64,000 nt of DNA from Tenericutes bacterium HGW-Tenericutes-2 (GTDB lineage Bacteria; Bacillota_I; Bacilli_A; Acholeplasmatales; Acholeplasmataceae), in the NCBI GenBank assembly GCA_002839095.1, contig PGXL01000002.1, forward strand, positions 1 to 64,000, in the 5' to 3' direction. The translations under genes and the position numbers were made by a program. How positions within the stretch are numbered: the stretch's first letter is position 1; each line of letters begins with the position of its first letter. The notes beneath the pieces were generated by a model, which worked only from the letters and a program-made list of their open reading frames with translations, was not told the DNA's origin and ran no database searches. This document shows positions 1 to 64,000 of the stretch, piece after piece.

Positions 1-120
1 ACTGATAAAATGCTTAGTTAAGCCATGATTTAGTAATTCGTAAAAAAAATATGGGTGCGCTATACTGTAAAGGATATTTTGAACAGTCGTATTCAATAGT
101 TGACCCCTTGTTGAAGAAGA
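1..120. other. non-coding left edge
   Basis: I see no convincing gene here. The minus-strand reading frame at 14-238 has no ribosome binding site and no recognisable domain. Positions 82-96 carry a 15-base element that recurs with one mismatch at 1660-1674, on the other side of the ATPase gene. The stretch is probably the 3' untranslated tail of a gene lying left of the window. Confidence 0.4.
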
Positions 121-147
121 ACCATCTAATTTGATGGTCTTTTTTAT
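115..147 (+). terminator. Rho-independent terminator of an off-window gene
   Basis: A short hairpin has the arms ACCATC (121-126) and GATGGT, followed by CTTTTTT. It would end transcription entering from the left edge. The six-base-pair stem is modest, so strength is uncertain. Confidence 0.5.
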
Positions 148-262
148 CTCTATATATAAGTAATATATTAAATTTTGATGAGATAACATACATTGGAGAA
201 GCATGTTGAAACTTTTTGTTGCAGAAAAGGATGAACACACTTTTTCTTTAGCAGTATATTGT

Positions 263-334
263 CGATTAAAATATTGACAATGTGGCGAGCGATATATGGA
301 CTATATGGCGATTAAAATATTGACAATGTGGCGA
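263..334. repeat. 26-bp perfect direct repeat, two copies
   Basis: Positions 263-288 and 309-334 are identical over 26 bases, with a 46-base period. Each copy contains TTGACA. Only the second is followed at the right distance by TATAAT. The first copy also forms an inverted repeat, ATTGTC (258-263) with GACAAT (276-281). It may be a duplicated promoter segment or a regulator site. Confidence 0.75.
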
Positions 335-347
335 AAACATGTATAAT
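320..347 (+). promoter_or_regulatory. sigma-A type promoter of the AAA ATPase
   Basis: TTGACA at 320-325 and TATAAT at 342-347 are separated by 16 bases. Both boxes match consensus exactly. The promoter overlaps a GTG (328) that would otherwise extend the ATPase, which supports the downstream ATG at 370 as the start. Confidence 0.8.
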
Positions 348-369
348 ACTAATTAAGGTGGTGATTATT

Positions 370-1632
370 ATGTATTTACCTAGATTAATTGAGACACTCA
401 TTGAGAAAAAACTTTCCTATATAGGTGCAATTCAAATTGAAGGTCCAAAATGGTGTGGCAAATCAACAACAGCAACTAGATATGCAAAAACAGTTGTCAA
501 GCTACAAAATCCAATTGTATTTAAGAGATATCAAGTCTTTGCATCAACGGGAATCCAAGATTTATTGCATGGTGAAAAACCTATCTTATTTGATGAGTGG
601 CAGAAAATTCCTGAACTATGGGATTTTATTAGACTTGATGTAGATGAAAAACAAGGTAATCCAGGGCAATATATACTCACAGGTTCAGCCAAACCGATGG
701 AAGACTCAGGTAGACACTCTGGCGCAGGAAGAATTGCAAAAATTGTGATGAGACCCATGTCCTTATATGAATCAAAGGACTCTACTGGACAAGTATCATT
801 GGATAGATTATTCAATGATCTCACATATAAAGTTCGTGGAGAATCAAAATTAACAATTGTTGATCAAGTCAATTTAGTTTGTCGTGGTGGTTGGCCTGGA
901 GTCATTGGATTACCATTAACACAAGCTATCTCTTATGTAAATGATTATTTTCAAGCATTAGTCAATATTGACATTATTGATGTAGATGGTGTAAAGAGAA
1001 ACTCTAATAGAGCAAAAGCAATTCTAAGAACTTATGCAAGAAATATTTCCACCTTAACAGATTATCAAACGATGCTAAGAGATTTAGAGAATATCGGTGA
1101 AGGTGTAGATAAAACAACACTCGCTTCATATTTAAGTGCATTTGAAAAATTGTTCATCATTGAGAATTTGGATGCTTGGACTCCTAAACTTAGAAGTGCA
1201 ACTCGAATCAGAATGAGTCAAAAAAAACAATTTGTTGATCCTTCGATTGCTGCTTTAGCATTAGGTGCAACACCTATTGACCTAGGAAATGATATGGAAA
1301 CATTTGGTTTTTTCTTTGAATCTATGGTGATAAGAGATTTGAGAGTATATCTTGATAGACTCGGTGGAACCGTATTCCATTATAGAGACAAAAACAATCT
1401 AGAAGTTGATTGTATTTTGAAACTTAATGATGATAGATGGGCTGCTGTAGAAGTGAAAGTTGGAGGTAATCAACTGGATGAAGCTGCAGCTAATTTATTA
1501 AAGCTTAAAGAAAAAATAGATGTTGAGCATATGAAGGAACCTTCGTTTTTAATGATTGTATACGGAGGAGTAACTGCGTATAGAAGAGCAGATGGCGTGT
1601 ATGTTGTTCCTATTGGGTGCTTAAAAGACTAG
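370..1632 (+). CDS. AAA ATPase with C-terminal DUF4143-type nuclease-like domain
   Basis: This is a 420-residue cytosolic protein of the stand-alone archaeal/bacterial ATPase group with a DUF4143 C-terminus. The N-terminal AAA part has a P-loop (GPKWCGKSTT, near residue 24), a Walker B-like LFDEWQ and the sensor-like ILTGSA. Near the C-terminus, FHYRDKNNLEVDCIL followed by AAVEVKVG matches the restriction-endonuclease-like core of this family. The ATG at 370 follows AAGGTGGTG, and the longer GTG frame would start inside the promoter. The gene stands alone between two terminators. Family members are often scattered in many genomic copies, and their cellular role is unclear. Confidence 0.85.
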   Translation: MYLPRLIETLIEKKLSYIGAIQIEGPKWCGKSTTATRYAKTVVKLQNPIVFKRYQVFASTGIQDLLHGEKPILFDEWQKIPELWDFIRLDVDEKQGNPGQYILTGSAKPMEDSGRHSGAGRIAKIVMRPMSLYESKDSTGQVSLDRLFNDLTYKVRGESKLTIVDQVNLVCRGGWPGVIGLPLTQAISYVNDYFQALVNIDIIDVDGVKRNSNRAKAILRTYARNISTLTDYQTMLRDLENIGEGVDKTTLASYLSAFEKLFIIENLDAWTPKLRSATRIRMSQKKQFVDPSIAALALGATPIDLGNDMETFGFFFESMVIRDLRVYLDRLGGTVFHYRDKNNLEVDCILKLNDDRWAAVEVKVGGNQLDEAAANLLKLKEKIDVEHMKEPSFLMIVYGGVTAYRRADGVYVVPIGCLKD

Positions 1633-1659
1633 TGAAAAGTGGATGTGCGATGTATTTCC

Positions 1660-1674
1660 AACAGTCGTTTTCAA
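1660..1674. repeat. 15-bp repeat matching 82-96
   Basis: AACAGTCGTTTTCAA here matches AACAGTCGTATTCAA at 82-96 at 14 of 15 positions. The copies lie on either side of the ATPase transcription unit, about 1.58 kb apart, in the same orientation. Confidence 0.6.
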
Positions 1675-1710
1675 CATTTATATAGTCAGTAATAAAGATA
1701 ATACATAACT

Positions 1711-1759
1711 AAAAACAACCATTAAATACCTTCAACAAGTATCCTGTGGTTGTTTTTTT
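1711..1759 (+). terminator. Rho-independent terminator after the ATPase
   Basis: The arm AAAAACAACCA (1711-1721) pairs with TGGTTGTTTTT (from 1747), and the downstream arm runs into a T tract. The loop is long (about 25 bases) and can hold a small inner stem. It insulates the carbohydrate operon from the ATPase gene. Confidence 0.75.
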
Positions 1760-1789
1760 AATGTAGATACACACTTTCTAATAATAACT

Positions 1790-1839
1790 TTCAAACTATA
1801 TATTTTCATGTTCAAACTATATTGTTTTTCATGTATAAT
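1790..1839 (+). promoter_or_regulatory. promoter with tandem operator-like repeats, carbohydrate operon
   Basis: TATAAT lies at 1834-1839, with a weak -35 (TTCAAA, 1811-1816) 17 bases upstream. Two imperfect direct repeats abut each other at 1790-1810 and 1811-1833. Both begin TTCAAACTATAT and end TTTCATG. The second overlaps the -35 region. A weak -35 with direct repeats is typical of activator-dependent promoters, so sugar-responsive control is inferred. No regulator gene is adjacent. Confidence 0.65.
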
Positions 1840-1898
1840 AAAAAATAGGTATACAAAATAAAAACTAAATCATAATGACAAAGAAAAACGAGGTTTAT

Positions 1899-4070
1899 AT
1901 GAAAAAAATCGTTATAGGATTCTTATTGTTTCTAGTGCTCTTTTTAGCTAGTGTTGGTATACAGTTTGCGATCAATATGGGAATTGATCCGCTACCAAGT
2001 AGACCAACAGAATCAATCAACTCAGGCGGTGGAGATCGCCTTCTTTACTATTATTATCTAGAAGATAAAGGAGAAGCACTTCCTGAAGGAATAATTCTAA
2101 CCGATGAGTTCGTTAATAATGAACTCAAGGGAACATTTGACTATATCAATGGACGTTATGATGTTGCTGATTTTAGAGTCAATGCACTTATTCGTCTATA
2201 TCTAAGCTATGGAGATATGATGCATCCAGATACGAAGGATGATATTAAAAATGTACTCCTAAATTTTAAATATTGGATGGACCAAGGTGGAGAGGATTCC
2301 ATGTGTTTTTGGTCAGAGAATCACCAAATCCTATTTGCTGTAGAGGAATACCTAGTTGGCCAAGAATTTCCTGATGAGATATTTACAGTTGATGGAAAAA
2401 CCGGAGCAAAGCATATGGAAATGGCGGCAGGCCGTATTGAAGCGTGGATGTCTCAACGCTTCACCTATGGTTTTACAGAATGGTATTCCAATAACTATTA
2501 TCCAGAAGATATATCACCAATGGCAAACTTTATCCAATTCTCAAATGACCCAGAAATGGTCAATCGAATGAAAATGATTATGGATCTCTTATGGTTTGAT
2601 ATGGCATCCCAAAGCTTTAAATATGAAGGATTAGATAGTAGTGGAGCACCAAGAACCTATTATATTTTTAATTCAAGTAGTGGTAGAGCTTATTCTGATA
2701 ATAGAATGAGTGATGAAACAGGAAATCGGATGAGAAACTTTATCGACTTTGTTATGCAACCAGAAGAAACGAAAGATTTTGAAAATAGCTGGTCAACATC
2801 ATCGAACGGCTTCTTTAACTGCTTTAGACAAATGATGGAAACATTAAACCAAAGTAATGAACCATATTATGAAATACCTCAAGTTATTAAAGAAATATTT
2901 AATGATGATTCAGAAGAAAAAATCATTAAATCGAGTCAATCCTTAAATGTTGAAGAGCTAAAAGGAGAAGGACTACTCGGGCTTGATGACCATCAGATCA
3001 TGATGCAATGGAATATGGAAGCCTTTAGTAATCCAGAGGTTGTTAACAATACAATCAAATATATGTCTAAAAACAATATGTTTAGAAATGAATTCTTAAA
3101 TGATTTCAAGCTAGTCAATTTATGGCCACTTAGAGCGTTTAATTTACTCGGTATGGTTTCATCTACTTTAAAACCTTCAACCAATGGTGTAGCAATTGAA
3201 AGAGCAAATGTTTATACCTATAAAACAAATGATTATTCCATGCATACCGCTCAAGCTTACCAACCAGGTGAATATGCAGATCAACATGCAGTCACATCCA
3301 TTAATTTAAGTAATTTAGTTTCTGTCTTTTCAACACAACCAGCTAAAATTCCTAGAAGAAGTGGAACACCAACCTATTGGACAGGAAATGGTAGACAACC
3401 ATATAGTGTTCAAGAAAAGAATGTGAATATCACTATCTATCAACCGCCTACTAAAGTAGGTTTTATGGAACCAATGATTGTTAAGGAAAAAACACACATC
3501 TTTTTCCCTTATGAGCTATTTGATGAAGTAAATGAGTCCTTCATCAGTCAGGGCTATATATTTGGAAGAGTTGGAAACGCAATGATTGCAATTCAATCGA
3601 GACATGCACTAGAATGGGTACCTTTCGATATCAGTAATCAAGAAGGAAATCGTGATGATATGCTTGTTAGAGGTAGTGCTAAGGATCTTTTAACAGAAAA
3701 ATATGATCTTGTTCAAACAGGATCTGGAGATCATTACTTTGTTACTGAGTTATCCTCTCAAACAAATGAAACATTTAGTGCATTTATATCTAGATTTATG
3801 GCAAATGATATAAGCTATGACACAACTAAACACCAACTAACCTATCAAACACGCTTAAACGGAGAAACGACTTTAAAGACTATGGTAGCAACCTTTGATT
3901 ATAGCTTTACAATAGGTGGAGTGACTCAAAACCTAGAATACCAACGCTATGAAAATCAATATGTAGCTACTACCTCCATCCAAAGAAAGCCAAAGGAAAT
4001 TATCTATAGCTTCAATGGACACTCTTTAACGCTTCATTATGAAAACAATATAAGAACCATCGGTAACTAA
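1899..4070 (+). CDS. membrane-anchored carbohydrate-active enzyme candidate, unassigned family
   Basis: This 723-residue protein begins with a signal anchor (about residues 3-24) and should act at the outer face of the membrane. The start at 1899 follows ACGAGG; the ATG 24 bases upstream has no ribosome site. The helix-rich N-terminal half carries WSENHQ (138-143) and GFTEWYSN (191-198). The C-terminal half looks beta-rich. A cytosolic paralogue lies at 6283-8124 and shares these motifs plus GVAIERAN. A helical toroid followed by a beta sandwich is the fold of several polysaccharide lyases, and the operon also encodes a GH105-type enzyme that consumes lyase products. I infer a lyase or glycosidase but cannot name the family or substrate. 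Confidence 0.6.
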   Translation: MKKIVIGFLLFLVLFLASVGIQFAINMGIDPLPSRPTESINSGGGDRLLYYYYLEDKGEALPEGIILTDEFVNNELKGTFDYINGRYDVADFRVNALIRLYLSYGDMMHPDTKDDIKNVLLNFKYWMDQGGEDSMCFWSENHQILFAVEEYLVGQEFPDEIFTVDGKTGAKHMEMAAGRIEAWMSQRFTYGFTEWYSNNYYPEDISPMANFIQFSNDPEMVNRMKMIMDLLWFDMASQSFKYEGLDSSGAPRTYYIFNSSSGRAYSDNRMSDETGNRMRNFIDFVMQPEETKDFENSWSTSSNGFFNCFRQMMETLNQSNEPYYEIPQVIKEIFNDDSEEKIIKSSQSLNVEELKGEGLLGLDDHQIMMQWNMEAFSNPEVVNNTIKYMSKNNMFRNEFLNDFKLVNLWPLRAFNLLGMVSSTLKPSTNGVAIERANVYTYKTNDYSMHTAQAYQPGEYADQHAVTSINLSNLVSVFSTQPAKIPRRSGTPTYWTGNGRQPYSVQEKNVNITIYQPPTKVGFMEPMIVKEKTHIFFPYELFDEVNESFISQGYIFGRVGNAMIAIQSRHALEWVPFDISNQEGNRDDMLVRGSAKDLLTEKYDLVQTGSGDHYFVTELSSQTNETFSAFISRFMANDISYDTTKHQLTYQTRLNGETTLKTMVATFDYSFTIGGVTQNLEYQRYENQYVATTSIQRKPKEIIYSFNGHSLTLHYENNIRTIGN

Positions 4071-4071
4071 T

Positions 4072-4815
4072 ATGAAGCTAGGTGTTCAGACGTATACGAT
4101 TAGAAAAACTGCTCAAAAGAATTTGTCTCATGCATTCGATGAGTTACTAAGAATTGGAATTCAGAGAGTTGAGCTTGCAAGACTAAATTTAAATGAAGAA
4201 CTAACACTCACTCTATCTAAAAAGAAAATTGAAGTCCTATCCATCCAAATGAAGATGCGTAAGTTATTTAAGGATATCGATCATATTTCAGCATTCGCTA
4301 AAAAGGTCGGATGTAATTTAGTTATTGTTTCAGTTCTATCCATCCCTGCAATTTTCTTTGGCAAAAGAAGTCTACAAAAGTTTACAAAAAAATTAAATCT
4401 ACTTGTTGAACTCTATAAACAAAAGGGAATTCGAGTCGCCTTCCATCACCATCATTTTGAGTTCAAAAAAATAGGTAATGAAACCAAACTGAATTACATA
4501 TTAAATCATACAGTAAATGATTTATACATCGTCTCTGATACCTATTGGTCTAAAAAATCAGGATATGAACCTCATGAGGTAATTGAACGAATTGGAGATA
4601 GATTAATAGGAGTTCACTTAAGAGATTATTTGATTCAAGAAAATGGGGTACCAAAAGACTGTGAGGTAGGATCTGGTTTAATTGATTTCGACCAGGTAAT
4701 GCTAGCATCAAAAAATGCACACTATCTAGTCATTGAACAAAATACAAAAACTGAAATGGAAAGCATTGAAAAAAGTGTAGATTATTTAAAAACACAATAT
4801 AAGGAGCTATTTTAA
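4072..4815 (+). CDS. TIM-barrel sugar isomerase/epimerase (AP endonuclease 2 family)
   Basis: The product is a 247-residue xylose-isomerase-like TIM barrel. It opens KLGVQTYTIR and carries the metal-ligand style segments AFHHHHFEF, SDTYW, GVHLRDY, CEVGSGLIDF and VIEQ near the C-terminus, in the order expected for this superfamily. The reaction is probably an isomerisation or epimerisation of a sugar or uronate released by the neighbouring enzymes, but the substrate cannot be read from sequence. The gene starts one base after the stop of the anchored enzyme and ends directly against the transporter start, so all three are cotranscribed. Confidence 0.8.
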   Translation: MKLGVQTYTIRKTAQKNLSHAFDELLRIGIQRVELARLNLNEELTLTLSKKKIEVLSIQMKMRKLFKDIDHISAFAKKVGCNLVIVSVLSIPAIFFGKRSLQKFTKKLNLLVELYKQKGIRVAFHHHHFEFKKIGNETKLNYILNHTVNDLYIVSDTYWSKKSGYEPHEVIERIGDRLIGVHLRDYLIQENGVPKDCEVGSGLIDFDQVMLASKNAHYLVIEQNTKTEMESIEKSVDYLKTQYKELF

Positions 4816-6270
4816 ATGAACGCGAAAAAATATGATGTCGATTTAGCCCAAATGAAGGGTAAAGAAAAATTAATATTTGCCTGGGGAGACGTATTCGGTG
4901 GTGGAGCACAAGCAATGATTGGTGTGCTATATTTAATCTTCTTAACAGATGTCATCGGACTCAATCCAGCGATTGCAGCTACTGCAATTCTAATCTCAAA
5001 GATTTGGGATGCAGTAAGTGATCCAATTATGGGTGTTATTAGTGATAACACAAGAACGAAGATTGGTAGAAGAAGACCATTTATTATGGCTGGTGGCTTT
5101 CTAGTATTAATCGCGTTTGCATTAATGTGGCTTCCAATAGGTGGATGGGAATCAGATGCTGCAAAGGTCGTCTTTGCAATATCAACATTCTTATTCTATA
5201 GCACCATCTCAACCATTATTGCAGTACCCTATAGCTCACTATCTGCTGAAATAACGACCAATGTCAAGGAGCGTAATCAAGTCAATGTGATTAGATTAGT
5301 AGTTTCTACACTAGCATCTGCAGTATGTACACTAGTTCCAGCAATGATACTAGAAATATTTAAAGCAGGAACCATAGGAATCAATACATTCTATTTAGTC
5401 ACTGGTATTGGCTTTGGACTATTCTTCGCGCTACCTTTAATTCTAATCGGATTTTTCACAAAGGAACGTGTGGAGCTACCTAAAGAAAAAACTGTTTTTG
5501 AAGTGAACTCATTTGTTAAACCACTAAAGGTAAAGGCATTTAGAGGTTTAGTTTATATGTATTTATGTCAAAGCATTTCAATGGATATCTTATCTGCTGG
5601 TATTATTTATTATTCACTTTATGTCGTTAGAGGAAGTGCTACTGTATTTTTAGGAACCTTTATTGGAGTTCAGCTTTTAATGTTTCCAATCATTAGTAAG
5701 CTAGTCAATACTGTGGATAAAAAGAAGATCTATTACTTTGGACTACCTATTGCTATCCTTGGTTTTATAGGGGTTGGACTTTATCCTTCTGATTGGTCAG
5801 TGATTGGTGCTTATGCGTTAACCGCAGTAACAGCATTTGGATTTGCTGGTGCACAGCTCATGAGTTGGATTATATTCCCTGATGCGGTTGATGCTGGTGA
5901 GTTAAAGCTTAAAGAAAGACCTACTGGAAGCTTCTCAGGTATTATGACATTCATTAGAAAGACTAGCTCTGCGATAGCAATTCAAATATTTGGGATTATG
6001 CTATATATTTCAGGATATGTTAAACCAACAACAACAAATCAACAACCAGTTCAACCTGACAATGCATTATTAGGTATTCGTATCGCAATGTCATTATCCT
6101 TTGTTATCCTAATGACTATTGGTTATTTCGCAGCAAGAAAATTTGTATTAACCAATGAAAGAAGCCTTAAGGTTAGAAAGTTCTTAAAGATTAGAGAAGA
6201 AACAGGATTAGAAAATTTAAGTGTAGATGATCAAATGGAGTTAATGAAGCTTGAATCAGAAATTTTCTAG
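4816..6270 (+). CDS. GPH-family sugar:cation symporter (MelB-like)
   Basis: A 484-residue integral membrane protein with about twelve helices. The signature DAVSDPIMGVISDNTRTK followed by IGRRRPF is the hallmark of glycoside-pentoside-hexuronide:cation symporters. Family members import oligosaccharides or uronides with Na+ or H+. The start abuts the stop of the epimerase gene. Between a surface enzyme and a cytosolic paralogue, it most likely imports the oligosaccharides made outside. This is inferred from position, not from substrate residues. Confidence 0.9.
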   Translation: MNAKKYDVDLAQMKGKEKLIFAWGDVFGGGAQAMIGVLYLIFLTDVIGLNPAIAATAILISKIWDAVSDPIMGVISDNTRTKIGRRRPFIMAGGFLVLIAFALMWLPIGGWESDAAKVVFAISTFLFYSTISTIIAVPYSSLSAEITTNVKERNQVNVIRLVVSTLASAVCTLVPAMILEIFKAGTIGINTFYLVTGIGFGLFFALPLILIGFFTKERVELPKEKTVFEVNSFVKPLKVKAFRGLVYMYLCQSISMDILSAGIIYYSLYVVRGSATVFLGTFIGVQLLMFPIISKLVNTVDKKKIYYFGLPIAILGFIGVGLYPSDWSVIGAYALTAVTAFGFAGAQLMSWIIFPDAVDAGELKLKERPTGSFSGIMTFIRKTSSAIAIQIFGIMLYISGYVKPTTTNQQPVQPDNALLGIRIAMSLSFVILMTIGYFAARKFVLTNERSLKVRKFLKIREETGLENLSVDDQMELMKLESEIF

Positions 6271-6282
6271 TAGGAGGCCATC

Positions 6283-8124
6283 ATGGCTGTTAAAGAAGAT
6301 GTTGGAATGCTTATCAAAATGAATGTCAAATGCTTTAAGGATATTAAGAAATTAGATGAAGGAGAAAAAATCGATGAGTCTCAAATTTTAGAGCTCGTTG
6401 ACTTTGTGAATAACAGATACGATTGCGCAGATTTTAGATTAATCTCCTTAATCAAAACCTATTTATCCTATAAAGATCTTTTATCAACCGATACTGTAAA
6501 AGCTATTGAAGATGCTATGCTTCATTTTAAGTATTGGATGGATGAGCCTGGTAGTGATGGGATGTGCTATTGGTCTGAAAACCATCAATTACTCTTTCAT
6601 ACCTGCGAGTATTTTGTTGGGGACTTATTTCCTGACCATTCATTTTCAAATGATGGACATATTGGTTTATATCATAAAGAGAAGGCAAAGCCTAAGATAT
6701 TAGACTGGCTTGAAAATAGATTTAAATATGGATTTACTGAATGGCATTCAAATACCTATTATGAAGAGGATATCGCTCCACTTTGCGTTTTGGTGGATCA
6801 TGCAAAGGATATGGAGATTGTAAGTAAAGCGAAAATCATTTTAGATGTTTTATTCCTAGATTTCGCTATGCATAGCTTCAATGGTTATTTTGTAGCGAGT
6901 AGTGGAAGATGCTACGAGGAACAAAAAAAGGATAGAGAAAAAGCGGATGTCAATGATATACTCGCTCATGCATTTCAAATTCAAAAAAGAGATTATGATT
7001 ATGAAAGAATCTCTGCACTATTTATCCTATGCAAGAACTATAAAGTTCCGGAAATTATTATTGATATCGCAAAGAATAAAGATAAACAAGTCATAAAGGA
7101 TTCAATGGGCTTGAATTTATCTGAAATCAAGCATGAATTCAAGGATAATGATATCAATAAAAAAGGAATGTTTCTTTGGTCCATGGAGGCATTTACCAAT
7201 AAAGAGTCCATCAATATGACGATGAAAATATTTAATGCATGGAACCTAAAAGAAAACAATTTTTTAAGAGACCTAGAATCTGTCAATATTCCTATCATTA
7301 GAAAGCTTGGTTTATTACCTTTGGTTGTAAAAATACTCAATCCAGCAACACAAGGAGTCGCTATCGAAAGAGCGAATACCTATACCTATAAAACAGATAG
7401 CTATATGCTTTCCACAGCTCAAAAATATCACCCTAAAAAGTTTGGTGATCAACAGCATATTTGGCAAGCAACAATGAATGATAAAATATCAGTTTTTTCA
7501 ACCCATCCAGGGTCACCTATGTTTGATGATGCAGCAAGAAACTTCTCTCCATCATTTTGGGTTGGAAATGGTATCAATCCTCATGCCATTCAGCATGAGA
7601 ATAAAGTATTTTTGATCTATGATTTATCGCCAAGAAAAGGCTATTTAGAGCGAAATAGACAAGAGTATGTTCACTTCTATTTCCCAAAGGATGAATTTGA
7701 TGAGATTATCGATAAGGGCTCGATTATCCTAGCTAAAAAGAAACAAAATTACATCGGAATTATCGCATCAAAAAATCCTAAAAAAATTGAAAACTCTGAA
7801 ATTATTTATGAAGGAAAGTATAGTCAATTTATAGTCGTTTTAGGGGATGAAAAAACAGATATTTTGTTTGACCATTTTGTCAAACGAATTGAATCTAGTC
7901 AAGTTATCTTTACAAAGAAAAAAATTGTGATGAAAAATGATCATTTATATGAGCTCAAGATGCTTAAGGATTTTAAGATTGACGGTAAAGTCATAGATAC
8001 TGAATATTCAAGATATGAAACACCTTATGTTCATGCAAAAAGAAAGCCAGAAGAACTTACTATAGCATATATGAATAAGAGATTATATTTGAATTTCAAT
8101 CAAATGATCAGGGAGGAAAAGTAA
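6283..8124 (+). CDS. cytosolic paralogue of the anchored carbohydrate-active enzyme
   Basis: This 613-residue protein follows a strong ribosome site (TAGGAGG) and has no signal peptide, so it should be cytosolic. It aligns with the product of 1899-4070 along most of its length: WSENHQ (97-102), GFTEWHSN, GVAIERAN, YTYKT, STAQ, and a VGNG motif matching TGNG in the partner. Both end in a beta-rich region with a RYETPYV-like segment. Shared Asn, His, Tyr and Trp positions suggest the same chemistry on shorter, imported substrates. I do not recognise a named family; lyase or glycosidase is inferred from fold pattern and the adjacent GH105. Confidence 0.6.
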   Translation: MAVKEDVGMLIKMNVKCFKDIKKLDEGEKIDESQILELVDFVNNRYDCADFRLISLIKTYLSYKDLLSTDTVKAIEDAMLHFKYWMDEPGSDGMCYWSENHQLLFHTCEYFVGDLFPDHSFSNDGHIGLYHKEKAKPKILDWLENRFKYGFTEWHSNTYYEEDIAPLCVLVDHAKDMEIVSKAKIILDVLFLDFAMHSFNGYFVASSGRCYEEQKKDREKADVNDILAHAFQIQKRDYDYERISALFILCKNYKVPEIIIDIAKNKDKQVIKDSMGLNLSEIKHEFKDNDINKKGMFLWSMEAFTNKESINMTMKIFNAWNLKENNFLRDLESVNIPIIRKLGLLPLVVKILNPATQGVAIERANTYTYKTDSYMLSTAQKYHPKKFGDQQHIWQATMNDKISVFSTHPGSPMFDDAARNFSPSFWVGNGINPHAIQHENKVFLIYDLSPRKGYLERNRQEYVHFYFPKDEFDEIIDKGSIILAKKKQNYIGIIASKNPKKIENSEIIYEGKYSQFIVVLGDEKTDILFDHFVKRIESSQVIFTKKKIVMKNDHLYELKMLKDFKIDGKVIDTEYSRYETPYVHAKRKPEELTIAYMNKRLYLNFNQMIREEK

Positions 8125-9194
8125 TGCTAGATCAAAGCTATTTCACAAAGGTCGTTGACCTTGCAGATTATATCACTAAAACATGGGATCCTAAGATGAA
8201 ATGGATGTGGGGAGAAGCTCTTTTTGGATACTCTTTATCTCTTTTAGATGAACATTTAAGAAGTGATAGATATACAAAGTTTTTAACTGATTATTGTGAC
8301 TACTATGTCAAAAATCCTCCAAGAGTTGACCAAAGTGATACTTCAGCTCCAGCACTTATTACCTATCAAATGTATAAGAAAACTGGAAATGAAGATTATA
8401 AAAAGCTAACAGATCGCGTCTTATATTATATAAAGAATGAACCAAGGTTGATTGAAGATTCTGTTAATCATTTAGGAAACAGCTTGGAGGGAAAGTTTTA
8501 CCCTAAGTCAATTTGGGTGGATAGCTTAATGATGTTTTCGGTCTTTCCATCTCATTATGCAAAGGATAACAAAGACAGTGAAATGATGGATATTGCAAGT
8601 CGTCAGCCTAGAGTCATGTCTAAGTATATGCAAGACCCAAATAGCAAATTATGGTATCACTGCTATTGGACAAAACAAAAAACACACTACCCAAGAAGAA
8701 AGATATTTTGGGGTAGAGGTAATGGATGGGTGGTTGCATCCCTACCTATGATTTTAGAAAATATTGGTAATCATCAAGAAAAGGATAACATCATCAAAAT
8801 CTTTAAAGAAACAGCAGAAGCGTTACTTCCTTATCAAAGAAGTGATGGAGCATTTGAAACAGTATTCAATAAGGTTGGAAGGACGTATCGTGAATTATCC
8901 TTTACAGCTTTAGTTGCTAGAGGGTTCCTTCAAGGACATCGTATGGGGCTACTTGACGATCAATATTTAGAATCAGGCTTAAAGGCATACAAGGCAGTAG
9001 TTGATGCATTAATCTACGAAAATGATGCTATCTTTATGCCAGAGATCAGTGGACCAACCATCCCACTTCCACTATTTCCATACCTAGGATATAAGTTCAT
9101 TCCAAGAGCTAAAAACTGGTCCTTTGGACTTGCTGCATTGATATTTGCAGCAATCGAATTTGATAAGATTAAGAACAAAGAAGCGAAACTCTAA
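8124..9194 (+). CDS. unsaturated uronyl hydrolase, GH105/GH88 type
   Basis: A 356-residue six-hairpin glycosidase. WVDSLMM (131-137) holds the candidate catalytic Asp133, and FWGRGNGW (195-202) is the family hallmark seen in YteR-like proteins. These enzymes hydrate the C4=C5 double bond of terminal unsaturated uronic acids left by polysaccharide lyases, releasing a keto sugar. No signal peptide is present, so it is cytosolic. Its ATG overlaps the preceding stop by one base (TAATG) behind GGGAGG, giving translational coupling. Its presence is the best clue that the operon handles lyase products of a uronic-acid polymer. Confidence 0.88.
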   Translation: MLDQSYFTKVVDLADYITKTWDPKMKWMWGEALFGYSLSLLDEHLRSDRYTKFLTDYCDYYVKNPPRVDQSDTSAPALITYQMYKKTGNEDYKKLTDRVLYYIKNEPRLIEDSVNHLGNSLEGKFYPKSIWVDSLMMFSVFPSHYAKDNKDSEMMDIASRQPRVMSKYMQDPNSKLWYHCYWTKQKTHYPRRKIFWGRGNGWVVASLPMILENIGNHQEKDNIIKIFKETAEALLPYQRSDGAFETVFNKVGRTYRELSFTALVARGFLQGHRMGLLDDQYLESGLKAYKAVVDALIYENDAIFMPEISGPTIPLPLFPYLGYKFIPRAKNWSFGLAALIFAAIEFDKIKNKEAKL

Positions 9195-9209
9195 TGAGTC
9201 TCGCTTTTC
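9181..9209. terminator. bidirectional terminator between convergent operons
   Basis: AAGCGAAACTC pairs with GAGTCTCGCTT around the loop TAAT, giving eleven base pairs with one mismatch, followed by TTTT. The hairpin overlaps the last codons of the GH105 gene. The minus-strand kinase operon ends at 9212, so the element probably stops both transcripts. Confidence 0.85.
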
Positions 9210-9211
9210 TT

Positions 9212-9451
9212 CTATAATCTCTTTAATTTGAAAATCTTTCTTTTCAATCTCTTGATCTGCAATCCAAACTTTTCTCCCAATTTCTTCTTTAAGCTTCTAA
9301 AGAAATCAAAGAGCATAATCCATACTACATAAAAGATTAATAAGAAATGAATGATACGAACTGTCATAGAAACAATATTATCAAAGACAGGACTTCCTAT
9401 AAAATAGAGTGCAATCATTCCAAGGATTGCTATGGTTCCGATATTTTTCAT
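9212..9451 (-). CDS. small membrane protein of the TerY-type phosphorylation operon
   Basis: A 79-residue protein with two hydrophobic segments (about residues 5-20 and 30-50) and a very basic C-terminal tail rich in Lys and Arg. Its start overlaps the previous stop as ATGA, which argues for a real, translationally coupled gene. I recognise no family. Position at the end of the vWA-phosphatase-kinase operon suggests a membrane partner or adaptor, but function is unknown. Confidence 0.6.
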   Translation of the reverse strand: MKNIGTIAILGMIALYFIGSPVFDNIVSMTVRIIHFLLIFYVVWIMLFDFFRSLKKKLGEKFGLQIKRLKRKIFKLKRL

Positions 9452-9645
9452 AGGAATAGAAACCCCAGAATTCCAAAGATAATGAGATAATATAAATTGA
9501 GTTTCATTGTCTTTTTAATTGTGAATATAACCTCTTTAGGTATCTTAATCTTTGTATATTTCTTAACAATCAATAATACAAACCATAAAATATTTAATAG
9601 TGCCCAGAATATGGATAGCCCAATGCAAATATATGCGATAATCAT
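9448..9645 (-). CDS. small membrane protein coupled to the kinase gene
   Basis: A 65-residue protein with two predicted membrane helices (about 3-26 and 50-65) joined by a lysine-rich loop. It has a clear ribosome site (GGAGGT, 5 bases from ATG) and overlaps both neighbours by ATGA junctions. No known family is recognised. Tight coupling to the kinase, which itself ends in hydrophobic helices, suggests a membrane complex; this is inference. Confidence 0.6.
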   Translation of the reverse strand: MIIAYICIGLSIFWALLNILWFVLLIVKKYTKIKIPKEVIFTIKKTMKLNLYYLIIFGILGFLFL

Positions 9646-12236
9646 GCGGCACCTCCAAAAATAAGTCGGTATAAATTAACAAAGAAGTCAACTGCGTTCT
9701 CAAAGAATTGAATGATAGCATCCAATCGAATAAAATTTTTCACCATTTCAAGCTTTTCTGCAAAATTGATTTGAGATAGCAATGCTTCAAGCTGATTAAT
9801 ACCTACAGTATTTAATACATAAATCATCATTACAATCAAGGTTGATAAAATTAAATGATTGAGTATCTTATTGGTGAATAGAAGCACATGGACAGCACCT
9901 TTTTTATTTTCTAAAACAAACTGTCTCATCTTTCCATGATCTTTTGTATCACCAGTTCCACAAATCGGACATTTGGTCATGCTTTGGTGGTAATAATGAT
10001 ATTCAGATGTTAAACACTTTTTACTTTCAAATGATAGCTTTGATAATGCACCTTGCCATTCATTTGGAGAGGTTCTGCTTATTTTATCTGGGTTAGTTAC
10101 AATCAAAGCTTTTCTCATTGCTCTTTGATAGTAGTTTGGGAATAGCTCTAATAGCTTCGCCTTTTCATCGATTTCAACTCCAGGAACTGTTTCCCTATGG
10201 AGGAAGTAGTTATTCTCAACAAAATAGGATAAAGGTTTACTCGCTAGCTTGTGGGTGCCCTTAAAAGGATGAGTATCCTGAAGTATCATATGGATGATGA
10301 CTGCTAAGTAGTATCTAATCGTTTGTTTACCTTTTGGTTCAAAAACAAACTCCTTAGGTGTTTCAGGAACAATCTCCTTAACCTTTACTTCCTTTTCAAT
10401 AACATTGTTTGATTTTTCAAATTCAAAATCTTCAACAGTGGTTGACGATTTGAGATCTATTATTTTTTCTTCTTTTTCAACCTTTTTTTCAACCTTCTTT
10501 TCTAAAGGTGAACGAATTAATTCTAAATCCTTTTTTCTAAGTTCTTCGAGACGTTTTCTTTCAAGCTCTCTTTCCTTTTCTTTTGCATCCTCTATAGTCT
10601 TTAAATACTTCTTATAGTTTTGTTCATAAAAGTATTCTTGAGGTAGATAGTCCTCTCTTTGGAAAACCATAGCCTTTGTTGTATCATCAAAAGATCCTAG
10701 GAAAACAAAATCAGGAATAAAGGGATTTAAATCCTTATCGATAAAGATTTGATTGAATTCAATGGGTATATTATATTTTTCAAGAGAAGAAAACATCGAT
10801 GCGATATTTCTAGCAACGATAATCTTCACCTTATCTGTAATCTTTAATTTACCAAGTCTATTATTTTTTAAAAACGTTTGAAGTCGATAAAGGTTTGGTA
10901 TTCTCTTACTGACATATCCTATGACCTTATCATGCTTCATAATAAGCTCTTGAGGAGGTGCGAAATAAGCAGGCATTTTTTGATAAACCTTTTCATTCTT
11001 TAACGCTTCAATGCGTGCTCCTAATTGATATTTATCAAGCATTTTAGGATTAAAAAAGACTGCTAAGCGTTTACTGTTCTTTAAGGTGTAGCTCTTACTA
11101 GCGAGTGTTTCGTCATATACATGATTCTCATCGACGATAATCTCTTTATCATCCGTATCATATTTGACATACTTTCTAGAAATCGTTTTAAAGTAATCTA
11201 ATAAATAATCATAGTCCTTTGTTTGTTCTCTAGCGCATATTGGACATTTTTGAAAATGATTGGGATAGAAATGTGCCTTATTTTTTTTACACTTTTTAAT
11301 GTTATCCTTTACAACTCTCAAACCAGCTGCCCATTCATCTGCTGTTGGTCTATTAACGACATCATTATGCTTATCAAATGCTCTTGTGAATAAATCTTGA
11401 ATTTGTTTTGGGAAGAAGCTAAAAGGCATTGAGTTCTTTGGAGGAATAATATTATTGTTTAAAGTACTATATGGAAATATTTCATGCTCCATATTGTAGT
11501 TAATCGCATTTCCATCAAAGCCCATCACACCCTTGATTCTTGCTGAAAATGGATGGACACCCATCATTAAAATCTGAAAGATCAATATTGCTAATCCATA
11601 GTTATCGTGATTTGGAATTCTTTTTGGTTCAACAGATGATTTCTTTTTCGCCTCAAAGACTTCTGGTGGTGTATAGTCTGGTGTAAATACCTTGCAGTGA
11701 TAAAGCTTTGATTCTGATGAAACCTGGAATGAATCTGTATCTACAACACCGATTTCAAATCCTGGATAGACAAAGAAGTCACTTGTGTTAATATCACCAA
11801 TGACAGTATCATTTTTATGAATAAAGCTCATGACCTTAGCTAAATTAATTGAAATCACTAGTCGGTCATACCAAGTAATATTTGGAAACTTTGTTTTTTG
11901 TAGTCCCGGGGTAATAACATGTGATAATTGATTCTTTGCTTGCACTCTACGCATTAAATAACCAATGAATTTTCTATTTTCATCATAAATGACATAGCTT
12001 GGCCAAGCAATAATTGTTAAACCATTATAATCTAGAAGACCTGGTTTCTTTTGAACCATCGCTTTAATTTTGTCTACAATTTCAGGCATTCTTTCTAAAG
12101 CGCGTTCTGTATAAACCTTAACTAAAATATTAGGATTTTTAGCAAGCTTAAAAACACTACCTTCACCACCGCTACCAATAGGTTTTGTATCATCTACTAA
12201 TATTTTAGAACCGTCCTCTAAATAGTACTTTCTCAT
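9642..12236 (-). CDS. Ser/Thr kinase-pseudokinase tandem with two zinc-binding motifs and membrane tail
   Basis: An 864-residue protein. Residues 1-310 form a kinase: glycine loop GSGGEGSVF (21-29), candidate Lys40, catalytic-loop GDIN (Asp148) and DTDSF (166-170) in place of DFG. A Cys/His cluster with CPIC (331-334) follows. Residues 385-540 and 635-735 repeat this order (IGYVSKR, YLPQE, HPF, NEW) but lack the catalytic Asp, then comes a second CPIC (756-759). A charged linker (about 540-635) splits the second copy. Two hydrophobic segments lie at 790-812 and 840-862. With the vWA and PP2C genes upstream this matches the TerY-phosphorylation triad described by Anantharaman, Iyer and Aravind. 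Substrates are unknown. Confidence 0.82.
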   Translation of the reverse strand: MRKYYLEDGSKILVDDTKPIGSGGEGSVFKLAKNPNILVKVYTERALERMPEIVDKIKAMVQKKPGLLDYNGLTIIAWPSYVIYDENRKFIGYLMRRVQAKNQLSHVITPGLQKTKFPNITWYDRLVISINLAKVMSFIHKNDTVIGDINTSDFFVYPGFEIGVVDTDSFQVSSESKLYHCKVFTPDYTPPEVFEAKKKSSVEPKRIPNHDNYGLAILIFQILMMGVHPFSARIKGVMGFDGNAINYNMEHEIFPYSTLNNNIIPPKNSMPFSFFPKQIQDLFTRAFDKHNDVVNRPTADEWAAGLRVVKDNIKKCKKNKAHFYPNHFQKCPICAREQTKDYDYLLDYFKTISRKYVKYDTDDKEIIVDENHVYDETLASKSYTLKNSKRLAVFFNPKMLDKYQLGARIEALKNEKVYQKMPAYFAPPQELIMKHDKVIGYVSKRIPNLYRLQTFLKNNRLGKLKITDKVKIIVARNIASMFSSLEKYNIPIEFNQIFIDKDLNPFIPDFVFLGSFDDTTKAMVFQREDYLPQEYFYEQNYKKYLKTIEDAKEKERELERKRLEELRKKDLELIRSPLEKKVEKKVEKEEKIIDLKSSTTVEDFEFEKSNNVIEKEVKVKEIVPETPKEFVFEPKGKQTIRYYLAVIIHMILQDTHPFKGTHKLASKPLSYFVENNYFLHRETVPGVEIDEKAKLLELFPNYYQRAMRKALIVTNPDKISRTSPNEWQGALSKLSFESKKCLTSEYHYYHQSMTKCPICGTGDTKDHGKMRQFVLENKKGAVHVLLFTNKILNHLILSTLIVMMIYVLNTVGINQLEALLSQINFAEKLEMVKNFIRLDAIIQFFENAVDFFVNLYRLIFGGAA

Positions 12237-12985
12237 TCATCTCTCACTTCAACAAATAGTAATGTTTTATCATCATCTGTTTTTTTATTAATTCGATCAG
12301 ACGCTAAAAATCTTTCTAGTGACTTTTGGACTTCCTCTTGATTGTAGTTTTCATGGGAAAACACCTTGAAAAAGGGATCATAAAACAAATGACTGACTGT
12401 CTTATCCTTAGCAGATATACTAATGGATTCAATACCATCACTCATTAACGCGATCATTGGATAAAACTTATCGCATTTTTCATAGATACCATTTTCAATC
12501 GATTCAAGATTACAAATGGAGAAGGTTGCGTTTGCGTATTCTCCTCTTTGTTGCTTCGCAATGACTTCATATTCATCTTCAATCTTGCCGATTGCTGCAC
12601 AATCGCCAACCTGACCATAATATTGAGATCCATTAAAGCTTACAAAAACCAAAAGTGTAGCATTTAAATCCTTAATATTCACTTCGTTAATTTTAGCAAC
12701 CTCAAGCAATTCATCATTGGTTTCTATAAAGCCTTCCTTTATCAAGGTGATGATATCTTCATCATCCATCTTGACATCTAAATGCTTTTCTAAGAAATTA
12801 ACGATAAAAGTAGAAGCTGTTAAGCTTCCTAGCTCTGCATGAGACGCACTGCCCATACCATCACTAACACATGCAATAAATCCTAATCCATTGGGTAGTA
12901 TTTGATAAGCGTGATTGTCATGACATGGTGTTTCTGTAGATAAATGCGAGGTGCCAACAACAGATGCACCATAAAGTCTAACCAA
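12233..12985 (-). CDS. PP2C-family protein phosphatase
   Basis: A 250-residue cytosolic PP2C/PPM phosphatase. Metal-binding motifs are CHDNH (Asp23), VSDGMG (Asp42, Gly43), LMSDGIE and DDDKT near the C-terminus. The first part, with CHDNHAYQI, resembles the phosphatases found beside TerY-like proteins. It should reverse phosphorylation by the adjacent kinase. Its stop overlaps the kinase start (ATGA), and it begins 3 bases after the vWA gene ends, so the three are made together. Confidence 0.88.
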   Translation of the reverse strand: MVRLYGASVVGTSHLSTETPCHDNHAYQILPNGLGFIACVSDGMGSASHAELGSLTASTFIVNFLEKHLDVKMDDEDIITLIKEGFIETNDELLEVAKINEVNIKDLNATLLVFVSFNGSQYYGQVGDCAAIGKIEDEYEVIAKQQRGEYANATFSICNLESIENGIYEKCDKFYPMIALMSDGIESISISAKDKTVSHLFYDPFFKVFSHENYNQEEVQKSLERFLASDRINKKTDDDKTLLFVEVRDE

Positions 12986-12987
12986 GA

Positions 12988-13686
12988 TTAGACCTCAAAT
13001 TCAAAGACATCATCACTTGGTTTTTCAAGCTTTAATGTATCTCCTACACGGCTTGATGAAACAGAAGATAATGATGAGGATACCCATTGGAAGAGTTCCT
13101 TAAAGTTTAGACCATTTAATTTAAAGACTCTATCCCCAGATCCTGAAATCTGGCGTAATCTTTCGATATTTGCATTTTCAACGCCGATACCAAAGAAAAT
13201 AACTTTTTTACCAGATATTGCATTTTGTAGCATTCCGCTTGCTTCACTGACGTTATCTGTTGGTTCACCATCAGTAATTACAAATAACCATGGTCTATAA
13301 TATGAAATACCAGCATTTCTGTATTCTGATTTTCTGTTTTCGATATTTCTAAGCGCTGTGACAATTGCTTCACCCATTGGAGTCATCCCATTGACCTTTA
13401 ATTCTGGAGCTTGAGATTCTGAAACGGTAGCAAAGTTTTGAACAACAGAGACACTTTGACCAAATGTAATCACCGATAAATCAACTCTCACACTTGCTAG
13501 ATCATCATCACGAAGTGCTGCATAAAGTGCGTGAACACCTTCATTGAGTTGGTTAATTGGATTACCAGACATGGAGTAAGAAGTATCAAGTAATAAAACG
13601 ACAGGGCATCGTGGTTCTGGATTATCCAGAAGGGCTTCATCAACGACTTCCTTTTCAAATTCAAAATCATTTCTTAAATCACTCAT
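12988..13686 (-). CDS. TerY-like von Willebrand factor A protein
   Basis: A 232-residue cytosolic vWA domain. The MIDAS residues are visible: DTSYS (34-38), Thr102 in GMTPMGE and Asp139 in ITDGEPTD. This is the TerY branch that pairs with PP2C and kinase genes in stress-linked phosphorylation systems. Oddly, the N-terminus holds DFEFEK, which also occurs in the kinase linker (about residues 603-608), and the C-terminus ends VFEFEV. GAGAGG lies upstream of the ATG. No TerC or TerD homologue is in the window. Confidence 0.88.
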   Translation of the reverse strand: MSDLRNDFEFEKEVVDEALLDNPEPRCPVVLLLDTSYSMSGNPINQLNEGVHALYAALRDDDLASVRVDLSVITFGQSVSVVQNFATVSESQAPELKVNGMTPMGEAIVTALRNIENRKSEYRNAGISYYRPWLFVITDGEPTDNVSEASGMLQNAISGKKVIFFGIGVENANIERLRQISGSGDRVFKLNGLNFKELFQWVSSSLSSVSSSRVGDTLKLEKPSDDVFEFEV

Positions 13687-13723
13687 AAGTCACATACCTC
13701 TCTTATTTTAATTTTTTTATTCT

Positions 13724-14419
13724 TTATAGTAAAAATAGAACAACCAAGGATAGGAATAGTGCTTTTAAACTGTATTTACTTTTGATGTAGACGAGCACTG
13801 CCAATAATATATAAACTACTCCAAATGCTAACTGAATCCAATTGAATCCATCAGGTGAAGTTGCAAGAACTAGCCCGTAGAAGAATAAGGAGACAAGTAA
13901 CCTGAGTAGGAGTGAAAATGGAAATTCCATATTCATCTTTTGAATCTGATAGAAATAGACTAAAATACCAGCAATATAGATAGACATTAAAATCGTTCCT
14001 ATTGTATAAAGAGCATACACCCATACCGATTCAAAAACAAGTAAATTGGAATAGTTGTTTTGTCCAATAAGATAACCAATTAATCCAAAATGATAGGAAA
14101 GATCAAAGAGGATTAATATAAACTGTGAGAGTAGAACAAGCAATGCAGAGAATATGAAAACCCTAAAAAATTTATCTAAATCAAAGATGTTATATTTTTT
14201 GCCAATTGTATAATGATATAAATTGAAATTTAAAAAAAGGAAGAACACAATTTGAATCGCATAAATAAAGATGTAGCTATAACTACCTCCAAAAAGCGAA
14301 CCAAAAAGCGTGCTATCCCATATAGTTTCATCAAAAAATGGATAGAGATAAAAAACACCCCAAATGATTGAACCAAAGAATATTTTGTTAATATTATTGT
14401 TCACAGGATTAGGATTCAT
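13724..14419 (-). CDS. polytopic membrane protein of unknown function
   Basis: A 231-residue protein with about six or seven hydrophobic helices and an Asn/Pro-rich N-terminus (MNPNPVNNNINK). The ATG at 14419 follows AGGGGGC; the longer frame to 14500 would run through the promoter. I recognise no family. It lies 37 bases upstream of the TerY-like gene on the same strand and could share its transcript. Confidence 0.65.
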   Translation of the reverse strand: MNPNPVNNNINKIFFGSIIWGVFYLYPFFDETIWDSTLFGSLFGGSYSYIFIYAIQIVFFLFLNFNLYHYTIGKKYNIFDLDKFFRVFIFSALLVLLSQFILILFDLSYHFGLIGYLIGQNNYSNLLVFESVWVYALYTIGTILMSIYIAGILVYFYQIQKMNMEFPFSLLLRLLVSLFFYGLVLATSPDGFNWIQLAFGVVYILLAVLVYIKSKYSLKALFLSLVVLFLL

Positions 14420-14445
14420 GTTGCCCCCTGTCTCATTTCTTGTAT

Positions 14446-14472
14446 ATATTATAGCACGCATTATGTGCGTGA
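14446..14472 (-). promoter_or_regulatory. extended -10 promoter with overlapping inverted repeat
   Basis: Read on the minus strand, TGCTATAAT is an extended -10 box (TATAAT complement at 14448-14453). Just upstream, CACGCA (14455-14460) and TGCGTG (14466-14471) form an inverted repeat around five bases, a possible operator. It would drive the membrane protein gene and perhaps the TerY-type operon. Confidence 0.6.
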
Positions 14473-14566
14473 GTGCTTTGCTAAAGAATATTTTAATCAA
14501 ATTTTAATAAAAAATATACAACTTATCGCTGTATATCTTTCGTTTGTATTTCTATTTTATTTAGTT

Positions 14567-15664
14567 TTACGCGTTTTCAATGATTGCTACAATTGGAATA
14601 AGAAGGAATGCTAACCAAGAGATATGAAATAGCTGGAAGAAATAACCTAAAGAGAAGAATAGAATAACTGCTATAAAAGGCATTAACGCTGTAAATCTAA
14701 TCTTGTCAAATGCAATGATCGCTACCATTGGAATGAATAAGAATACCTGCCATGCATATGCCCAGCCGTTTAATGCAAGTCCTAAAGCCAAGAATATAGA
14801 TGTTGTGATGACGACTACAGAAACCATAAAGATTGCTTTTTGTCTATATTTTCCTTCAAGTTGGTTATCCCATAAAATGTGGATATCTCCAAAAATAATT
14901 CCAACGATTAGAGGTAATGCAAATCCCAATGCACCATATCTCCATTCACCGTAAGTATATCCCATATATAGATAGAAGAGAATAGCTGCAATAAAGGATG
15001 CTTCATATAATAAAACCTTCCAAAGCTTTTTCTCATTTAAGATACCAATCATTGGAATACTTAGGAATACTAACCATCCTGGATTCCATAAATTGTAATA
15101 GGTTCCTAGAATAATAAATACAATAACAGATACAAATGGTGAGATTGCTACAAACACTTCCTTGAATCTAGTATGTAAAATGATGGATACCATTGGGATG
15201 AGTAAGAAGACAAGCCAACCTGGATGCCATAAACCAAATCCCCAACCTAATATTAAATAAGCAATAATACTTAAGAATGGTGATAAAGCAACAATCCCAT
15301 CTTTAAGTCTTGTATGTAGTGCAATCGATGTGATTGGAATCATTAAGAATACCATCCAACCTGGATGCCATAAATCATAATAGAATCCCATCACAAAGAA
15401 CACGATTAAGCTGATAAATGGTGTTAATGCTATGATTTTATTTCTCACACTTTTTTCTTTTTTAAGCTTTAATGTATCCATTAATTCATATGCTGCACTT
15501 TTAGGATCACCTAAAATGTTCCAAACCTCTTCATCCGTTTTACCTGTGCTTTTTGCATCGTTATAGAGCTGTTCATAGTCACTAACGATTTCATTAATTT
15601 CTGATTTACTTGCTTGAAATTCCTCTAATTGAGCTCTTAAACTGTTTAAATACTTATCCTTCAT
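14567..15664 (-). CDS. HAAS-domain protein with six repeated transmembrane modules
   Basis: A 365-residue membrane protein. Residues 1-75 match the HAAS (DUF1700-like) helical domain that accompanies PadR regulators (ILGDPKSAAYELM). The rest is six successive modules of about 45-50 residues, each with two helices. The first three are nearly alike (SPF-S-IVF-LG-YY-LWHPGWLVFL-IPM); the fourth is the most diverged. The start overlaps the padR-like gene by 11 bases. Such pairs usually govern membrane or envelope responses, but this protein's own activity is unknown. Confidence 0.8.
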   Translation of the reverse strand: MKDKYLNSLRAQLEEFQASKSEINEIVSDYEQLYNDAKSTGKTDEEVWNILGDPKSAAYELMDTLKLKKEKSVRNKIIALTPFISLIVFFVMGFYYDLWHPGWMVFLMIPITSIALHTRLKDGIVALSPFLSIIAYLILGWGFGLWHPGWLVFLLIPMVSIILHTRFKEVFVAISPFVSVIVFIILGTYYNLWNPGWLVFLSIPMIGILNEKKLWKVLLYEASFIAAILFYLYMGYTYGEWRYGALGFALPLIVGIIFGDIHILWDNQLEGKYRQKAIFMVSVVVITTSIFLALGLALNGWAYAWQVFLFIPMVAIIAFDKIRFTALMPFIAVILFFSLGYFFQLFHISWLAFLLIPIVAIIENA

Positions 15665-15977
15665 TTTCCATACCTCCTAATAATTTGAACACACCTTTTA
15701 AAAATGTTCTCCATTCGCTTTCATATTCGTTTAATTTTTCGTTACCTATATTTGTTATCTTATAATACTTTCTCGGTGCACCTATGTTTGTATTTTCAAT
15801 GTAGGTGTCGAAAAGTCCTTGTCCTGTCAATCTTCTTAAAATCGGATAGACCGTGTTCTCGTTGACATCAATTTCAGATGATAGCTTTTCTATGACTTCG
15901 AAGCCATACATATCGCGATCTCTGATAATGCTCAAGATACACATTTCTAGAATACCCTTTTTGAATTGTGTATTCAT
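15654..15977 (-). CDS. PadR-family transcriptional regulator
   Basis: A 107-residue winged-helix regulator: FKKGILEMCILSII, DMYGFEVIEKL and ENTVYPILRRLTGQGL are the standard PadR segments. It probably represses its own operon, since two palindromic sites surround its promoter. The ATG follows TAAGGAGG, which overlaps one operator half. The downstream HAAS gene overlaps and is coupled. The inducer is unknown. Confidence 0.9.
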   Translation of the reverse strand: MNTQFKKGILEMCILSIIRDRDMYGFEVIEKLSSEIDVNENTVYPILRRLTGQGLFDTYIENTNIGAPRKYYKITNIGNEKLNEYESEWRTFLKGVFKLLGGMENEG

Positions 15978-15982
15978 AATTT

Positions 15983-16038
15983 CCTCCTTACTGTGTGTTG
16001 CACACTACTATAATAACACCTTACTGTGCGAAACACAA
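15983..16038 (-). promoter_or_regulatory. PadR autoregulatory promoter with paired operators
   Basis: Two dyads, GTGTG-N3-CACAC (15993-16005) and TGTG-N5-CACA (16025-16037), flank a minus-strand TATTAT -10 box (complement at 16010-16015). The ten bases CCTTACTGTG occur at 15986 and 16019, exactly 33 bases apart, about three helical turns. Binding there would cover the -10 and the ribosome site region. Confidence 0.65.
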
Positions 16039-16085
16039 TACCCAAAATTAATTTTTTTTATTTTTTTATTTATGACATGGATATC

Positions 16086-16114
16086 TTGTCTTTTCAAAGC
16101 TTATATGATACTAT
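16086..16114 (+). promoter_or_regulatory. promoter of the tyrosine/shikimate operon
   Basis: TTGTCT (16086-16091) and TACTAT (16109-16114) are 17 bases apart, and the -10 is extended by TGA just before it. Predicted transcription start is near 16121, about 20 bases before the leader peptide start. It is divergent from the PadR promoter. Confidence 0.6.
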
Positions 16115-16141
16115 TATTTCAAACAAAGATAGGTGATATTG

Positions 16142-16186
16142 ATGTTAAATGTTAAAAAGGTTAGTTATTATTACGCATATCGTTGA
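16142..16186 (+). CDS. tyrosine-rich leader peptide of the aro operon
   Basis: A 14-codon frame, MLNVKKVSYYYAYR, ends at TGA (16184-16186). Four of its last six codons are Tyr (16166-16174 and 16178-16180). AGGTGA at 16131-16136 sits 5 bases before the ATG. It lies between the promoter and an attenuator-like terminator upstream of DAHP synthase and tyrA, exactly where a ribosome-stalling leader for tyrosine is expected. It is too short for standard gene finders. No homologue is claimed; the call rests on codon content, ribosome site and RNA folding. Confidence 0.75.
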   Translation: MLNVKKVSYYYAYR

Positions 16187-16191
16187 AAATG

Positions 16192-16280
16192 AGGATTGCA
16201 AAGGCATTCCTTTTTGAGTAATAAAGGAACAGCCAAACCATGACAAACGTTCATCCTTGGGGTTCCTCAGGGATTTTTTT
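16192..16280 (+). promoter_or_regulatory. tyrosine attenuator: competing RNA hairpins and terminator
   Basis: Four mutually exclusive pairings can be drawn. Hairpin 1:2 is AGGA-U-UGC (16192-16199) with GCA-U-UCCU (to 16211). Hairpin 2:3 is TTCCTTT (16207-16213) with AAAGGAA (16223-16229). The antiterminator is AGGAAC..CCAA..ATGA (16225-16243) with TCAT..TTGG..GTTCCT (16251-16267). The terminator is ATCCTTGGG (16253-16261) with CTCAGGGAT (16266-16274) plus a T run. A ribosome stalled at Tyr codons leaves segment 1 free, so 1:2 and the antiterminator form. A ribosome at the stop codon covers segment 1, so 2:3 and the terminator form. Confidence 0.72.
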
Positions 16281-16306
16281 ATTTAAAAACCAAAGGAGAA
16301 AAGAAT

Positions 16307-17326
16307 ATGATTGTTCAGATGAAAAAAGGTTCAACAAAAAGAGAGTTCGAAAAAATAGTAGAGTTTTTAAAAGCTAAAAAGTTAGACATCATGGATGCAA
16401 GCTCGGATGAAATTCGTGTCTTTGGTATTATAGGTGATACCACATCAATTGATCCTAGTGATTTATACGCATTTGAAGGTGTTAAAGAAGTTACTAGAGT
16501 TTCTACTCCATTTAAAAAGGCGAGTCGTAGCTTTAAAAAGAAGGATACAATTATCAAAATTGGTGATGATATCGAAATCGGTGGTGATCAGTTTGTGATG
16601 ATGGCTGGACCTTGTTCAGTAGAATCAGAGGAACAATTAAGAATTATTGCTAAGGCTGTTAAAAAGGCTGGTGCGACACTCCTTCGTGGTGGAGCATATA
16701 AGCCAAGAACTTCACCATACGCTTTTCAAGGCTTAGAATTAGAAGGCTTGAAGATACTTAGAAAAATTGGGGATGAAGTGGGATTAAAAATCGTTACTGA
16801 AATTCCAAGTGCTGACTTACTTCCTTTATTTGAAGAATATGTGGATGTAATTCAAGTTGGTGCAAGAAATATGCAAAACTTCCATTTAATGAAGGCTTTA
16901 GGTAAATCAACCAAGCCAATTCTATTAAAAAGAGGTTTATCAGCAACCATTGAAGAATGGTTAATGTCAGCCGAATATATTATGGCTGGTGGAAACGAAC
17001 AAGTCATCTTGTGCGAACGAGGCATTCGCACCTATGAAAAATATACAAGAAATACATTAGATATTAGTGCAGTATTAGCGGTAAAGGAGCTTTCACATTT
17101 ACCAGTCATTATCGACCCATCTCACGCAGCTGGTCGCTGGAGCATGATTGAAAAGCTTTCTCTTGCATCTCTTGCTGTAGGAGCACACGGGTTAATCGTT
17201 GAGGTTCATCACGATCCTGAGCATGCATTATCTGATGGAGCACAATCTCTAAAGCTTCCTAAGTTTCATTCAATGATGGATGAGCTTGAAAAAGTAGCGG
17301 TTGTATTAGGAAAGAAACTGAGATGA
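16307..17326 (+). CDS. aroF: 3-deoxy-7-phosphoheptulonate (DAHP) synthase
   Basis: A 339-residue type I-beta DAHP synthase that condenses phosphoenolpyruvate and erythrose 4-phosphate, the first shikimate step. Residues 1-75 form the ferredoxin-like regulatory domain known from Thermotoga and Bacillus-type enzymes, where it binds feedback effectors. The barrel begins near FVMMAGPCSVES and includes LRGGAYKPRTSPYAFQG, ILLKRG, CERGIRTYE and IIDPSHAAGR. AAAGGAG precedes the ATG. It is first in a seven-gene operon behind the Tyr attenuator, so tyrosine may control both synthesis and activity. Confidence 0.95.
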   Translation: MIVQMKKGSTKREFEKIVEFLKAKKLDIMDASSDEIRVFGIIGDTTSIDPSDLYAFEGVKEVTRVSTPFKKASRSFKKKDTIIKIGDDIEIGGDQFVMMAGPCSVESEEQLRIIAKAVKKAGATLLRGGAYKPRTSPYAFQGLELEGLKILRKIGDEVGLKIVTEIPSADLLPLFEEYVDVIQVGARNMQNFHLMKALGKSTKPILLKRGLSATIEEWLMSAEYIMAGGNEQVILCERGIRTYEKYTRNTLDISAVLAVKELSHLPVIIDPSHAAGRWSMIEKLSLASLAVGAHGLIVEVHHDPEHALSDGAQSLKLPKFHSMMDELEKVAVVLGKKLR

Positions 17327-18153
17327 AGATATTCGTTGTAGGACTTGGACTCATTGGTGCGTCCTATGCCGAGGGACTTCATCAAGCAGGACATCATGTC
17401 TATGGATATGATTTAATAGAAAAGAATATCGAAAAAGGGATCCATTTAGGATTTATAGAAAAAGATAATAGTTTATCAAAAATAAGTGTTGCAGATCTTA
17501 TCATTTTAGCTTTATATCCAAAGGATAATGTTGAATTCATTCAAAAAAATAAAAATTTATTGACTGCAGGTCAAATACTTACCGATGTCAGTGGTACGAA
17601 ATCATGGATGATGGATGAAATTGAAAAGATATTGCCAAATGGTATATCTTACACTTCGCATCACCCAATGGCAGGTCGCGAGTCCTCTGGATTTGAGTCA
17701 AGAAACTTTCATATATTTAAAAATGCGAATTTCATTATCGTCAAGGGTAAAAAAAGTGATAAGAATGATATTGGAGTACTTGAACTTGTCGCAAACAATC
17801 TGAAATTTGGTAAAATAACAGTAACAGATGCGAAAACACATGATGAGCTCATTGCATTTACATCACAGCTTACACATATACTTGCTGTGACTTTAATTCA
17901 AAGCGATCATTTAAAGGAAACTAAAGAAGCTACTGGAGACTCATTTAGAGACTTAACTCGAATAGCTAAAATTAATGAAGTGATGTGGACAGAACTTTTT
18001 TTAGAAAATAAAGACGCTTTAGTTACTAAGATTAATGAATTTATGACAGAACTTGTATACATTAAAGAGCTTATCCTTGATGATGATAAAAAGCGGTTAA
18101 TGAATTATTTAAAGGAAGCCAAAGAAAAGAGGAAATCCTTTGACATTTCTTAA
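17323..18153 (+). CDS. tyrA: prephenate dehydrogenase
   Basis: A 276-residue NAD(P)-dependent prephenate dehydrogenase converting prephenate to 4-hydroxyphenylpyruvate, the committed step to tyrosine. The Rossmann motif GLGLIGASYAEGL is at residues 6-18, and TSHHPMAGRESSG carries the catalytic His region. The length fits enzymes without an extra ACT domain. It overlaps the DAHP synthase stop by ATGA. No prephenate dehydratase for phenylalanine is in the operon, which makes tyrosine the evident end product here. Confidence 0.93.
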   Translation: MKIFVVGLGLIGASYAEGLHQAGHHVYGYDLIEKNIEKGIHLGFIEKDNSLSKISVADLIILALYPKDNVEFIQKNKNLLTAGQILTDVSGTKSWMMDEIEKILPNGISYTSHHPMAGRESSGFESRNFHIFKNANFIIVKGKKSDKNDIGVLELVANNLKFGKITVTDAKTHDELIAFTSQLTHILAVTLIQSDHLKETKEATGDSFRDLTRIAKINEVMWTELFLENKDALVTKINEFMTELVYIKELILDDDKKRLMNYLKEAKEKRKSFDIS

Positions 18154-19153
18154 GATGCCGAATTACGACATTTTCATCGAAGAAGATGGTTTATCCCATC
18201 TTGCAAAGCACATCAAAGAGGTTTATCCATATGATGATCTTTTTGTTATAACCGATCAAAATGTTTTTGATCTCTATAATGAAAAGTTGATTCAAGCATT
18301 AATTGGTTATAAATTGTCATTTGTCATATTACCTCCAGGTGAAAAATCAAAATCACTCGAGGTCTATCATCAAGCCATTCAAACCTTGATTGAAAAGGGC
18401 ATTAAGAGAAATCATTTAATTCTTGCTTTTGGTGGTGGTGTTATTGGTGATTTAGCAGGATTTATCGCTTCAACTCTATATCGCGGGATTTCATATATCC
18501 AAATACCTACCACACTACTTGCTCAAGTTGATAGTAGTATTGGTGGTAAGGTTGGTATTGATTTAAAGGAAGGTAAAAACTTGATTGGATCCTTTTATGA
18601 CCCAAAATTTGTTTTTATAGACCCTAGTTTTCTTAAAACGTTATCCAAAAGAGAATATAATAATGGACTAGCTGAAATGATTAAGGCTGGTTTGATTGGT
18701 GATAAAAAACTATATGCTTATCTACTTGAGCATGATACAGTAACAGAGACTGAAATCACAGAAGCAATTCAAGTGAAACGAAATGTCGTTCTAATAGATC
18801 CTTATGATAAAAAGGAAAGAATGTATTTAAACTTTGGTCATACCTTTGGACATGCAATTGAAAAGAAACATAAGTATGAAACCTACCTACATGGTGAAGC
18901 TATAAGCTACGGTATGTTAATCGCTCTTCAAATTGGTATCCAAATTGGAGAAACAAAAGAAGAACTCTATCAGGAGGTTAAAAAGCTACTTTTAGATAGA
19001 GGACTTGTTAAAGAACCACTACTTGAAATGGACGAGTATCGTGATGAAATCATTCACGATAAAAAGAATTTAGCAGATGGACTTCATTTCATTATTGTTA
19101 CTAAGCCTGGTGATGTAAAAACACATAAATTAAAGGAACTTGACATTCTATGA
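18140..19153 (+). CDS. aroB: 3-dehydroquinate synthase
   Basis: A 337-residue enzyme closing DAHP to 3-dehydroquinate with NAD+ and a divalent metal. PPGEKSKSLE, AFGGGVIGDLAGF, PTTLLAQVDSSIGGKVG and the metal-ligand region NFGHTFGHAIE are all present. I take the TTG at 18140 as start because AGAGGA lies six bases upstream; the ATG at 18155 is the alternative. The start lies inside the end of tyrA, giving a 14-base overlap. Confidence 0.93.
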   Translation: MTFLKMPNYDIFIEEDGLSHLAKHIKEVYPYDDLFVITDQNVFDLYNEKLIQALIGYKLSFVILPPGEKSKSLEVYHQAIQTLIEKGIKRNHLILAFGGGVIGDLAGFIASTLYRGISYIQIPTTLLAQVDSSIGGKVGIDLKEGKNLIGSFYDPKFVFIDPSFLKTLSKREYNNGLAEMIKAGLIGDKKLYAYLLEHDTVTETEITEAIQVKRNVVLIDPYDKKERMYLNFGHTFGHAIEKKHKYETYLHGEAISYGMLIALQIGIQIGETKEELYQEVKKLLLDRGLVKEPLLEMDEYRDEIIHDKKNLADGLHFIIVTKPGDVKTHKLKELDIL

Positions 19154-20412
19154 AGATTACCATCCAACCAACAAAACTTAAGGGAACACTTCAGGTGGTA
19201 TCATCTAAATCTCTATCACATAGGTATGTAATTGCTGCAGGTCTTGCTAAAGGGACAAGCACTATAAAAAATGCTTTAGATAGTGATGATTTGACTGCTA
19301 CAAAAAATGCTTTATCTGCACTTGGTGTAACATTCAATAACAATCAAGTCACAGGTGGAGAATTAAAAGTTATCCATAATGAAATAGATTGTAATGAATC
19401 AGGGTCTACCCTAAGATTTATGATTCCAATTTCTATGCTGCTTAGAGAAGAAATTAAATTTATAGGGCATGGCCGTCTACCCTTACGTCCCTTAGATGTC
19501 TATTTTGATATATTCAATCAAAAGCATTTATACTATAAAAAAGATAGTGAAGAATCCAATCTCCCACTCACAGTCAAGGGACCAATAAAACCAGGTTTCT
19601 ATCAAATGAGAGGTGACGTCAGCTCACAGTTTCTTACTGGTATGCTATTTGCATTACCACTATTAAAAAAAGATTCAGTCATCGAAATGACAACTCCAAT
19701 TGAATCAAAGGGCTATGTCGATTTAACACTCGATGTATTAAAAATGTTTGGTATACATATTTTATCAGTGGATCAATATTTTTACATCAAAGGTGGTCAA
19801 TCCTATCTACCTAAGGAAGTCACTGTTGAAGGCGATTTCTCTCAGGCAGCATTTTGGATGGTAGCTGGTTTAATTGGTGATGAAATTAATCTAAAAAGCT
19901 TAAACCCAATTAGCAAGCAAGGTGATGCAAAAATAGTAGATATTATAAAGGAAATGGGCGGAGATATTGAGTACATTGATCAAGATCGAATGTATAAAAT
20001 AGAGCCTAGTCAAACTGATGGTATCACTATAGATTTATCTCAGATTCCAGACCTTGGCCCAATACTCATGGTGCTTGCAGGACTGAGTGAAAAGAAGACT
20101 AAATTTATTGGATGTAACAGATTAAGAATGAAGGAATCTGATCGCCTAGATGCGATGTATCAAGTTTTAACAAAGTTTGGTGTTCCTATGGAAATAAGCG
20201 GTGATGAAGCCATTATCCAAGGTGTAAAATCTTTCAAAGGTGATTTAGAGCTAGATACATTTAGTGATCACCGGATTGCGATGGCAATCGCAATCGCTGC
20301 AATTCGTGCAGATGGTCCAATCACAATCAATCACGCAGAAGTCGTAAGTAAATCCTACCCGAATTTTTTTGAAATCTATAAGGAACTAGGAGGGCAAATC
20401 AATGAATCTTGA
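19150..20412 (+). CDS. aroA: 3-phosphoshikimate 1-carboxyvinyltransferase (EPSP synthase)
   Basis: A 420-residue EPSP synthase joining shikimate 3-phosphate and phosphoenolpyruvate. Visible motifs are SSKSLSHRY near the N-terminus, NESGSTLRFM, GDVSSQFLTG, and RLRMKESDRL with DHRIAMA near the C-terminus. Length is normal. It overlaps aroB by four bases. The shikimate kinase supplying its substrate is not in this operon. Confidence 0.95.
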   Translation: MKITIQPTKLKGTLQVVSSKSLSHRYVIAAGLAKGTSTIKNALDSDDLTATKNALSALGVTFNNNQVTGGELKVIHNEIDCNESGSTLRFMIPISMLLREEIKFIGHGRLPLRPLDVYFDIFNQKHLYYKKDSEESNLPLTVKGPIKPGFYQMRGDVSSQFLTGMLFALPLLKKDSVIEMTTPIESKGYVDLTLDVLKMFGIHILSVDQYFYIKGGQSYLPKEVTVEGDFSQAAFWMVAGLIGDEINLKSLNPISKQGDAKIVDIIKEMGGDIEYIDQDRMYKIEPSQTDGITIDLSQIPDLGPILMVLAGLSEKKTKFIGCNRLRMKESDRLDAMYQVLTKFGVPMEISGDEAIIQGVKSFKGDLELDTFSDHRIAMAIAIAAIRADGPITINHAEVVSKSYPNFFEIYKELGGQINES

Positions 20413-20656
20413 TGAACTAAGAAAAGCTATTGACGCAGTCGATACTGAAATGATGGAACTGTTTAAAAAGCGCATGGAACTCTCCTATATGGTAGGAGAA
20501 TATAAAAAGGAAAATCATCTACCGGTACTCGATTCCACAAGAGAAAAAGAGATATTGAAAAGTAGAAAAAATCAACTCGATGATCAATCATTATGGCCAT
20601 ACTATGAAGCATTTATAAAGGAAATTATGAAGCTATCGAAGGAGTACCAAAAATGA
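20402..20656 (+). CDS. chorismate mutase, AroQ type
   Basis: An 84-residue all-helical chorismate mutase domain converting chorismate to prephenate. The pattern LDELRKAIDAVDTEMMELFKKR, then VGEYKK and STREKEIL fits the AroQ-class monofunctional domain. It is free-standing rather than fused to DAHP synthase or prephenate dehydratase. GGAGGG precedes the ATG inside the end of aroA. It feeds TyrA encoded in the same operon. Confidence 0.9.
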   Translation: MNLDELRKAIDAVDTEMMELFKKRMELSYMVGEYKKENHLPVLDSTREKEILKSRKNQLDDQSLWPYYEAFIKEIMKLSKEYQK

Positions 20657-21441
20657 GCGAACGATATGGATTAATAGGAAAGAATATTAAATATTCAAAG
20701 TCTAGTCAAATTCATAATTTCATGGCGAAAAGGTTAGGCATCGATTTTAAGTATGACCTTTTTGACATTGATGAATCTGATATTTCCCATCTTTTTAAGC
20801 ATTTAAGAAATGGTGTTTTTAAGGGCTTTAACGTGACTGTCCCCTATAAACAAACTGTGATGAAATATGTAGATATTTTAACACCTAAGGCATCACGTAT
20901 ACGCGCTGTTAATACCATCTATTTGAAGAATGGAAAAATCGTTGGTGATAATACTGACTATGATGGATTTTTAGGATTGATCAGTCGGAATAGAATCAAT
21001 GTAAAGGATAAAAATGTCTATTTGCTTGGTGCAGGTGGTGCAGCAAAAGCTGCGTATATCGTCTTATCAGATTTAGGTGCGAAGGTCACTGTAGTTTCTA
21101 GACAAACCAATGATTTAGATCCATTATTTCAGCATGTAATTTCCTATCAAAAAATAGATCCATTTAAGGTAGATATATACGTTCAAGCAACTCCAATCGG
21201 AACATTTCCAAATGTGGAGGATTCCGTATTAAGTAAGGTTTATGTTGAAAATCAACTCGTTATCGATATGGTTTATAATCCTCCAATTACAAAGATTATG
21301 AAGGATGCTAAGCAAGGTATTAGTGGACTTTATATGCTAATCATTCAAGCAATTAAGAGTGAAGAAATTTGGTTTGATAGAAAAATTGACATTACAGATC
21401 GTCTTGTCGAAGAGTTAAAGGAAGTCATCTATCATGAATAG
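20653..21441 (+). CDS. aroE: shikimate dehydrogenase
   Basis: A 262-residue NADPH-dependent enzyme reducing 3-dehydroshikimate to shikimate. KYSKSSQIHNF, GFNVTVPYK (with the catalytic Lys), RAVNTIY, GDNTDYDGF and the nucleotide motif LGAGGAAKA are present. It overlaps the chorismate mutase gene by ATGA. Its substrate comes from 3-dehydroquinate dehydratase, which is absent from the window. Confidence 0.94.
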   Translation: MSERYGLIGKNIKYSKSSQIHNFMAKRLGIDFKYDLFDIDESDISHLFKHLRNGVFKGFNVTVPYKQTVMKYVDILTPKASRIRAVNTIYLKNGKIVGDNTDYDGFLGLISRNRINVKDKNVYLLGAGGAAKAAYIVLSDLGAKVTVVSRQTNDLDPLFQHVISYQKIDPFKVDIYVQATPIGTFPNVEDSVLSKVYVENQLVIDMVYNPPITKIMKDAKQGISGLYMLIIQAIKSEEIWFDRKIDITDRLVEELKEVIYHE

Positions 21442-22420
21442 CTATGGTACTCTTTTCAAAGTAACTTTATATGGCGAATCACACCAAGAAGCAATCGGTG
21501 TTGTTATTGATGGAATTCCTGCAGGTATTGAAATTAACGAATCAAAGATCACTGAAGATTTAATCAAAAGACAAGCAGGAGCAATTGGAACGACAACAAG
21601 AATAGAGCCTGATTTATTCAAGATTACATCCGGTGTATTTAAAGGATATTCGACAGGATCCCCCATTCATTTAATGATTGAAAACGTAAATACTAGATCA
21701 AAGGATTACGAGCATTTAATCAATCAACCTAGACCAGGGCATGCAGATTTCGTTTCCAATGTTAAATATAAAGGCTTTCAAGACTATCGTGGTGGAGGAA
21801 GATTTTCTGGTAGATTAACTGCAGCATTGGTTGCTGCTGGTGCGATTGCTAAGATGGTGATACCATTTGAATTATCTAATCAACTCATTCAAGTTGGAAC
21901 ACTAAAGGATATGTCAAAGATTGATGCATATTTAGAGGGTATAGCTAAGGATGGAGATTCTGTTGGAGGTTTAATCGAAGTTAAAGCGACTAACATGATT
22001 GTAGGACTTGGAGAACCATTCTTTAATAAGCTAGATGCTGAAATTGCGAAAATGATGTTTTCTATACCCGCTGTAAAGGGTGTTGAAATTGGTACAGGGT
22101 TTAAAGGCTTAGAAATGAAGGGTAGTTCTTTCAATGATGAGTTCATTGATGAAACTGGAAAAACGAAGACAAACCATTCAGGTGGAGTATCGGGTGGTAT
22201 TTCTAATGGAAATGATTTAATTGTTAAAGTCATGATTAAACCAACATCATCGATTCAAAGACCACAAGAAACCTATAGCTTTGAAACCAATCAAAAGGAA
22301 ATTCTTCAAATTGGTGGTAGACATGATGTCTGTATCGCTAGAAGAGCTGGTATTGTTTTAGAAAATGCATTGGCTATTGTACTTGCTGATTTATATTTGA
22401 TTAGTAAAGCCTATCACTAA
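21434..22420 (+). CDS. aroC: chorismate synthase
   Basis: A 328-residue flavin-dependent chorismate synthase, somewhat shorter than the usual 350-390 residues. TLYGESHQEAIGVVIDG, RPGHAD, YRGGGRFSGR and GGISNG match the conserved FMN and substrate segments, and a near C-terminal GGRHDVCIA..R is present. It is the last gene of the operon and overlaps aroE by eight bases. No clear terminator follows, so read-through into the DUF998 gene is possible. Confidence 0.93.
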   Translation: MNSYGTLFKVTLYGESHQEAIGVVIDGIPAGIEINESKITEDLIKRQAGAIGTTTRIEPDLFKITSGVFKGYSTGSPIHLMIENVNTRSKDYEHLINQPRPGHADFVSNVKYKGFQDYRGGGRFSGRLTAALVAAGAIAKMVIPFELSNQLIQVGTLKDMSKIDAYLEGIAKDGDSVGGLIEVKATNMIVGLGEPFFNKLDAEIAKMMFSIPAVKGVEIGTGFKGLEMKGSSFNDEFIDETGKTKTNHSGGVSGGISNGNDLIVKVMIKPTSSIQRPQETYSFETNQKEILQIGGRHDVCIARRAGIVLENALAIVLADLYLISKAYH

Positions 22421-22469
22421 AAAAATATTTAATGCATAGAGATTGATTCTTAAGACGAGGGGAAGCCAA

Positions 22470-23051
22470 ATGAAATTCTCGCAAAAAACACTTTTTATTT
22501 TAGTTTTTATTGTTTTCGTTCTTGTTTCAAGCTTTCTACCAATGTTTAGCTTTCCAGGGTATTCGATTCTATCAAATACTACCAGTCATTTAGGAGCACA
22601 AGGATCACCAAATGCTTGGATTATGAATTTAACCTTTATTTTATTAGGAATTACCTCGTTATGGATTGCAATTCAAAGTAAGATTCGTCTATATCAAGTG
22701 GTTGGTTCTATGTTTGGTCTGAGTTTATTACTAACTGGAGTTTTCAAGCATGGTGCTTTAATTGATGGATATACAACTGTTCTTTTAGAAGATCAAATGC
22801 ATTCTGTGTTTGCAACCACGACTGGAATCAGCTTTGTTATCCTTGCATTTTCACATGGGTTTATGAGTAAGGGTAAACAAAGATGGATAGGTATAATATT
22901 AGCGATTGCTGCATCATTAATTTCCCTTGGGATGGCAATGATGCCACCCTATATGGGTATTCTTCAGCGTTTAATGTTTATCCTTTCCTTTAGTTGGTTA
23001 TTCTTCTACATGAAACCACCTAAGGATAAACAATATATATCAATCCAATAA
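22470..23051 (+). CDS. DUF998-family membrane protein
   Basis: A 193-residue protein with six hydrophobic helices. The SNTTSHLGAQGSPNAWIMN segment and overall layout resemble the DUF998 family of uncharacterised membrane proteins. The ATG at 22470 follows GAGGGGA, so I prefer it over the TTG 27 bases upstream. It lies 49 bases after aroC and ends at a bidirectional terminator. Function is unknown. Confidence 0.75.
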   Translation: MKFSQKTLFILVFIVFVLVSSFLPMFSFPGYSILSNTTSHLGAQGSPNAWIMNLTFILLGITSLWIAIQSKIRLYQVVGSMFGLSLLLTGVFKHGALIDGYTTVLLEDQMHSVFATTTGISFVILAFSHGFMSKGKQRWIGIILAIAASLISLGMAMMPPYMGILQRLMFILSFSWLFFYMKPPKDKQYISIQ

Positions 23052-23065
23052 ATTTAGATAAGAAT

Positions 23066-23103
23066 AAAGACCTAAGCTCTTAAATGGAGTATAGGTCTTT
23101 TGT
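23066..23103. terminator. bidirectional terminator
   Basis: AAAGACCTA (23066-23074) pairs with TAGGTCTTT (23092-23100) and T residues follow on both strands. It separates the DUF998 gene from the convergent XRE gene ending at 23114. Confidence 0.8.
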
Positions 23104-23113
23104 TTAGATATGA

Positions 23114-23332
23114 CTATAATTCTTTGTACTCAAATACTTCATCTACTGTAAGCTCGAATACTCTAGCAATCTTATACGCAAGATCCAATGAGGGAGTATA
23201 CTTCCCAAGCTCTATTGCGTTGATAGTTTGTCTAGAAACACCTGTCAACTCAGCAAGCGTCTGTTGAGACATATCGTTAGCAAAAAAGCGTAATGTCTTA
23301 ATTTTGTTAACAATTTCATATTTTTTAAGCAT
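23114..23332 (-). CDS. XRE-family helix-turn-helix regulator
   Basis: A 72-residue DNA-binding protein made of one HTH_3 domain: MSQQTLAELTGVSRQTINAIE is the helix-turn-helix and PSLDLAYKIARVF the following helices. This short form commonly pairs with a membrane protein gene, as here. It overlaps the upstream membrane protein gene by eight bases and probably regulates that promoter. Confidence 0.88.
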   Translation of the reverse strand: MLKKYEIVNKIKTLRFFANDMSQQTLAELTGVSRQTINAIELGKYTPSLDLAYKIARVFELTVDEVFEYKEL

Positions 23333-23843
23333 GACGAATTCCTTTACGATAATAATAGAGTTGAGTTAATCCCTCTAATGCTGATCCTAGGCTAAATGAT
23401 AAAAACAAAATATTAATCATAATGATAGGGGAATAATTGAGAACTATTGAAAATAGTGCTATAACAAACCCAATACCAGCAAATGAGAATCCAATGCGCA
23501 TAGATTTTAATTCGATTAATTTTGCCATCTCATCTTCAACTGTGTCAGTTTTAACGATTTGAGCAATTTTTTGTTCGATTTCTTTATCCGTGATATCTTT
23601 ATTTTCTAATCTCATCTTGATTGCTAAGCTAATTGAATAGAAGATGTTGAATAAAATCATCGCGATAATGATTCCAACAATACCAATTCCAATAAAGGTA
23701 AGTATTGTCACTGCCCAAAATTTAAGTGTCAACGATTCTGGTAAACCTTGATTATACTTAAAGATCGCGTAGAATAAATAAGAAAATGTAATGATTAATC
23801 CTGTAATTGATGTAACTATTGTCTTTTTTTCATGAAATGTCAT
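23325..23843 (-). CDS. membrane protein paired with the XRE regulator
   Basis: A 172-residue protein with four hydrophobic helices in two pairs, separated by an acidic/basic cytosolic stretch (KMRLENKDITDKEIEQK). AAAGGAG precedes the ATG at 23843, while the longer frame to 23900 runs through TATAAT-like promoter sequence. The arrangement resembles DUF2178-like membrane protein/XRE pairs, but the family call is tentative and the role is unknown. Confidence 0.65.
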   Translation of the reverse strand: MTFHEKKTIVTSITGLIITFSYLFYAIFKYNQGLPESLTLKFWAVTILTFIGIGIVGIIIAMILFNIFYSISLAIKMRLENKDITDKEIEQKIAQIVKTDTVEDEMAKLIELKSMRIGFSFAGIGFVIALFSIVLNYSPIIMINILFLSFSLGSALEGLTQLYYYRKGIRHA

Positions 23844-24052
23844 TTGCGTTTCTCCTTTGTTAACTATTATATACACATTGTAAATCAAAAGATACAACAT
23901 GTCAAGTATATTTTACACTAATTTACATTTTAATTATCCATAATGAAGCTTTACAAAGTAACTTTTTTTTCAGTTTTCTGATAATTAATCAAAAATATTC
24001 AAAATCATCAAATAAATGAGTTATTATGATAGATTTATAGAAAAAATCGTGA

Positions 24053-24088
24053 TATTATATATATGAACATATGAGCATGTGTTCATAT
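24053..24088 (+). promoter_or_regulatory. ArsR/CadC-type operator and promoter
   Basis: ATATGAACA (24061-24069) and TGTTCATAT (24080-24088) form a perfect nine-base inverted repeat around ten bases, just downstream of a TATTAT -10 box (24053-24058). Size and position match operators of metal-sensing ArsR repressors. It lies between promoter and the regulator's ribosome site. Confidence 0.75.
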
Positions 24089-24102
24089 GTAAGGAGTTAC
24101 CC

Positions 24103-24459
24103 ATGAATAATTATCAGTGTGAATCCATCATCATACATGAGGATGCGATTATTGAAGTTCAAAAGCATATATTAAATAATGTTGACTTAAATAAAGTGAG
24201 TCTTCTTTTTAAGGCTTTATCAGATCCAACCCGTATAAAAATCCTTTTTGCTCTTGAAAAGCATGAGTTATGCGTGTGTGACATTGCAGTAATCTTGAAA
24301 ATGACTCAAAGTGCTATATCTCATCAGCTGAAGACACTTAGACAAGCTGATTTAGTTAGATCTAGAAAAGAAGGTAAGACTGTATTTTATACAATAGCCG
24401 ATGAGCATATCCATCACATCTTTAGTCAAGCCCTTGTTCATGTGAAGGAGGGAAAATAA
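24103..24459 (+). CDS. ArsR/SmtB-family metal-sensing repressor
   Basis: A 118-residue winged-helix repressor. LFKALSDPTRIKILFAL, ELCVCDIA and MTQSAISHQLKTLR are the classic segments. The CVC near helix 3 is the metal site of CadC/ArsR-like sensors, and the C-terminal HIHHIFSQALVH could give a second His-rich site as in SmtB/CzrA. AAGGAG precedes the ATG at 24103. It should repress itself and the P-type ATPase until metal binds. Cd, Zn and Pb are plausible; the exact metal is not readable. Confidence 0.92.
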   Translation: MNNYQCESIIIHEDAIIEVQKHILNNVDLNKVSLLFKALSDPTRIKILFALEKHELCVCDIAVILKMTQSAISHQLKTLRQADLVRSRKEGKTVFYTIADEHIHHIFSQALVHVKEGK

Positions 24460-26561
24460 TGAAGAAAATATTTGATATTAAATATCTTGATTGTGCGAAT
24501 TGTGCTCAAAAAATAGAGGCAGAATACTCAAAGCTTAAAGGCGTTACTAAAGTAAGCGTCAATTATGCTAGAGAAAAAGTATATCTTGAAGGTGAAGTTG
24601 AACAATATACAGCAAAGAAGCTAGAGGTAATTGCTAAGAAAGTAGAAAAAGCTGTTACAGTGAGTGATGAAAACTCACAGATTGAATATGTTGATAAACA
24701 CTTAACAAAGGTTCAATGGATTACCTATGCGATGGGGATGTTTTTCCTAATTACAGGTTTTCTTCTAAATCAATTTATTCGTTCTTCAGCAAGAGAGATT
24801 GTCCCTGTACCTTTTTATACTGCAGCATATCTAATCTTTGGTTGGGATGTTCTTTCCAAAGCTTTTAAAAATATACTCAAAGGGAAATTCTTTGATGAAA
24901 ACTTTTTAATGACACTTGCTACGATCGGTGCATTTGCTACCACAGATTATATTGAAGCGATAGCAGTGATGTTGTTTTATCGTGTTGGCGAATATCTACA
25001 AGACATTTCAATCAGTAGATCAAGAAAAAACATTAAAGAACTTGTTGATATTAGACCCTCAATTGCTCATCTATTAACTAATGATGGTATATTTGATATC
25101 CTTCCTGAAAGGTTAAAAGTCGGACAACTCATCGTTGTTAGACCAGGCGAGAAGGTTCCAGTTGATGGAATTATTACAGAAGGTAGTTCTTGGCTAGATA
25201 CAGCTTCAATCACTGGTGAATCGATCCCAAGAGATGCCTATGAAGGCACAGAAGTTATATCAGGTTCCATTAATATATCAGGTTTAATTACAGTTCAAGT
25301 AATGAAATCATTTGAGGATTCAACTGTTAGCAAAATCATTGACTTCGTTGAAAATAACCAAGCAAATAAAGCAGAAGCAGAAAAGTTTATCACTAAGTTT
25401 GCTAAATACTATACACCATTTGTTGTAGGTATGGCTTTAATATTAGCGTTTATAGTCCCTTGGGGATTATCCATATTTACAACTACAACATTCGCAGAAG
25501 CATTTTCCATTTATTTTAGAAGAGCATTAATCTTCTTAGTCATTAGTTGCCCTTGTGCACTTGTACTATCTATTCCATTATCATTTTTCGCTGGTATAGG
25601 AGCAGCATCAAGAAAAGGTATTCTATTTAAAAGTGGTAGTGACCTAGAAATGATGAGTCGTATTGATCACTTCGTCTTTGATAAAACAGGAACACTAACA
25701 CAAGGTAAATTTAAACTATTTTCCATCGTATCTGGTGAACCGGAACTCATATTAGAATATGCTGCACATGCTGAATATCACTCTAATCACCCAATAGCAA
25801 AATCTATTCTAAAGGCCTATGGAAAAGACCCTGATCCTAATCTTGTACTATCCATCGCAGAAATTGCTGGTAAGGGCATGAAAGCAAATTATAAAGGAAT
25901 CAATTTATTAGTCGGCAATCACAAGCTTCTTGATGATAACAAAATTAAATATATGAAAACCCATGAAATCGGAACGATTGTCTACGTTGTAGCCAATAAG
26001 GAATATATGGGATATTTAGTGATTAAAGATGTATTAAAGAAGAGATCTAAACGTTTAATTCAAGAATTAAAGAAACAAAATAAAGAAATTACAATGCTAA
26101 CAGGTGATTTTGAAACAGCAGCTATGGATGTTGGATTTCACCTAGATATTGAAAACTATTATGCGAACTGTCTACCTGAGGATAAAATTAGAATTGTTGA
26201 AGAACTCTCTAAAAAATCAAAGGTTGCATTTATCGGCGATGGCATCAACGATGCCCCTGTACTTGCTATATCACATTTGGGTATTGCTATGGGTGGGATT
26301 GGTAGCGACGCAGCCATAGAGGCAGCAGATGCTGTTATTATGAACGATGACCCATATCAAGTTATTATTGCACAAAGAATTGCCAAGAAAACAATGCGCA
26401 TTGTCCTTCAAAATATCGTGATGGCTTTAGGTATTAAAGGGATCGTATTAATTCTTGGTGCATTAGGTTTCGCAAACCTTTGGTTAGCAATTTTCGCCGA
26501 TGTTGGTGTATCCATCCTAGCAGTTGCGAATGCGATGAGAATCTTTAGAACGAAGGCTTAA
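24459..26561 (+). CDS. heavy-metal translocating P1B-type ATPase (Cd/Zn class)
   Basis: A 700-residue efflux ATPase. Residues 1-70 form a heavy-metal domain with DCANCA. TGES, the intramembrane CPC in SCPCALVLS, the phosphorylation site DKTGTLT, a HP-type SNHPIA motif and GDGINDAP follow in order. The CPC with a CxxC domain fits Zn/Cd/Pb exporters of the CadA/ZntA group. Its start overlaps the repressor stop by one base, so the two form one metal-resistance operon. Confidence 0.93.
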   Translation: MKKIFDIKYLDCANCAQKIEAEYSKLKGVTKVSVNYAREKVYLEGEVEQYTAKKLEVIAKKVEKAVTVSDENSQIEYVDKHLTKVQWITYAMGMFFLITGFLLNQFIRSSAREIVPVPFYTAAYLIFGWDVLSKAFKNILKGKFFDENFLMTLATIGAFATTDYIEAIAVMLFYRVGEYLQDISISRSRKNIKELVDIRPSIAHLLTNDGIFDILPERLKVGQLIVVRPGEKVPVDGIITEGSSWLDTASITGESIPRDAYEGTEVISGSINISGLITVQVMKSFEDSTVSKIIDFVENNQANKAEAEKFITKFAKYYTPFVVGMALILAFIVPWGLSIFTTTTFAEAFSIYFRRALIFLVISCPCALVLSIPLSFFAGIGAASRKGILFKSGSDLEMMSRIDHFVFDKTGTLTQGKFKLFSIVSGEPELILEYAAHAEYHSNHPIAKSILKAYGKDPDPNLVLSIAEIAGKGMKANYKGINLLVGNHKLLDDNKIKYMKTHEIGTIVYVVANKEYMGYLVIKDVLKKRSKRLIQELKKQNKEITMLTGDFETAAMDVGFHLDIENYYANCLPEDKIRIVEELSKKSKVAFIGDGINDAPVLAISHLGIAMGGIGSDAAIEAADAVIMNDDPYQVIIAQRIAKKTMRIVLQNIVMALGIKGIVLILGALGFANLWLAIFADVGVSILAVANAMRIFRTKA

Positions 26562-26590
26562 GTCAAAACTCAGTTTTGGCTTTTTTCTTT
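26560..26590 (+). terminator. terminator after the metal ATPase
   Basis: AAGTCAAAAC (26560-26569) pairs with GTTTTGGCTT (26573-26582), followed by a T run. It begins at the stop codon. Confidence 0.8.
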
Positions 26591-26605
26591 AGATTACAAA
26601 TAGAG

Positions 26606-26624
26606 TATAATAAGAATAGGTGAT
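26606..26624 (+). promoter_or_regulatory. compact promoter-ribosome site cassette of recG
   Basis: TATAAT (26606-26611) is followed within seven bases by AGGTGAT and then the recG ATG. The same 19 bases, TATAATAAGAATAGGTGAT, recur upstream of dnaE (39359-39377). The mRNA would have an extremely short 5' leader. Confidence 0.6.
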
Positions 26625-26627
26625 GAA

Positions 26628-28592
26628 ATGGAAATCAAGCTCGACTCCGTCAAGGGAATCGGTCCTAGCATGCTTAGAATATTAAGAAATCAAGGCATAT
26701 GGTCAACGTATGACCTTGTTTTAAATTATCCTAAGCGCTATGAGGATTTTTCGATCACATCACTCGATCGAACTCAAGATAAAGAAATAATTACCACACA
26801 TGCAACGATCTTTACTGACTTAAAAATAAATCGATTTGGAAAAACACAAATGGTTTCCTTCAAGGCGAAGATATTGAATCAAATTATTGATGTGGTTGCG
26901 TTCGGTAAAGGATATTTAATTAAAAGCTTTTCAAAGGATGAAGAGGTTATTATTAAGGGGACCTATCATTTATTTAAAAGACAGATTAATGCATCAACAG
27001 TCATCAAGGTCGATAAAAAAATACCGATGAAGCCAATATATGGCATTGAAGGAATTCACGATAAAACGATGATGAATGTGATGGAAGAAATATTTTCAAG
27101 CAATCAAGTTTCTATCTATGAAACCATACCAAAAGAGTACCTAGAAAAATATAAATTACTCAATAGATTAGAAGCCTATAAAATGCTTCATCTACCAAAG
27201 TCCATTGCAGAGATACATCAGGCAGAACGAAGATTTAAATATGAGGAAGCATTTTATCTCCAGCTCAAATTACAATCCCAAAAACAGATCAATCATCTAA
27301 GACCACCTAAGACATATGATATAGAAAAGGTTAGAAGTTTAATCTCAACGATTCCTTTTGAACTGACAACAGATCAAAAGGAATCAGTAAATGATATCTT
27401 TAGAGACTTTAAGAAAGATCATGCAAGCTATAGACTCATTCAAGGTGATGTAGGCTCAGGAAAAACAATGGTTGCATTAATTGCTGCATACGCAGTAATC
27501 ACAGCAGGTGAACAGGTATCTTTGATGGCACCCACTGAGCTCCTTGCCAATCAGCACTATCAATATTTCAAGAACTTATTAAAAGACGTGAATATCGCCT
27601 TATTGACCAGTAAAACTAAAAATAAGAATCAGCTAAAGGAAGATGTCTCACAGGGTAAGATAGATTTACTAATTGGGACTCATGCTTTAATAGAAAATGA
27701 TGTTCAGTTTAAAAACTTAGGTTTAGTCATTATTGATGAACAGCATAAATTTGGAGTGAACACAAGAGATGAACTCATTCTAAAATCAAGTAGTAAGGAT
27801 GTCATCTATTTAACTGCAACTCCTATTCCTAGAACGCTCGCAATGATTGCTTTTGGAGATTCACATGTTTCCATCATCAAAGAAAAACCGAAGCATAGAA
27901 TACTGATAGAAACTAAATATATAACAAAGGATCGAATTCAAGAAATGTATGATTTAATGCATTCTGCAATCTTAAGAAAAGAACACATTTTCTTAGTAGT
28001 TCCAGCAATAACATCAGAGCATGTCACAGATAATATTGAAACTGTTTATGAAGAGATCAAAGAAGAGTTTGGTTCACATGTATTTGTTCTTCACGGTAAA
28101 CTTCCCTACGAAGAAAAAGAATTAGTGATGGAAAAGTTTATCTATACTCCAGGTAGTATTTTACTATCGACCACGATGATTGAAGTTGGTATTGATATCC
28201 CAACTGCAACCTTCATCGGAATCTATGCTGCAGAGTCCTTCGGATTATCTCAGCTTCATCAACTCAGAGGAAGAGTCGGAAGAGGAAGCTTGCATAGCTT
28301 TTGCTATCTAGTCTCTCAAAAAGATGATGTAGAAAGACTAGAACTTCTCTCAAAAACAAATGATGGATTTCAATTATCTGAATATGATTTGATTGCTAGA
28401 GGACCAGGGGATTTCCTAGGTGTTCAACAATCTGGTTATTTGAAATTTAATTTCCTAGATTTAATTACAGACTATCCAGTTTTAATAGAAGCACAAAAAA
28501 ATGTACAAGAATTGCTCTCAAAACCTGATTTTAAAACCAATTCAGCATACAAATATTTGAACAAGTATATATTAGAGTCTTTGAAGATATGA
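26628..28592 (+). CDS. recG: ATP-dependent DNA helicase RecG
   Basis: A 654-residue replication-fork remodelling helicase. The N-terminal wedge domain (about 1-230) is followed by helicase motifs: GDVGSGKTMVA (Walker A), IIDEQHKFGV (motif II), TATPIPRT (motif III), STTMIEVGIDIP and QLRGRVGRG (motif VI). Length is normal for Firmicutes. It is followed by plsX and rnc, a reduced version of the Bacillus recG-plsX-rnc neighbourhood. Confidence 0.95.
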   Translation: MEIKLDSVKGIGPSMLRILRNQGIWSTYDLVLNYPKRYEDFSITSLDRTQDKEIITTHATIFTDLKINRFGKTQMVSFKAKILNQIIDVVAFGKGYLIKSFSKDEEVIIKGTYHLFKRQINASTVIKVDKKIPMKPIYGIEGIHDKTMMNVMEEIFSSNQVSIYETIPKEYLEKYKLLNRLEAYKMLHLPKSIAEIHQAERRFKYEEAFYLQLKLQSQKQINHLRPPKTYDIEKVRSLISTIPFELTTDQKESVNDIFRDFKKDHASYRLIQGDVGSGKTMVALIAAYAVITAGEQVSLMAPTELLANQHYQYFKNLLKDVNIALLTSKTKNKNQLKEDVSQGKIDLLIGTHALIENDVQFKNLGLVIIDEQHKFGVNTRDELILKSSSKDVIYLTATPIPRTLAMIAFGDSHVSIIKEKPKHRILIETKYITKDRIQEMYDLMHSAILRKEHIFLVVPAITSEHVTDNIETVYEEIKEEFGSHVFVLHGKLPYEEKELVMEKFIYTPGSILLSTTMIEVGIDIPTATFIGIYAAESFGLSQLHQLRGRVGRGSLHSFCYLVSQKDDVERLELLSKTNDGFQLSEYDLIARGPGDFLGVQQSGYLKFNFLDLITDYPVLIEAQKNVQELLSKPDFKTNSAYKYLNKYILESLKI

Positions 28593-28623
28593 TATAATAA
28601 TGAAGAATGAAAGTAGGGATAAT

Positions 28624-29631
28624 ATGATTCGTTTAGCAGTCGATGGAATGGGCGGAGATTACGCACCAGAACCAATCGTTAAGGGAACCTTAATGGCATT
28701 AGAGAAATTTGATAATATTGAAATCACGCTTTTTGGTGATGAAACCAAGATGGCACCATTTTTAAAACAGCATCCAAGACTTCATGTCATGCATACACCT
28801 CACTATCTCGATATGGGTGAAAAGGATCCAATTAAACAGTATAGAACAAACAAAGAGCTTTCAATGTTTATGGCAATGCAGCACGTCAGAGATGGCAAAT
28901 CAGATGCTGTCATTAGTGCTGGTCCTACGCAAGCTTTAGTCGTTGGTGGACATTTCATCATTCGCAGAATGCCTGAAATGAGAAGAGTTGCTATTGCACC
29001 TGTCATTCCATCTTTTGATGGTAAGGGAAGAATCTTATTAGATTCAGGAGCAAATGTTGATTTTAAGCCTGAGCATCTTTTAGACTTTGCGGTTTACGCA
29101 ACGATTATGTCTAATAAAGTACTAAAAATCAAGGATCCTAAGGTTGCATTAATCAATATTGGAACAGAAGATAGTAAGGGGAGAGATTTCGATAAGGAAA
29201 CTTTCGCATTACTTAAAGCAAGCAAAGATATTAATTTTTATGGAAACCTAGAACCAAAAGAGCTTTTAACAACTGAAGCAAATATTTTACTTTCTGATGG
29301 CTTTACTGCAAACATTGTAATGAAAACAATGGAAGGCACCGCTAAAGGAATGGGAATGATTTTAAAAAGAGAACTTAAATCCTCTATTTTTACAATGATT
29401 GGTGCACTTTTTATGAGAAAAGGATTAAAGAGATTTAAAAAATCATTTGATGCATCAGAAATTGGTGGAGCATTACTCATGGGATTCAATTCAGTCGTTA
29501 TTAAGGCACAGGGTGCTTCAAAGGAAAATGGTTTCTTTAATGGTATTCGCCAAGCTAAAGAAATGGTTGAAGCCAATGTCATCGGTTTAGTAACAGAAAC
29601 ATTATCTAAAAAGGAAGCTGTGGAAGAATGA
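28624..29631 (+). CDS. plsX: phosphate acyltransferase PlsX
   Basis: A 335-residue acyl-ACP:phosphate acyltransferase that makes acyl phosphate for phosphatidic acid synthesis. AVDGMGGDYAPEPIVKG at the N-terminus, ISAGPTQALVVGG and the GFTANIVMKTMEG region are diagnostic. The ATG at 28624 follows AGGGA; the ATG at 28600 would lie almost on a TATAAT (28593-28598) likely belonging to this gene's own promoter. The fatty-acid genes usually found next to it are missing. Confidence 0.94.
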   Translation: MIRLAVDGMGGDYAPEPIVKGTLMALEKFDNIEITLFGDETKMAPFLKQHPRLHVMHTPHYLDMGEKDPIKQYRTNKELSMFMAMQHVRDGKSDAVISAGPTQALVVGGHFIIRRMPEMRRVAIAPVIPSFDGKGRILLDSGANVDFKPEHLLDFAVYATIMSNKVLKIKDPKVALINIGTEDSKGRDFDKETFALLKASKDINFYGNLEPKELLTTEANILLSDGFTANIVMKTMEGTAKGMGMILKRELKSSIFTMIGALFMRKGLKRFKKSFDASEIGGALLMGFNSVVIKAQGASKENGFFNGIRQAKEMVEANVIGLVTETLSKKEAVEE

Positions 29632-30302
29632 AAGCATTTTTAAAAATGCTGAATCTTCCGTATAAAGATGAATCGCTTTATGAAACTGCGTTAACGCACT
29701 CTTCTTACGCATATGAAAATCAAATAGAAAGTAATGAAAAATTAGAATTTCTAGGAGATTCAGTCATTGGTGTATTAATGAGTGATTATCTTTATAAGGA
29801 AGATTTAGAAGATGAAGGTCAAATGACCAAAAAAAGAGCACAAGCAGTATGCAAAGAGGCTCATTATAAGTACGCAACGAAAATCAAATTAAAAAATTAT
29901 ATTAAACTAGGAAAAGGTGAACTCGCAAAAGGCGCGAATGACGCGATGATTGCAGATGCCTTTGAGGCACTTTTTGGTGCGGTTTATCTTGATCTTGGAT
30001 ATCAAGCAACAAAAGAATTATTCAATCGTATTATCGTGCCAAATTTAAATCTCGTTTGGGATATCAAAGACTACAAGTCAGCACTTCAAGAATATATCCA
30101 GAGCGGTGATAAAAGAAGCATAACCTATCAAATCACTAAAGAGACAGGACCTTCACATGATAAGGAATTTGAAGCAGCAGTTAGACTAGACAAGGAAATT
30201 ATTTTAGGTGTTGGCAAAGGTAAAACGAAAAAAGAAGCTGAACAAAATGCAGCACATGATGCATTAAAGAAAGGTAATTATGATCTTAAAACGCTTATTT
30301 GA
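29628..30302 (+). CDS. rnc: ribonuclease III
   Basis: A 224-residue double-strand-specific endoribonuclease for rRNA and mRNA processing. The signature NEKLEFLGDSVIGV is at about residues 37-50, ADAFEALFGAVYLD holds the second set of metal ligands, and the C-terminal 70 residues form the double-stranded RNA-binding domain ending in KGKTKKEAEQNAAHDAL. It overlaps plsX by ATGA. Confidence 0.95.
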   Translation: MKAFLKMLNLPYKDESLYETALTHSSYAYENQIESNEKLEFLGDSVIGVLMSDYLYKEDLEDEGQMTKKRAQAVCKEAHYKYATKIKLKNYIKLGKGELAKGANDAMIADAFEALFGAVYLDLGYQATKELFNRIIVPNLNLVWDIKDYKSALQEYIQSGDKRSITYQITKETGPSHDKEFEAAVRLDKEIILGVGKGKTKKEAEQNAAHDALKKGNYDLKTLI

Positions 30303-30894
30303 AGATTATGATCTCGCAATTGAACGCATTTTGGTGAAGGAGTCGAAAAGACTTAAATTAACCATGAAGGAAATGAGTGTATTGCTCGCTCTTTTTTCGA
30401 TATATAAAAAAAGAAGAACTTTTACTATGGCATCTTTATCAAGAAGAGTTGAACTTTCCAATGAAGAGATCGGGGCAGCCATTGAATCCCTAATCGATAA
30501 AAATATGCTAATCATCAGTCTTGAAAATAAGGATGGAAAAGAAAGAGAAGTATTTTCTTTAGATGAAGTCTTTTTAAAGATTGAGTCTCTATATAGACAA
30601 GATGAAATTGAAAGAATAAAAAATGAAGAATTAACCTATATATCACAAACCATCCATCTATTCGAGCAGGGTCTAGGAAGATCACTATTACCCTATGAGC
30701 TTGAAAACATTAGAAGATGGTATGAAGATAAAACATACGCACATGAAGCAATCATTAAAGCTATTGAATCAGCTAAAGACAAAGTGAGCATTAAATATGT
30801 AGAGCGGATTCTTAATCAAATCATTCCAGAACAAGTAGAAATCGATTCAGATGTTGAAAAAGCACTGGATGAGGTATTCAAAAATATTCGATGA
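30280..30894 (+). CDS. dnaD: DnaD-domain replication initiation protein
   Basis: A 204-residue protein with an N-terminal winged-helix-like part (about 25-95, MKEMSVLLALFSIYKK..TMASLSRR) and a C-terminal DnaD domain, FEQGLGRSLLPYELENIRRW through SIKYVERIL. DnaD-type proteins load the replicative helicase in low-GC Gram-positives. It overlaps rnc by 23 bases and nth by 4, and the dnaD-nth order is the same as in Bacillus. Assignment to DnaD rather than another DnaD-domain paralogue rests on that context. Confidence 0.8.
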   Translation: MILKRLFEDYDLAIERILVKESKRLKLTMKEMSVLLALFSIYKKRRTFTMASLSRRVELSNEEIGAAIESLIDKNMLIISLENKDGKEREVFSLDEVFLKIESLYRQDEIERIKNEELTYISQTIHLFEQGLGRSLLPYELENIRRWYEDKTYAHEAIIKAIESAKDKVSIKYVERILNQIIPEQVEIDSDVEKALDEVFKNIR

Positions 30895-31520
30895 AAAAAG
30901 AAGAACATATTTTAGAAGTTCTTGAACAGATGTTTCCCGATGCTCACGTCGAATTAAACCATGAAAACACATTTGAATTATTAATTGCAGTAGTTTTAAG
31001 TGCACAAACGACAGATGTCGGAGTGAATAAAATTACAAGAGCTTTATTTAAAGCATATCCTACACCATATGAAATGATGCACGCGAATTTAGAAGATATT
31101 GAGAATAAAATTAAGACAATTGGTTTATATCGAAACAAAGCCAAAAATATTATTTTATTATCGAAGCAGCTCGTCGAAAAGCATCAAGGAATAGTTCCTG
31201 GTGAAAGAGAAGACCTAGAGTCTCTACCTGGAGTGGGTAGGAAAACAGCTAATGTTGTCTTAAGCAATGCATTTGGGATACCTGCACTTGCGGTCGATAC
31301 CCATGTTGCTAGAGTATCTATACGACTAGGCTTAGCCAAGAAGGATGACTCAGTATTTGAAATTGAAAAAAAGCTAATGCAAAAGCTTCCTAGAGAAAAA
31401 TGGCAGAAGGCACATCATCAATTTATCTTCTTCGGAAGATATCATTGTCTAGCAAAAAATCCAAAATGCAACAATTGTCCATTATTTGACATATGCAAAT
31501 ACGAAAATAAAAGTCAATAG
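30891..31520 (+). CDS. nth: endonuclease III (DNA glycosylase/AP lyase)
   Basis: A 209-residue base-excision repair enzyme. The helix-hairpin-helix LESLPGVGRKTANVVLSNAF carries the catalytic Lys and is followed by ALAVDTHVARVS with the catalytic Asp. The C-terminal cysteines CLAKNPKCNNCPLFDIC have the C-X6-C-X2-C-X5-C spacing of the [4Fe-4S] cluster. Length is standard. Confidence 0.96.
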   Translation: MKKEEHILEVLEQMFPDAHVELNHENTFELLIAVVLSAQTTDVGVNKITRALFKAYPTPYEMMHANLEDIENKIKTIGLYRNKAKNIILLSKQLVEKHQGIVPGEREDLESLPGVGRKTANVVLSNAFGIPALAVDTHVARVSIRLGLAKKDDSVFEIEKKLMQKLPREKWQKAHHQFIFFGRYHCLAKNPKCNNCPLFDICKYENKSQ

Positions 31521-31524
31521 ATTG

Positions 31525-31555
31525 AGCAACCATTCAACTGGTTGCTTTTTTTTTC
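31525..31555 (+). terminator. terminator after nth
   Basis: AGCAACCA (31525-31532) and TGGTTGCT (31539-31546) pair perfectly around six bases and run into nine T residues. It closes the recG-to-nth block. Confidence 0.9.
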
Positions 31556-31593
31556 AAAAAAGTGAATTGTTCAAATTTAGTTTTCATATACAG

Positions 31594-31602
31594 TAAGGGT
31601 AA
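31594..31602 (+). promoter_or_regulatory. candidate regulator box TAAGGGTAA (copy 1)
   Basis: TAAGGGTAA lies upstream of the XRE/TPR-like regulator. Its exact reverse complement, TTACCCTTA, is at 32911-32919 upstream of the ABC exporter promoter. A nine-base match can occur by chance, so this is only a candidate operator. Confidence 0.3.
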
Positions 31603-31624
31603 CACTTAAAGGGAGAAACTGAAT

Positions 31625-32884
31625 ATGATTAACATGATTTATTTTAGCAAACAAATTAAGAGGAGGCGGCATGAAAAACCTTATGAGACAAAACCGATTG
31701 GTTCAGCGATTAAGGTAAAAAGAAAAGAATTAAAAATGACATTAGAGGAAAGTGCGGAGGGGATATGTAGCATTTCATATTTATCGAAACTAGAAAATAA
31801 TCTTATTGAACCAAATGAAGTATTTGTCAAACAGTTAAAAGAAAGACTCAATTTAAAAGATGAATTAGAAATCGATAGTAGTGTATATAAGAATGATTTA
31901 AATGAAATATTAGAATGTTTTTTGACAGATCAAATGATGGATATCAATTTGTTAACGAAATATAAGAATCATAATGATCAACAATCCTTACTCATTGTGA
32001 TTTGTTATTATAGTCTGTCCAATCAAAAGCAAGAGGTACTCAAGGCATATGAACAAATTAAAATATTTATCCCCAACCTAAATGATTTTGAAACTGCTAT
32101 GCTATCTCTTGCACTGAGTCACACCTTATATCAAATGGAGCATTATCAAAATGCCTATCATATCTTAAAAATAGGTGCTTCACATGCTATCAAATCTGAA
32201 GCACTAAATATATTATTAATGAAATGGACATTACTATGTGCATTTAAGATGAGAAGACTAAGTGATATGACTAGTCTTTACAATCAATTTTTAATAATTT
32301 CGACTGAAAAACAATACTTCAAATTACTTCAGGATGTTAACCTAGAATACTATAAGCTTAACTCAATATACGAGGAACCAGAAAAAGTTAAAATGATGAT
32401 GAAAGAGATACGTGCTTTATCAAAGGAAGAAAAGGATTTGATCTATGCAAAATCATTATTTGCTAAAAGACAATATGAAAAACTCTATCCTTTATCCAAA
32501 GCATATCAAATGCTCAATCCTGAATGGCTTTCTATACATATAATTTGTCTGGATGCACTCAATAAAGAAATAGAACTTATAAAATTAATAGATAGAAACG
32601 AACTATTCAATCATTTAAACGAGACAAATACATTATTAATAAAGCACATCAAAATCAAATACAAAAAAGATAAAAACGAGTTGTTAAGATATTTGAGAAA
32701 CGAGCTATTAAGCAACAGGTTAATGACTGATAATTATGATACTGTTGAATATTTAATGACTGATGCCTCACAACTTTTTTCCAACCACCAATTTTATAAA
32801 GAAGCAAACCAAATCTCTCATGAAATGGGAATCACCTTAAAATCGCTTAAAATGGCCATGCAAAACTATGATACTGAAGATTAA
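31625..32884 (+). CDS. XRE-family regulator with long helical-repeat C-terminus (Rgg/PlcR-like)
   Basis: A 419-residue protein. An HTH_3 domain (about 25-75: IGSAIKVKRKELKMTLEE, ISYLSKLENN) is followed by some 340 residues of helix-rich, TPR-like sequence (FETAMLSLALSHTLYQMEHYQNAYHIL). This architecture is typical of peptide-sensing Rgg, PlcR and ComR regulators; peptide sensing is inferred. GGGAG precedes the ATG at 31625. An internal AGGAGG-ATG at 31661-31673 opens a 15-codon frame in another phase. The adjacent ABC exporter is the likely target. Confidence 0.75.
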   Translation: MINMIYFSKQIKRRRHEKPYETKPIGSAIKVKRKELKMTLEESAEGICSISYLSKLENNLIEPNEVFVKQLKERLNLKDELEIDSSVYKNDLNEILECFLTDQMMDINLLTKYKNHNDQQSLLIVICYYSLSNQKQEVLKAYEQIKIFIPNLNDFETAMLSLALSHTLYQMEHYQNAYHILKIGASHAIKSEALNILLMKWTLLCAFKMRRLSDMTSLYNQFLIISTEKQYFKLLQDVNLEYYKLNSIYEEPEKVKMMMKEIRALSKEEKDLIYAKSLFAKRQYEKLYPLSKAYQMLNPEWLSIHIICLDALNKEIELIKLIDRNELFNHLNETNTLLIKHIKIKYKKDKNELLRYLRNELLSNRLMTDNYDTVEYLMTDASQLFSNHQFYKEANQISHEMGITLKSLKMAMQNYDTED

Positions 32885-32907
32885 GTCAATTCTTAATCTT
32901 TTTTTTC
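32877..32907 (+). terminator. terminator after the XRE regulator
   Basis: AAGATTAAG (32877-32885) pairs with CTTAATCTT (32892-32900) around six bases, then eight T residues. The stem includes the stop codon. Confidence 0.85.
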
Positions 32908-32910
32908 ATC

Positions 32911-32974
32911 TTACCCTTATTTTTTTGCATTATGTCCATCAAAAATTGACTAAAAATAAAAATTCCTATATACT
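32911..32974 (+). promoter_or_regulatory. promoter of the ABC exporter operon with candidate operator
   Basis: TTGACT (32946-32951) and TATACT (32969-32974) are separated by 17 bases, close to consensus. TTACCCTTA at 32911-32919 is the inverse of the box upstream of the regulator gene. AAGGAGGG then precedes the exporter ATG. Confidence 0.75.
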
Positions 32975-32998
32975 TATTAAGGCTAAGGAGGGAACAAC

Positions 32999-34846
32999 AT
33001 GCGAATCATAAAATTATTCAGCTTAGCAAAGGGCTTTTTAGTAGTATTCATGGTAGCTGCATTCTTAACAGCCTTTCACCAATGGACTTACTCAAATGTT
33101 CCCCTATTTACACAGTATTTAATCAAGACACTTTTAGCAGTCCCAGGTATCGCTCCGGGCAGTGTCTCAGTAGGTGAAGTTAATTTACCTTCTTTCCTCA
33201 TCGAGTTTTTTAGAAGAGATGATGAGGTGCTTGGAATCGTTATTAGAATTGCGATTTCACTCATGGTACTGCAACTCTTCAGATTCAGTCTAAGATTCTT
33301 TGAAATGTGGCTTAAGGGCTCCATTCAAGAGCGCATGGCTGAAAGCATGAGAATACGTCTATATGGACATATTCAGGACTTGAACTATGAGTTTCATAAC
33401 AACTCTGATAGTGGAGATTTAATTCAAAGAGTTACAACTGATGTTGAGTCAACAACAAGCTTTTTAACTACCCGTATGCTCGACGTTGTACATTTGACAG
33501 CAACTTTATTTTTTGGTGCCTACCAATTGATTTTGATCAATCCAACCATGGTTTGGATTACACTTTCAATCGTACCTATTGTTGCTACCGCATCCATTAT
33601 CTATTTCGTGAAAATTGAAAAGATTTTTGAAGACATTGAAAAAACAGAATCAAAGATGATGACAGTGGTACAAGAAAACTTATCTGGTGCCCGTGTTGTT
33701 AGAGCGTTTGCAAACGAAGTTTACGAAATCGAGAAGATGGAAGTAAAGAATAAAGAGTATGCAGATTCACTCAAAAAAGCGAATAAGATTGTTGCTATTT
33801 ATTGGGGCGTAATGGATTTCATTAGCATTAGCCAATATTTAATCATTATTGCGATTGGTGTAACTTATGTTCAAAATGGAGGTATGGATGCTGCAGGTGT
33901 TGTTGCATCGCTAGCCTTAGTAGGAATGCTGATTTGGCCAGTACGTGGTTTAGGTAGAATCATTAACGATTTTGGTAAGGCACTTGTTGCCTCAGATCGT
34001 ATCAATGAAATATTAGATAAGCCAAGCGAATATCTAAACGACGGTACAAAAACGCCAGATGTAAAAGGTGCAATTGAATTCAAGGATGTATCATTTAAAT
34101 TCAATGACACCAATGAGCACTTACTTAAAAAAGTTAGTTTTAAGATTGAAGCTGGTCAAACAGTTGCAATCATTGGTCGTACAGGCAGTGGGAAATCTAC
34201 AATTATCAACTTGCTTTTAAGAATGTACGAATATATAGATGGTGAAATCACTATCGACGGGATATCTTTGAAAGATATTAGCAAAAAGCATATTCGAAAT
34301 TCAATCGGTGTCGTTTTACAGGATCCTTTCCTATATTCGAAAACCGTTTTTGAGAATATCGCTATTGCCCATAAAAACACGGATAAGGATCGTGTTTATC
34401 GTGCTGCTCAAACAGCAGCACTAGAAAAAGACATTAAAACCTTTAAGCAAGGTTATGAAACTGTCGTGGGAGAAAAAGGAACTACCCTATCTGGTGGACA
34501 GAAACAAAGAGTCGCGATAGCGCGTGTTTTAGTTGCTGACAAGCCAATCCTTATTTTTGATGATGCGTTAAGTGCTGTTGACACAAAAACAGACATGATG
34601 ATTAGAGAAGCTCTACTCAATAAAGAATACAAGCACACAACCATTATTATTACACATCGTATAACAACAGCTAAGGAAGCTGATCAAATCGTTGTCTTAG
34701 ATCAAGGCAATATCGAGGCGATTGGTACACATGATGAATTAGCAAACCAACCTGGTTTGTATAAAAAGTTATGGGACATCCAAGGCAAGCTTGAGAAAGA
34801 ATTTCAAGCGTTACTGAAGGCAGGTGAGACTGATGCATCAAGATGA
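32999..34846 (+). CDS. ABC exporter half-transporter, degenerate catalytic-site subunit
   Basis: A 615-residue type IV ABC exporter: six membrane helices, then a nucleotide-binding domain with Walker A GRTGSGKST, signature LSGGQKQR and Walker B LIFDDALSAVD. The residue after Walker B is Asp instead of the catalytic Glu, as in TM287-, LmrC- or BmrC-type subunits of heterodimeric exporters. An extra segment (about 55-75) lies between the first two helices. AAGGAGGG precedes the ATG. It overlaps its partner gene. The exported compound is unknown. Confidence 0.92.
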   Translation: MRIIKLFSLAKGFLVVFMVAAFLTAFHQWTYSNVPLFTQYLIKTLLAVPGIAPGSVSVGEVNLPSFLIEFFRRDDEVLGIVIRIAISLMVLQLFRFSLRFFEMWLKGSIQERMAESMRIRLYGHIQDLNYEFHNNSDSGDLIQRVTTDVESTTSFLTTRMLDVVHLTATLFFGAYQLILINPTMVWITLSIVPIVATASIIYFVKIEKIFEDIEKTESKMMTVVQENLSGARVVRAFANEVYEIEKMEVKNKEYADSLKKANKIVAIYWGVMDFISISQYLIIIAIGVTYVQNGGMDAAGVVASLALVGMLIWPVRGLGRIINDFGKALVASDRINEILDKPSEYLNDGTKTPDVKGAIEFKDVSFKFNDTNEHLLKKVSFKIEAGQTVAIIGRTGSGKSTIINLLLRMYEYIDGEITIDGISLKDISKKHIRNSIGVVLQDPFLYSKTVFENIAIAHKNTDKDRVYRAAQTAALEKDIKTFKQGYETVVGEKGTTLSGGQKQRVAIARVLVADKPILIFDDALSAVDTKTDMMIREALLNKEYKHTTIIITHRITTAKEADQIVVLDQGNIEAIGTHDELANQPGLYKKLWDIQGKLEKEFQALLKAGETDASR

Positions 34847-36659
34847 TCAAGACATTCAGTATAAGATTCAGTTATCAACTTGGAAAAAAATCATTAGTAT
34901 TATATTTAAATCAAAGAAGCATTTAATTTTATTGATGGTATATTCAAGTATTTTAGCAATCTTAGATGGAGCAATACCACTTTTGAATCGCTATGCGATT
35001 GATGAGTTTTTTGTTGCTGGAAATTATGAGAACTGGCCATATTTTGTTGCTGCTAATATAGCACTAGCATTAGGATTTGGTCTTGCAGTTTGGGGATTTA
35101 TTTATCAAGCAGGTATTATTGAAGCTGAAACAAGCTTTGAACTTAGACGTCAAGCGTTCAAGAATTTGCAAAGACTTTCTTATTCTTATTTTGATCAAAC
35201 CCCTCAGGGTTGGGTCATGGCAAGAATGACAAGTGATGCAAGAAGATTATCATTGATCATTTCTTGGGGCTTAGTTGATTTTGTTTGGGCTGGTTTATCC
35301 ATGATTATTATTATGGTCGTTTTATACCTAACATTCTTTAAATTGGCATTGATTGTAACAATTATTGTACCAATTATGCTAGCGATTGCATACGTATTTA
35401 GAAAACTGATTTTAAAGCAGCATCGAGCTGCTAAAAAGCATAACAGTCAGTTAACTGCACAATACAGTGAAGGCTTTCTAGGTGCAAAGACAACAAAGAG
35501 TTTATCGATTGAGGAATCTAATTTTGATGAGTTTTCATTAACAGCGAACAAGCTCAAAAGAGCTAGTATTAAGGCTGTTGTATCATCAGCTGTATTTTCA
35601 TCGATTATATTAGTTCTTGCATATGTTGCAGTAGCAACTACAATGGTTCAAGGGTCAATCTTTGTATTAGAGGTTATTATTACCCTAGGAACCCTACAAA
35701 TGTTTTTAAGCTATACAGTCAATTTCTTCGAGCCAGTGATGGCGATTTCTAGAATTTTATCCGATTTCCAAAACGCGCAAGCATCTGCAGAGCGTATTGT
35801 TGGTTTGATTGAAACGAAATCTGATTTAGTAGATACTAAAGAGGTTGAAGAAATATATGGTGGTTTATTTAACGATAAGAGAGAAAACTGGGAAAGCTTA
35901 GTTGGTGATGTCGAATTTAAGGATGTAACATTCTATTATAAAGACAACGAAATTATTTTAAACAAGTTCAATCTAAAAGTTAAAGCTGGTCAAAGCGTAG
36001 CACTTGTTGGTCATACCGGAAGTGGAAAAACAACGTTAATCAACCTGCTTGCAAGATTTTATGAACCAAAGGAAGGCTCCATTTTAATTGATGGAAAGGA
36101 TTATAGAGAAAGAAGTATACATTGGCTTCATTCCAAATTGGGCTATGTACTTCAAAGTCCGCATTTATTTTCAACAACCGTAATGGAAAATATTCGTTAT
36201 GGTAGATTAGATGCAACCGATGATGAGGTTATATATGCAGCGAAGATGGTTGGAGTTGATAATTTTGTAGCTCACCTTGATTTAGGATATCAAACATTTG
36301 TCGGAGAAGGTGGAAATCTTTTATCCGTTGGACAAAAGCAATTGATTTCATTTGCTAGAGCAGTGCTTGCAAACCCTAGAATTCTTATTCTAGATGAAGC
36401 AACATCATCTATCGATTCTGAATCTGAAGAAGTCATTCAAAGAGCTACAAATCAATTACTATCTGATCGTACAAGCTTTATTGTTGCTCATAGATTATCA
36501 ACTATTGTAAATGCAAGCCTAATCGTTATGCTAGACATGGGAGAAATTCTTGAAATGGGTAGCCATGAAGAGCTTCTAGCTAAGAGAGGCGCATACTTTG
36601 AACTTTATAGAAATCAATTCTTTAAAGAAAAGAGCGTTGAACTAGAAGCGGGAATTTAA
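34833..36659 (+). CDS. ABC exporter half-transporter, catalytically competent subunit
   Basis: A 608-residue partner exporter with six membrane helices and a nucleotide-binding domain. Walker A is GHTGSGKTT and Walker B is ILILDEATSSID with the catalytic Glu present, but the signature is LSVGQ instead of LSGGQ. Together with the preceding subunit this gives one normal and one degenerate ATP site, the pattern of heterodimeric multidrug-type exporters. The ATG at 34833 follows AGGTGA, so I prefer it to the GTG at 34824. Confidence 0.92.
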   Translation: MHQDDQDIQYKIQLSTWKKIISIIFKSKKHLILLMVYSSILAILDGAIPLLNRYAIDEFFVAGNYENWPYFVAANIALALGFGLAVWGFIYQAGIIEAETSFELRRQAFKNLQRLSYSYFDQTPQGWVMARMTSDARRLSLIISWGLVDFVWAGLSMIIIMVVLYLTFFKLALIVTIIVPIMLAIAYVFRKLILKQHRAAKKHNSQLTAQYSEGFLGAKTTKSLSIEESNFDEFSLTANKLKRASIKAVVSSAVFSSIILVLAYVAVATTMVQGSIFVLEVIITLGTLQMFLSYTVNFFEPVMAISRILSDFQNAQASAERIVGLIETKSDLVDTKEVEEIYGGLFNDKRENWESLVGDVEFKDVTFYYKDNEIILNKFNLKVKAGQSVALVGHTGSGKTTLINLLARFYEPKEGSILIDGKDYRERSIHWLHSKLGYVLQSPHLFSTTVMENIRYGRLDATDDEVIYAAKMVGVDNFVAHLDLGYQTFVGEGGNLLSVGQKQLISFARAVLANPRILILDEATSSIDSESEEVIQRATNQLLSDRTSFIVAHRLSTIVNASLIVMLDMGEILEMGSHEELLAKRGAYFELYRNQFFKEKSVELEAGI

Positions 36660-36686
36660 TAATTAAATAAAGTAAAAGGGCATGTT

Positions 36687-36714
36687 ACCTTCTATCATAG
36701 GATAGAGGTGAAAA
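36687..36714 (+). promoter_or_regulatory. hairpin that pairs the ribosome binding site of the surface-protein gene
   Basis: ACCT-T-CTATC (36687-36696) pairs with GATAGAGGT (36701-36709) around the loop ATAG: nine base pairs with one bulged T. The right arm contains AGAGGT, the ribosome site seven bases before the ATG at 36716. This could restrain translation. Confidence 0.55.
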
Positions 36715-36715
36715 C

Positions 36716-38785
36716 ATGTCCTTTTTATTATCGTTATTTAGTATATTTAGCTTTTTAGCAGTAAGAATTGATTGGATCAATGATTTTTTAACAATTCCAT
36801 TACATGACAACATTGATAACTACACCTATTTACCTGAGGCGACATTATATATTGATGGTGTAAAGATAAATGACCCGAGAATGTTTTATGAGAGAAATGG
36901 TGTTGAATGGACCTTTATTTCCACTGTTAACTCTGGTGTTGTGAAGGCATATTATATAAAATACCGGGTCAATTATCCAACCTATAATATTTCGCAGGTA
37001 AAAACCATTACCTTTAACATCGTTGATTTAATGCCACCTGAGTTTGTGCAAGTCCCCATCTTTAGTATTCCACTTGGACAAAAAATGCCTGATTTACTTG
37101 AAGGATTAACTTATTTAGATAATTATGATCATGCTTCAAATATTAAGGTTATAGTCAATTCTTCAAAGGTTATTCTAAATCGTGTGGGTACCTATGAAAT
37201 CAGCTATCAAATTTCAGATTTATCGAATAATACAACCACTATACTTAGTTCGTTAGCTGTTTATGATCATTTACCTCCAACAATATCATTAAAAAAAGAA
37301 CTTATTTTGTCCTATGGAAGTTCATTTCTTTGGAGTAATTACTTAACCATTACTGATAATTATGATACAGTACTTGATATAAAAATACATGATCAATATG
37401 TTAACTATGCTAAGCTTGGAAGCTATCCTATAGTGATTACTGCAACGGATCAAAGTGGTTTATCTAGTCAAATTGAACAAATGCTATCGATTGTCGATAT
37501 CGAAAAACCAAAAATAACGATGAAAAGTCAAGCTCCAATGATACCTGTTTATTCTAGTGAAAGTGATACGTTGTTGAAAAGCTTTATTTTAAGCATTTCT
37601 GATAATTATGACTTACTTACTATCAACGATGTAGCAGTTACACATGATATTGAATGGGATGTTTTAGGGGAATATACAATATACTATACACTAACAGATC
37701 AATCGAAAAACACACTAGAAACTAAAATCAAGGTTAAGATTAAGGATATTGACAAACCAACCATATTTTTTACTGAGCCCTTAATATTCGAGGTTTTTGA
37801 AGAAACACCATTTATCAATCAGTTTATTGAATATGAAGATAATTATGATGTAAAAAGCAAACTAACCTTAAGAATAACTACGAGCTTTAAAATGAACGCT
37901 ATAGGCAAATATCCAATTACAGTAGAGGTATCAGACACTTCAGGAAATAAAGAGATTATGCAATCCTATATAGAAATCATTGATTCCACAAGGCCAGAGC
38001 TAATACAGATAAATGATATCATTATTACCGACTTTAGTAGAAAAAGCTATAACCTCTATTTTTCAGCATCAGATAATTATGACCCAATTACTAAAATTAG
38101 TGTGCATATCAATGATCAATATGTTAATTATGAAGCCATAGGAAGCTATCCGATCATTGTAACAGCAACAGATCAATCCTCAAATTATACAATTTTACAT
38201 ACTGAGATCTTAATCATTGATATTATAGAACCTGAGCTTGAATTAAAACAACATGCAGTCCTTCTTCAAATCAATAGTGAACCCTTGGACCTAAAGTCAT
38301 TCATCAAGAATGCAAGTGATAATTATGATTATTTAACGAAAGATGATGTAAGTATCGAAGGTGAAGTCAAGTATAATCGAATCGGACTTTATACAATCAC
38401 ATACTACTTAAGTGATTCTTCCCTAAATAGCATAAAAAAGGAATTGGTGGTTACCATTGACGACCGCACATCTCCAATTATTACATCAACTCCCCTATCA
38501 CTTCATGTCAATCAGCAATTCAATCCATTAGAGGGTATTCACATCGAAGATAATATGGGAAATTATGAACTGTATATTTTCCCAGAATTTATCGATACAA
38601 GCCTTGCAGGCAAAAAGAAAATCACCTATGTAGCAGTTGATCAAAGGGGTAACTATACAACATATGTAAGGGAAATAGTGATTCTAGACGATTCAAAAAA
38701 AATAGAATTAACCTCCTATTTACCAGTGGTAATTGTAACCCTTTTGGGAATAGCATCAATCTACTATATTTATAAAAAGGGATAG
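36716..38785 (+). CDS. surface protein with seven Ig-like (DUF5011-like) modules
   Basis: A 689-residue protein with an N-terminal hydrophobic signal (about 1-17), seven beta-rich modules of about 80-90 residues and a C-terminal membrane helix (about 665-685) followed by KKG. Six modules contain DNYD in the same place; the seventh has DNMG. Each ends in a GxYxIxY-xDxSxN-like pattern, matching bacterial Ig-like folds such as DUF5011. The bulk is therefore extracellular, probably adhesive or structural. There is no LPXTG motif; the membrane helix is the anchor. The gene is 56 bases after the exporter. Confidence 0.78.
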   Translation: MSFLLSLFSIFSFLAVRIDWINDFLTIPLHDNIDNYTYLPEATLYIDGVKINDPRMFYERNGVEWTFISTVNSGVVKAYYIKYRVNYPTYNISQVKTITFNIVDLMPPEFVQVPIFSIPLGQKMPDLLEGLTYLDNYDHASNIKVIVNSSKVILNRVGTYEISYQISDLSNNTTTILSSLAVYDHLPPTISLKKELILSYGSSFLWSNYLTITDNYDTVLDIKIHDQYVNYAKLGSYPIVITATDQSGLSSQIEQMLSIVDIEKPKITMKSQAPMIPVYSSESDTLLKSFILSISDNYDLLTINDVAVTHDIEWDVLGEYTIYYTLTDQSKNTLETKIKVKIKDIDKPTIFFTEPLIFEVFEETPFINQFIEYEDNYDVKSKLTLRITTSFKMNAIGKYPITVEVSDTSGNKEIMQSYIEIIDSTRPELIQINDIIITDFSRKSYNLYFSASDNYDPITKISVHINDQYVNYEAIGSYPIIVTATDQSSNYTILHTEILIIDIIEPELELKQHAVLLQINSEPLDLKSFIKNASDNYDYLTKDDVSIEGEVKYNRIGLYTITYYLSDSSLNSIKKELVVTIDDRTSPIITSTPLSLHVNQQFNPLEGIHIEDNMGNYELYIFPEFIDTSLAGKKKITYVAVDQRGNYTTYVREIVILDDSKKIELTSYLPVVIVTLLGIASIYYIYKKG

Positions 38786-38797
38786 AAGCAGTATCTT

Positions 38798-38826
38798 TTG
38801 ACAAAGCCTCTTAAATAAATTATAAT
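38798..38826 (+). promoter_or_regulatory. consensus promoter of the flavodoxin gene
   Basis: TTGACA (38798-38803), 17 bases, TATAAT (38821-38826): an exact consensus sigma-A promoter. It predicts strong expression of flavodoxin. Confidence 0.9.
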
Positions 38827-38870
38827 GTGAGGGTAGATATGATTATAAAATATCAAAGGAGAGTATAAAT

Positions 38871-39299
38871 ATGGCGAACGTATTATTGGTTTACTGGAGT
38901 GGAACTGGAAATACTGAAATTATGGCTGAAAAAATTAAAGAAGGTCTAGAAAGTGCTGGAGCAACCGTTGATTATAAGACTGTTGATCAAGTTGAACCAG
39001 ATGATTTAGCAAATTACGATAAAGTAGCATTTGGTTGCCCATCAATGGGTGTAGAAACATTAGAAGAAGATGAATTCGAACCATTCTTTGAAGCGGTTGA
39101 AGCAAGTCTTTCAGGTAAGAAGGTTGCACTATTTGGATCATATGGATGGGGCGAAGGCGAATGGATGGATGCATGGCAAGAACGTACAGTTGCTGCAGGT
39201 GCAGTTTTATTCCAAGAAGGATTAAAGGTCAATTCAACTCCATCAAGTGAAGAAGAAGAGCTATGTGTTGAATTTGGTTCAGGCTTCGCAAAATTCTAA
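38871..39299 (+). CDS. flavodoxin
   Basis: A 142-residue acidic FMN-binding electron carrier. WSGTGNTE (9-16) is the phosphate-binding loop; FGCPSMGVETLEEDEF and FGSYGWGEGEWMDAW match the other flavin-contact loops. The length is that of short-chain flavodoxins. It has its own consensus promoter, AAAGGAG ribosome site and terminator, so it is a monocistronic, probably abundant protein. It may serve as low-potential donor to oxidoreductases encoded elsewhere. Confidence 0.95.
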   Translation: MANVLLVYWSGTGNTEIMAEKIKEGLESAGATVDYKTVDQVEPDDLANYDKVAFGCPSMGVETLEEDEFEPFFEAVEASLSGKKVALFGSYGWGEGEWMDAWQERTVAAGAVLFQEGLKVNSTPSSEEEELCVEFGSGFAKF

Positions 39300-39307
39300 A
39301 AACAAAT

Positions 39308-39336
39308 AAAAAATGCTGACTCAAGCATTTTTTTTT
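39308..39336 (+). terminator. terminator after flavodoxin
   Basis: AAAAATGCT pairs with AGCATTTTT around GACTCA, followed by a run of T. Confidence 0.88.
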
Positions 39337-39355
39337 AGATAGATGGATTATAACT

Positions 39356-39377
39356 TGCTATAATAAGAATAGGTGAT
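39356..39377 (+). promoter_or_regulatory. extended -10 promoter and ribosome site of dnaE
   Basis: TGCTATAAT (39356-39364) is an extended -10. AGGTGAT follows seven bases after TATAAT, and the GTG start is at 39382. The 19 bases from TATAAT onward are identical to the recG cassette at 26606-26624. Confidence 0.7.
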
Positions 39378-39381
39378 CGTT

Positions 39382-42345
39382 GTGTTCGGAGTATTATACT
39401 TACAAAGTTCATATAGCATGCTCAATAATGCAATCCCCCTTCCTTCTTTATTCGAAGAAGTCAAACAGGGGGGATATGATTTTATTGCACTGTCAGATAA
39501 CAATCTTCATGGAATGTTATCTTTATTTAACCTTGCAAAAAAACATAACATTAAACCTATAATAGGATTAAAAATAAAAGTTTCTATTGATTTGATGTAT
39601 ACAAGCTTTTTGGTTTATGTTAAAAATAAGGAAGGTTATCAAAACCTATTGAAGCTATCCCTACTATCCAATGAACAATCATTAGCTATTGATGATTTAA
39701 AAACCTATCAAAAAGGATTAATCTTTGTAACATCAGGTCCTGATTCAATTGTCAATCATTTCATTATGAATGAAGATTATAGTCAAGCAGGTCATTATAT
39801 CGATATCTTTAAATCAAGCTTCAATGATTTTTACCTAGGTCTATCCCTAGACACCTTCCAGCTTGAAATGAAGGTAGCTCCTATCTTACTTGATCTATCT
39901 GAAAAAACAAAAATTAAACTGCTACCTATACATCAAACATCCTATTTAAAGCCAGAGGGTAAAGAGGTGTATGAAGCATTAATTAAAATTGAAGATGAAA
40001 AAAATGAAGTGCTTCCAGATGCGAATTATCAATTCTTAAATAAGGATGAGCTTTCTAATATGTTTATGGATTATTCCTACGTATTTGATTCCTTATCGAC
40101 AGTAATCCAAGCTATTGATTTCGAGTGGGTTAAACCAAATTTTGAAATGCCTAAGTATCCTGTAGAAAATGGAACACCCTATGAATACCTAAAATCATTA
40201 TCAATTGTAGGACTAAAAAAAAGGTTAAAAAAGATTCCAAATGCAGATGTCAAGGTCTATCAAAAGAGATTGACATATGAGCTATCTGTCATTCATAAAA
40301 TGGGATTTGATAACTATTTTTTAATCGTTTATGATTTTGTGAAATATGCGAAAACACATGATATTTTAGTTGGCCCAGGTCGTGGTTCATCAGCGGGATC
40401 TCTAGTTGCTTATTGCCTAGGAATTACCGATGTTGACCCGATCACCTACGACCTACTTTTTGAGCGTTTTTTAAATCCAGAACGTATCACAATGCCAGAT
40501 ATCGATATGGATTTTCCAGACAATAAACGTGATGAAGTTTTACAGTATGTTAAGGAAAAATATGGAAATAAACATATCATTAGTATTGTTACATTTGGAA
40601 CATTTGCATTACGCTCTTCAATTAGAGATATTGCAAGAGTAATGAAAATAGATCCTAGTCGAGTAACAGGAATTATCCAAAGTGTAATCAATGATAAAGC
40701 CGATCAAACCGATGAGGAAATGACAAGACTATTAAGAGTCGCTAAAACGATTGAAGGACTACCAAGACACACAGGAACACACGCAGCAGGGATGATCTTA
40801 GCTGATCAGGATTTGACGAATTATATACCGCTTCAAAAGGGGCTTTATGATTTCTATCAAAGTCAATTAGAAGCATCCGATCTTGAGTCATTAGGTCTAC
40901 TTAAAGTTGACTTTTTAGGGATTAGAAACCTAGCTGTTATCGATGATGCTATCAAAATGATACATCGCTTAGGAGAGCCTTTTTCACTAGTTGATATACC
41001 TCTTGATAATGAAAAGACATACGAGCTATTAAGCCGCGCTGAAACCAGTGGAGTCTTTCAGCTTGAGTCAGGTGGAATGCGTGCTGTTTTAAGAAAATTA
41101 AAGCCAAGAGATTTCGAGGATATTGTAGCAATTCTAGCACTATTTAGACCTGGTCCTATGGATAATATTGATGAATATATAGAGAGACGTAATGGTAAAA
41201 AATATGAATACGTTCATCCAAATCTTGAAGCTATTTTAAAAAAGACTTATGGTATTATTGTTTACCAAGAACAGATCATGCGTATCGCAAATGAATTTGC
41301 AGGTTACACTCTAGCGGAGGCTGATTTGCTTAGAAGAGGGATTTCTAAGAAAGATAAAAATATTTTGGAGGATGAACGTAAACGCTTCATTTTGAAATGC
41401 AAGGATAAGAATTACACACAAGAAACTGCTGAAGAAATTTATGATTATATTGTTAAATTTGCTGACTATGGATTCAATAGAAGTCATAGTGTTGCCTACG
41501 CATTAGTAGCCTATCAAATGGCATATTTAAAGGCGAATTACTTCCCAGTATTTATGACCATTCTTTTATCATCAGTCACTGGAAATGAAGGATTAACACA
41601 AGACTATTTAAATGAACTAAAAAAGCATCAAGTCAAAATATTACCTCCAGATATCAATTTAAGTAGTGATCAATATATCTATAAAAATAACGTCATTTAT
41701 ATGCCTCTTTTGGCAGTCAAAAGTATTGGAAGATTGACTGTCCAAAAAATAATGGAAGAAAGAAATACAAATGGTGAATTCAAGGATTATCAGGATTTCA
41801 AGCTTCGAATGAAGAAGGATTTAAATGATAAAAATCTTGAAATGTTAATTCATAGTGGAGCACTAGATGCATTTGGTTTAAATCATCAAACCATGAATTA
41901 TCATAAGCAAATAGACGATGCTGGATACGAGCAATATATTACTGACTTTAAATTAAAAACGACTGAAGATTATTCATTCTTTGAAAAAGCTCAGTTCGAA
42001 AAAGAGGCATTAGGATTCAATTTGATGTATAATCCTATTAATGCACATCAGGACTTGATTGCAAAATTAAAGCTTAAGCCACTTTCTGATTTATACAATC
42101 AACATGAGATTTTGACGCTTGCGTATATTAAAAACATTAAAGTCATCAAAACAAAGCAGGGAAAAGAAATGGCATTCGCACTACTTGATGATGGTTCAAC
42201 AGAACTTGAAGCAACCCTATTTACAGATACTTATTTAAAGTATATCGATTTACTAAATAGAGAGGTTCGAATTTTTAGAATTAAAGCCAACGTGTATAAG
42301 GACAAAAAATCTAATGTGATTGAGGAAGTCAAAAAAATCGACTAG
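39382..42345 (+). CDS. dnaE: DNA polymerase III alpha subunit, DnaE type
   Basis: A 987-residue replicative polymerase, shorter than the roughly 1,160 residues of E. coli. The GTG at 39382 sits after AGGTGAT, so I prefer it to the GTG at 39373. The N-terminal PHP domain has lost metal-ligand positions: the usual HxH before the YSLL-type segment reads YLQ, and SDNN replaces the usual DH. The palm has GPGRGSSAGSLVAYCLG and the catalytic PDIDMDF. Helix-hairpin-helix and OB-fold parts follow. As in other low-GC Gram-positives, a separate PolC elsewhere is expected but not seen here. Confidence 0.94.
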   Translation: MFGVLYLQSSYSMLNNAIPLPSLFEEVKQGGYDFIALSDNNLHGMLSLFNLAKKHNIKPIIGLKIKVSIDLMYTSFLVYVKNKEGYQNLLKLSLLSNEQSLAIDDLKTYQKGLIFVTSGPDSIVNHFIMNEDYSQAGHYIDIFKSSFNDFYLGLSLDTFQLEMKVAPILLDLSEKTKIKLLPIHQTSYLKPEGKEVYEALIKIEDEKNEVLPDANYQFLNKDELSNMFMDYSYVFDSLSTVIQAIDFEWVKPNFEMPKYPVENGTPYEYLKSLSIVGLKKRLKKIPNADVKVYQKRLTYELSVIHKMGFDNYFLIVYDFVKYAKTHDILVGPGRGSSAGSLVAYCLGITDVDPITYDLLFERFLNPERITMPDIDMDFPDNKRDEVLQYVKEKYGNKHIISIVTFGTFALRSSIRDIARVMKIDPSRVTGIIQSVINDKADQTDEEMTRLLRVAKTIEGLPRHTGTHAAGMILADQDLTNYIPLQKGLYDFYQSQLEASDLESLGLLKVDFLGIRNLAVIDDAIKMIHRLGEPFSLVDIPLDNEKTYELLSRAETSGVFQLESGGMRAVLRKLKPRDFEDIVAILALFRPGPMDNIDEYIERRNGKKYEYVHPNLEAILKKTYGIIVYQEQIMRIANEFAGYTLAEADLLRRGISKKDKNILEDERKRFILKCKDKNYTQETAEEIYDYIVKFADYGFNRSHSVAYALVAYQMAYLKANYFPVFMTILLSSVTGNEGLTQDYLNELKKHQVKILPPDINLSSDQYIYKNNVIYMPLLAVKSIGRLTVQKIMEERNTNGEFKDYQDFKLRMKKDLNDKNLEMLIHSGALDAFGLNHQTMNYHKQIDDAGYEQYITDFKLKTTEDYSFFEKAQFEKEALGFNLMYNPINAHQDLIAKLKLKPLSDLYNQHEILTLAYIKNIKVIKTKQGKEMAFALLDDGSTELEATLFTDTYLKYIDLLNREVRIFRIKANVYKDKKSNVIEEVKKID

Positions 42346-42356
42346 CGTGACAATCA

Positions 42357-43079
42357 ATGAAAAGAATAAGAAAAGTCATACTCATTATATTAATCATAAT
42401 CACTACAATTACCCTAGGCATCACAATTTACGTCAATGTTAGTACGTATAAACCCACTGAGGATGCTCTTTTAATTATCAATGAAATAGTTCAAAAAAAA
42501 AATCTATACATTTTTGAGCCTGAGGTAGCAACCTCTAATCTCATATTCTATCCAGGTGGATTTGTTGATGAGAAAGCATATGCAGTCTTATTAGATGGTT
42601 TAAAAAATGAAGGAGTACGTGTTTTCTTAGTCTCCATGCCATTGAAGCTTGCAATAACAAACACAAATGCAGCAGAAAAAATATATCAAAGCTATCCCTC
42701 ATCTCTACCATGGTATATTGGTGGACATTCATTAGGAGGAGCCAGCGCTTCCATATTTTTGAGTAAAAATCATGAGTGGGTTAGCGGACTAATCTTGCTT
42801 GCTGCATATCCAGCAAGCTCAAGCGATTTATCAAATTACAACTTAAGGGTTTTATCCATTTATGGAAATCAAGATTTAGTCTTAGATGTAAGTAAACTTG
42901 AAGATACTAAAATCCTCTTACCAAACGATACAGAATATTATATAATTCCTGGTGGAAATCATGCTTATTTTGGGAATTATGGAGAACAAAAAGGTGATGG
43001 TACAGCTTTAATCACCAGATCTGAGCAACAATTATTAACCATAGAAATTATTGTTTCATTCATAGAAAACAATACATGA
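42357..43079 (+). CDS. membrane-anchored alpha/beta hydrolase
   Basis: A 240-residue protein with an N-terminal signal anchor (about 6-26) and an alpha/beta hydrolase fold. GGHSLGGA holds the nucleophile Ser, IYGNQDLV the Asp and PGGNHAYFG the His. The active site should face outside. Substrate is unknown; the closest architecture is the general Abhydrolase_5-type family of esterases and lipases. It starts 11 bases after dnaE with only a weak ribosome site. Confidence 0.8.
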   Translation: MKRIRKVILIILIIITTITLGITIYVNVSTYKPTEDALLIINEIVQKKNLYIFEPEVATSNLIFYPGGFVDEKAYAVLLDGLKNEGVRVFLVSMPLKLAITNTNAAEKIYQSYPSSLPWYIGGHSLGGASASIFLSKNHEWVSGLILLAAYPASSSDLSNYNLRVLSIYGNQDLVLDVSKLEDTKILLPNDTEYYIIPGGNHAYFGNYGEQKGDGTALITRSEQQLLTIEIIVSFIENNT

Positions 43080-43088
43080 GGAGAACAT

Positions 43089-43610
43089 ATGAGATTTGAT
43101 GATTGGACAAAGGAAGAAAAACTTGAACTGGATTTAGAATACCAAAGATTATTTGGTGGTCAGATTCGAGTGATGAAAACCTTATTTAAATCTAAATCTG
43201 ATCCAATACTTTTATCTGAGTTACTTGATAATGTCAGCTATAATATTTATCAATCGATGGAAGAAAAGGATTTAATGCAAACTGAAGCACTCATTGAGCG
43301 CATGTTTTTAAGCACGCTTTCTTATGATGTACTACTTTATAAGGAATCTATCTTAAATGAAATATACGTCGACTTATATTTTTATAACGATTATGAAACC
43401 TTAGAATATACAGAAATTCGAATTAAGAATGTTTATGATATGAGAAAGCTACTAGAAATGATTTTGCATATCGGTACAACCTATGATAAACTAACTAAAG
43501 GTAATACTGATGCAGTTGAACATATTAGCGAGTATCATCTTTTAGATGGCTTTGAAACTGAGTTTGAGTTAATCAATTTAGACGACACATATAAAAAATA
43601 TCGCAATTAA
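43089..43610 (+). CDS. conserved hypothetical protein
   Basis: A 173-residue cytosolic, acidic, helix-rich protein with no membrane segment and no motif I recognise. AGGAG precedes the ATG and the spacing to both neighbours is about ten bases, so it is translated as part of the dnaE-downstream cluster. No function is proposed. Confidence 0.7.
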   Translation: MRFDDWTKEEKLELDLEYQRLFGGQIRVMKTLFKSKSDPILLSELLDNVSYNIYQSMEEKDLMQTEALIERMFLSTLSYDVLLYKESILNEIYVDLYFYNDYETLEYTEIRIKNVYDMRKLLEMILHIGTTYDKLTKGNTDAVEHISEYHLLDGFETEFELINLDDTYKKYRN

Positions 43611-43619
43611 GAGGTTTAA

Positions 43620-44513
43620 ATGACCAAAGAGAGTAGAAAAGAAATATTAAGAGCAGTAGCTTTTGGCCTTGGGGTCAATATTTTTTTAGCTGCTTTAAAA
43701 CTGATTTTTGGGTTTTGGGGTAATGCACAAGCACTAATCAGTGATGGGATGAATTCTCTTTCAGATGTATTCATTAGTATTATGATTTTGGCAGTCTTAA
43801 AATTAGCGACGAAAAAGCCTGACCATGATCATCCATATGGTCATGAGAAGTATGAAGGGCTTGCCTATTTCCTTCTAGGAATTATATTCTTTGCGACATC
43901 AATTTTAATTGGATATACTTCAATAAATTCCATTATAGGATATATCAATAATCCCAATGTATCAGCTCCACACATAATTACAGTAGCTGTTTCATTTCTC
44001 TCACTCATCGTAAAAATTATTTTATTCAAATACTACTTAATCATCAGCAAAAAATACAAGAGTCCAACACTAAAAGCTGATTCAAAGAATCATTTACTAG
44101 ATGCTTGGGCAACTTTATTTTCTCTCATTGGTCTAACACTTGCTCAATTCAATCTTATTATCTTTGATTACATCGCTTCCTTAATTATTGGATTATTTAT
44201 TTTAAGACTTTCCATTCAAATTTTATTAGAATCAGTATCATTTTTAACAGATCAAGCGCCGTCAGAGGATGAAATTAAATCAATCTTCGAGGTCATCCTA
44301 TCTATTGATGGTGTACTTAAGGTCGATGACCTTAAGGTAAGAAAGCACATGACACAGCGTTATGTGGATGTTGAGATAGGTGTTAAGTCCAATCTTACAC
44401 TAGAGGTTGCTCATAAAATAGCAGAAACGGTACATCACCAAGTTGAAAAAGAATTTCCAGATGTTATCCACTGCATGGTTCACGTGAACCCACACAAGTC
44501 AATAAGCGCATAA
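43620..44513 (+). CDS. cation diffusion facilitator (CDF) metal transporter
   Basis: A 297-residue CDF exporter with six membrane helices and a C-terminal cytosolic metal-binding domain (about 210-290, ending in HCMVHVNPH). ISDGMNSLSDVFIS on helix 2 and the DHDHPYGHEKYE loop are family hallmarks; AWATLFSLIG follows the helix 5 Asp in HLLDAWA. These proteins exchange Zn2+, Fe2+, Mn2+ or Co2+ for protons. The metal is not determinable by eye. Confidence 0.92.
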   Translation: MTKESRKEILRAVAFGLGVNIFLAALKLIFGFWGNAQALISDGMNSLSDVFISIMILAVLKLATKKPDHDHPYGHEKYEGLAYFLLGIIFFATSILIGYTSINSIIGYINNPNVSAPHIITVAVSFLSLIVKIILFKYYLIISKKYKSPTLKADSKNHLLDAWATLFSLIGLTLAQFNLIIFDYIASLIIGLFILRLSIQILLESVSFLTDQAPSEDEIKSIFEVILSIDGVLKVDDLKVRKHMTQRYVDVEIGVKSNLTLEVAHKIAETVHHQVEKEFPDVIHCMVHVNPHKSISA

Positions 44514-44514
44514 A

Positions 44515-44580
44515 AAGCCCATATATGTATATAAATATAAACGAAGTTATATTTTTACAGTGTATATTGGCTCTTTTTTA
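44515..44580 (+). terminator. long terminator hairpin after the CDF gene
   Basis: AGCC-C-ATATA (44516-44525) can pair with TATAT-T-GGCT (44563-44572), with an inner stem AAATATAA/TTATATTT, followed by C and seven T residues. Inner pairing is all A-T. Confidence 0.65.
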
Positions 44581-44633
44581 TATTTTTTTGTTAAAATAGG
44601 ACTAAGCAATTGAATGGGAAAGGTGGAATATAT

Positions 44634-47600
44634 ATGCCATCGTTATTAATGATTCAATGGGGTGTCGTCGGATTCTTCGTATTGATACACTTCCTACTAG
44701 GATTTATGAGAGGGACCAGTAAATCAACATACTTCACAATAGTTAGTATTGTGATGACGTTTGTGACGCTGTGGCTTGTATCACTCATGTCGATAAACGC
44801 ACTCTTTGTTGGAGGGAACACCTTCCAAAGCTATATTAATATGATTGCAGCAAGGGTAGGGTTTACTATACCTACTGAAGTGAGCACTTATTTATTTGAC
44901 CCAGCAATTACCCCTTTTATTATTGCAATCATTGACCTAGTGATTAGAATCATTGGATTCTTTTCGCTTTATCCTATTATTAAAGGTTTTTTCACACTAG
45001 TTATATTCAAACCGATTTGGAAACGTATTATACTTCCAGCATTATTAAAAAGACAAAATGATAAGCAATTACAAAGATTTGAAGAAAGAAATAACGGTAA
45101 ACAAAAGTTTGTTCCAGCTAAAAGATTAAGAAAAAATGTTTTTAGTCGTTTTGGTGGTGGATTGATGGGTGGACTTCGTGGTGCTGTTGTTGCTTTCGTT
45201 TTTTTACTACCATTACTTGTAATGGCAAGCTTTATCGATGGATTTGGTGATATATTACCAATTCAATCCTCTAATGGTAGCCAAGCATTAAGTGGAGGAG
45301 ATCAAGAATTAGTAGCAATACCAGGACTTGATGGAGCCTTAGGTGATATGCTTGCAGATTATTTAGCTCAAATTGATGAAATGAATGCAAATGGTTTAAC
45401 ATCGATAACGAGTCAAATCGTCATTAATGGCAAGCCCTTGGAAAGATATTTATTTGATATGGTGTTCACCACAAAGGTTGTTGAAGAAGATAAAGTTACT
45501 GAAATCAATTGGGCAGGTGAATTAGAAAGTATTTTAGGTGTTGGTAAGGTTATCCTAGAATCAGGATTTTTAGAAGAAGGCTTCCAGGTTGAAGATATTT
45601 CAAAGGAACATCTTCCTTATATTGAACAATTATTTACCCACATTGGAAATTCAGATTTACTAGGCTATATGATTCCATTCGCTACACGATATGGTGTTGA
45701 AAACCTACTACCAGATATGGTTGGTGGAGTTAACATCAATGAAAGAGAAAAGAGTAAAGCTGCAATCGATGAGTTTGTAAATATCGATTGGAAAGTTGAA
45801 TTCAATAATATTTATGGTATTGCTGAAGCTGTGTTAGAATTTGGTTCAGTATCTGAACTGATGGTTTACGCAAATAACCCAGAATTAATAGCTGAATTAT
45901 CTCCTGAAGAAGGAGCTAAGCTTGCAAATATATTTAGAGCACTCGGAAATATGGAGACTTTATCCTTAATCTCTGCTGCACTCGATCTAGCAACTACAAT
46001 GGATCAAGTCAAGGAACAAATTCAATGGATTGCTCCTGAAGAAGTTGAAGAGTACCTCCAAGATCGTTTAGCATTTATAATTGATGATCCTAAATTTTTC
46101 ACTGGTGATAGTGGAGAAATCTATCGTATTGCTGATTTCATAGAAGCAATTTTTACTGATGAATTTGGTGATGTTGACCTTACAGCTTTCTTAAACGCAT
46201 CTGCTGATCCAGAAGCCTTTGTTGAAGCTCAAAATGAAGAATGGATTAATAATCTTTTTGTTAAATTGGTTGATATCCAACTTCTAATAGAATCCATTCC
46301 AATGGGTGTTGACTATGGTCTTTACAGTGCATCTGGAAGTCAAGTCAGTGCAGAGCTTGCTGAAGAAATGGCAATTCGATTAGAAGAAATTGATTGGGAA
46401 GCTGAAATTTTAAATGTTGGTGAAATTTATACAGAAGCATTAAAGATTGGTGTAGCAAGCTTACTTGGTGATAATCCACAGTATTATGCAATCATTGATG
46501 ACATCGCAATCAATCATATGGATGGTATTCGTACGATTGTTAGTAAGATTTTCGAGGATTCAGCACTTGTGAATGCAGCAATTGAGATTGCATCCCCAAT
46601 GCTTGTTGAAACCATGATTGAAGATCCAGAATTAAAAGAAATAGCATTGAAAGCATTGATGAGTGATCCAGATAGTGGTGAAGTTGACTTCAACTTTGGT
46701 CAGGAGTTCAATAATGTATTAACAATCGTTGAATCGATTTATAAATTTACGACTGTTACTGAATTGAATAGTTTTTCAACAATGACCTTGGACCAAAAAG
46801 TTGAACTTTTTGCTGGATTTGGTTCATTAAATCAAACAGAATACAATACATTTAAAACTGCATTTGAAAACCTGCAAATCTTAAATAGAACTGATGTTGC
46901 AGCTCTTGATTATGCAAAGGCAAGATTCGCAGTTGAACAGCTATATGTTCCAGAAGAAATTGAATTAGGAACAGAAATCACTTCAATTATTGGATTTGTT
47001 TATTATGCAGCGAAATACACGCATGAAAATGCAAACCTTTATAACTCATTTGAAGAAATCGACTTCGCTCCATTATTTGCAGACGAGGTTTTTAGAAGTC
47101 ACATATTACCGACCAATTTAGAAAATCATTCTAATTTCTTGCTGGCTAATATTGCACACAATCTAAAACATTATTCAAATGATGTGAGCATCTCACAATA
47201 TTTAGCATTACCTCAAGCTTATTTAGATGCATCTCCTGAAAGTGAACTCTGGATGGATGAATTAAATGCTTTATTAGGCTCAGTATTTGATCTAGCCGCA
47301 TCCTTTGAGGATTCAACTGTATTAACACTATCCTTAAGAGATATGACGTTATTTGCTGCAGATCCAACTGGTGCATCCATAGAACTCATTACTCAATTTG
47401 CTGATTTAACCAAGGCTGAACAAGCATTTGGAAGCTTGGATTCATCCGTAATCCTAAGAACATCAATTAAGACTGCAATTGATACATTTGGTGCAACCAC
47501 AGCAGCAACTCTTGGAGGATATGAAGTCAAGACTCCAGAAATCGCTAAAGATGGTGAAATGCTAGAACTTGGTGTATTAGTTGACTTAATTAACGGTTTA

Positions 47601-50600
47601 GCAAAAATCGTTGATGATTTGAATAACACATGGAATTATACGACAATATCACAAATGACAGCTGATTTATCAGCAAATGCGATTTTTCCTGCTTATAATA
47701 ACCTAGCAGATGAAACACTATTATCATTTGGAGAAATTATCCTACTTAAGGGTGTTATTAGTGAATTATTATTAAGTGAAGATTTTCAAGCATTTGGTGT
47801 CCAATCATTAAATGATGCACAAGAAACTATGGAAGTCCCTGCAGATTTCTTAGAATTAGCTCCTGAAATGCTAGATGCTGATGGTGTGAAGGGTGAAGAA
47901 ATAGGTAAACTATTTATATCCATTAAATCATTACAATTAGCAAGTACAGAAGAACTAAGTTCATTTGGTCCAAATACATTATCTGCATTAATTGATAGAA
48001 ATGTTGTTGGAGCTAAAGATGATCTAGACCGCTTCTTTGATTCAGGATTCATTTATACATTATTAGATAAAGTGATTCAATTAGATGTATTAAGCAATTT
48101 TGCTAACGATGCACTATCTGGTGCATTCGGTGATGTTGATATCACTATCGATTTAACTCCTCATCCTGCTTCCCTTGGTAATGCTATTGATCATGAACCA
48201 ATTGAAGTTGGTAGAGTGACTAAGCAAGAATTTAGAAACATTATCGTTTCTCTATCTCTACTTGGCGATTTTAGTACAATCGGAATTGAAACATTTGTAA
48301 ATATGGCGGATCCATATGCTGAAACAGATGATTTCACAACATTCCTTGCATCCGATTTCATTTATGTCGTTTTAGGACGTCTCTTTGAAAATGAAGGCTT
48401 TGGTGAATATGTTGGTGGCATGCTATCTGGTGCATTTGGCGATGGCATTGATCTTGACATGGGTGCTCCACTAGACGCACTTGGAACTACAGGTGTTGAA
48501 GAAGACATCATGACAAGAGCTGAGATGAGAAACCTAATGGTATCCTTCAAGCTGATTGGGCTTGATGAAAGCACGGATATACAAATCCCTGCCATTTTAG
48601 GTATGCTTGGTCAAAATGAAGATATAGATGGAGAAGATGATTTCGATCGATTCTTAAATTCTAAATATATCGCAGATAAGCTTTCCATACTCTTATTATC
48701 AGATGCAGTCATTGAATTATTAGCAGCTGATCGATTCACACCGGGAGATTTTGTTATGCCAGCATCCTCATATACAACCATTGGTGATAGAGATCGCCTA
48801 ACAAATGATGAATTATATAATCTATTTAACGGTTTAAACATTTTAGGATTATCAGAGCTTGAAGGATCAAGCTTTAATATCGAACAAATCACCTCATTAT
48901 CTCCAGAAGAAATCGAAAATGTTCTTGATTCCTCATATTTATACGTAACCATCGACTTAATGCTTAAGTCAGAAACAAGTCTAAGCTTACCTGCTGATGT
49001 ATATGAAACAGCTGGTGAATTTGATGGTATGGTTAAAAAGGTTGAAATCATTAATGTCTTTGGTGCATTTGATGTATTAGGTACCTCAAATCCTGCAGAT
49101 ATTGATATCAACGCCATTACGATTGCAGATATTCAAGCATTACTTGATTTAAATTCTATAATCATTGATCAAATGATATCAGATGCAATCGTTGATGCAT
49201 TAACATCAGTTCCAGCAACTGCATATAATGCTGAATTAACAAGACTGACAAAAGATGAAATGAACAATATGGTTCAGGTCTTATTGATACTTGCTGATGG
49301 TGATGACCAACAAACACTTGTAGGATTAACTCCAATTGATACATCAACCATTACAAGAGATAAGCTTAGAGACTTCTATGAATTAGATTCTAGACTTGTG
49401 GATAGAATATTATCTGAAGCTATTATCGATTCAGGCATTTCAATTCACTCATTATCCTATGATGATGAAAGTGAAGTTGATGAGTTTGACAATAAGCTTG
49501 ATTTAAAGAGATCAGAATTAGGTGCATTAATTGATGCATTAGATATATTAGAAATTGATATTAGCAATGCAGGAGCAATTGATTTAAATACATTTACTCC
49601 AGAGAAGATTGAAGAATTACTTGACCTAGACTCCAATTTAATCTATAGATTAGTTGGTGAAGGTATTATCGATCAAAATCTACAAACTGATGAATCACTA
49701 GCAGCTGATGGAATTGATGCTAACTATGACCCGGAGGCACCAGGCTCAGACCTTAAGGTATCAGAAATGTATGCTTTAGTTGCAGCTATGCAAGCGATGG
49801 GTATCACAAGCTTAGGTATGACAATTGATGTCAATACGACAACAATTGCACAGCTACAAGCACTTCATTACATTGGATTAGGAATTGATCCTGTGTTAGA
49901 TACGCATCAATCTGTAATCGTTCATCGATTACTTTCAGAAGCAATTATCGGTGCACTTACTGTTCCAAGTGGTGCTTACATGGTAGGATCGACACTTGAC
50001 TTATTACCAAATGAAATCCAAGGTGTTATCGGATCTCTACTCGTATTAAGCGAAGGTGATGATCAAGAAACATTAGATGGTTTAACTCCAGTCGATACTT
50101 CTGTATTAACTCCGGATGCCATCGAAGACTTACTTGATTTAGACTCACTCATTATTTATAGAATGGTAGCTTCAGGAATTATTGATCAAAATCTACATAC
50201 TGATGAATCACTCGCAGAATTAGGTGATGATAACTATGATGAAAATGCTATTGGTGAGGATTTAAAGATTTCTGAAATGTATGGCTTAGTTGAAGCAATG
50301 CGCGTGATGGGTATCACTGATTTAGGTACTACAATTGATATCGATGCAACTACTATTGAGCAACTTCAACAACTACACTATGTTGGTTTAGGTATTGATC
50401 CAGTCTTAGATACTCATCAATCCTTAATCGTTCATCGATTGTTATCAGAAGCAATCATTGGAGCATTAACGATTCCAAGTGGTGCTTACATGGTTGGTTC
50501 AACACTAGACTTGAAGCCTGAAGAAATTCAAGGTGTTATCGGATCCCTTCTTGTATTAAGTGGTGACGATGACCAAGAAACATTAAACGGTTTAACTCCA

Positions 50601-52655
50601 GTCGATACAACTGTGTTAACTCCAGATGCTATTGAAGATCTATTAGACCTAGACTCATTAATCATCTATAGAATGGTAGCTTCAGGAATTATCGATCAAA
50701 ACCTACATACTGATGAATCACTCGCAGAATTAGGTGATGATAACTATGATGAAAATGCTATCGGCGATGATTTAAAGATTTCTGAAATGTATGGTTTAGT
50801 TGAAGCAATGCGCGTGATGGGTATTACTAATTTAGGTACTACAATCGTGATTGAAGATACAACAATTGCACAGCTTCAAGAACTTCATTATGTTGGTTTA
50901 GGTATCGATCCAGGTACAGATGTACACCAATCAGTAATTGTCCACAGATTATTATCAGAAGCAATCATTGGAGCATTAACGATTCCAAGCGGTGCTTATA
51001 TGGTTGGTTCAACACTAGACTTGAAGCCTGAAGAAATTCAAGGCGTTATCGGATCATTACTTGTATTAAGTGCAGGTGATGACCAAGAAACATTAAATGG
51101 CTTAACTCCAGTTGATACTACCGTATTAACTCCAGCAGCAATAGATGATTTACTCGATTTAGAATCACTCATTATCTATCGATTGATTGCTACAGGCATT
51201 ATTGATCAAAATCTACAAACAGATGAATCATTAGCTGTTCTTGGTGATGTCAATTATGATCCAGATCTTCCTGGAGCAGACTTGAAGGTATTTGAAATGA
51301 GAGCATTAGTAGATGCAATGGAAATTATGGGTATTGTTAACCTAGGAACTACAATAGCAGCAGAAAATACAACGATTGCAAATCTTCAAGATTTACATGA
51401 CGTTGGCTTAAGAGATGCTGGTATAGATGATCTAGACTCAACAATCGTTCATAGATTATTATCCAACGCAATTAGTGCAAGCTTAACTATCCCAACCAAT
51501 GCATTTATGGTTGGCAGTACAGTAGACTTATTTATCGATGGTACTCGTGATGAAATTCAAGGTGTTATTGATGCAATGTTACTTTTAAGTGGTGGTGACG
51601 ATCAACAAACATTAGTCAGCTTAACTCCAGTAGCAAATAGCGTATTAACTCCATCACTCATTAAAGACTTACTTGATATAGACACACTTATTATTCATAG
51701 AATGATAGCAAGTGGTATTATTACTGCTACACTAGACACTGATGAATCACATGCAGAATTAGGAGATCCTAACTATGATCCAAACGCAATTGGTGAAGAT
51801 ATTAAGGTTTCTGAAATGTATGCATTAGTAGAAGCAATGAATATTATGGGTATTACAGATTTATCAGTTGCTATTGATGCACAAGGTGTAACAATTGCTC
51901 AACTTCAAAATCTACATTATGTAGGTTTAGGAACTGATCCAGTTGATGATGAATTTGATTCAGTGATTGTTCATAGAATATTGTCAGATGCGATTATTGC
52001 AGCTCTTGATATTCCAAGTACAGCTTATATGATTGGTTCAACACTAGACTTACTTGCAGTTGAAGTTCAAGGTGTCATTGATGCAATGTTAGTATTAAAC
52101 GGTGGCGATGATACAGCTACTCTACTTGATCTAACACCAATTGATAATACATTATTAACTGCAGCAGTATTACAAGATTTAATTGATATTGATAAGTTGA
52201 TTGTCTATAGATTAATCTCAGCTGGTATTATTGCATCAGGTATTGATACAGATGAATCTTATGCAGAACTTGGTGATGACAATTATGATCCACTAGCAAT
52301 TAATGATGATATCAAGATTGCTGAAATGCAACATATTGTTGACTCAATGAATATTCTAGGTGTTACAAGCATTATGACGATTGCTTCAGATATTACTGTT
52401 GCTGGACTTAAGGCATTAACACCAGCAGAAATTGAAGTACTAGTTGAAGCAAACACAAGTGGACCAAACACAATTATTTACTACATCATTTCTGAAACAG
52501 TTGATCCAGATAATAATGTTTATGACTTACTCGTAGCTACTGATCCAATAACATATCCAGGACCAGCAGATGATTATTATGTTTTAGATGGTTTCAGCAA
52601 CAGATTAAGATTGAAGAGAACTTCAATTGCTGATGCAATCAATGAATTACCTTAA
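44634..52655 (+). CDS. giant membrane-anchored repeat protein
   Basis: A 2,673-residue protein with no cysteine that I could find. The first ~220 residues hold several membrane helices and a basic loop; GGGLMGGLRGAVVAFVFLLPLL recalls CvpA-like membrane domains. The rest is very acidic and helix-rich. From about residue 1,090 to the end I count about 18 units of about 85 residues. Each starts LKxxE-like, passes through an LDLDSxIIYR-like helix and ends near II-xxL. In the last third two unit types alternate, giving a 170-residue super-repeat (about 507-522 bases). The last unit is cut short. AAGGTGG precedes the ATG at 44634. No sortase motif or catalytic site is seen; a surface solenoid or adhesin is inferred. 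Confidence 0.75.
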   Translation: MPSLLMIQWGVVGFFVLIHFLLGFMRGTSKSTYFTIVSIVMTFVTLWLVSLMSINALFVGGNTFQSYINMIAARVGFTIPTEVSTYLFDPAITPFIIAIIDLVIRIIGFFSLYPIIKGFFTLVIFKPIWKRIILPALLKRQNDKQLQRFEERNNGKQKFVPAKRLRKNVFSRFGGGLMGGLRGAVVAFVFLLPLLVMASFIDGFGDILPIQSSNGSQALSGGDQELVAIPGLDGALGDMLADYLAQIDEMNANGLTSITSQIVINGKPLERYLFDMVFTTKVVEEDKVTEINWAGELESILGVGKVILESGFLEEGFQVEDISKEHLPYIEQLFTHIGNSDLLGYMIPFATRYGVENLLPDMVGGVNINEREKSKAAIDEFVNIDWKVEFNNIYGIAEAVLEFGSVSELMVYANNPELIAELSPEEGAKLANIFRALGNMETLSLISAALDLATTMDQVKEQIQWIAPEEVEEYLQDRLAFIIDDPKFFTGDSGEIYRIADFIEAIFTDEFGDVDLTAFLNASADPEAFVEAQNEEWINNLFVKLVDIQLLIESIPMGVDYGLYSASGSQVSAELAEEMAIRLEEIDWEAEILNVGEIYTEALKIGVASLLGDNPQYYAIIDDIAINHMDGIRTIVSKIFEDSALVNAAIEIASPMLVETMIEDPELKEIALKALMSDPDSGEVDFNFGQEFNNVLTIVESIYKFTTVTELNSFSTMTLDQKVELFAGFGSLNQTEYNTFKTAFENLQILNRTDVAALDYAKARFAVEQLYVPEEIELGTEITSIIGFVYYAAKYTHENANLYNSFEEIDFAPLFADEVFRSHILPTNLENHSNFLLANIAHNLKHYSNDVSISQYLALPQAYLDASPESELWMDELNALLGSVFDLAASFEDSTVLTLSLRDMTLFAADPTGASIELITQFADLTKAEQAFGSLDSSVILRTSIKTAIDTFGATTAATLGGYEVKTPEIAKDGEMLELGVLVDLINGLAKIVDDLNNTWNYTTISQMTADLSANAIFPAYNNLADETLLSFGEIILLKGVISELLLSEDFQAFGVQSLNDAQETMEVPADFLELAPEMLDADGVKGEEIGKLFISIKSLQLASTEELSSFGPNTLSALIDRNVVGAKDDLDRFFDSGFIYTLLDKVIQLDVLSNFANDALSGAFGDVDITIDLTPHPASLGNAIDHEPIEVGRVTKQEFRNIIVSLSLLGDFSTIGIETFVNMADPYAETDDFTTFLASDFIYVVLGRLFENEGFGEYVGGMLSGAFGDGIDLDMGAPLDALGTTGVEEDIMTRAEMRNLMVSFKLIGLDESTDIQIPAILGMLGQNEDIDGEDDFDRFLNSKYIADKLSILLLSDAVIELLAADRFTPGDFVMPASSYTTIGDRDRLTNDELYNLFNGLNILGLSELEGSSFNIEQITSLSPEEIENVLDSSYLYVTIDLMLKSETSLSLPADVYETAGEFDGMVKKVEIINVFGAFDVLGTSNPADIDINAITIADIQALLDLNSIIIDQMISDAIVDALTSVPATAYNAELTRLTKDEMNNMVQVLLILADGDDQQTLVGLTPIDTSTITRDKLRDFYELDSRLVDRILSEAIIDSGISIHSLSYDDESEVDEFDNKLDLKRSELGALIDALDILEIDISNAGAIDLNTFTPEKIEELLDLDSNLIYRLVGEGIIDQNLQTDESLAADGIDANYDPEAPGSDLKVSEMYALVAAMQAMGITSLGMTIDVNTTTIAQLQALHYIGLGIDPVLDTHQSVIVHRLLSEAIIGALTVPSGAYMVGSTLDLLPNEIQGVIGSLLVLSEGDDQETLDGLTPVDTSVLTPDAIEDLLDLDSLIIYRMVASGIIDQNLHTDESLAELGDDNYDENAIGEDLKISEMYGLVEAMRVMGITDLGTTIDIDATTIEQLQQLHYVGLGIDPVLDTHQSLIVHRLLSEAIIGALTIPSGAYMVGSTLDLKPEEIQGVIGSLLVLSGDDDQETLNGLTPVDTTVLTPDAIEDLLDLDSLIIYRMVASGIIDQNLHTDESLAELGDDNYDENAIGDDLKISEMYGLVEAMRVMGITNLGTTIVIEDTTIAQLQELHYVGLGIDPGTDVHQSVIVHRLLSEAIIGALTIPSGAYMVGSTLDLKPEEIQGVIGSLLVLSAGDDQETLNGLTPVDTTVLTPAAIDDLLDLESLIIYRLIATGIIDQNLQTDESLAVLGDVNYDPDLPGADLKVFEMRALVDAMEIMGIVNLGTTIAAENTTIANLQDLHDVGLRDAGIDDLDSTIVHRLLSNAISASLTIPTNAFMVGSTVDLFIDGTRDEIQGVIDAMLLLSGGDDQQTLVSLTPVANSVLTPSLIKDLLDIDTLIIHRMIASGIITATLDTDESHAELGDPNYDPNAIGEDIKVSEMYALVEAMNIMGITDLSVAIDAQGVTIAQLQNLHYVGLGTDPVDDEFDSVIVHRILSDAIIAALDIPSTAYMIGSTLDLLAVEVQGVIDAMLVLNGGDDTATLLDLTPIDNTLLTAAVLQDLIDIDKLIVYRLISAGIIASGIDTDESYAELGDDNYDPLAINDDIKIAEMQHIVDSMNILGVTSIMTIASDITVAGLKALTPAEIEVLVEANTSGPNTIIYYIISETVDPDNNVYDLLVATDPITYPGPADDYYVLDGFSNRLRLKRTSIADAINELP
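49700..52300 (+). repeat. five tandem ~510-bp coding repeats
   Basis: The IVHRLLSEAIIGAL-type segment recurs at about 49,917, 50,424, 50,934, 51,441 and 51,963, spacings 507, 510, 507 and 522 bases, all multiples of three. Copies spanning about 50,070-51,090 are the most alike, with long stretches of identical DNA (for example from 50,164 and from 50,674). The outer copies are more diverged. Confidence 0.85.
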
Positions 52656-52677
52656 TAGTTAAAAATTACTAAATAAG

Positions 52678-52710
52678 AAAACCGCTAAGGAATTTCCTTA
52701 ACGGTTTTTT
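52678..52710 (+). terminator. terminator after the giant gene
   Basis: AAAACCG-C-TAAGG pairs with CCTTA-A-CGGTTTT, 12 base pairs with one mismatch, followed by T residues. Confidence 0.85.
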
Positions 52711-52734
52711 ATTGTCTATTGTTTTTTTCATTAA

Positions 52735-54162
52735 TTAAAGTTGTTCTAATAAATTGATATAGAAGTTGACACCATTTACAACATTCTCAATAGTGATATC
52801 CTCATCAATTCCATGAATCTTAGCTAAATCATCCTTTGAAACATCCATTGGACAGAATTTATAGACATGCTCGCAAATCTCATGATATTCTCTAGAGTCA
52901 GTAGTTGCTACCATTAAATATGGTGCGACTAAAACATCTGACCATACCTGATTGATTGCTCTTTGGACCATTCTAAATGCTTCATCAACTTCGCTCACAG
53001 TAGTTGCCTCTGAAACAGAAGTAATCGCTACATCAATATTTGGATTCTTAATTATTTTTTTAATTTTTCTAACGACATCTTCACTTGTTTCAAAAGGTCT
53101 CAATCTGTAATTGATACCAATCGTTGCCTTCGATGGAAGTACGTTACTTGCTTCACTTCCGTTTGCTTGAGTAAATGCTTGAGTTGTTTTAAACATTGAT
53201 AATAACTCCCCACCACTCATTTTTGCAATCATCTTCACAACAGGCATAAATAGCCATAAATTAGCGAACAATATTCGAATAGGAAGACTCTTTGAATGTG
53301 GAGCTACTGCATTGAATAAATACCTTACAGGATCAGTCATTTTAAGCTTAAATGCTTTACTGTTATTTAATGCAACAACAGCCTTAGACAAATCGGTTAG
53401 TGGTGTATTTTTGGGTGGTGTTGATGCATGACCACCTCTAGAAATCGCAGTTAAGGTTATATTTAAATAGCCCTTTTCAGCAATACCTATTACTGCTGTT
53501 TTTTCCTTAACACCAGGAAACATTTTAGAGACTATAGCTCCCCCTTCATCTAATACCATATAAGGTTTTACACCGCATGATTTTAAATATTTAACGATTG
53601 CTTTAGCAGAGGGTCCTGATATCTCTTCATCGCCTGAGAAAGCCAAATAAAGGTCATTCTTGAATTTTTTGTCCTTACTCAAAATATATTCTACTGACTC
53701 TACCACAGCATTTAAGTTGCTTTTCGTATCCAGTGCACCTCGGCCATAAACAGTTGTATCTGATATTAACCCAGAAAATGGATCATGCACCCAATCACCA
53801 TTGACTGGAACTACATCATAATGAGACATCAAAACGGTTGGAAATTCAGCAGATTCACCTTTAATTTTAAATAGCATACCACGCTCGTGTTCACTATACT
53901 CTGCATGCTCTAAAATTAAAGGATATCTTTCCTTAATAAATGCTCTAAATTTTGTAAATTCATTTTCATCTTCATTTGATTTATCATTGCTAGATATTGT
54001 TTTATATTGAATCATTTTTGATAAGGATTCAACAACTCTTTTTTCATCAATCTCATGTTTTTTCTTCATTTCTGGAAATTGATTAGGCTTGAACTGAATG
54101 GTTCGAACGATGACGATTAAAATGAAAAGAATTGGTATTAGTAATAATGCATACCATTCCAT
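52735..54162 (-). CDS. M20-family metallopeptidase
   Basis: A 475-residue di-zinc peptidase/deacylase with an N-terminal membrane helix (about 4-22). LMSHYDVVPV (first His), YGRGALDTKSN (bridging Asp), SGDEEISG (catalytic Glu) and the dimerisation insert are present. It resembles the PM20D1/CPG2-like branch, which acts on peptides or N-acyl amino acids. It is the last gene after two membrane proteins that may form a transporter, so uptake and hydrolysis of the same compound is plausible. Confidence 0.9.
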   Translation of the reverse strand: MEWYALLLIPILFILIVIVRTIQFKPNQFPEMKKKHEIDEKRVVESLSKMIQYKTISSNDKSNEDENEFTKFRAFIKERYPLILEHAEYSEHERGMLFKIKGESAEFPTVLMSHYDVVPVNGDWVHDPFSGLISDTTVYGRGALDTKSNLNAVVESVEYILSKDKKFKNDLYLAFSGDEEISGPSAKAIVKYLKSCGVKPYMVLDEGGAIVSKMFPGVKEKTAVIGIAEKGYLNITLTAISRGGHASTPPKNTPLTDLSKAVVALNNSKAFKLKMTDPVRYLFNAVAPHSKSLPIRILFANLWLFMPVVKMIAKMSGGELLSMFKTTQAFTQANGSEASNVLPSKATIGINYRLRPFETSEDVVRKIKKIIKNPNIDVAITSVSEATTVSEVDEAFRMVQRAINQVWSDVLVAPYLMVATTDSREYHEICEHVYKFCPMDVSKDDLAKIHGIDEDITIENVVNGVNFYINLLEQL

Positions 54163-54821
54163 TATTTAATCAACCCTTTCTTATAGAAGATGCGTGCACT
54201 TAATAGTGATAGTCCAACTCCTACTGGAACCATAATTCCAACATAACCACCACTACCAGGAACTGCGATAAAGAAAATGATCATAAAGATTAATGGAATA
54301 ATAGCTACCATGACTCTCTTCATAATATAAACAATACCTAATGCACCAAATAGTGCAGGGATAATATTATCAAATGCTGGCTTTAATGCAGGTGATTCCA
54401 AAACAGGTGTTAATGGAATAATAAGCAGTGCACCAATCAAAATAATCAATGTTGTAATAATTGAGCTTGAAGCGACTGCGATGGTTGCTATTACATCACC
54501 CTCATCAGTCCCTTTTTCAATCCCTAACGCATCCTGAGCATTAAGCGCTGCAGGAACCTTTAAGCTTGTTAAGTTGCCTGTAACAAATGCTAGATAGCTT
54601 GAACCTGTGCCAAGCATCGGAGTGAATGTAAATACTTCAATTGTAGTCACTGGCCAAAATATAATTGCTGTAGCGAAAAAGCCTGGTAAGAAATGAGATA
54701 AGGTTGGCCATACTCCGGTGATTAAACTAATAAGAAGAGGAGCACTAATAAATAGAGATAATGCACCAAGCATCCAAATACGTCCTTCATAATGAAGTTG
54801 ATCTTGATAGTTTCTTTCCAT
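54162..54821 (-). CDS. membrane protein, partner of the DUF5058-like protein
   Basis: A 219-residue protein with about six hydrophobic helices and a polar loop (LNAQDALGIEKGTDEGD). It overlaps the M20 gene by one base and follows the DUF5058-like gene by one base. I recognise no named family with certainty. Its constant-looking pairing with the next membrane protein suggests two halves of one transporter. Confidence 0.65.
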   Translation of the reverse strand: MERNYQDQLHYEGRIWMLGALSLFISAPLLISLITGVWPTLSHFLPGFFATAIIFWPVTTIEVFTFTPMLGTGSSYLAFVTGNLTSLKVPAALNAQDALGIEKGTDEGDVIATIAVASSSIITTLIILIGALLIIPLTPVLESPALKPAFDNIIPALFGALGIVYIMKRVMVAIIPLIFMIIFFIAVPGSGGYVGIMVPVGVGLSLLSARIFYKKGLIK

Positions 54822-54822
54822 G

Positions 54823-55554
54823 TTATCTTACCCCCATGCTAGCAATTAATATTGCCATAGCCATTGCACCAACCATGGATAATGGTAGTGCATAGTTCTT
54901 TAACCAATCAGCCTTACCCTTTTTAATTAATAATCCAAAGACAATAATCAGTATTGCTGATGTTAAAAATACGATAACACCAAGTATTGAGAAATAAGTT
55001 TCACCATCTACAGTCTTTGGAGCTAATATATAGCCTACAAATGCAGAAATCATCCCTAAGAATAACGCATCCATCATAATCTGATTCCATGAATTATCCT
55101 TTTCTTTAACTGAATGAATCTTTTGACTATATTTCTTAAAGAAGAATGGAATGATTAAAAGTGGTGGGATACATCCTAGTGTCATTACCCATAAAGCAGT
55201 AATCACGATTTCAGGAGTTAAAGTATCTCCAATATTCATATTGAAGACTCCGCTAATTACATTAATTGCTGCTGGAAGCTCATAGGTCACTGCACCTAAA
55301 GTTCCTAATCTCATACCAGCGATCATCGGACCAAAGACCTTACTTAAGGCAATCAATCCAATTAATATTGCAATTGAAGGAGCAATACTAAATACCATGG
55401 ATGATGAAATGGTTTTATTGATCTGTTCTTTAGTGAACCCTAAGAATAATGCTCTTTTTCTTGATTTAATTAAAAAAATGACGGATTGTAAGAGAACATA
55501 GAAAAAAATTACACCTATGATCAAATAAACCCACCAAGAATTCAGGAATGCCAT
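54823..55554 (-). CDS. DUF5058-like membrane protein
   Basis: A 243-residue protein with six or seven hydrophobic helices. FLIKSRKRALFLGFTKEQI, SIAPSIAILIGLIALSKVFGPMIAGMRLG and the EIVITALWVMTLGC segment resemble DUF5058 proteins, which I recall as neighbours of M20 peptidases. GAGGTG precedes the ATG at 55554; the frame extends to 55686 without ribosome site support. Function as a transporter subunit is inferred. Confidence 0.65.
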   Translation of the reverse strand: MAFLNSWWVYLIIGVIFFYVLLQSVIFLIKSRKRALFLGFTKEQINKTISSSMVFSIAPSIAILIGLIALSKVFGPMIAGMRLGTLGAVTYELPAAINVISGVFNMNIGDTLTPEIVITALWVMTLGCIPPLLIIPFFFKKYSQKIHSVKEKDNSWNQIMMDALFLGMISAFVGYILAPKTVDGETYFSILGVIVFLTSAILIIVFGLLIKKGKADWLKNYALPLSMVGAMAMAILIASMGVR

Positions 55555-55710
55555 GTTATGCACCTCATTTTGTTGTTTTATCTCATTATATACTAAATAT
55601 AGTTTAATTGTAATTATAGATTTCATAATTTCACAGAATAAGTGAAATCGTAATGAAATCATGTTATATTTAAGTTGACTCATCAACGAATAATAAAGAA
55701 GGTGTTTTTT

Positions 55711-56529
55711 ATGAACGAAGCTATAAAATTAAGAAGATCCGTTAGAACGTATTTAAAAAAGCCATTCAATAAAAAAGAAGAAGAGATGCTAAAAAATCTA
55801 TTAACTGAAACTGAAATAATGAAAGGTCCATTTGGGAATCATGCGAGATTCTTCTATTACAGTACAAATAAAGCTTTTGATGATGAAGCGAAGCGCATCG
55901 GAACATACGGGTTTGTTAAGAATGCACCTGCATTCTTTGGTGGTGTCATCAAAAATACTTTCGAGGCTATCATTGATTTTGGCTATTTATTTGAGCACAT
56001 TATCTTAGAGCTTACGAAGCATGAACTTGGTACAGTATGGCTAGGTGGAACATTCTCAAGAACAGCTTTTGAATCTGAGGTAGGTGAAAATGAAGTCATA
56101 CCTGCTATATCGCCTGTCGGCTATCCAGAAGAAAAGCTATCCTTGATGGAAAAGGCAATTAGGTTAACGATTAAAGCAGACCGCAGAAAGCCAATTGAAG
56201 AGTTATTCTTTATCAATGATTTTGAACACTCTATTCTGGAAAATCATCGCTACATGAAATATTTAGAGCTTGTTCATCTTGCTCCTTCAGCTTCCAATAA
56301 GCAGCCCTGGAGAGTTATTGTTCAAGATAATAAATTACATTTTTATCTAGAACGCACTCCAAATTATGCACAATTGGTTCCATTTGTAATGCAAGCATTA
56401 GATATAGGGATTGCAATATATCATTTTGAAGCAGGACTAATAGAAGATAAGAAAAACTATATGATTACAAATCTATTTATGCCAAATATTGAAAATAAAG
56501 AATATATCATTTCGTTTATCTTAGAATAA
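55711..56529 (+). CDS. nitroreductase-family flavoprotein (TM1586-like)
   Basis: A 272-residue protein related to the putative nitroreductase TM1586 group, a tandem fused form of the flavin fold. RRSVRTYLKKPF at the N-terminus and APSASNKQPWRV in the second half are the conserved flavin-binding stretches. AAGGTG precedes the ATG at 55711. It is transcribed divergently from the DUF5058/M20 operon. Physiological substrate unknown. Confidence 0.82.
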   Translation: MNEAIKLRRSVRTYLKKPFNKKEEEMLKNLLTETEIMKGPFGNHARFFYYSTNKAFDDEAKRIGTYGFVKNAPAFFGGVIKNTFEAIIDFGYLFEHIILELTKHELGTVWLGGTFSRTAFESEVGENEVIPAISPVGYPEEKLSLMEKAIRLTIKADRRKPIEELFFINDFEHSILENHRYMKYLELVHLAPSASNKQPWRVIVQDNKLHFYLERTPNYAQLVPFVMQALDIGIAIYHFEAGLIEDKKNYMITNLFMPNIENKEYIISFILE

Positions 56530-56532
56530 ATA

Positions 56533-56560
56533 AAGAGCCTCCGAATTTTCGGAGGCTCAA
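56533..56560. terminator. strong bidirectional terminator
   Basis: GAGCCTCCG (56535-56543) pairs perfectly with CGGAGGCTC (56550-56558), extended by flanking A-T pairs. T-rich sequence follows on both strands, serving the nitroreductase and the convergent PPi-phosphofructokinase gene. Confidence 0.9.
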
Positions 56561-56579
56561 TCTTTATCTTTTACTAACT

Positions 56580-57824
56580 TTACTTTTTTACTACTCTTAC
56601 TTTTTTAAGCTTAGCAAATCTAGGTAGTCCATCAACTAGCTTGGCTTTCGATTCACCTTGGATTAATGGTAATGCATAATCTACATAATCTTGAGTTAAT
56701 CCTTTACCATCAGGTAAAATCCACTCTAGAGGAACCTTTTGTTCTGTATTTGCTGCAAGCTTTAGTGGAAGAAGAACGTATTTGATCTTATAAGGGTTAG
56801 AAGATATTCTCTTGAATCCTACCATTTTATCTGATGTTCCACGAACTGCTGCTTGAACCGCTTTTTTGCCAGCATTGAATGCTTCTTCAACGTCGACCTT
56901 AGATGCTAAATGAGCTGCTGATCTTTGTAGAAGTGAGAATTCAATTGCTCTAACCTTTACATCAATACGGTTAGCTACTTGCTCAGCAAGAACTGCTGCA
57001 GTTCCGCCTAATTGAGCATGTCCAAACGCATCTCTCTTTAATTCTTGATACATTTCAGGAATATATTTTCCTTCTTTAGTCTTTATACCCTCAGATACGG
57101 CAACGATAACCTTGCCCTTTTCCTTTAAGTTCTTTTCAACTGCAGTAAAGAATTGTTCGATATCAAAAGGAACTTCTGGTAAGTAAACTAAATCTGGACC
57201 TTGTCCCTTATATTGAGCAAGCGCTGCAGCTGCTGTTAGCCAACCTGCATTTCTTCCCATAATTTCAACGATTGTAACCTGCTTAGTATCATAGACTGTC
57301 GCATCATGATATAGCTCCATTAATGAAGTAGCTACATACTTAGCAGCACTTGCATATCCTGGAGAATGATCGGTTGCATTTAAGTCATTATCAATTGTCT
57401 TAGGTACACCCATGACATTGCAATCATAACCTGATTTCTTAAAGAACTTACTAATCTTATAGCAAGTATCCATAGAGTCATTTCCACCATTGTAGAAGAA
57501 ATAACGGATATTGTACTTTTTGAACACTTCAAGAAGTCTTTCGTATTCTGTAGTATCCTTTTTAGGATCCTTCATCTTATATCGAACACTACCAATTGCT
57601 GAAGAAGGAGTATTTTTTAATAAAAATAGTTCTTCTAAGTCTTCTTGACCAATGTCATAAAATTCTTCATTTAAAACACCTTTAATACCATGTACTGCAC
57701 CATAAACCGCAGTAATGTTTTCTTGCTTCAAAGCTTCGATGAAAACACCAGCTGCACTGGAGTTAATCACGCTTGTTGGACCACCCGATTGACCGAGTAA
57801 TGCTGCTCCGACTAAATTCTTCAT
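56580..57824 (-). CDS. pfp: pyrophosphate-dependent 6-phosphofructokinase
   Basis: A 414-residue phosphofructokinase using PPi to phosphorylate fructose 6-phosphate reversibly. GQSGGPTSVINSS opens the domain. The phosphoryl-donor loop reads GGNDSMDT, and the catalytic loop PKTIDNDL has Lys after Pro; both features mark PPi rather than ATP use. EIMGRNAGWL follows. It is longer than the ATP enzyme encoded divergently at 58018, as is usual for this branch. GGTGAT precedes the ATG. Confidence 0.93.
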   Translation of the reverse strand: MKNLVGAALLGQSGGPTSVINSSAAGVFIEALKQENITAVYGAVHGIKGVLNEEFYDIGQEDLEELFLLKNTPSSAIGSVRYKMKDPKKDTTEYERLLEVFKKYNIRYFFYNGGNDSMDTCYKISKFFKKSGYDCNVMGVPKTIDNDLNATDHSPGYASAAKYVATSLMELYHDATVYDTKQVTIVEIMGRNAGWLTAAAALAQYKGQGPDLVYLPEVPFDIEQFFTAVEKNLKEKGKVIVAVSEGIKTKEGKYIPEMYQELKRDAFGHAQLGGTAAVLAEQVANRIDVKVRAIEFSLLQRSAAHLASKVDVEEAFNAGKKAVQAAVRGTSDKMVGFKRISSNPYKIKYVLLPLKLAANTEQKVPLEWILPDGKGLTQDYVDYALPLIQGESKAKLVDGLPRFAKLKKVRVVKK

Positions 57825-57965
57825 ATAATCACCATTTCTTATCTATTTTTTTAATTTCCACAGGCATTTTACCATAAATGAAGGATATAGAGTAGTTTTT
57901 TGTTAAAAAAACGATTTCATAATTTACCAAAATCTATGTAGCATACGTTCATTTTAACTACACAT

Positions 57966-57976
57966 TGTGCTATAAT
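57966..57976 (+). promoter_or_regulatory. extended -10 promoter of pfkA
   Basis: TGTGCTATAAT at 57966-57976 contains the extended -10 TGCTATAAT. A divergent minus-strand extended -10, TGGTAAAAT, can be read just upstream of the pfp gene (TAAAAT complement at 57666+200, i.e. 57866-57871 region). Confidence 0.7.
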
Positions 57977-58017
57977 AGTCTTGCAGTACATTTTTTTATG
58001 CAGGGGAGTTTAAGAAT

Positions 58018-58968
58018 ATGAAAATTGGTGTATTAACATCGGGTGGTGACGCACCTGGAATGAATGCTGCAATTCGTGCAGTTGTTCGCGCAGGAAGTCT
58101 CTACGGACATGAGATTTACGGCATCAAAGATGGGTATTCAGGAATGATCAATGATGATATGATTTTACTCAACCATCAAAGTGTTTCTGGCATGCTTGCT
58201 AAAGGTGGAACATTTTTAGGCACTTCAAGATCTGCCGAATTTTTAGATGAAACGATTAGACAAGGTGCAGTCAATAATTTAAAAAATAGAGGCATTGAAG
58301 CATTAATCGTTATCGGTGGTGATGGAACATATCGTGGCGCAATGGATCTAACCAAAATGGGTCTAAAAACTATTGGGCTTCCTGGCACAATCGATAATGA
58401 TATCGCAGGCACAGACTTTACCATCGGATTTCATACAGCAGTTGAAACCATTGTTGATGCAATCGATAAATTAAGAGATACTTCAACATCTCATCAACGC
58501 TGTTCAATCGTTGAAGTCATGGGACGTCATTGTGGTGATTTAGCTTTATTTTCTGGAATATGTGGTGGTGCTGAATTTATTGTCACACCTGAACATCCAA
58601 TGAATAAGGAACAGATTATCTCAAGACTAAAAAAACATAAAGAAGAGGGTAGAAGACACGCAATTATCGTCATTACCGAAAATATTCTAAATGTACATGA
58701 TTTTGCAAATGAAATCACTGATAAATCAGGATTTGCATCAAGAGCTACAGTACTTGGATATATTCAACGTGGAGGTTCACCATGTCCTGAAGATCGTATC
58801 TTAGGCTCAAGAATGGGCACCTATGCTGTAGAACTTCTTAATGATGATATTTACGGTGTTTGTGTAGGAGTTAGAGATTCAAGAATGGTACATCTTCCAT
58901 TTTCTAATGTCGTTGGTCAAAAGAGACCAAAGAATGAAATCTATAATCTAGTTAAAAAAGTTTCATAA
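58018..58968 (+). CDS. pfkA: ATP-dependent 6-phosphofructokinase
   Basis: A 316-residue bacterial-type PfkA. TSGGDAPGMNAAIRA, GGDGTYRGA (Gly typical of ATP use), GLPGTIDNDI (Gly in place of the Lys of PPi enzymes) and VEVMGRHCGDLA are intact, as is the C-terminal LGYIQRGGSP. GGGGAG precedes the ATG. Having this beside a divergent PPi enzyme gives the cell both an irreversible ATP route and a reversible PPi route for the same step. Confidence 0.96.
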   Translation: MKIGVLTSGGDAPGMNAAIRAVVRAGSLYGHEIYGIKDGYSGMINDDMILLNHQSVSGMLAKGGTFLGTSRSAEFLDETIRQGAVNNLKNRGIEALIVIGGDGTYRGAMDLTKMGLKTIGLPGTIDNDIAGTDFTIGFHTAVETIVDAIDKLRDTSTSHQRCSIVEVMGRHCGDLALFSGICGGAEFIVTPEHPMNKEQIISRLKKHKEEGRRHAIIVITENILNVHDFANEITDKSGFASRATVLGYIQRGGSPCPEDRILGSRMGTYAVELLNDDIYGVCVGVRDSRMVHLPFSNVVGQKRPKNEIYNLVKKVS

Positions 58969-59021
58969 TCAAACAAAATCATTTATAATGAAATTGATTA
59001 AAATATAGAAAGGAAATACAT

Positions 59022-61649
59022 ATGACTAAATACGTATATTTATTCAAAGAAGGAAATTCTTCGATGAAGAATTTGCTTGGTGGTAAAGGCGCAAACTTAG
59101 CTGACATGACAACACTAGGTATGCCAGTTCCACAAGGATTTACAGTAACAACAGAAGCATGTATCGATTACTACAATAGAAAAAAGGTGATTGCACCTGA
59201 AATTATTGAACAAATCTATACTGCATTAGCTGTAACAGAAAAAGAAGCAGGTAAAAAGTTTGGAGACCCTAACGATCCATTCTTAGTATCCGTTCGTTCT
59301 GGTGCAAGAGCTTCCATGCCAGGTATGATGGATACCATTTTAAACCTTGGTTTAAATGATATCTCAGTCAAAGGCTTAGCAAAACTTACAAACAACCCTA
59401 GATTTGCTTATGACTCATATCGTCGTTTCATTCAAATGTTCTCAGACGTTGTAATGGATATTCCAAAATCAAATTATGAAGAATTATTAGAAGAAATGAA
59501 GCACAAGAAAGGTGTCGAATTAGACACTGACTTAGATGCAAAGGATTTAGAAAAATTAGTTGCTGAATATTTAGCTAAATATGAAGAACTAAAGGGTGAA
59601 CCATTCCCACAAGATCCAAAAGTACAATTAATTGAATCAATTACTGCAGTATTCAGATCATGGGACAACCCACGTGCGAATACGTACAGAAGACTCAATC
59701 ACATTCCTTATGAATGGGGTACAGCAGTTAACGTTCAAGGCATGGTCTTTGGTAACATGGGTGATGATTCAGGTACAGGGGTTGCATTCTCAAGAAATCC
59801 TTCTGATGGAACCAATGAACTATATGGTGAGTATTTATTTAATGCACAAGGTGAAGACGTTGTAGCAGGTATTCGTACTCCAAAACCTATTTCTGAATTG
59901 AAGATTGATAATCCTCGTCTATATGATGAATTTTATACAATTGCTAAAAAATTAGAAGCACATTATCGTGATATGCAGGATATGGAATTTACTATTGAAC
60001 GTGGTAAGCTTTATATGCTACAAACACGTAATGGTAAGAGAACTGCTCAAGCTGCATTAAAGCTAGCTATTGATTTAGTGAATGAAGGCGTATTAACTGA
60101 AAAGGAAGCAATCCTAAAGGTTGAACCAGGACAGCTAGATGCATTACTTCACCCACAATTCAATCCAACAGCGCTTAAGGCTGCTAGAGTGATTACAACT
60201 GGATTAAACGCATCTCCAGGTGCTGCAACAGGTCGTGTTGTATTTTCTGCAGAACGCGCTAAGGAATTAAAGGCTAAGGATGGACTTCCTGTCGTACTAG
60301 TACGTCAAGAAACATCTCCAGAAGATATCGAAGGTATGATCGTTTCATCAGGTATTTTAACTTCACGTGGCGGTATGACATCACACGCAGCAGTTGTTGC
60401 TCGTGGTATGGGTACATGCTGTGTTGCGGGTGCTGGTCAAGTACACGTTTATGAATCAAAGAAATACTTTGAAGTGAATGGCGAAAAGTTTAACGAAGGA
60501 GATTGGATTTCATTAGACGGATCTACCGGTAAGGTTTATGGCCAAAAAGTAGAAACTCAAGATGCTACAGTTTCTGGAGATTTCGGAACATTAATGGCAT
60601 GGGCTGACAAGCACAGAGCATTAAAGATCCGTACAAACGCTGATAATCCAAGAGATGCTAAGGTTGCCTATGAATATGGTGCTGAAGGTATTGGCTTATG
60701 CCGTACTGAGCATATGTTCTTCGAAGCAGACCGTATTCCTGCAGTGAGAGAAATGATCGTTGCTAAGAATAAGGCTGAAAGAGAAAAAGCTTTAGCTAAA
60801 TTACTTCCAATGCAAAGAGAAGACTTTATTGGATTATATAAGGAAATGAAGGGTTACGCCGTAACCATTCGTTACTTGGATCCACCACTACACGAATTCG
60901 TTCCAACCGCTGAGTCTGATATTAGAGCACTTGCTAAGGAAATGGGATTAGAATTCGAAACTCTACAAAAGACAATCGAAGAACTTCATGAAACAAACCC
61001 AATGCTAGGACACCGCGGAGTTAGATTATCTGTAACATATCCTGAAATTGCAGAAATGCAAACAAGAGCTGTTATTGAAGCTGCTATCGCTGTAAATAAA
61101 GAAGGTATGAATGTAGTTCCTGAAATTATGATTCCTCTTGTAGGCGATCTTAAGGAATTAAAATATGTTAAGGATGTAGTTGTTGCTACAGCTGAAAAAG
61201 TGATTAAGGAAGCTGGCGTTAAGCTAGAATACTTAGTCGGTACAATGATTGAAGTGCCACGTGCAGCAATTATTGCAGATGAAATAGCTAAAGAAGCTGA
61301 ATTCTTCAGCTTTGGAACAAACGACTTAACACAAATGACATTTGGTTTCTCAAGAGATGATGCTGGTAAGTTCTTAGGCGATTATTATGAAAAGAAAATC
61401 TTCGCTAACGATCCATTCGCACATATCGACCAACAAGGCGTTGGTAAGCTAATGAAGATGGCAGTTGAACTTGGACAACAAACAAGACCTGACATTAAAT
61501 TAGGTATTTGCGGAGAACATGGTGGAGACCCACAATCCGTTGAGTTCTGCCATAATATTGGTTTAACTTACGTTTCATGTTCACCATTTAGAGTTCCAAT
61601 CGCAAGACTTGCTGCTGCTCACGCAAACATCAAGAACCCTAGAAAATAG
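59022..61649 (+). CDS. ppdK: pyruvate, phosphate dikinase
   Basis: An 875-residue enzyme interconverting pyruvate + ATP + Pi and phosphoenolpyruvate + AMP + PPi. The N-terminal nucleotide domain (GGKGANLADM, VSVRSGARASMPGMMDT), the swivelling phosphohistidine domain (GGMTSHAAVVARGMG) and the C-terminal PEP/pyruvate barrel (GTNDLTQMTFGFSRDD, GICGEHGGDP) are all present at normal length. AAAGGAA precedes the ATG, 53 bases after pfkA. With PPi-phosphofructokinase nearby, this suggests PPi-linked glycolysis. Confidence 0.97.
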   Translation: MTKYVYLFKEGNSSMKNLLGGKGANLADMTTLGMPVPQGFTVTTEACIDYYNRKKVIAPEIIEQIYTALAVTEKEAGKKFGDPNDPFLVSVRSGARASMPGMMDTILNLGLNDISVKGLAKLTNNPRFAYDSYRRFIQMFSDVVMDIPKSNYEELLEEMKHKKGVELDTDLDAKDLEKLVAEYLAKYEELKGEPFPQDPKVQLIESITAVFRSWDNPRANTYRRLNHIPYEWGTAVNVQGMVFGNMGDDSGTGVAFSRNPSDGTNELYGEYLFNAQGEDVVAGIRTPKPISELKIDNPRLYDEFYTIAKKLEAHYRDMQDMEFTIERGKLYMLQTRNGKRTAQAALKLAIDLVNEGVLTEKEAILKVEPGQLDALLHPQFNPTALKAARVITTGLNASPGAATGRVVFSAERAKELKAKDGLPVVLVRQETSPEDIEGMIVSSGILTSRGGMTSHAAVVARGMGTCCVAGAGQVHVYESKKYFEVNGEKFNEGDWISLDGSTGKVYGQKVETQDATVSGDFGTLMAWADKHRALKIRTNADNPRDAKVAYEYGAEGIGLCRTEHMFFEADRIPAVREMIVAKNKAEREKALAKLLPMQREDFIGLYKEMKGYAVTIRYLDPPLHEFVPTAESDIRALAKEMGLEFETLQKTIEELHETNPMLGHRGVRLSVTYPEIAEMQTRAVIEAAIAVNKEGMNVVPEIMIPLVGDLKELKYVKDVVVATAEKVIKEAGVKLEYLVGTMIEVPRAAIIADEIAKEAEFFSFGTNDLTQMTFGFSRDDAGKFLGDYYEKKIFANDPFAHIDQQGVGKLMKMAVELGQQTRPDIKLGICGEHGGDPQSVEFCHNIGLTYVSCSPFRVPIARLAAAHANIKNPRK

Positions 61650-61668
61650 TTCTAAAAAATAATTGATT

Positions 61669-61697
61669 AAGCATATCCGAAAGGGTATGCTTTTTTT
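61669..61697 (+). terminator. terminator after ppdK with GAAA tetraloop
   Basis: AAGCATATCC (61669-61678) pairs with GGGTATGCTT (61683-61692), one G-T pair, closed by a GAAA tetraloop and followed by seven T residues. Confidence 0.92.
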
Positions 61698-61748
61698 AGT
61701 TATTGTAAATATTTAACCAATAAAACGTTTTCAATTTTACGAAATATT

Positions 61749-61943
61749 TAGATTGCACTATATCTATGATATAATACACTGGGATAAAGCGTGTACAAGC
61801 ATAAAATCATCAAGATGAATGACTTTATAATTCTTGAAAAAAATAAGCATAAAAAGTGTATTTACTACGACTTTTTATGAATCTATAGATCTTTTTTTAG
61901 AGGTTTCAGTTAAAAAAACTGACAAATGCACTAGGAGGATTTT
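61749..61943 (+). promoter_or_regulatory. promoter and long leader of the phosphate cotransporter gene
   Basis: TATAAT lies at 61770-61775 with a weak -35 (TTTAGA) 17 bases upstream. The predicted leader is about 165 bases, long for this genome. It contains small A-T hairpins, for example TCAGTT/AACTGA near 61906-61922, but no riboswitch class that I recognise. AGGAGG precedes the ATG at 61944. Confidence 0.5.
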
Positions 61944-63647
61944 ATGAACGTATCTGCGTTTATGTATGGAGAAAGTATAATGTTCGTATTTGGAGGACTT
62001 GCTCTCTTCATCTTTGGGATCAACATGATGAGTGATTCCCTAAAGGCTGCAGCTGGAAACAAGCTGAAGGCAATTATTGAAAAAACAACGAATACACCAC
62101 TCAAAGGTATTATCGTAGGTATTCTTTTAACTATCTTGATTCAGTCATCCTCAGGAACGACTGCATTAATGATAGGCTTGCTTAGAGCAGGGTTAATGAC
62201 CCTTCCTCAAGCAGTTGGAATTATTATGGGTGCAAATATTGGAACAACAGTCACTGCATTCATTATCGGTTTACCTGTAGCAGATTATGGTTTATATATA
62301 CTTTTCGTAGGTGTCGTGATGTCATTTATGAAAAATAGAAAAGTGCATCACTTCGGTGGAGTACTTGTCGGATTAGGGATGCTATTTGTAGGGTTAAACA
62401 CGATGTCAGATGGACTTAAACCACTAGCAGCAACCCCAACAGCAGAAGCTATGTTTCAAACATTTTCGAATAGTTGGTTTTTAGGAACTATTTTTGGTAC
62501 ATTATTTACAGCACTTGTTCAATCCTCATCGGCAGCGATTGGGGTATTAGAAAAACTTTACGCACTGAATGCAGAGGGTATTGAAACTATAACTTTACAT
62601 GGAGCAATTCCAATCTTATTAGGCGCGAATATAGGAACTACAATTACTGCCTTATTAGCATCCATTGGTGGTAATATTGAAAGTAGAAGAGCATCATTTA
62701 TACACATTTTGTTTAATGTCGTGAGTGCTGTTATTTTCTTAATTATTCTTGTGCCATATGAAGCATTAATTGTTTGGGTTGAAGCAAGATTCCTACAGCC
62801 ATTCTCTATGCTAACCATCGCATTTGCACATGCATTCCAAAATATCGCAATGACTTTTGTTATGTACTTCTTTATCAAGCAAATGATTTATCTTGCTAAG
62901 CTTGTTGTTAAAGATAAGAGTGGTAAGGTTATCCCAGAGGATATGTTTGATGAAAAGATTATCGAGGAATCACCTTCACTCGCATTAGAATTTGTTAAAA
63001 AAGCGATTCTATACATGGGATCTATCGTTAAAGACTATTTTGATATAGTTAGAGTTTACAGCTTTAAGGAAAATTCAAAGCTTGTTGAAGAAGGCTTTCA
63101 GCATGAAATGATGATTGATACCTATGATCAAAAGCTGCATGACTATTTAATTAAAATCTCAAGAGCAGGATTAGATAAACAAGACTCATTAAAACTTTCA
63201 AGAGACTTAGATACCATTAAAGATTTTGAACGTATTGGAGATCATTTAACAAACATCATTCAATTCTTCGAAGAAAGATATCAAGAATCTCAGCTCTTAT
63301 CGGTAGAAGGAACAAGAGATCTTCATGAATTATATGATGTCATAGGACAAATGCTCGAAGATACATTAAATAGCTTTGAAAATCAAGATGTACTACTCGC
63401 AAGAAAAGTAGTAAAAACTGAAGATTTGGTCGATGAACTCGAAGAAAAATTCAGATATAGATATATTGAAAGACTTAAAAATGGTGATATCACCTTCGTT
63501 ACAGCAGCGAATTTCCCTGATATTCTAGCGAATTTAGAAAGAATCGGTGACCATTTAATGAACATTGTTAGCTCAGTAATTGAACCAATGTACGTTCCAC
63601 AAAGCATATTAGTACCAAAACCTCACGAAATAGATAAAGATATATAA
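61944..63647 (+). CDS. Na+/phosphate cotransporter with PhoU-like C-terminus
   Basis: A 567-residue NptA/PNaS-type transporter. Two inverted membrane repeats each carry a QSSS motif (IQSSSGTTA and VQSSSAAIG) with GANIGTT following. The last ~200 residues are helical and PhoU-like ([11 protein letters not shown] and [11 protein letters not shown] repeated). Such proteins import phosphate with sodium or act as phosphate-responsive exporters. It stands alone between a terminator and uvrB. Confidence 0.92.
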
Positions 63648-63663
63648 TAAGGAGTTGGTAATC

Positions 63664-64000
63664 ATGTTTGAACTCAAAGCACCATATACACCAAAGGGTG
63701 ACCAAATTAAAGCAATTGAAACTTTAAAAGATAACTTTGAAAAGAATATCAATGAGCAAGTCCTTTTGGGTGCGACAGGTACAGGGAAAACATTTACGAT
63801 TGCCAATATCGTCCAGCATCTACAAAAGAAAACCCTTGTGCTCGCCCCAAATAAGACCCTAGCGGGTCAATTATATGGCGAGCTTAAGGCTTTTTTTCCT
63901 AATAATAGAGTAGAATACTTTATTTCCTACTATGACTATTATCAACCAGAAGCCTATGTTGTTTCCTCAGATACCTATATCGAAAAGGATTCCTCCATCA
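63664..64000 (+). CDS. uvrB: excinuclease ABC subunit B, 5' part only
   Basis: The gene runs off the right edge; 112 codons are visible. [20 protein letters not shown], Walker [28 protein letters not shown] and [16 protein letters not shown] are diagnostic of UvrB, the damage-verifying helicase of nucleotide excision repair, including the start of its beta-hairpin. AAGGAG precedes the ATG at 63664, 16 bases after the cotransporter gene. Confidence 0.97.

Follow-up and report, generated by a model that had tools for sequence, protein, structure and literature searches.

Proteins of a family that we call X quite likely make the unsaturated ends on which the unsaturated uronyl hydrolases GH88 and GH105 depend, whether as lyases or as 4,5-dehydratases. 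More narrowly, we see about an even chance that X is a new family of oligo- or polyuronide lyases with a toroid and beta-sheet build. Two X paralogues lie in one operon at the start of the window, that is, the whole stretch of 64,000 nucleotides analysed here, from a source genome of 2,295,664 bases in 52 contigs. The same type of protein recurs beside GH88/105 and kdu genes in distant bacterial phyla. X would be new as a family, yet it would work in a known way.

Organisation of the operon

The first 9.2 kb of the window form a five-gene operon on the + strand, in the order surface X, TIM barrel, GPH symporter, cytosolic X and GH88/105. All five genes are open in translation table 11, and TGA as a sense codon is unnecessary. 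Neighbouring genes are separated by 0 to 12 bases or overlap by one base. A possible -35/-10 pair lies 5' of the operon (TTCAAA, 17 nt, TATAAT; 1811..1839, + strand; 10 of 12 matches), in a region where promoter-like sites number 31 against a mean of 39 in shuffles and are thus not enriched. The same gene order is found again in relatives, and the nearest named record is an Acholeplasmataceae MAG (L004; 93% identity over 521 residues).

The surface paralogue (1899..4070, + strand) consists of an N-terminal hydrophobic anchor and a predicted exoplasmic enzyme domain, as judged from its ORF, the paralogue alignment, orthologues and fold searches. Its frame is open from 1875; 1899 is the better start, with AGG a few bases upstream and orthologues starting there. 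A TIM-barrel sugar isomerase/epimerase-like protein follows (4072..4815, + strand; AP_endonuc_2, 9.3e-9), with weak IolE-like and ribulose-phosphate-epimerase-like matches, both under cut-off. The third gene encodes a GPH-type sugar:cation symporter (4816..6270, + strand; MFS_2, PF13347, 5.8e-67, 226.5 bits against a cut-off of 27), which scores 218.3 bits with TIGR00792, just below the cut-off of 231.35. The cytosolic paralogue, of 613 aa (6283..8124, + strand), was defined by its ORF, the paralogue alignment and fold searches. Finally, a GH88/GH105-type unsaturated uronyl hydrolase with no evident signal peptide (8124..9194, + strand; Glyco_hydro_88, PF07470, 1e-50, above cut-off) aligns with YteR. 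Its Asp133, at what we take to be the position of the catalytic Asp of YteR, falls where 1nc5 has D and 2gh4, an otherwise similar chain, has N.

Both X paralogues carry the motifs WSENHQ, GFTEW(Y/H)SN and GVAIERAN, and they share 33% identity over 670 columns (351 bits, E 4e-116), far above chance. The surface protein has a single N-terminal hydrophobic stretch, kept in its orthologues, and the cytosolic protein has none, in both cases as seen by eye. A preliminary description, made from the letters alone, had proposed this paralogous pair with an anchor on one member and had named the symporter, TIM-barrel and GH105 neighbours; the alignment, the Pfam matches and, for the anchor, inspection by eye bear it out.

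Conserved residues of family X

We compared 27 X members, from bacteria and one archaeon. Among 38 tabulated columns, D47, D50, F51, E99, N100, H101, F105, W142, E153, S156, Y159, D163, G208, R209, Y211, Q390, P409, G428 and H464 are invariant (27/27). Alphaproteobacterial members have an additional N-terminal region of roughly 300 residues, and one member of alignment A3 has a PA14 match.

The spacing between N100 and Y159 is 59 in all 27 members. In toroid lyases the Asn-Tyr spacing, computed from Table 4 of PMC12088678, is 54 (PL35, PL12), 57 (PL17), 59 (PL8 AC lyase) and 53 (PL39), a range of 53-59 that resembles X when compared along the sequence. The Tyr-His spacing from the same table is 155 in PL35, 130 in PL12, 155 in PL17 and 166 in PL39, and in proteobacterial X proteins, which lack an insert, the invariant Gln lies 146-152 positions after the Tyr. 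If this spacing match is right, X would hold a Gln at the place where PL35, PL12, PL17 and PL39 hold His. The X motif concerned is G-x-Q-x-x, in which Gln390 is invariant; His392 is present in 18 of 27 members only, and His464 is invariant elsewhere. X differs from the toroid lyases in that the third catalytic His, placed in the beta domain in most of those families, varies among X members at the motif aligned here, as well as in its other invariants Asp47, Asp50, Glu99, Glu153, Arg209, Tyr211 and His464.

The order of key residues is also alike in BcGDH, a beta-D-glucuronate dehydratase formerly classed in GH154 (N176/N177, Y229, R285, Y289 against N100, Y159, R209, Y211 in X), a likeness of sequence order and similar spacing. 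It bears on a second reading, a serious though clearly less probable rival to our mind, in which X is an oligouronide 4,5-dehydratase. Water would be removed from a saturated non-reducing-end uronate, giving an unsaturated end for GH88/105, and dehydratase and hydrolase would alternate. Such a solution is known from the catabolism of chondroitin in B. caccae and of ulvan in Formosa: in the portions of PMC12269599 and PMC8511951 used here, BcGDH serves GH88 in this way and the unrelated P29_PDnc serves GH105.

Searches for a known family

Neither Pfam nor NCBIfam gave a credible match or any lyase match to X (19 members scanned in A1, 27 in A3), and PF14583, the PL22 profile, was among the Pfam profiles without a match. 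The CPV_Polyhedrin matches in Pfam (best 1.1e-4; 18.8 bits for the window protein against a cut-off of 27) were dismissed as chance. In hmmsearch of PDB sequences, profiles A1 and A3 found no lyase up to E 10. They likewise matched no GH154 chain up to E 10, although the PDB holds 9o4u, which counts against the dehydratase. With A5, the alphaproteobacterial profile, PDB matches were confined to short stretches of other kinds of protein (best E 0.0077). Two scans of viral contigs gave no X relative, and we found no publication on the family in the open-licence literature. By Pfam, NCBIfam and PDB models, X therefore appears to be unassigned, as the preliminary description had it, and may be an unpublished or very recent family.

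The same description had called for profile and structure comparison with PL and GH families. By hhalign, X against seven heparinase II/III-type plasmid proteins and two PL8 proteins reached a probability of at most 0.5%, a weak negative with very shallow target profiles. In the structural comparison, toroid lyases came top in Foldseek for both models, each of low confidence.

Predicted fold

AlphaFold models of both paralogues were built from five-sequence alignments; the five proteins are shared, so each model is only partly independent of the other. Confidence is low for the cytosolic model (mean pLDDT 54, pTM 0.57) and for the surface model (mean pLDDT 51, pTM 0.48). The cytosolic model shows helices over residues 21-357 and then chiefly strands over 374-612, a toroid before a beta domain. 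Foldseek ranks 1-6 for this model are all toroid lyases (best E 2.7e-3), namely HepC, heparinase III (two entries), PL15 alginate lyase (two chains) and chondroitin AC lyase. For the surface model, ranks 1-11 are toroid lyases only (best E 1.3e-4, prob 0.97). TM-scores of the models to the matched structures are about 0.2.

In VIA, the best match was GAGase VII for the cytosolic model (Z 8.7, rmsd 4.3, 220 aligned) and the alginate lyase 9irq for the surface model (Z 9.9, rmsd 13.2, 379 aligned). Because VIA Z values are near the background reported by the tool, we place weight on the ranking and not on the scores. The domain order and the top ranks of both paralogues suggest that X has the alpha/alpha-toroid plus antiparallel beta-sheet fold of polysaccharide lyases, as represented by PL8, PL12, PL15, PL17, PL21, PL23, PL35 and PL39, with which it has no detectable sequence relation.

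The same lists touch on two other readings. For the cytosolic model VIA places BcGDH (9o4u), a toroid-type structure, second (Z 8.2, rmsd 4.8, 229 aligned), in favour of a dehydratase, but for the surface model BcGDH comes only 33rd (Z 7.0). Its chain has only 384 residues, much shorter than X, which shows the two-domain lyase layout with a C-terminal beta domain and has a surface copy. Human dermatan sulfate epimerase (6hzn) stands in both VIA lists with Z 7.8 and 8.0, though at an rmsd of 12-15. Readings of X as a C5-epimerase acting on uronate, or as a binding protein with a lyase fold that aids uptake without catalytic turnover, are nevertheless very improbable: the polar Asn, His, Tyr, Arg and Tyr are invariant in 27/27 members across bacteria and an archaeon, and the tie to GH88/105 needs unsaturated ends.

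Distribution and gene neighbourhoods

Within Bacillota, 15 of 150 genomes from the order carry X; 12 of these belong to the source's genus, which has 18 genomes in the set. Class sampling gave 12 of 395 genomes and a phylum-wide search 5 of 392, in sets that overlap. The order and class searches together found 23 Bacillota carriers including the window, and GH105 lies in the X cluster in 18/18 genomes examined from the 22 others. The loci examined in genus g21 (L034, L035) and family f23 (L041, L099, L100) have only the cytosolic kind of X, beside GPH and GH105; we infer that cytosolic X, GH105 and an importer are the core unit and that the anchored copy is an addition. One genome (G485) has both X kinds with GH105, an IclR-like regulator, KduI, SDR and TIM barrel in one gene run.

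The gene kduI is present in 14 of 15 X carriers of the order, against 62 of 135 non-carriers (Fisher 0.0006, relatedness ignored), and the exception is G102. Within the genus the figures are 11 of 12 carriers and 1 of 6 others (Fisher p 0.004, relatedness again ignored). KduI is common in the order anyway (76/150 genomes).

On plasmids, tblastn found X on 199 of 72,556 records, with identities of about 25-29% among the matches listed and at least 80% cover in 16. Hosts include Rhizobium, Sinorhizobium, Pseudosulfitobacter and Haladaptatus, and the X relatives are annotated as hypothetical wherever a product is given. We studied 14 loci from the 199 records, chosen for spread. GH88/105 belongs to the X cluster in 12 of them, adjoining or one gene off in 11 and about 7 kb off in Pseudosulfitobacter; it was near X in neither of the two Haladaptatus loci. 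The coupling to GH105 seen in the operon is therefore upheld both in Bacillota and on plasmids.

Six plasmid loci (L054-L057, L105, L106) have kduI in the X cluster; the X gene of L106, divided among three ORFs, is apparently broken. The Gemmobacter and Pannonibacter operons run GH88-kduI-X-ABC importer, with kduD and a kinase as well in Gemmobacter, and no annotated lyase was seen in either. Small operons of this sort, with just GH88, KduI, KduD, kinase and importer, would suffice for a dehydratase. Rhizobial X sits alongside GH28 (L053, L058, L103, L104, L107), a hydrolase leaving saturated ends, which also suits a dehydratase. With regard to gene context, then, a dehydratase fits as well as a lyase. 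The surface copy is where it fares worse, since an anchored dehydratase with GH105 inside the cell is hard to explain.

Pathway and likely substrate

The KDG pathway is complete in the source genome, with GH28. Contig C29 carries a KduD-like SDR, KduI, a TIM barrel, an IclR-like regulator (by eye), PfkB kinase, KDPG aldolase and GH28, and in a related genome (G586) a matching cluster abuts the X operon. Two recognised lyases, one PL1-type and lipoprotein-like and the other PL2-type, are encoded on contig C47 together with an ABC importer; on contig C7, a PL1 match lies in a protein of 1633 residues. The preliminary argument that the X pair are the best lyase candidates because no recognised lyase is present is consequently not borne out at the genome level. 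Its remark that such a locus is unexpected in a Mollicutes-like genome also loses force in a 2.3 Mb genome in which the operon reads in table 11 and the full KDG pathway is present, in a genus where X is widespread. PL22 (PF14583), the family that usually supplies the cytosolic oligogalacturonate lyase, was absent from all 18 X carrier genomes tested, heparinase II/III (PF07940) from 61 Bacillota genomes, and PL8 (PF08124) had matches in 2 of 61 Bacillota genomes and none in the source genome.

Since a cluster of the C47 PL1/PL2 type adjoins GPH-X-GH105 in two relatives (L034, L035), pectic oligomers are the likeliest X substrate, so that X would act on oligo- or polygalacturonate. Oligomers derived from homogalacturonan can lose unsaturated GalA to GH105 enzymes, as reported in the part of PMC7267202 consulted. 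Rhamnogalacturonan is disfavoured in the source species because RhaA is missing from the eight genus genomes tested, the source included; 6 of 18 X carriers overall have RhaA.

The PL1 and PL2 enzymes also give room to a further alternative, which we regard as improbable: they alone would supply the ends for GH105, and X would be a glycoside hydrolase or other enzyme downstream that trims something else. In its favour, the source genome itself encodes PL1, PL2 and an ABC importer, which in the two relatives lie next to X-GH105, and VIA lists GH95, GH65-type and GH94-type chains against the beta domain in the surface model. However, the beta domain precedes the barrel in those glycosidases, the reverse of X. 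Moreover, the six plasmid clusters join X to kduI with no PL1/PL2 match among a set list of proteins sought, and both models have lyases at the top of their Foldseek lists.

RhiT of Dickeya is a GPH protein and RhiE belongs to PL4. The X locus resembles Dickeya rhiTN with its secreted lyase, an importer and a RhiN-type unsaturated galacturonyl hydrolase fed by extracellular RhiE (from the part of PMC3870299 available). It differs in that the candidate lyases here are X on both sides of the membrane, and in the missing RhaA. Cytosolic X further recalls the PL22 oligogalacturonate lyase Ogl in its proposed cytosolic step on imported oligogalacturonides, in spite of the lack of any PL22 match.

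Proposed mechanism

We propose that flow through the locus would be inward. Anchored X would act at the cell surface, cutting a polymer or long oligomer of uronic acid, and the GPH symporter would bring the fragments in. Cytosolic X would then cleave imported fragments, or the saturated ends that GH105 leaves behind, and so create unsaturated ends. These would be hydrolysed by GH105 to 4-deoxy-5-keto-uronate, which would pass to KduI, KduD, KdgK and KdgA, encoded on another contig. In the active site, Asn100 could neutralise the carboxylate and Tyr159 could serve as acid and/or base, with Arg209, Tyr211 and His101 assisting.

A lyase is preferred over a dehydratase because the two-domain lyase layout and the surface copy suit a depolymerase better than an end-acting dehydratase. 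A PL35 lyase serves GH88 in the B. caccae locus, according to the portion of PMC12269599 cited above. Against a lyase speak the lack of a sequence-profile link, the poor models, the variable beta-domain His at the aligned motif, the recognised lyases elsewhere in the genome and the Haladaptatus X proteins without GH88/105. The X pair as best lyase candidates thus stands as the leading guess, with support from gene neighbourhoods in distant phyla and from structural searches, and a dehydratase fits those neighbourhoods equally well. A doubtful, more speculative version makes X an exo-acting dehydratase or lyase on a two-domain lyase scaffold, with the invariant Gln in place of the catalytic His. 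It would form a closed cycle with GH88/105 that breaks oligouronides down residue by residue in Bacillota, Proteobacteria and haloarchaea, the surface copy being a duplicate of the cytosolic one.

In summary, where GH88/105, KduI and KduD occur together and no lyase is named, uronate catabolism has a gap, and X is one candidate to fill it in Acholeplasmatales, in marine Rhodobacterales and on the plasmids of rhizobia. If its activity is confirmed, a new PL or dehydratase family would be defined and its genes could be named. A surface-anchored member acting as proposed would show how Acholeplasma-type bacteria can attack polyuronides at the membrane surface.

Directly upstream of the family X operon lies an ATPase gene with a Pfam match to AAA_14 and DUF4143 (window 328-1632, plus strand). 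Downstream, three genes occupy window 9642-13686 on the minus strand: a kinase-like gene with a weak PF00069 match, and two others that, by eye, look like phosphatase and von Willebrand genes. A similar kinase/phosphatase/von Willebrand-like set adjoins the X operon at locus L036. Further along the window, a 2681-residue open frame (44610-52655, plus strand) gave no Pfam match at E 0.001.

In the relative L037, a GH4 gene (17421-18806, plus strand) follows GH105. Since GH4 members include alpha-galacturonidases, this arrangement is in keeping with a pectic substrate. In the PL2 and ABC importer clusters, a lipoprotein-like protein is encoded between PL2 and the ABC permeases, on the minus strand, both in the relative L034 (1696-2556) and at locus L085 (2705-3571). 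Pfam scans gave no match for the former copy at E 0.01 or for the latter at 0.1.

The X gene of Rhizobium sp. RCAM05350 (locus L106, 7210-9499, plus strand) sits within a GH88-kduI-X-kduD cluster and is divided among three ORFs, reflecting either decay or sequencing error. At the two Haladaptatus loci (L052 and L108), GH88/105 was not found; the neighbours of X are Gfo/Idh/MocA oxidoreductases and sugar isomerases, and L108 also carries a heparinase II/III family protein nearby. Haladaptatus X perhaps has a different substrate or role.

Follow-up and report, generated by a model that had tools for sequence, protein, structure and literature searches.

A putative tyrosine-codon attenuator ahead of the shikimate/tyrosine operon of an Acholeplasmataceae genome and its relatives

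What controls the shikimate/tyrosine operon found in this window (the whole 64,000-nt stretch of DNA analysed here), and which amino acid does the controlling element sense? The genes lie in the order aroF-tyrA-aroB-aroA-aroQ-aroE-aroC, with neighbours overlapping by a few bases:

16307–17326, + strand: aroF, DAHP synthase, heading the predicted controlled operon (TIGR01361, NF006421)
17323–18153, + strand: tyrA, prephenate dehydrogenase (best matches are prephenate dehydrogenases, below equivalog cut-offs)
18140–19153, + strand: aroB, 3-dehydroquinate synthase (TIGR01357)
19150–20412, + strand: aroA, EPSP synthase (TIGR01356)
20402–20656, + strand: aroQ, chorismate mutase (TIGR01805)
20653–21441, + strand: aroE, shikimate dehydrogenase (TIGR00507, just under cut-off)
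21434–22420, + strand: aroC, chorismate synthase (TIGR00033)

The genome of this wall-less bacterium is 2.3 Mb in size and an estimated 99.9% complete. Its closest named relatives are MAGs, most of them under the label Acholeplasmataceae. Neither a prephenate dehydratase (pheA) nor a chorismate-binding enzyme such as TrpE is recognisable in it; the same searches were positive in 14 of 14 control genomes. Tyrosine is therefore the only aromatic amino acid product predicted for this organism. Several relatives that carry the element described below do have pheA, elsewhere in the genome, and the Tyr leader is kept there.

An earlier note on this DNA had placed a 14-codon Tyr leader, with a ribosome site and a promoter, ahead of the operon. 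All of these are present, and the same layout recurs before aroF in relatives:

16086–16114, + strand: predicted promoter, read from the sequence; TTGTCT (16086–16091), 17 nt, TACTAT (16109–16114), with extended −10 TG-A-TACTAT
16131–16137, + strand: Shine-Dalgarno sequence AGGTGAT of the leader frame, from the sequence
16142–16186, + strand: leader frame MLNVKKVSYYYAYR, 14 codons, ATG at 16142 and TGA at 16186; relatives have a Tyr-rich leader in the same place
16166, 16169, 16172 and 16178, + strand: Tyr codons within the leader frame

The promoter scores under the cut-off of a promoter-prediction tool; its TTGT...TGATAC core is aligned and conserved in relatives. An AGGTGA-like ribosome site precedes nearly all of the leaders compared. 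No frame behind a ribosome site and with at least four Tyr among six codons arose in 5000 dinucleotide shuffles of 16086–16306, and the leader is one of two such short Tyr-rich frames in the 64 kb. By sequence, a short frame with a ribosome site, predicted to be translated, stands ahead of the structural genes. A divergent gene for a PadR-family regulator (15654–16070) starts 5′ of the operon promoter. Repeated ACTGTG/CACA dyads in the intergenic region, which the closest genera share and others lack, are likely to be the regulator's own operator. The regulator may provide a second layer of control on the aro promoter.

The codons of the leader point to tyrosine as the sensed residue. Our first comparative set comprised 51 leaders, 47 of them distinct, and Tyr codons are conserved in 51/51. 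Over the last nine codons, the distinct leaders have on average 4.2 Tyr (range 2–6) and 0.47 Phe, and Trp codons occur nowhere in these 47 leaders. Tyr is encoded by TAT (150) and TAC (52), which interchange, suggesting that the amino acid is kept rather than the base. The conserved codons are those for the product of the operon, which includes tyrA. Spacing is similarly constrained. Measured to the GG of segment 1, one of the pairing arms listed below, the distance is 20–29 nt for the first Tyr codon, 14 nt (median) for the last and 3–9 nt for the stop codon (47 distinct leaders). If the ribosome is taken to extend ~12 nt beyond the first base of the A site, it would cover the start of segment 1 in 47/47 leaders when standing at the stop codon, and in 42/47 would leave that start free or barely touched when standing at the last Tyr codon. 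The ruler argument of the earlier note, in which a Tyr stall ends short of segment 1 and a ribosome at the stop codon covers it, holds across these 47 leaders, and with this spacing a ribosome that has stalled and one that has finished would select different folds.

Downstream of the Tyr codons, and reaching back into them, are several arms with competing partners:

16159–16177, + strand: segment 0, leader codons that pair with 16215–16234 if untranslated (fold, permutation and recoding tests)
16192–16199, + strand: segment 1, AGGATTGC, partner of segment 2, exactly where the earlier note had put it (sequence comparison)
16203–16213, + strand: segment 2, GGCATTCCTTT, partner of segment 1 or 3 (sequence comparison)
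16224–16236, + strand: segment 3, AAGGAACAGCCAA, partner of segment 0, 2 or 4 (sequence comparison)
16251–16266, + strand: segment 4, 3′ side of the antiterminator, overlapping the 5′ arm and loop of the terminator (covariation)
16253–16280, + strand: intrinsic terminator, hairpin 16253–16274 plus U-run (terminator prediction)

Helix 1:2 consists of AGGAUUGC / GGCAUUCCUUU, helix 2:3 of GGC.UUCCUU / AAGGAA..GCC, helix 3:4 of GGAAC..CCAA / UUGG.GUUCC, and the terminator stem of AUCCUUGGG / CCUCAGGGAU. The terminator, as claimed, lies just before the DAHP synthase gene and tyrA; no other was detected on the two strands of 15950–16320 (0.1 expected in shuffles). The total folding energy of the region is not distinctive with respect to shuffles (z −0.85), so that the evidence for the element is comparative. 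Within the closest genera the element is nearly invariant in sequence, leaving too little variation for covariation to be informative on 1:2 and 3:4, and a wider set was used for that reason. In this set, the outer antiterminator pair changes from GGAAC/GUUCC in the window to GGACA/UGUCC in L031, GGAGAU/AUCUCC in L142, GGAA.UGU/ACAUUCC in L143 and GGAAG.CC/GG.CUUCC in L170. Antiterminator arms paired with their own partners average −12.7 kcal/mol, versus −9.3 when partners are swapped between groups, and 0/5000 permutations were as good; by the same test, 1:2 was matched in 4/5000 permutations and 2:3 in 14/5000. Double-sided changes number 27, as against 5.0 in shuffles, in a structure-fitted alignment, which favours its own structure; the swap test is independent of alignment. 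All 5/5 outer pairs of 3:4 (GGAAC/GTTCC) have double-sided changes. Antiterminator and terminator are mutually exclusive, and covariation accompanies them. Relatives were where the earlier note had proposed to look for conserved Tyr codons and paired arms, and both are conserved there, the arms changing in compensation, in support of its attenuator reading. Taken together, conserved Tyr codons, fixed spacing and covarying helices make Tyr-dependent, ribosome-mediated attenuation very likely.

The four alternative hairpins proposed by the earlier note are present, and a fifth pairing was missed. In the fold of the window RNA, 16159–16177 pairs with 16215–16234, enclosing the 1:2 hairpin. In the closest genus, folding places codons ahead of and inside the Tyr block (GCTGTTTATTATTACGC) opposite GCGAATAAAGGAACAGC; in f4, it places UUUUCCUAUUA opposite UAAUAGGAAA. 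Segment 0 and segment 3 pair better with their own partners than with swapped ones (0/5000 permutations as good). The 0:3 pairing is also stronger with the native codons than with synonymous recodings, with a Fisher combined p of 6e-9 for 19 representatives and a p of 1e-4 for one sequence per group, both values being optimistic owing to the relatedness of the sequences. In two genera, g13 and g14, segment 0:3 is weak or missing. These results suggest that pairing of the Tyr-codon region with segment 3 adds an off state in the absence of translation, and that the element is a three-state switch.

In the switch that we propose, segment 3 would be the arbiter, with three partners. A ribosome waiting at a Tyr codon would cover segment 0 and leave segment 1 free, so that 1:2 forms; segment 3 would then pair with segment 4, the terminator would be blocked and the operon would be read. 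When tyrosine is ample, the ribosome would reach the stop codon and cover segment 1, whereupon 2:3 would form and the terminator would end the RNA. With no ribosome present, segment 3 would be taken by segment 0, with 1:2 enclosed between them, and the terminator would form too. The operon would be on solely while a ribosome occupies the Tyr codons. Leader, Tyr codons, spacing, covarying arms and terminator all emerge from the comparison of sequences; what we infer is ribosome occupancy, a tyrosine response, the kinetics and an off state without translation.

Folding with ribosome footprints agrees with this scheme in part. For the window RNA, P(terminator) is 0.92 without a ribosome and 0.92 with a ribosome at the stop codon, and falls to 0.12, 0.54, 0.58 and 0.72 as the ribosome is set on the four Tyr codons in turn; the constrained folding suggested by the earlier note thus gives lower values at Tyr codons than at the stop. 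Means for the closest genus are 0.94 without a ribosome, 0.69 at Tyr codons (0.41 at the best codon) and 0.93 at the stop, and the footprint contrast exceeds that of shuffles in several relatives. In many relatives, however, the terminator wins in every state at equilibrium. A Tyr stall falls >0.1 below both other states in only 18/51 leaders, and A. laidlawii-like leaders show no contrast between ribosome states in equilibrium folding. As a proof of switching, equilibrium folding therefore serves for the window and some relatives only. In partial transcripts, the mean number of antiterminator pairs is 9.8 with a ribosome at Tyr codons, 7.0 at the stop and 5.6 without a ribosome, yet the pairs formed ahead of a complete terminator tell the states apart in no more than 32/51 leaders, a group to which the window sequence does not belong. 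Because both kinds of folding fail in many relatives, kinetic trapping, i.e. folding during transcription, would have to be assumed.

A simpler device is conceivable, one with two states, in which the untranslated RNA reads through by default and 0:3 plays no role. Helix 1:2 alone would leave segment 3 free, and the weakness of 0:3 in g13 and g14 would be in keeping with such a device. Against it stand the covariation of 0:3 across groups, the preference for native codons over synonymous recodings, and the untranslated fold, which terminates (mean 0.93). We regard the two-state device as doubtful. Our own assessment is that the element is probably a natural attenuator specific for tyrosine, whose Tyr-codon region is at the same time a pairing arm, so that the operon is on only with a ribosome there.

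Alternatives to tyrosine as the signal also deserve consideration. It has been proposed for the same motif that the speed of phenylalanine incorporation sets the terminator (Brewer et al. 2021), and some leaders do contain one or two Phe codons, e.g. that of A. laidlawii, MFINQAYYYFYQM. But Phe is missing from the last nine codons in 28/47 distinct leaders, all of which have Tyr there, the operon holds tyrA rather than pheA, and the window's genome offers no recognisable prephenate dehydratase; a purely Phe-dependent attenuator is very unlikely. A sensor of both Tyr and Phe might operate in species that keep pheA, such as relatives of A. laidlawii with Phe between Tyr codons. Several element-carrying genomes encode pheA, and in g2, g3 and g4 and in some leaders of f4 an F occurs inside the Tyr block, but over the whole set Tyr outnumbers Phe by 199 residues to 22 in the last nine codons. 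Composition alone is not decisive in this matter, since C. glutamicum AroR, with its Phe-Tyr-Phe, reportedly answers Phe and not Tyr (review, PMC11802643). We think mixed sensing unlikely, though less so than sensing of Phe by itself. The strong sequence conservation of segments 1–3, and the abundance of T-boxes in this genome, could be taken to indicate a small-molecule riboswitch or a T-box overlapping a fortuitous frame. Yet no Rfam family reaches threshold here, whereas RF00230 finds T-boxes elsewhere in the genome; mutually exclusive pairing explains the conserved bases, whose changes are compensatory; and the conserved frame, Tyr codons and spacing would be left unexplained. Such an overlap is extremely improbable. 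On the sequence evidence, we are confident that the shikimate/tyrosine operon is controlled by a ribosome-mediated transcription attenuator with charged tRNA-Tyr as its signal.

The motif itself has been described before. According to Brewer et al. (2021, PMC8632094), uORFC-13-1 has 24 representatives, from Acholeplasma and environmental sequences only, and lies exclusively before aroF, with a promoter, ribosome site, start codon and an intrinsic terminator directly after; control by phenylalanine incorporation is tentatively suggested. By that description it is the same as the window element, and a further paired element is reported there as well. Consistent with this, A. laidlawii (L036) and A. 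oculi (L037) have the leader frame before a terminator upstream of aroF. Our account differs in naming tyrosine, in the multi-partner switch, and in a range of several genera and three families. The 2021 description reduces the novelty of the element; what is new is the assignment to tyrosine, the covarying scheme of several partners with its Tyr-codon arm, and the wider range. The published assignment would be corrected from phenylalanine to tyrosine, and the motif extended from one genus to three families. The element is not in Rfam 15, and no further paper naming uORFC-13-1 was found in the literature searched, which took in few subscription journals. A preQ1-II match in Rfam (E 0.41, below cut-off; gathering and permissive thresholds) was set aside as chance. 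The earlier note had called a Tyr-specific version in a Mollicutes-like genome unusual; a search of the literature outside most subscription journals returned no report of a tyrosine-specific leader-peptide attenuator, but the motif had already been published with a Phe reading. Tyrosine would join the amino acids sensed by stalled ribosomes. The presence of the element in A. laidlawii should put a direct test within reach.

Among known systems, the attenuators of the E. coli trp, his and pheA operons are similar in having a short leader rich in product codons, alternative hairpins, an intrinsic terminator and ribosome position as the signal, and their untranslated RNA, too, is predicted to terminate. 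They sense Trp, His and Phe, rather than tyrosine. In the E. coli attenuators the stalled state works via 2:3, whereas in the window element a stall would act through 1:2 plus 3:4, and its leader codons form a helix with segment 3 that encloses 1:2. The aroR-aroF region of C. glutamicum (Neshat et al. 2014; PMC11802643, PMC4046766) likewise has a leader peptide with aromatic residues before a DAHP synthase gene; its host is an actinobacterium, and the leader, with Phe-Tyr-Phe, is reported to respond to Phe, not Tyr. T-boxes resemble the window element in that tRNA charging controls a terminator, but there the RNA itself does the sensing, in place of a translating ribosome.

Finally, the element is not confined to the genus of the window. 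In the window's family, nine genera (g1–g4, g10, g12–g15) have it directly before aroF, at 46 genes in all; in g5, g6, g8 and g9, aroF copies or fragments lack it or their upstream regions were not read. A second family of the window's order is divided, with the element present in genus g25 and missing from g24, g26 and g27, and a third family of that order (f2) lacks it. A model built from the wider set found it in f16, a family of another order, where 12/30 inspected aroF loci show the same arms and terminator behind a leader that contains Tyr; in the other 18/30, aroF follows directly behind another gene, with no leader. All convincing matches lie before aroF and none before another gene. 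The weak matches elsewhere that were inspected (L213, L218–L220) are plain terminators or chance. In part of f16 (L251, L252), the Tyr leader extends across segments 1 and 2 to end shortly ahead of segment 3, so the geometry differs and the finishing ribosome's route to termination would change.

Tyrosine operons were listed as T-box regulated in a 2005 survey (PMC1262725). In the sister family f2, a T-box precedes a second aroF copy (L197, reverse strand 103–346), with no leader attenuator, and L198 has a similar T-box-like sequence below cut-off. For one and the same gene, related bacteria would thus rely on different ways of sensing tRNA: one lineage, two solutions, with ribosome sensing of tyrosine on one side and a T-box before aroF on the other. 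The window's genome (G000) has twelve T-box matches elsewhere, eight of them above cut-off; T-boxes are available, yet not used for this operon. Elsewhere in the window, at 9642–13686, three adjacent minus-strand genes may encode a kinase-like protein, a PP2C-like phosphatase and a von Willebrand A-type protein, a trio that by eye resembles a TerY-type phosphorylation triad.
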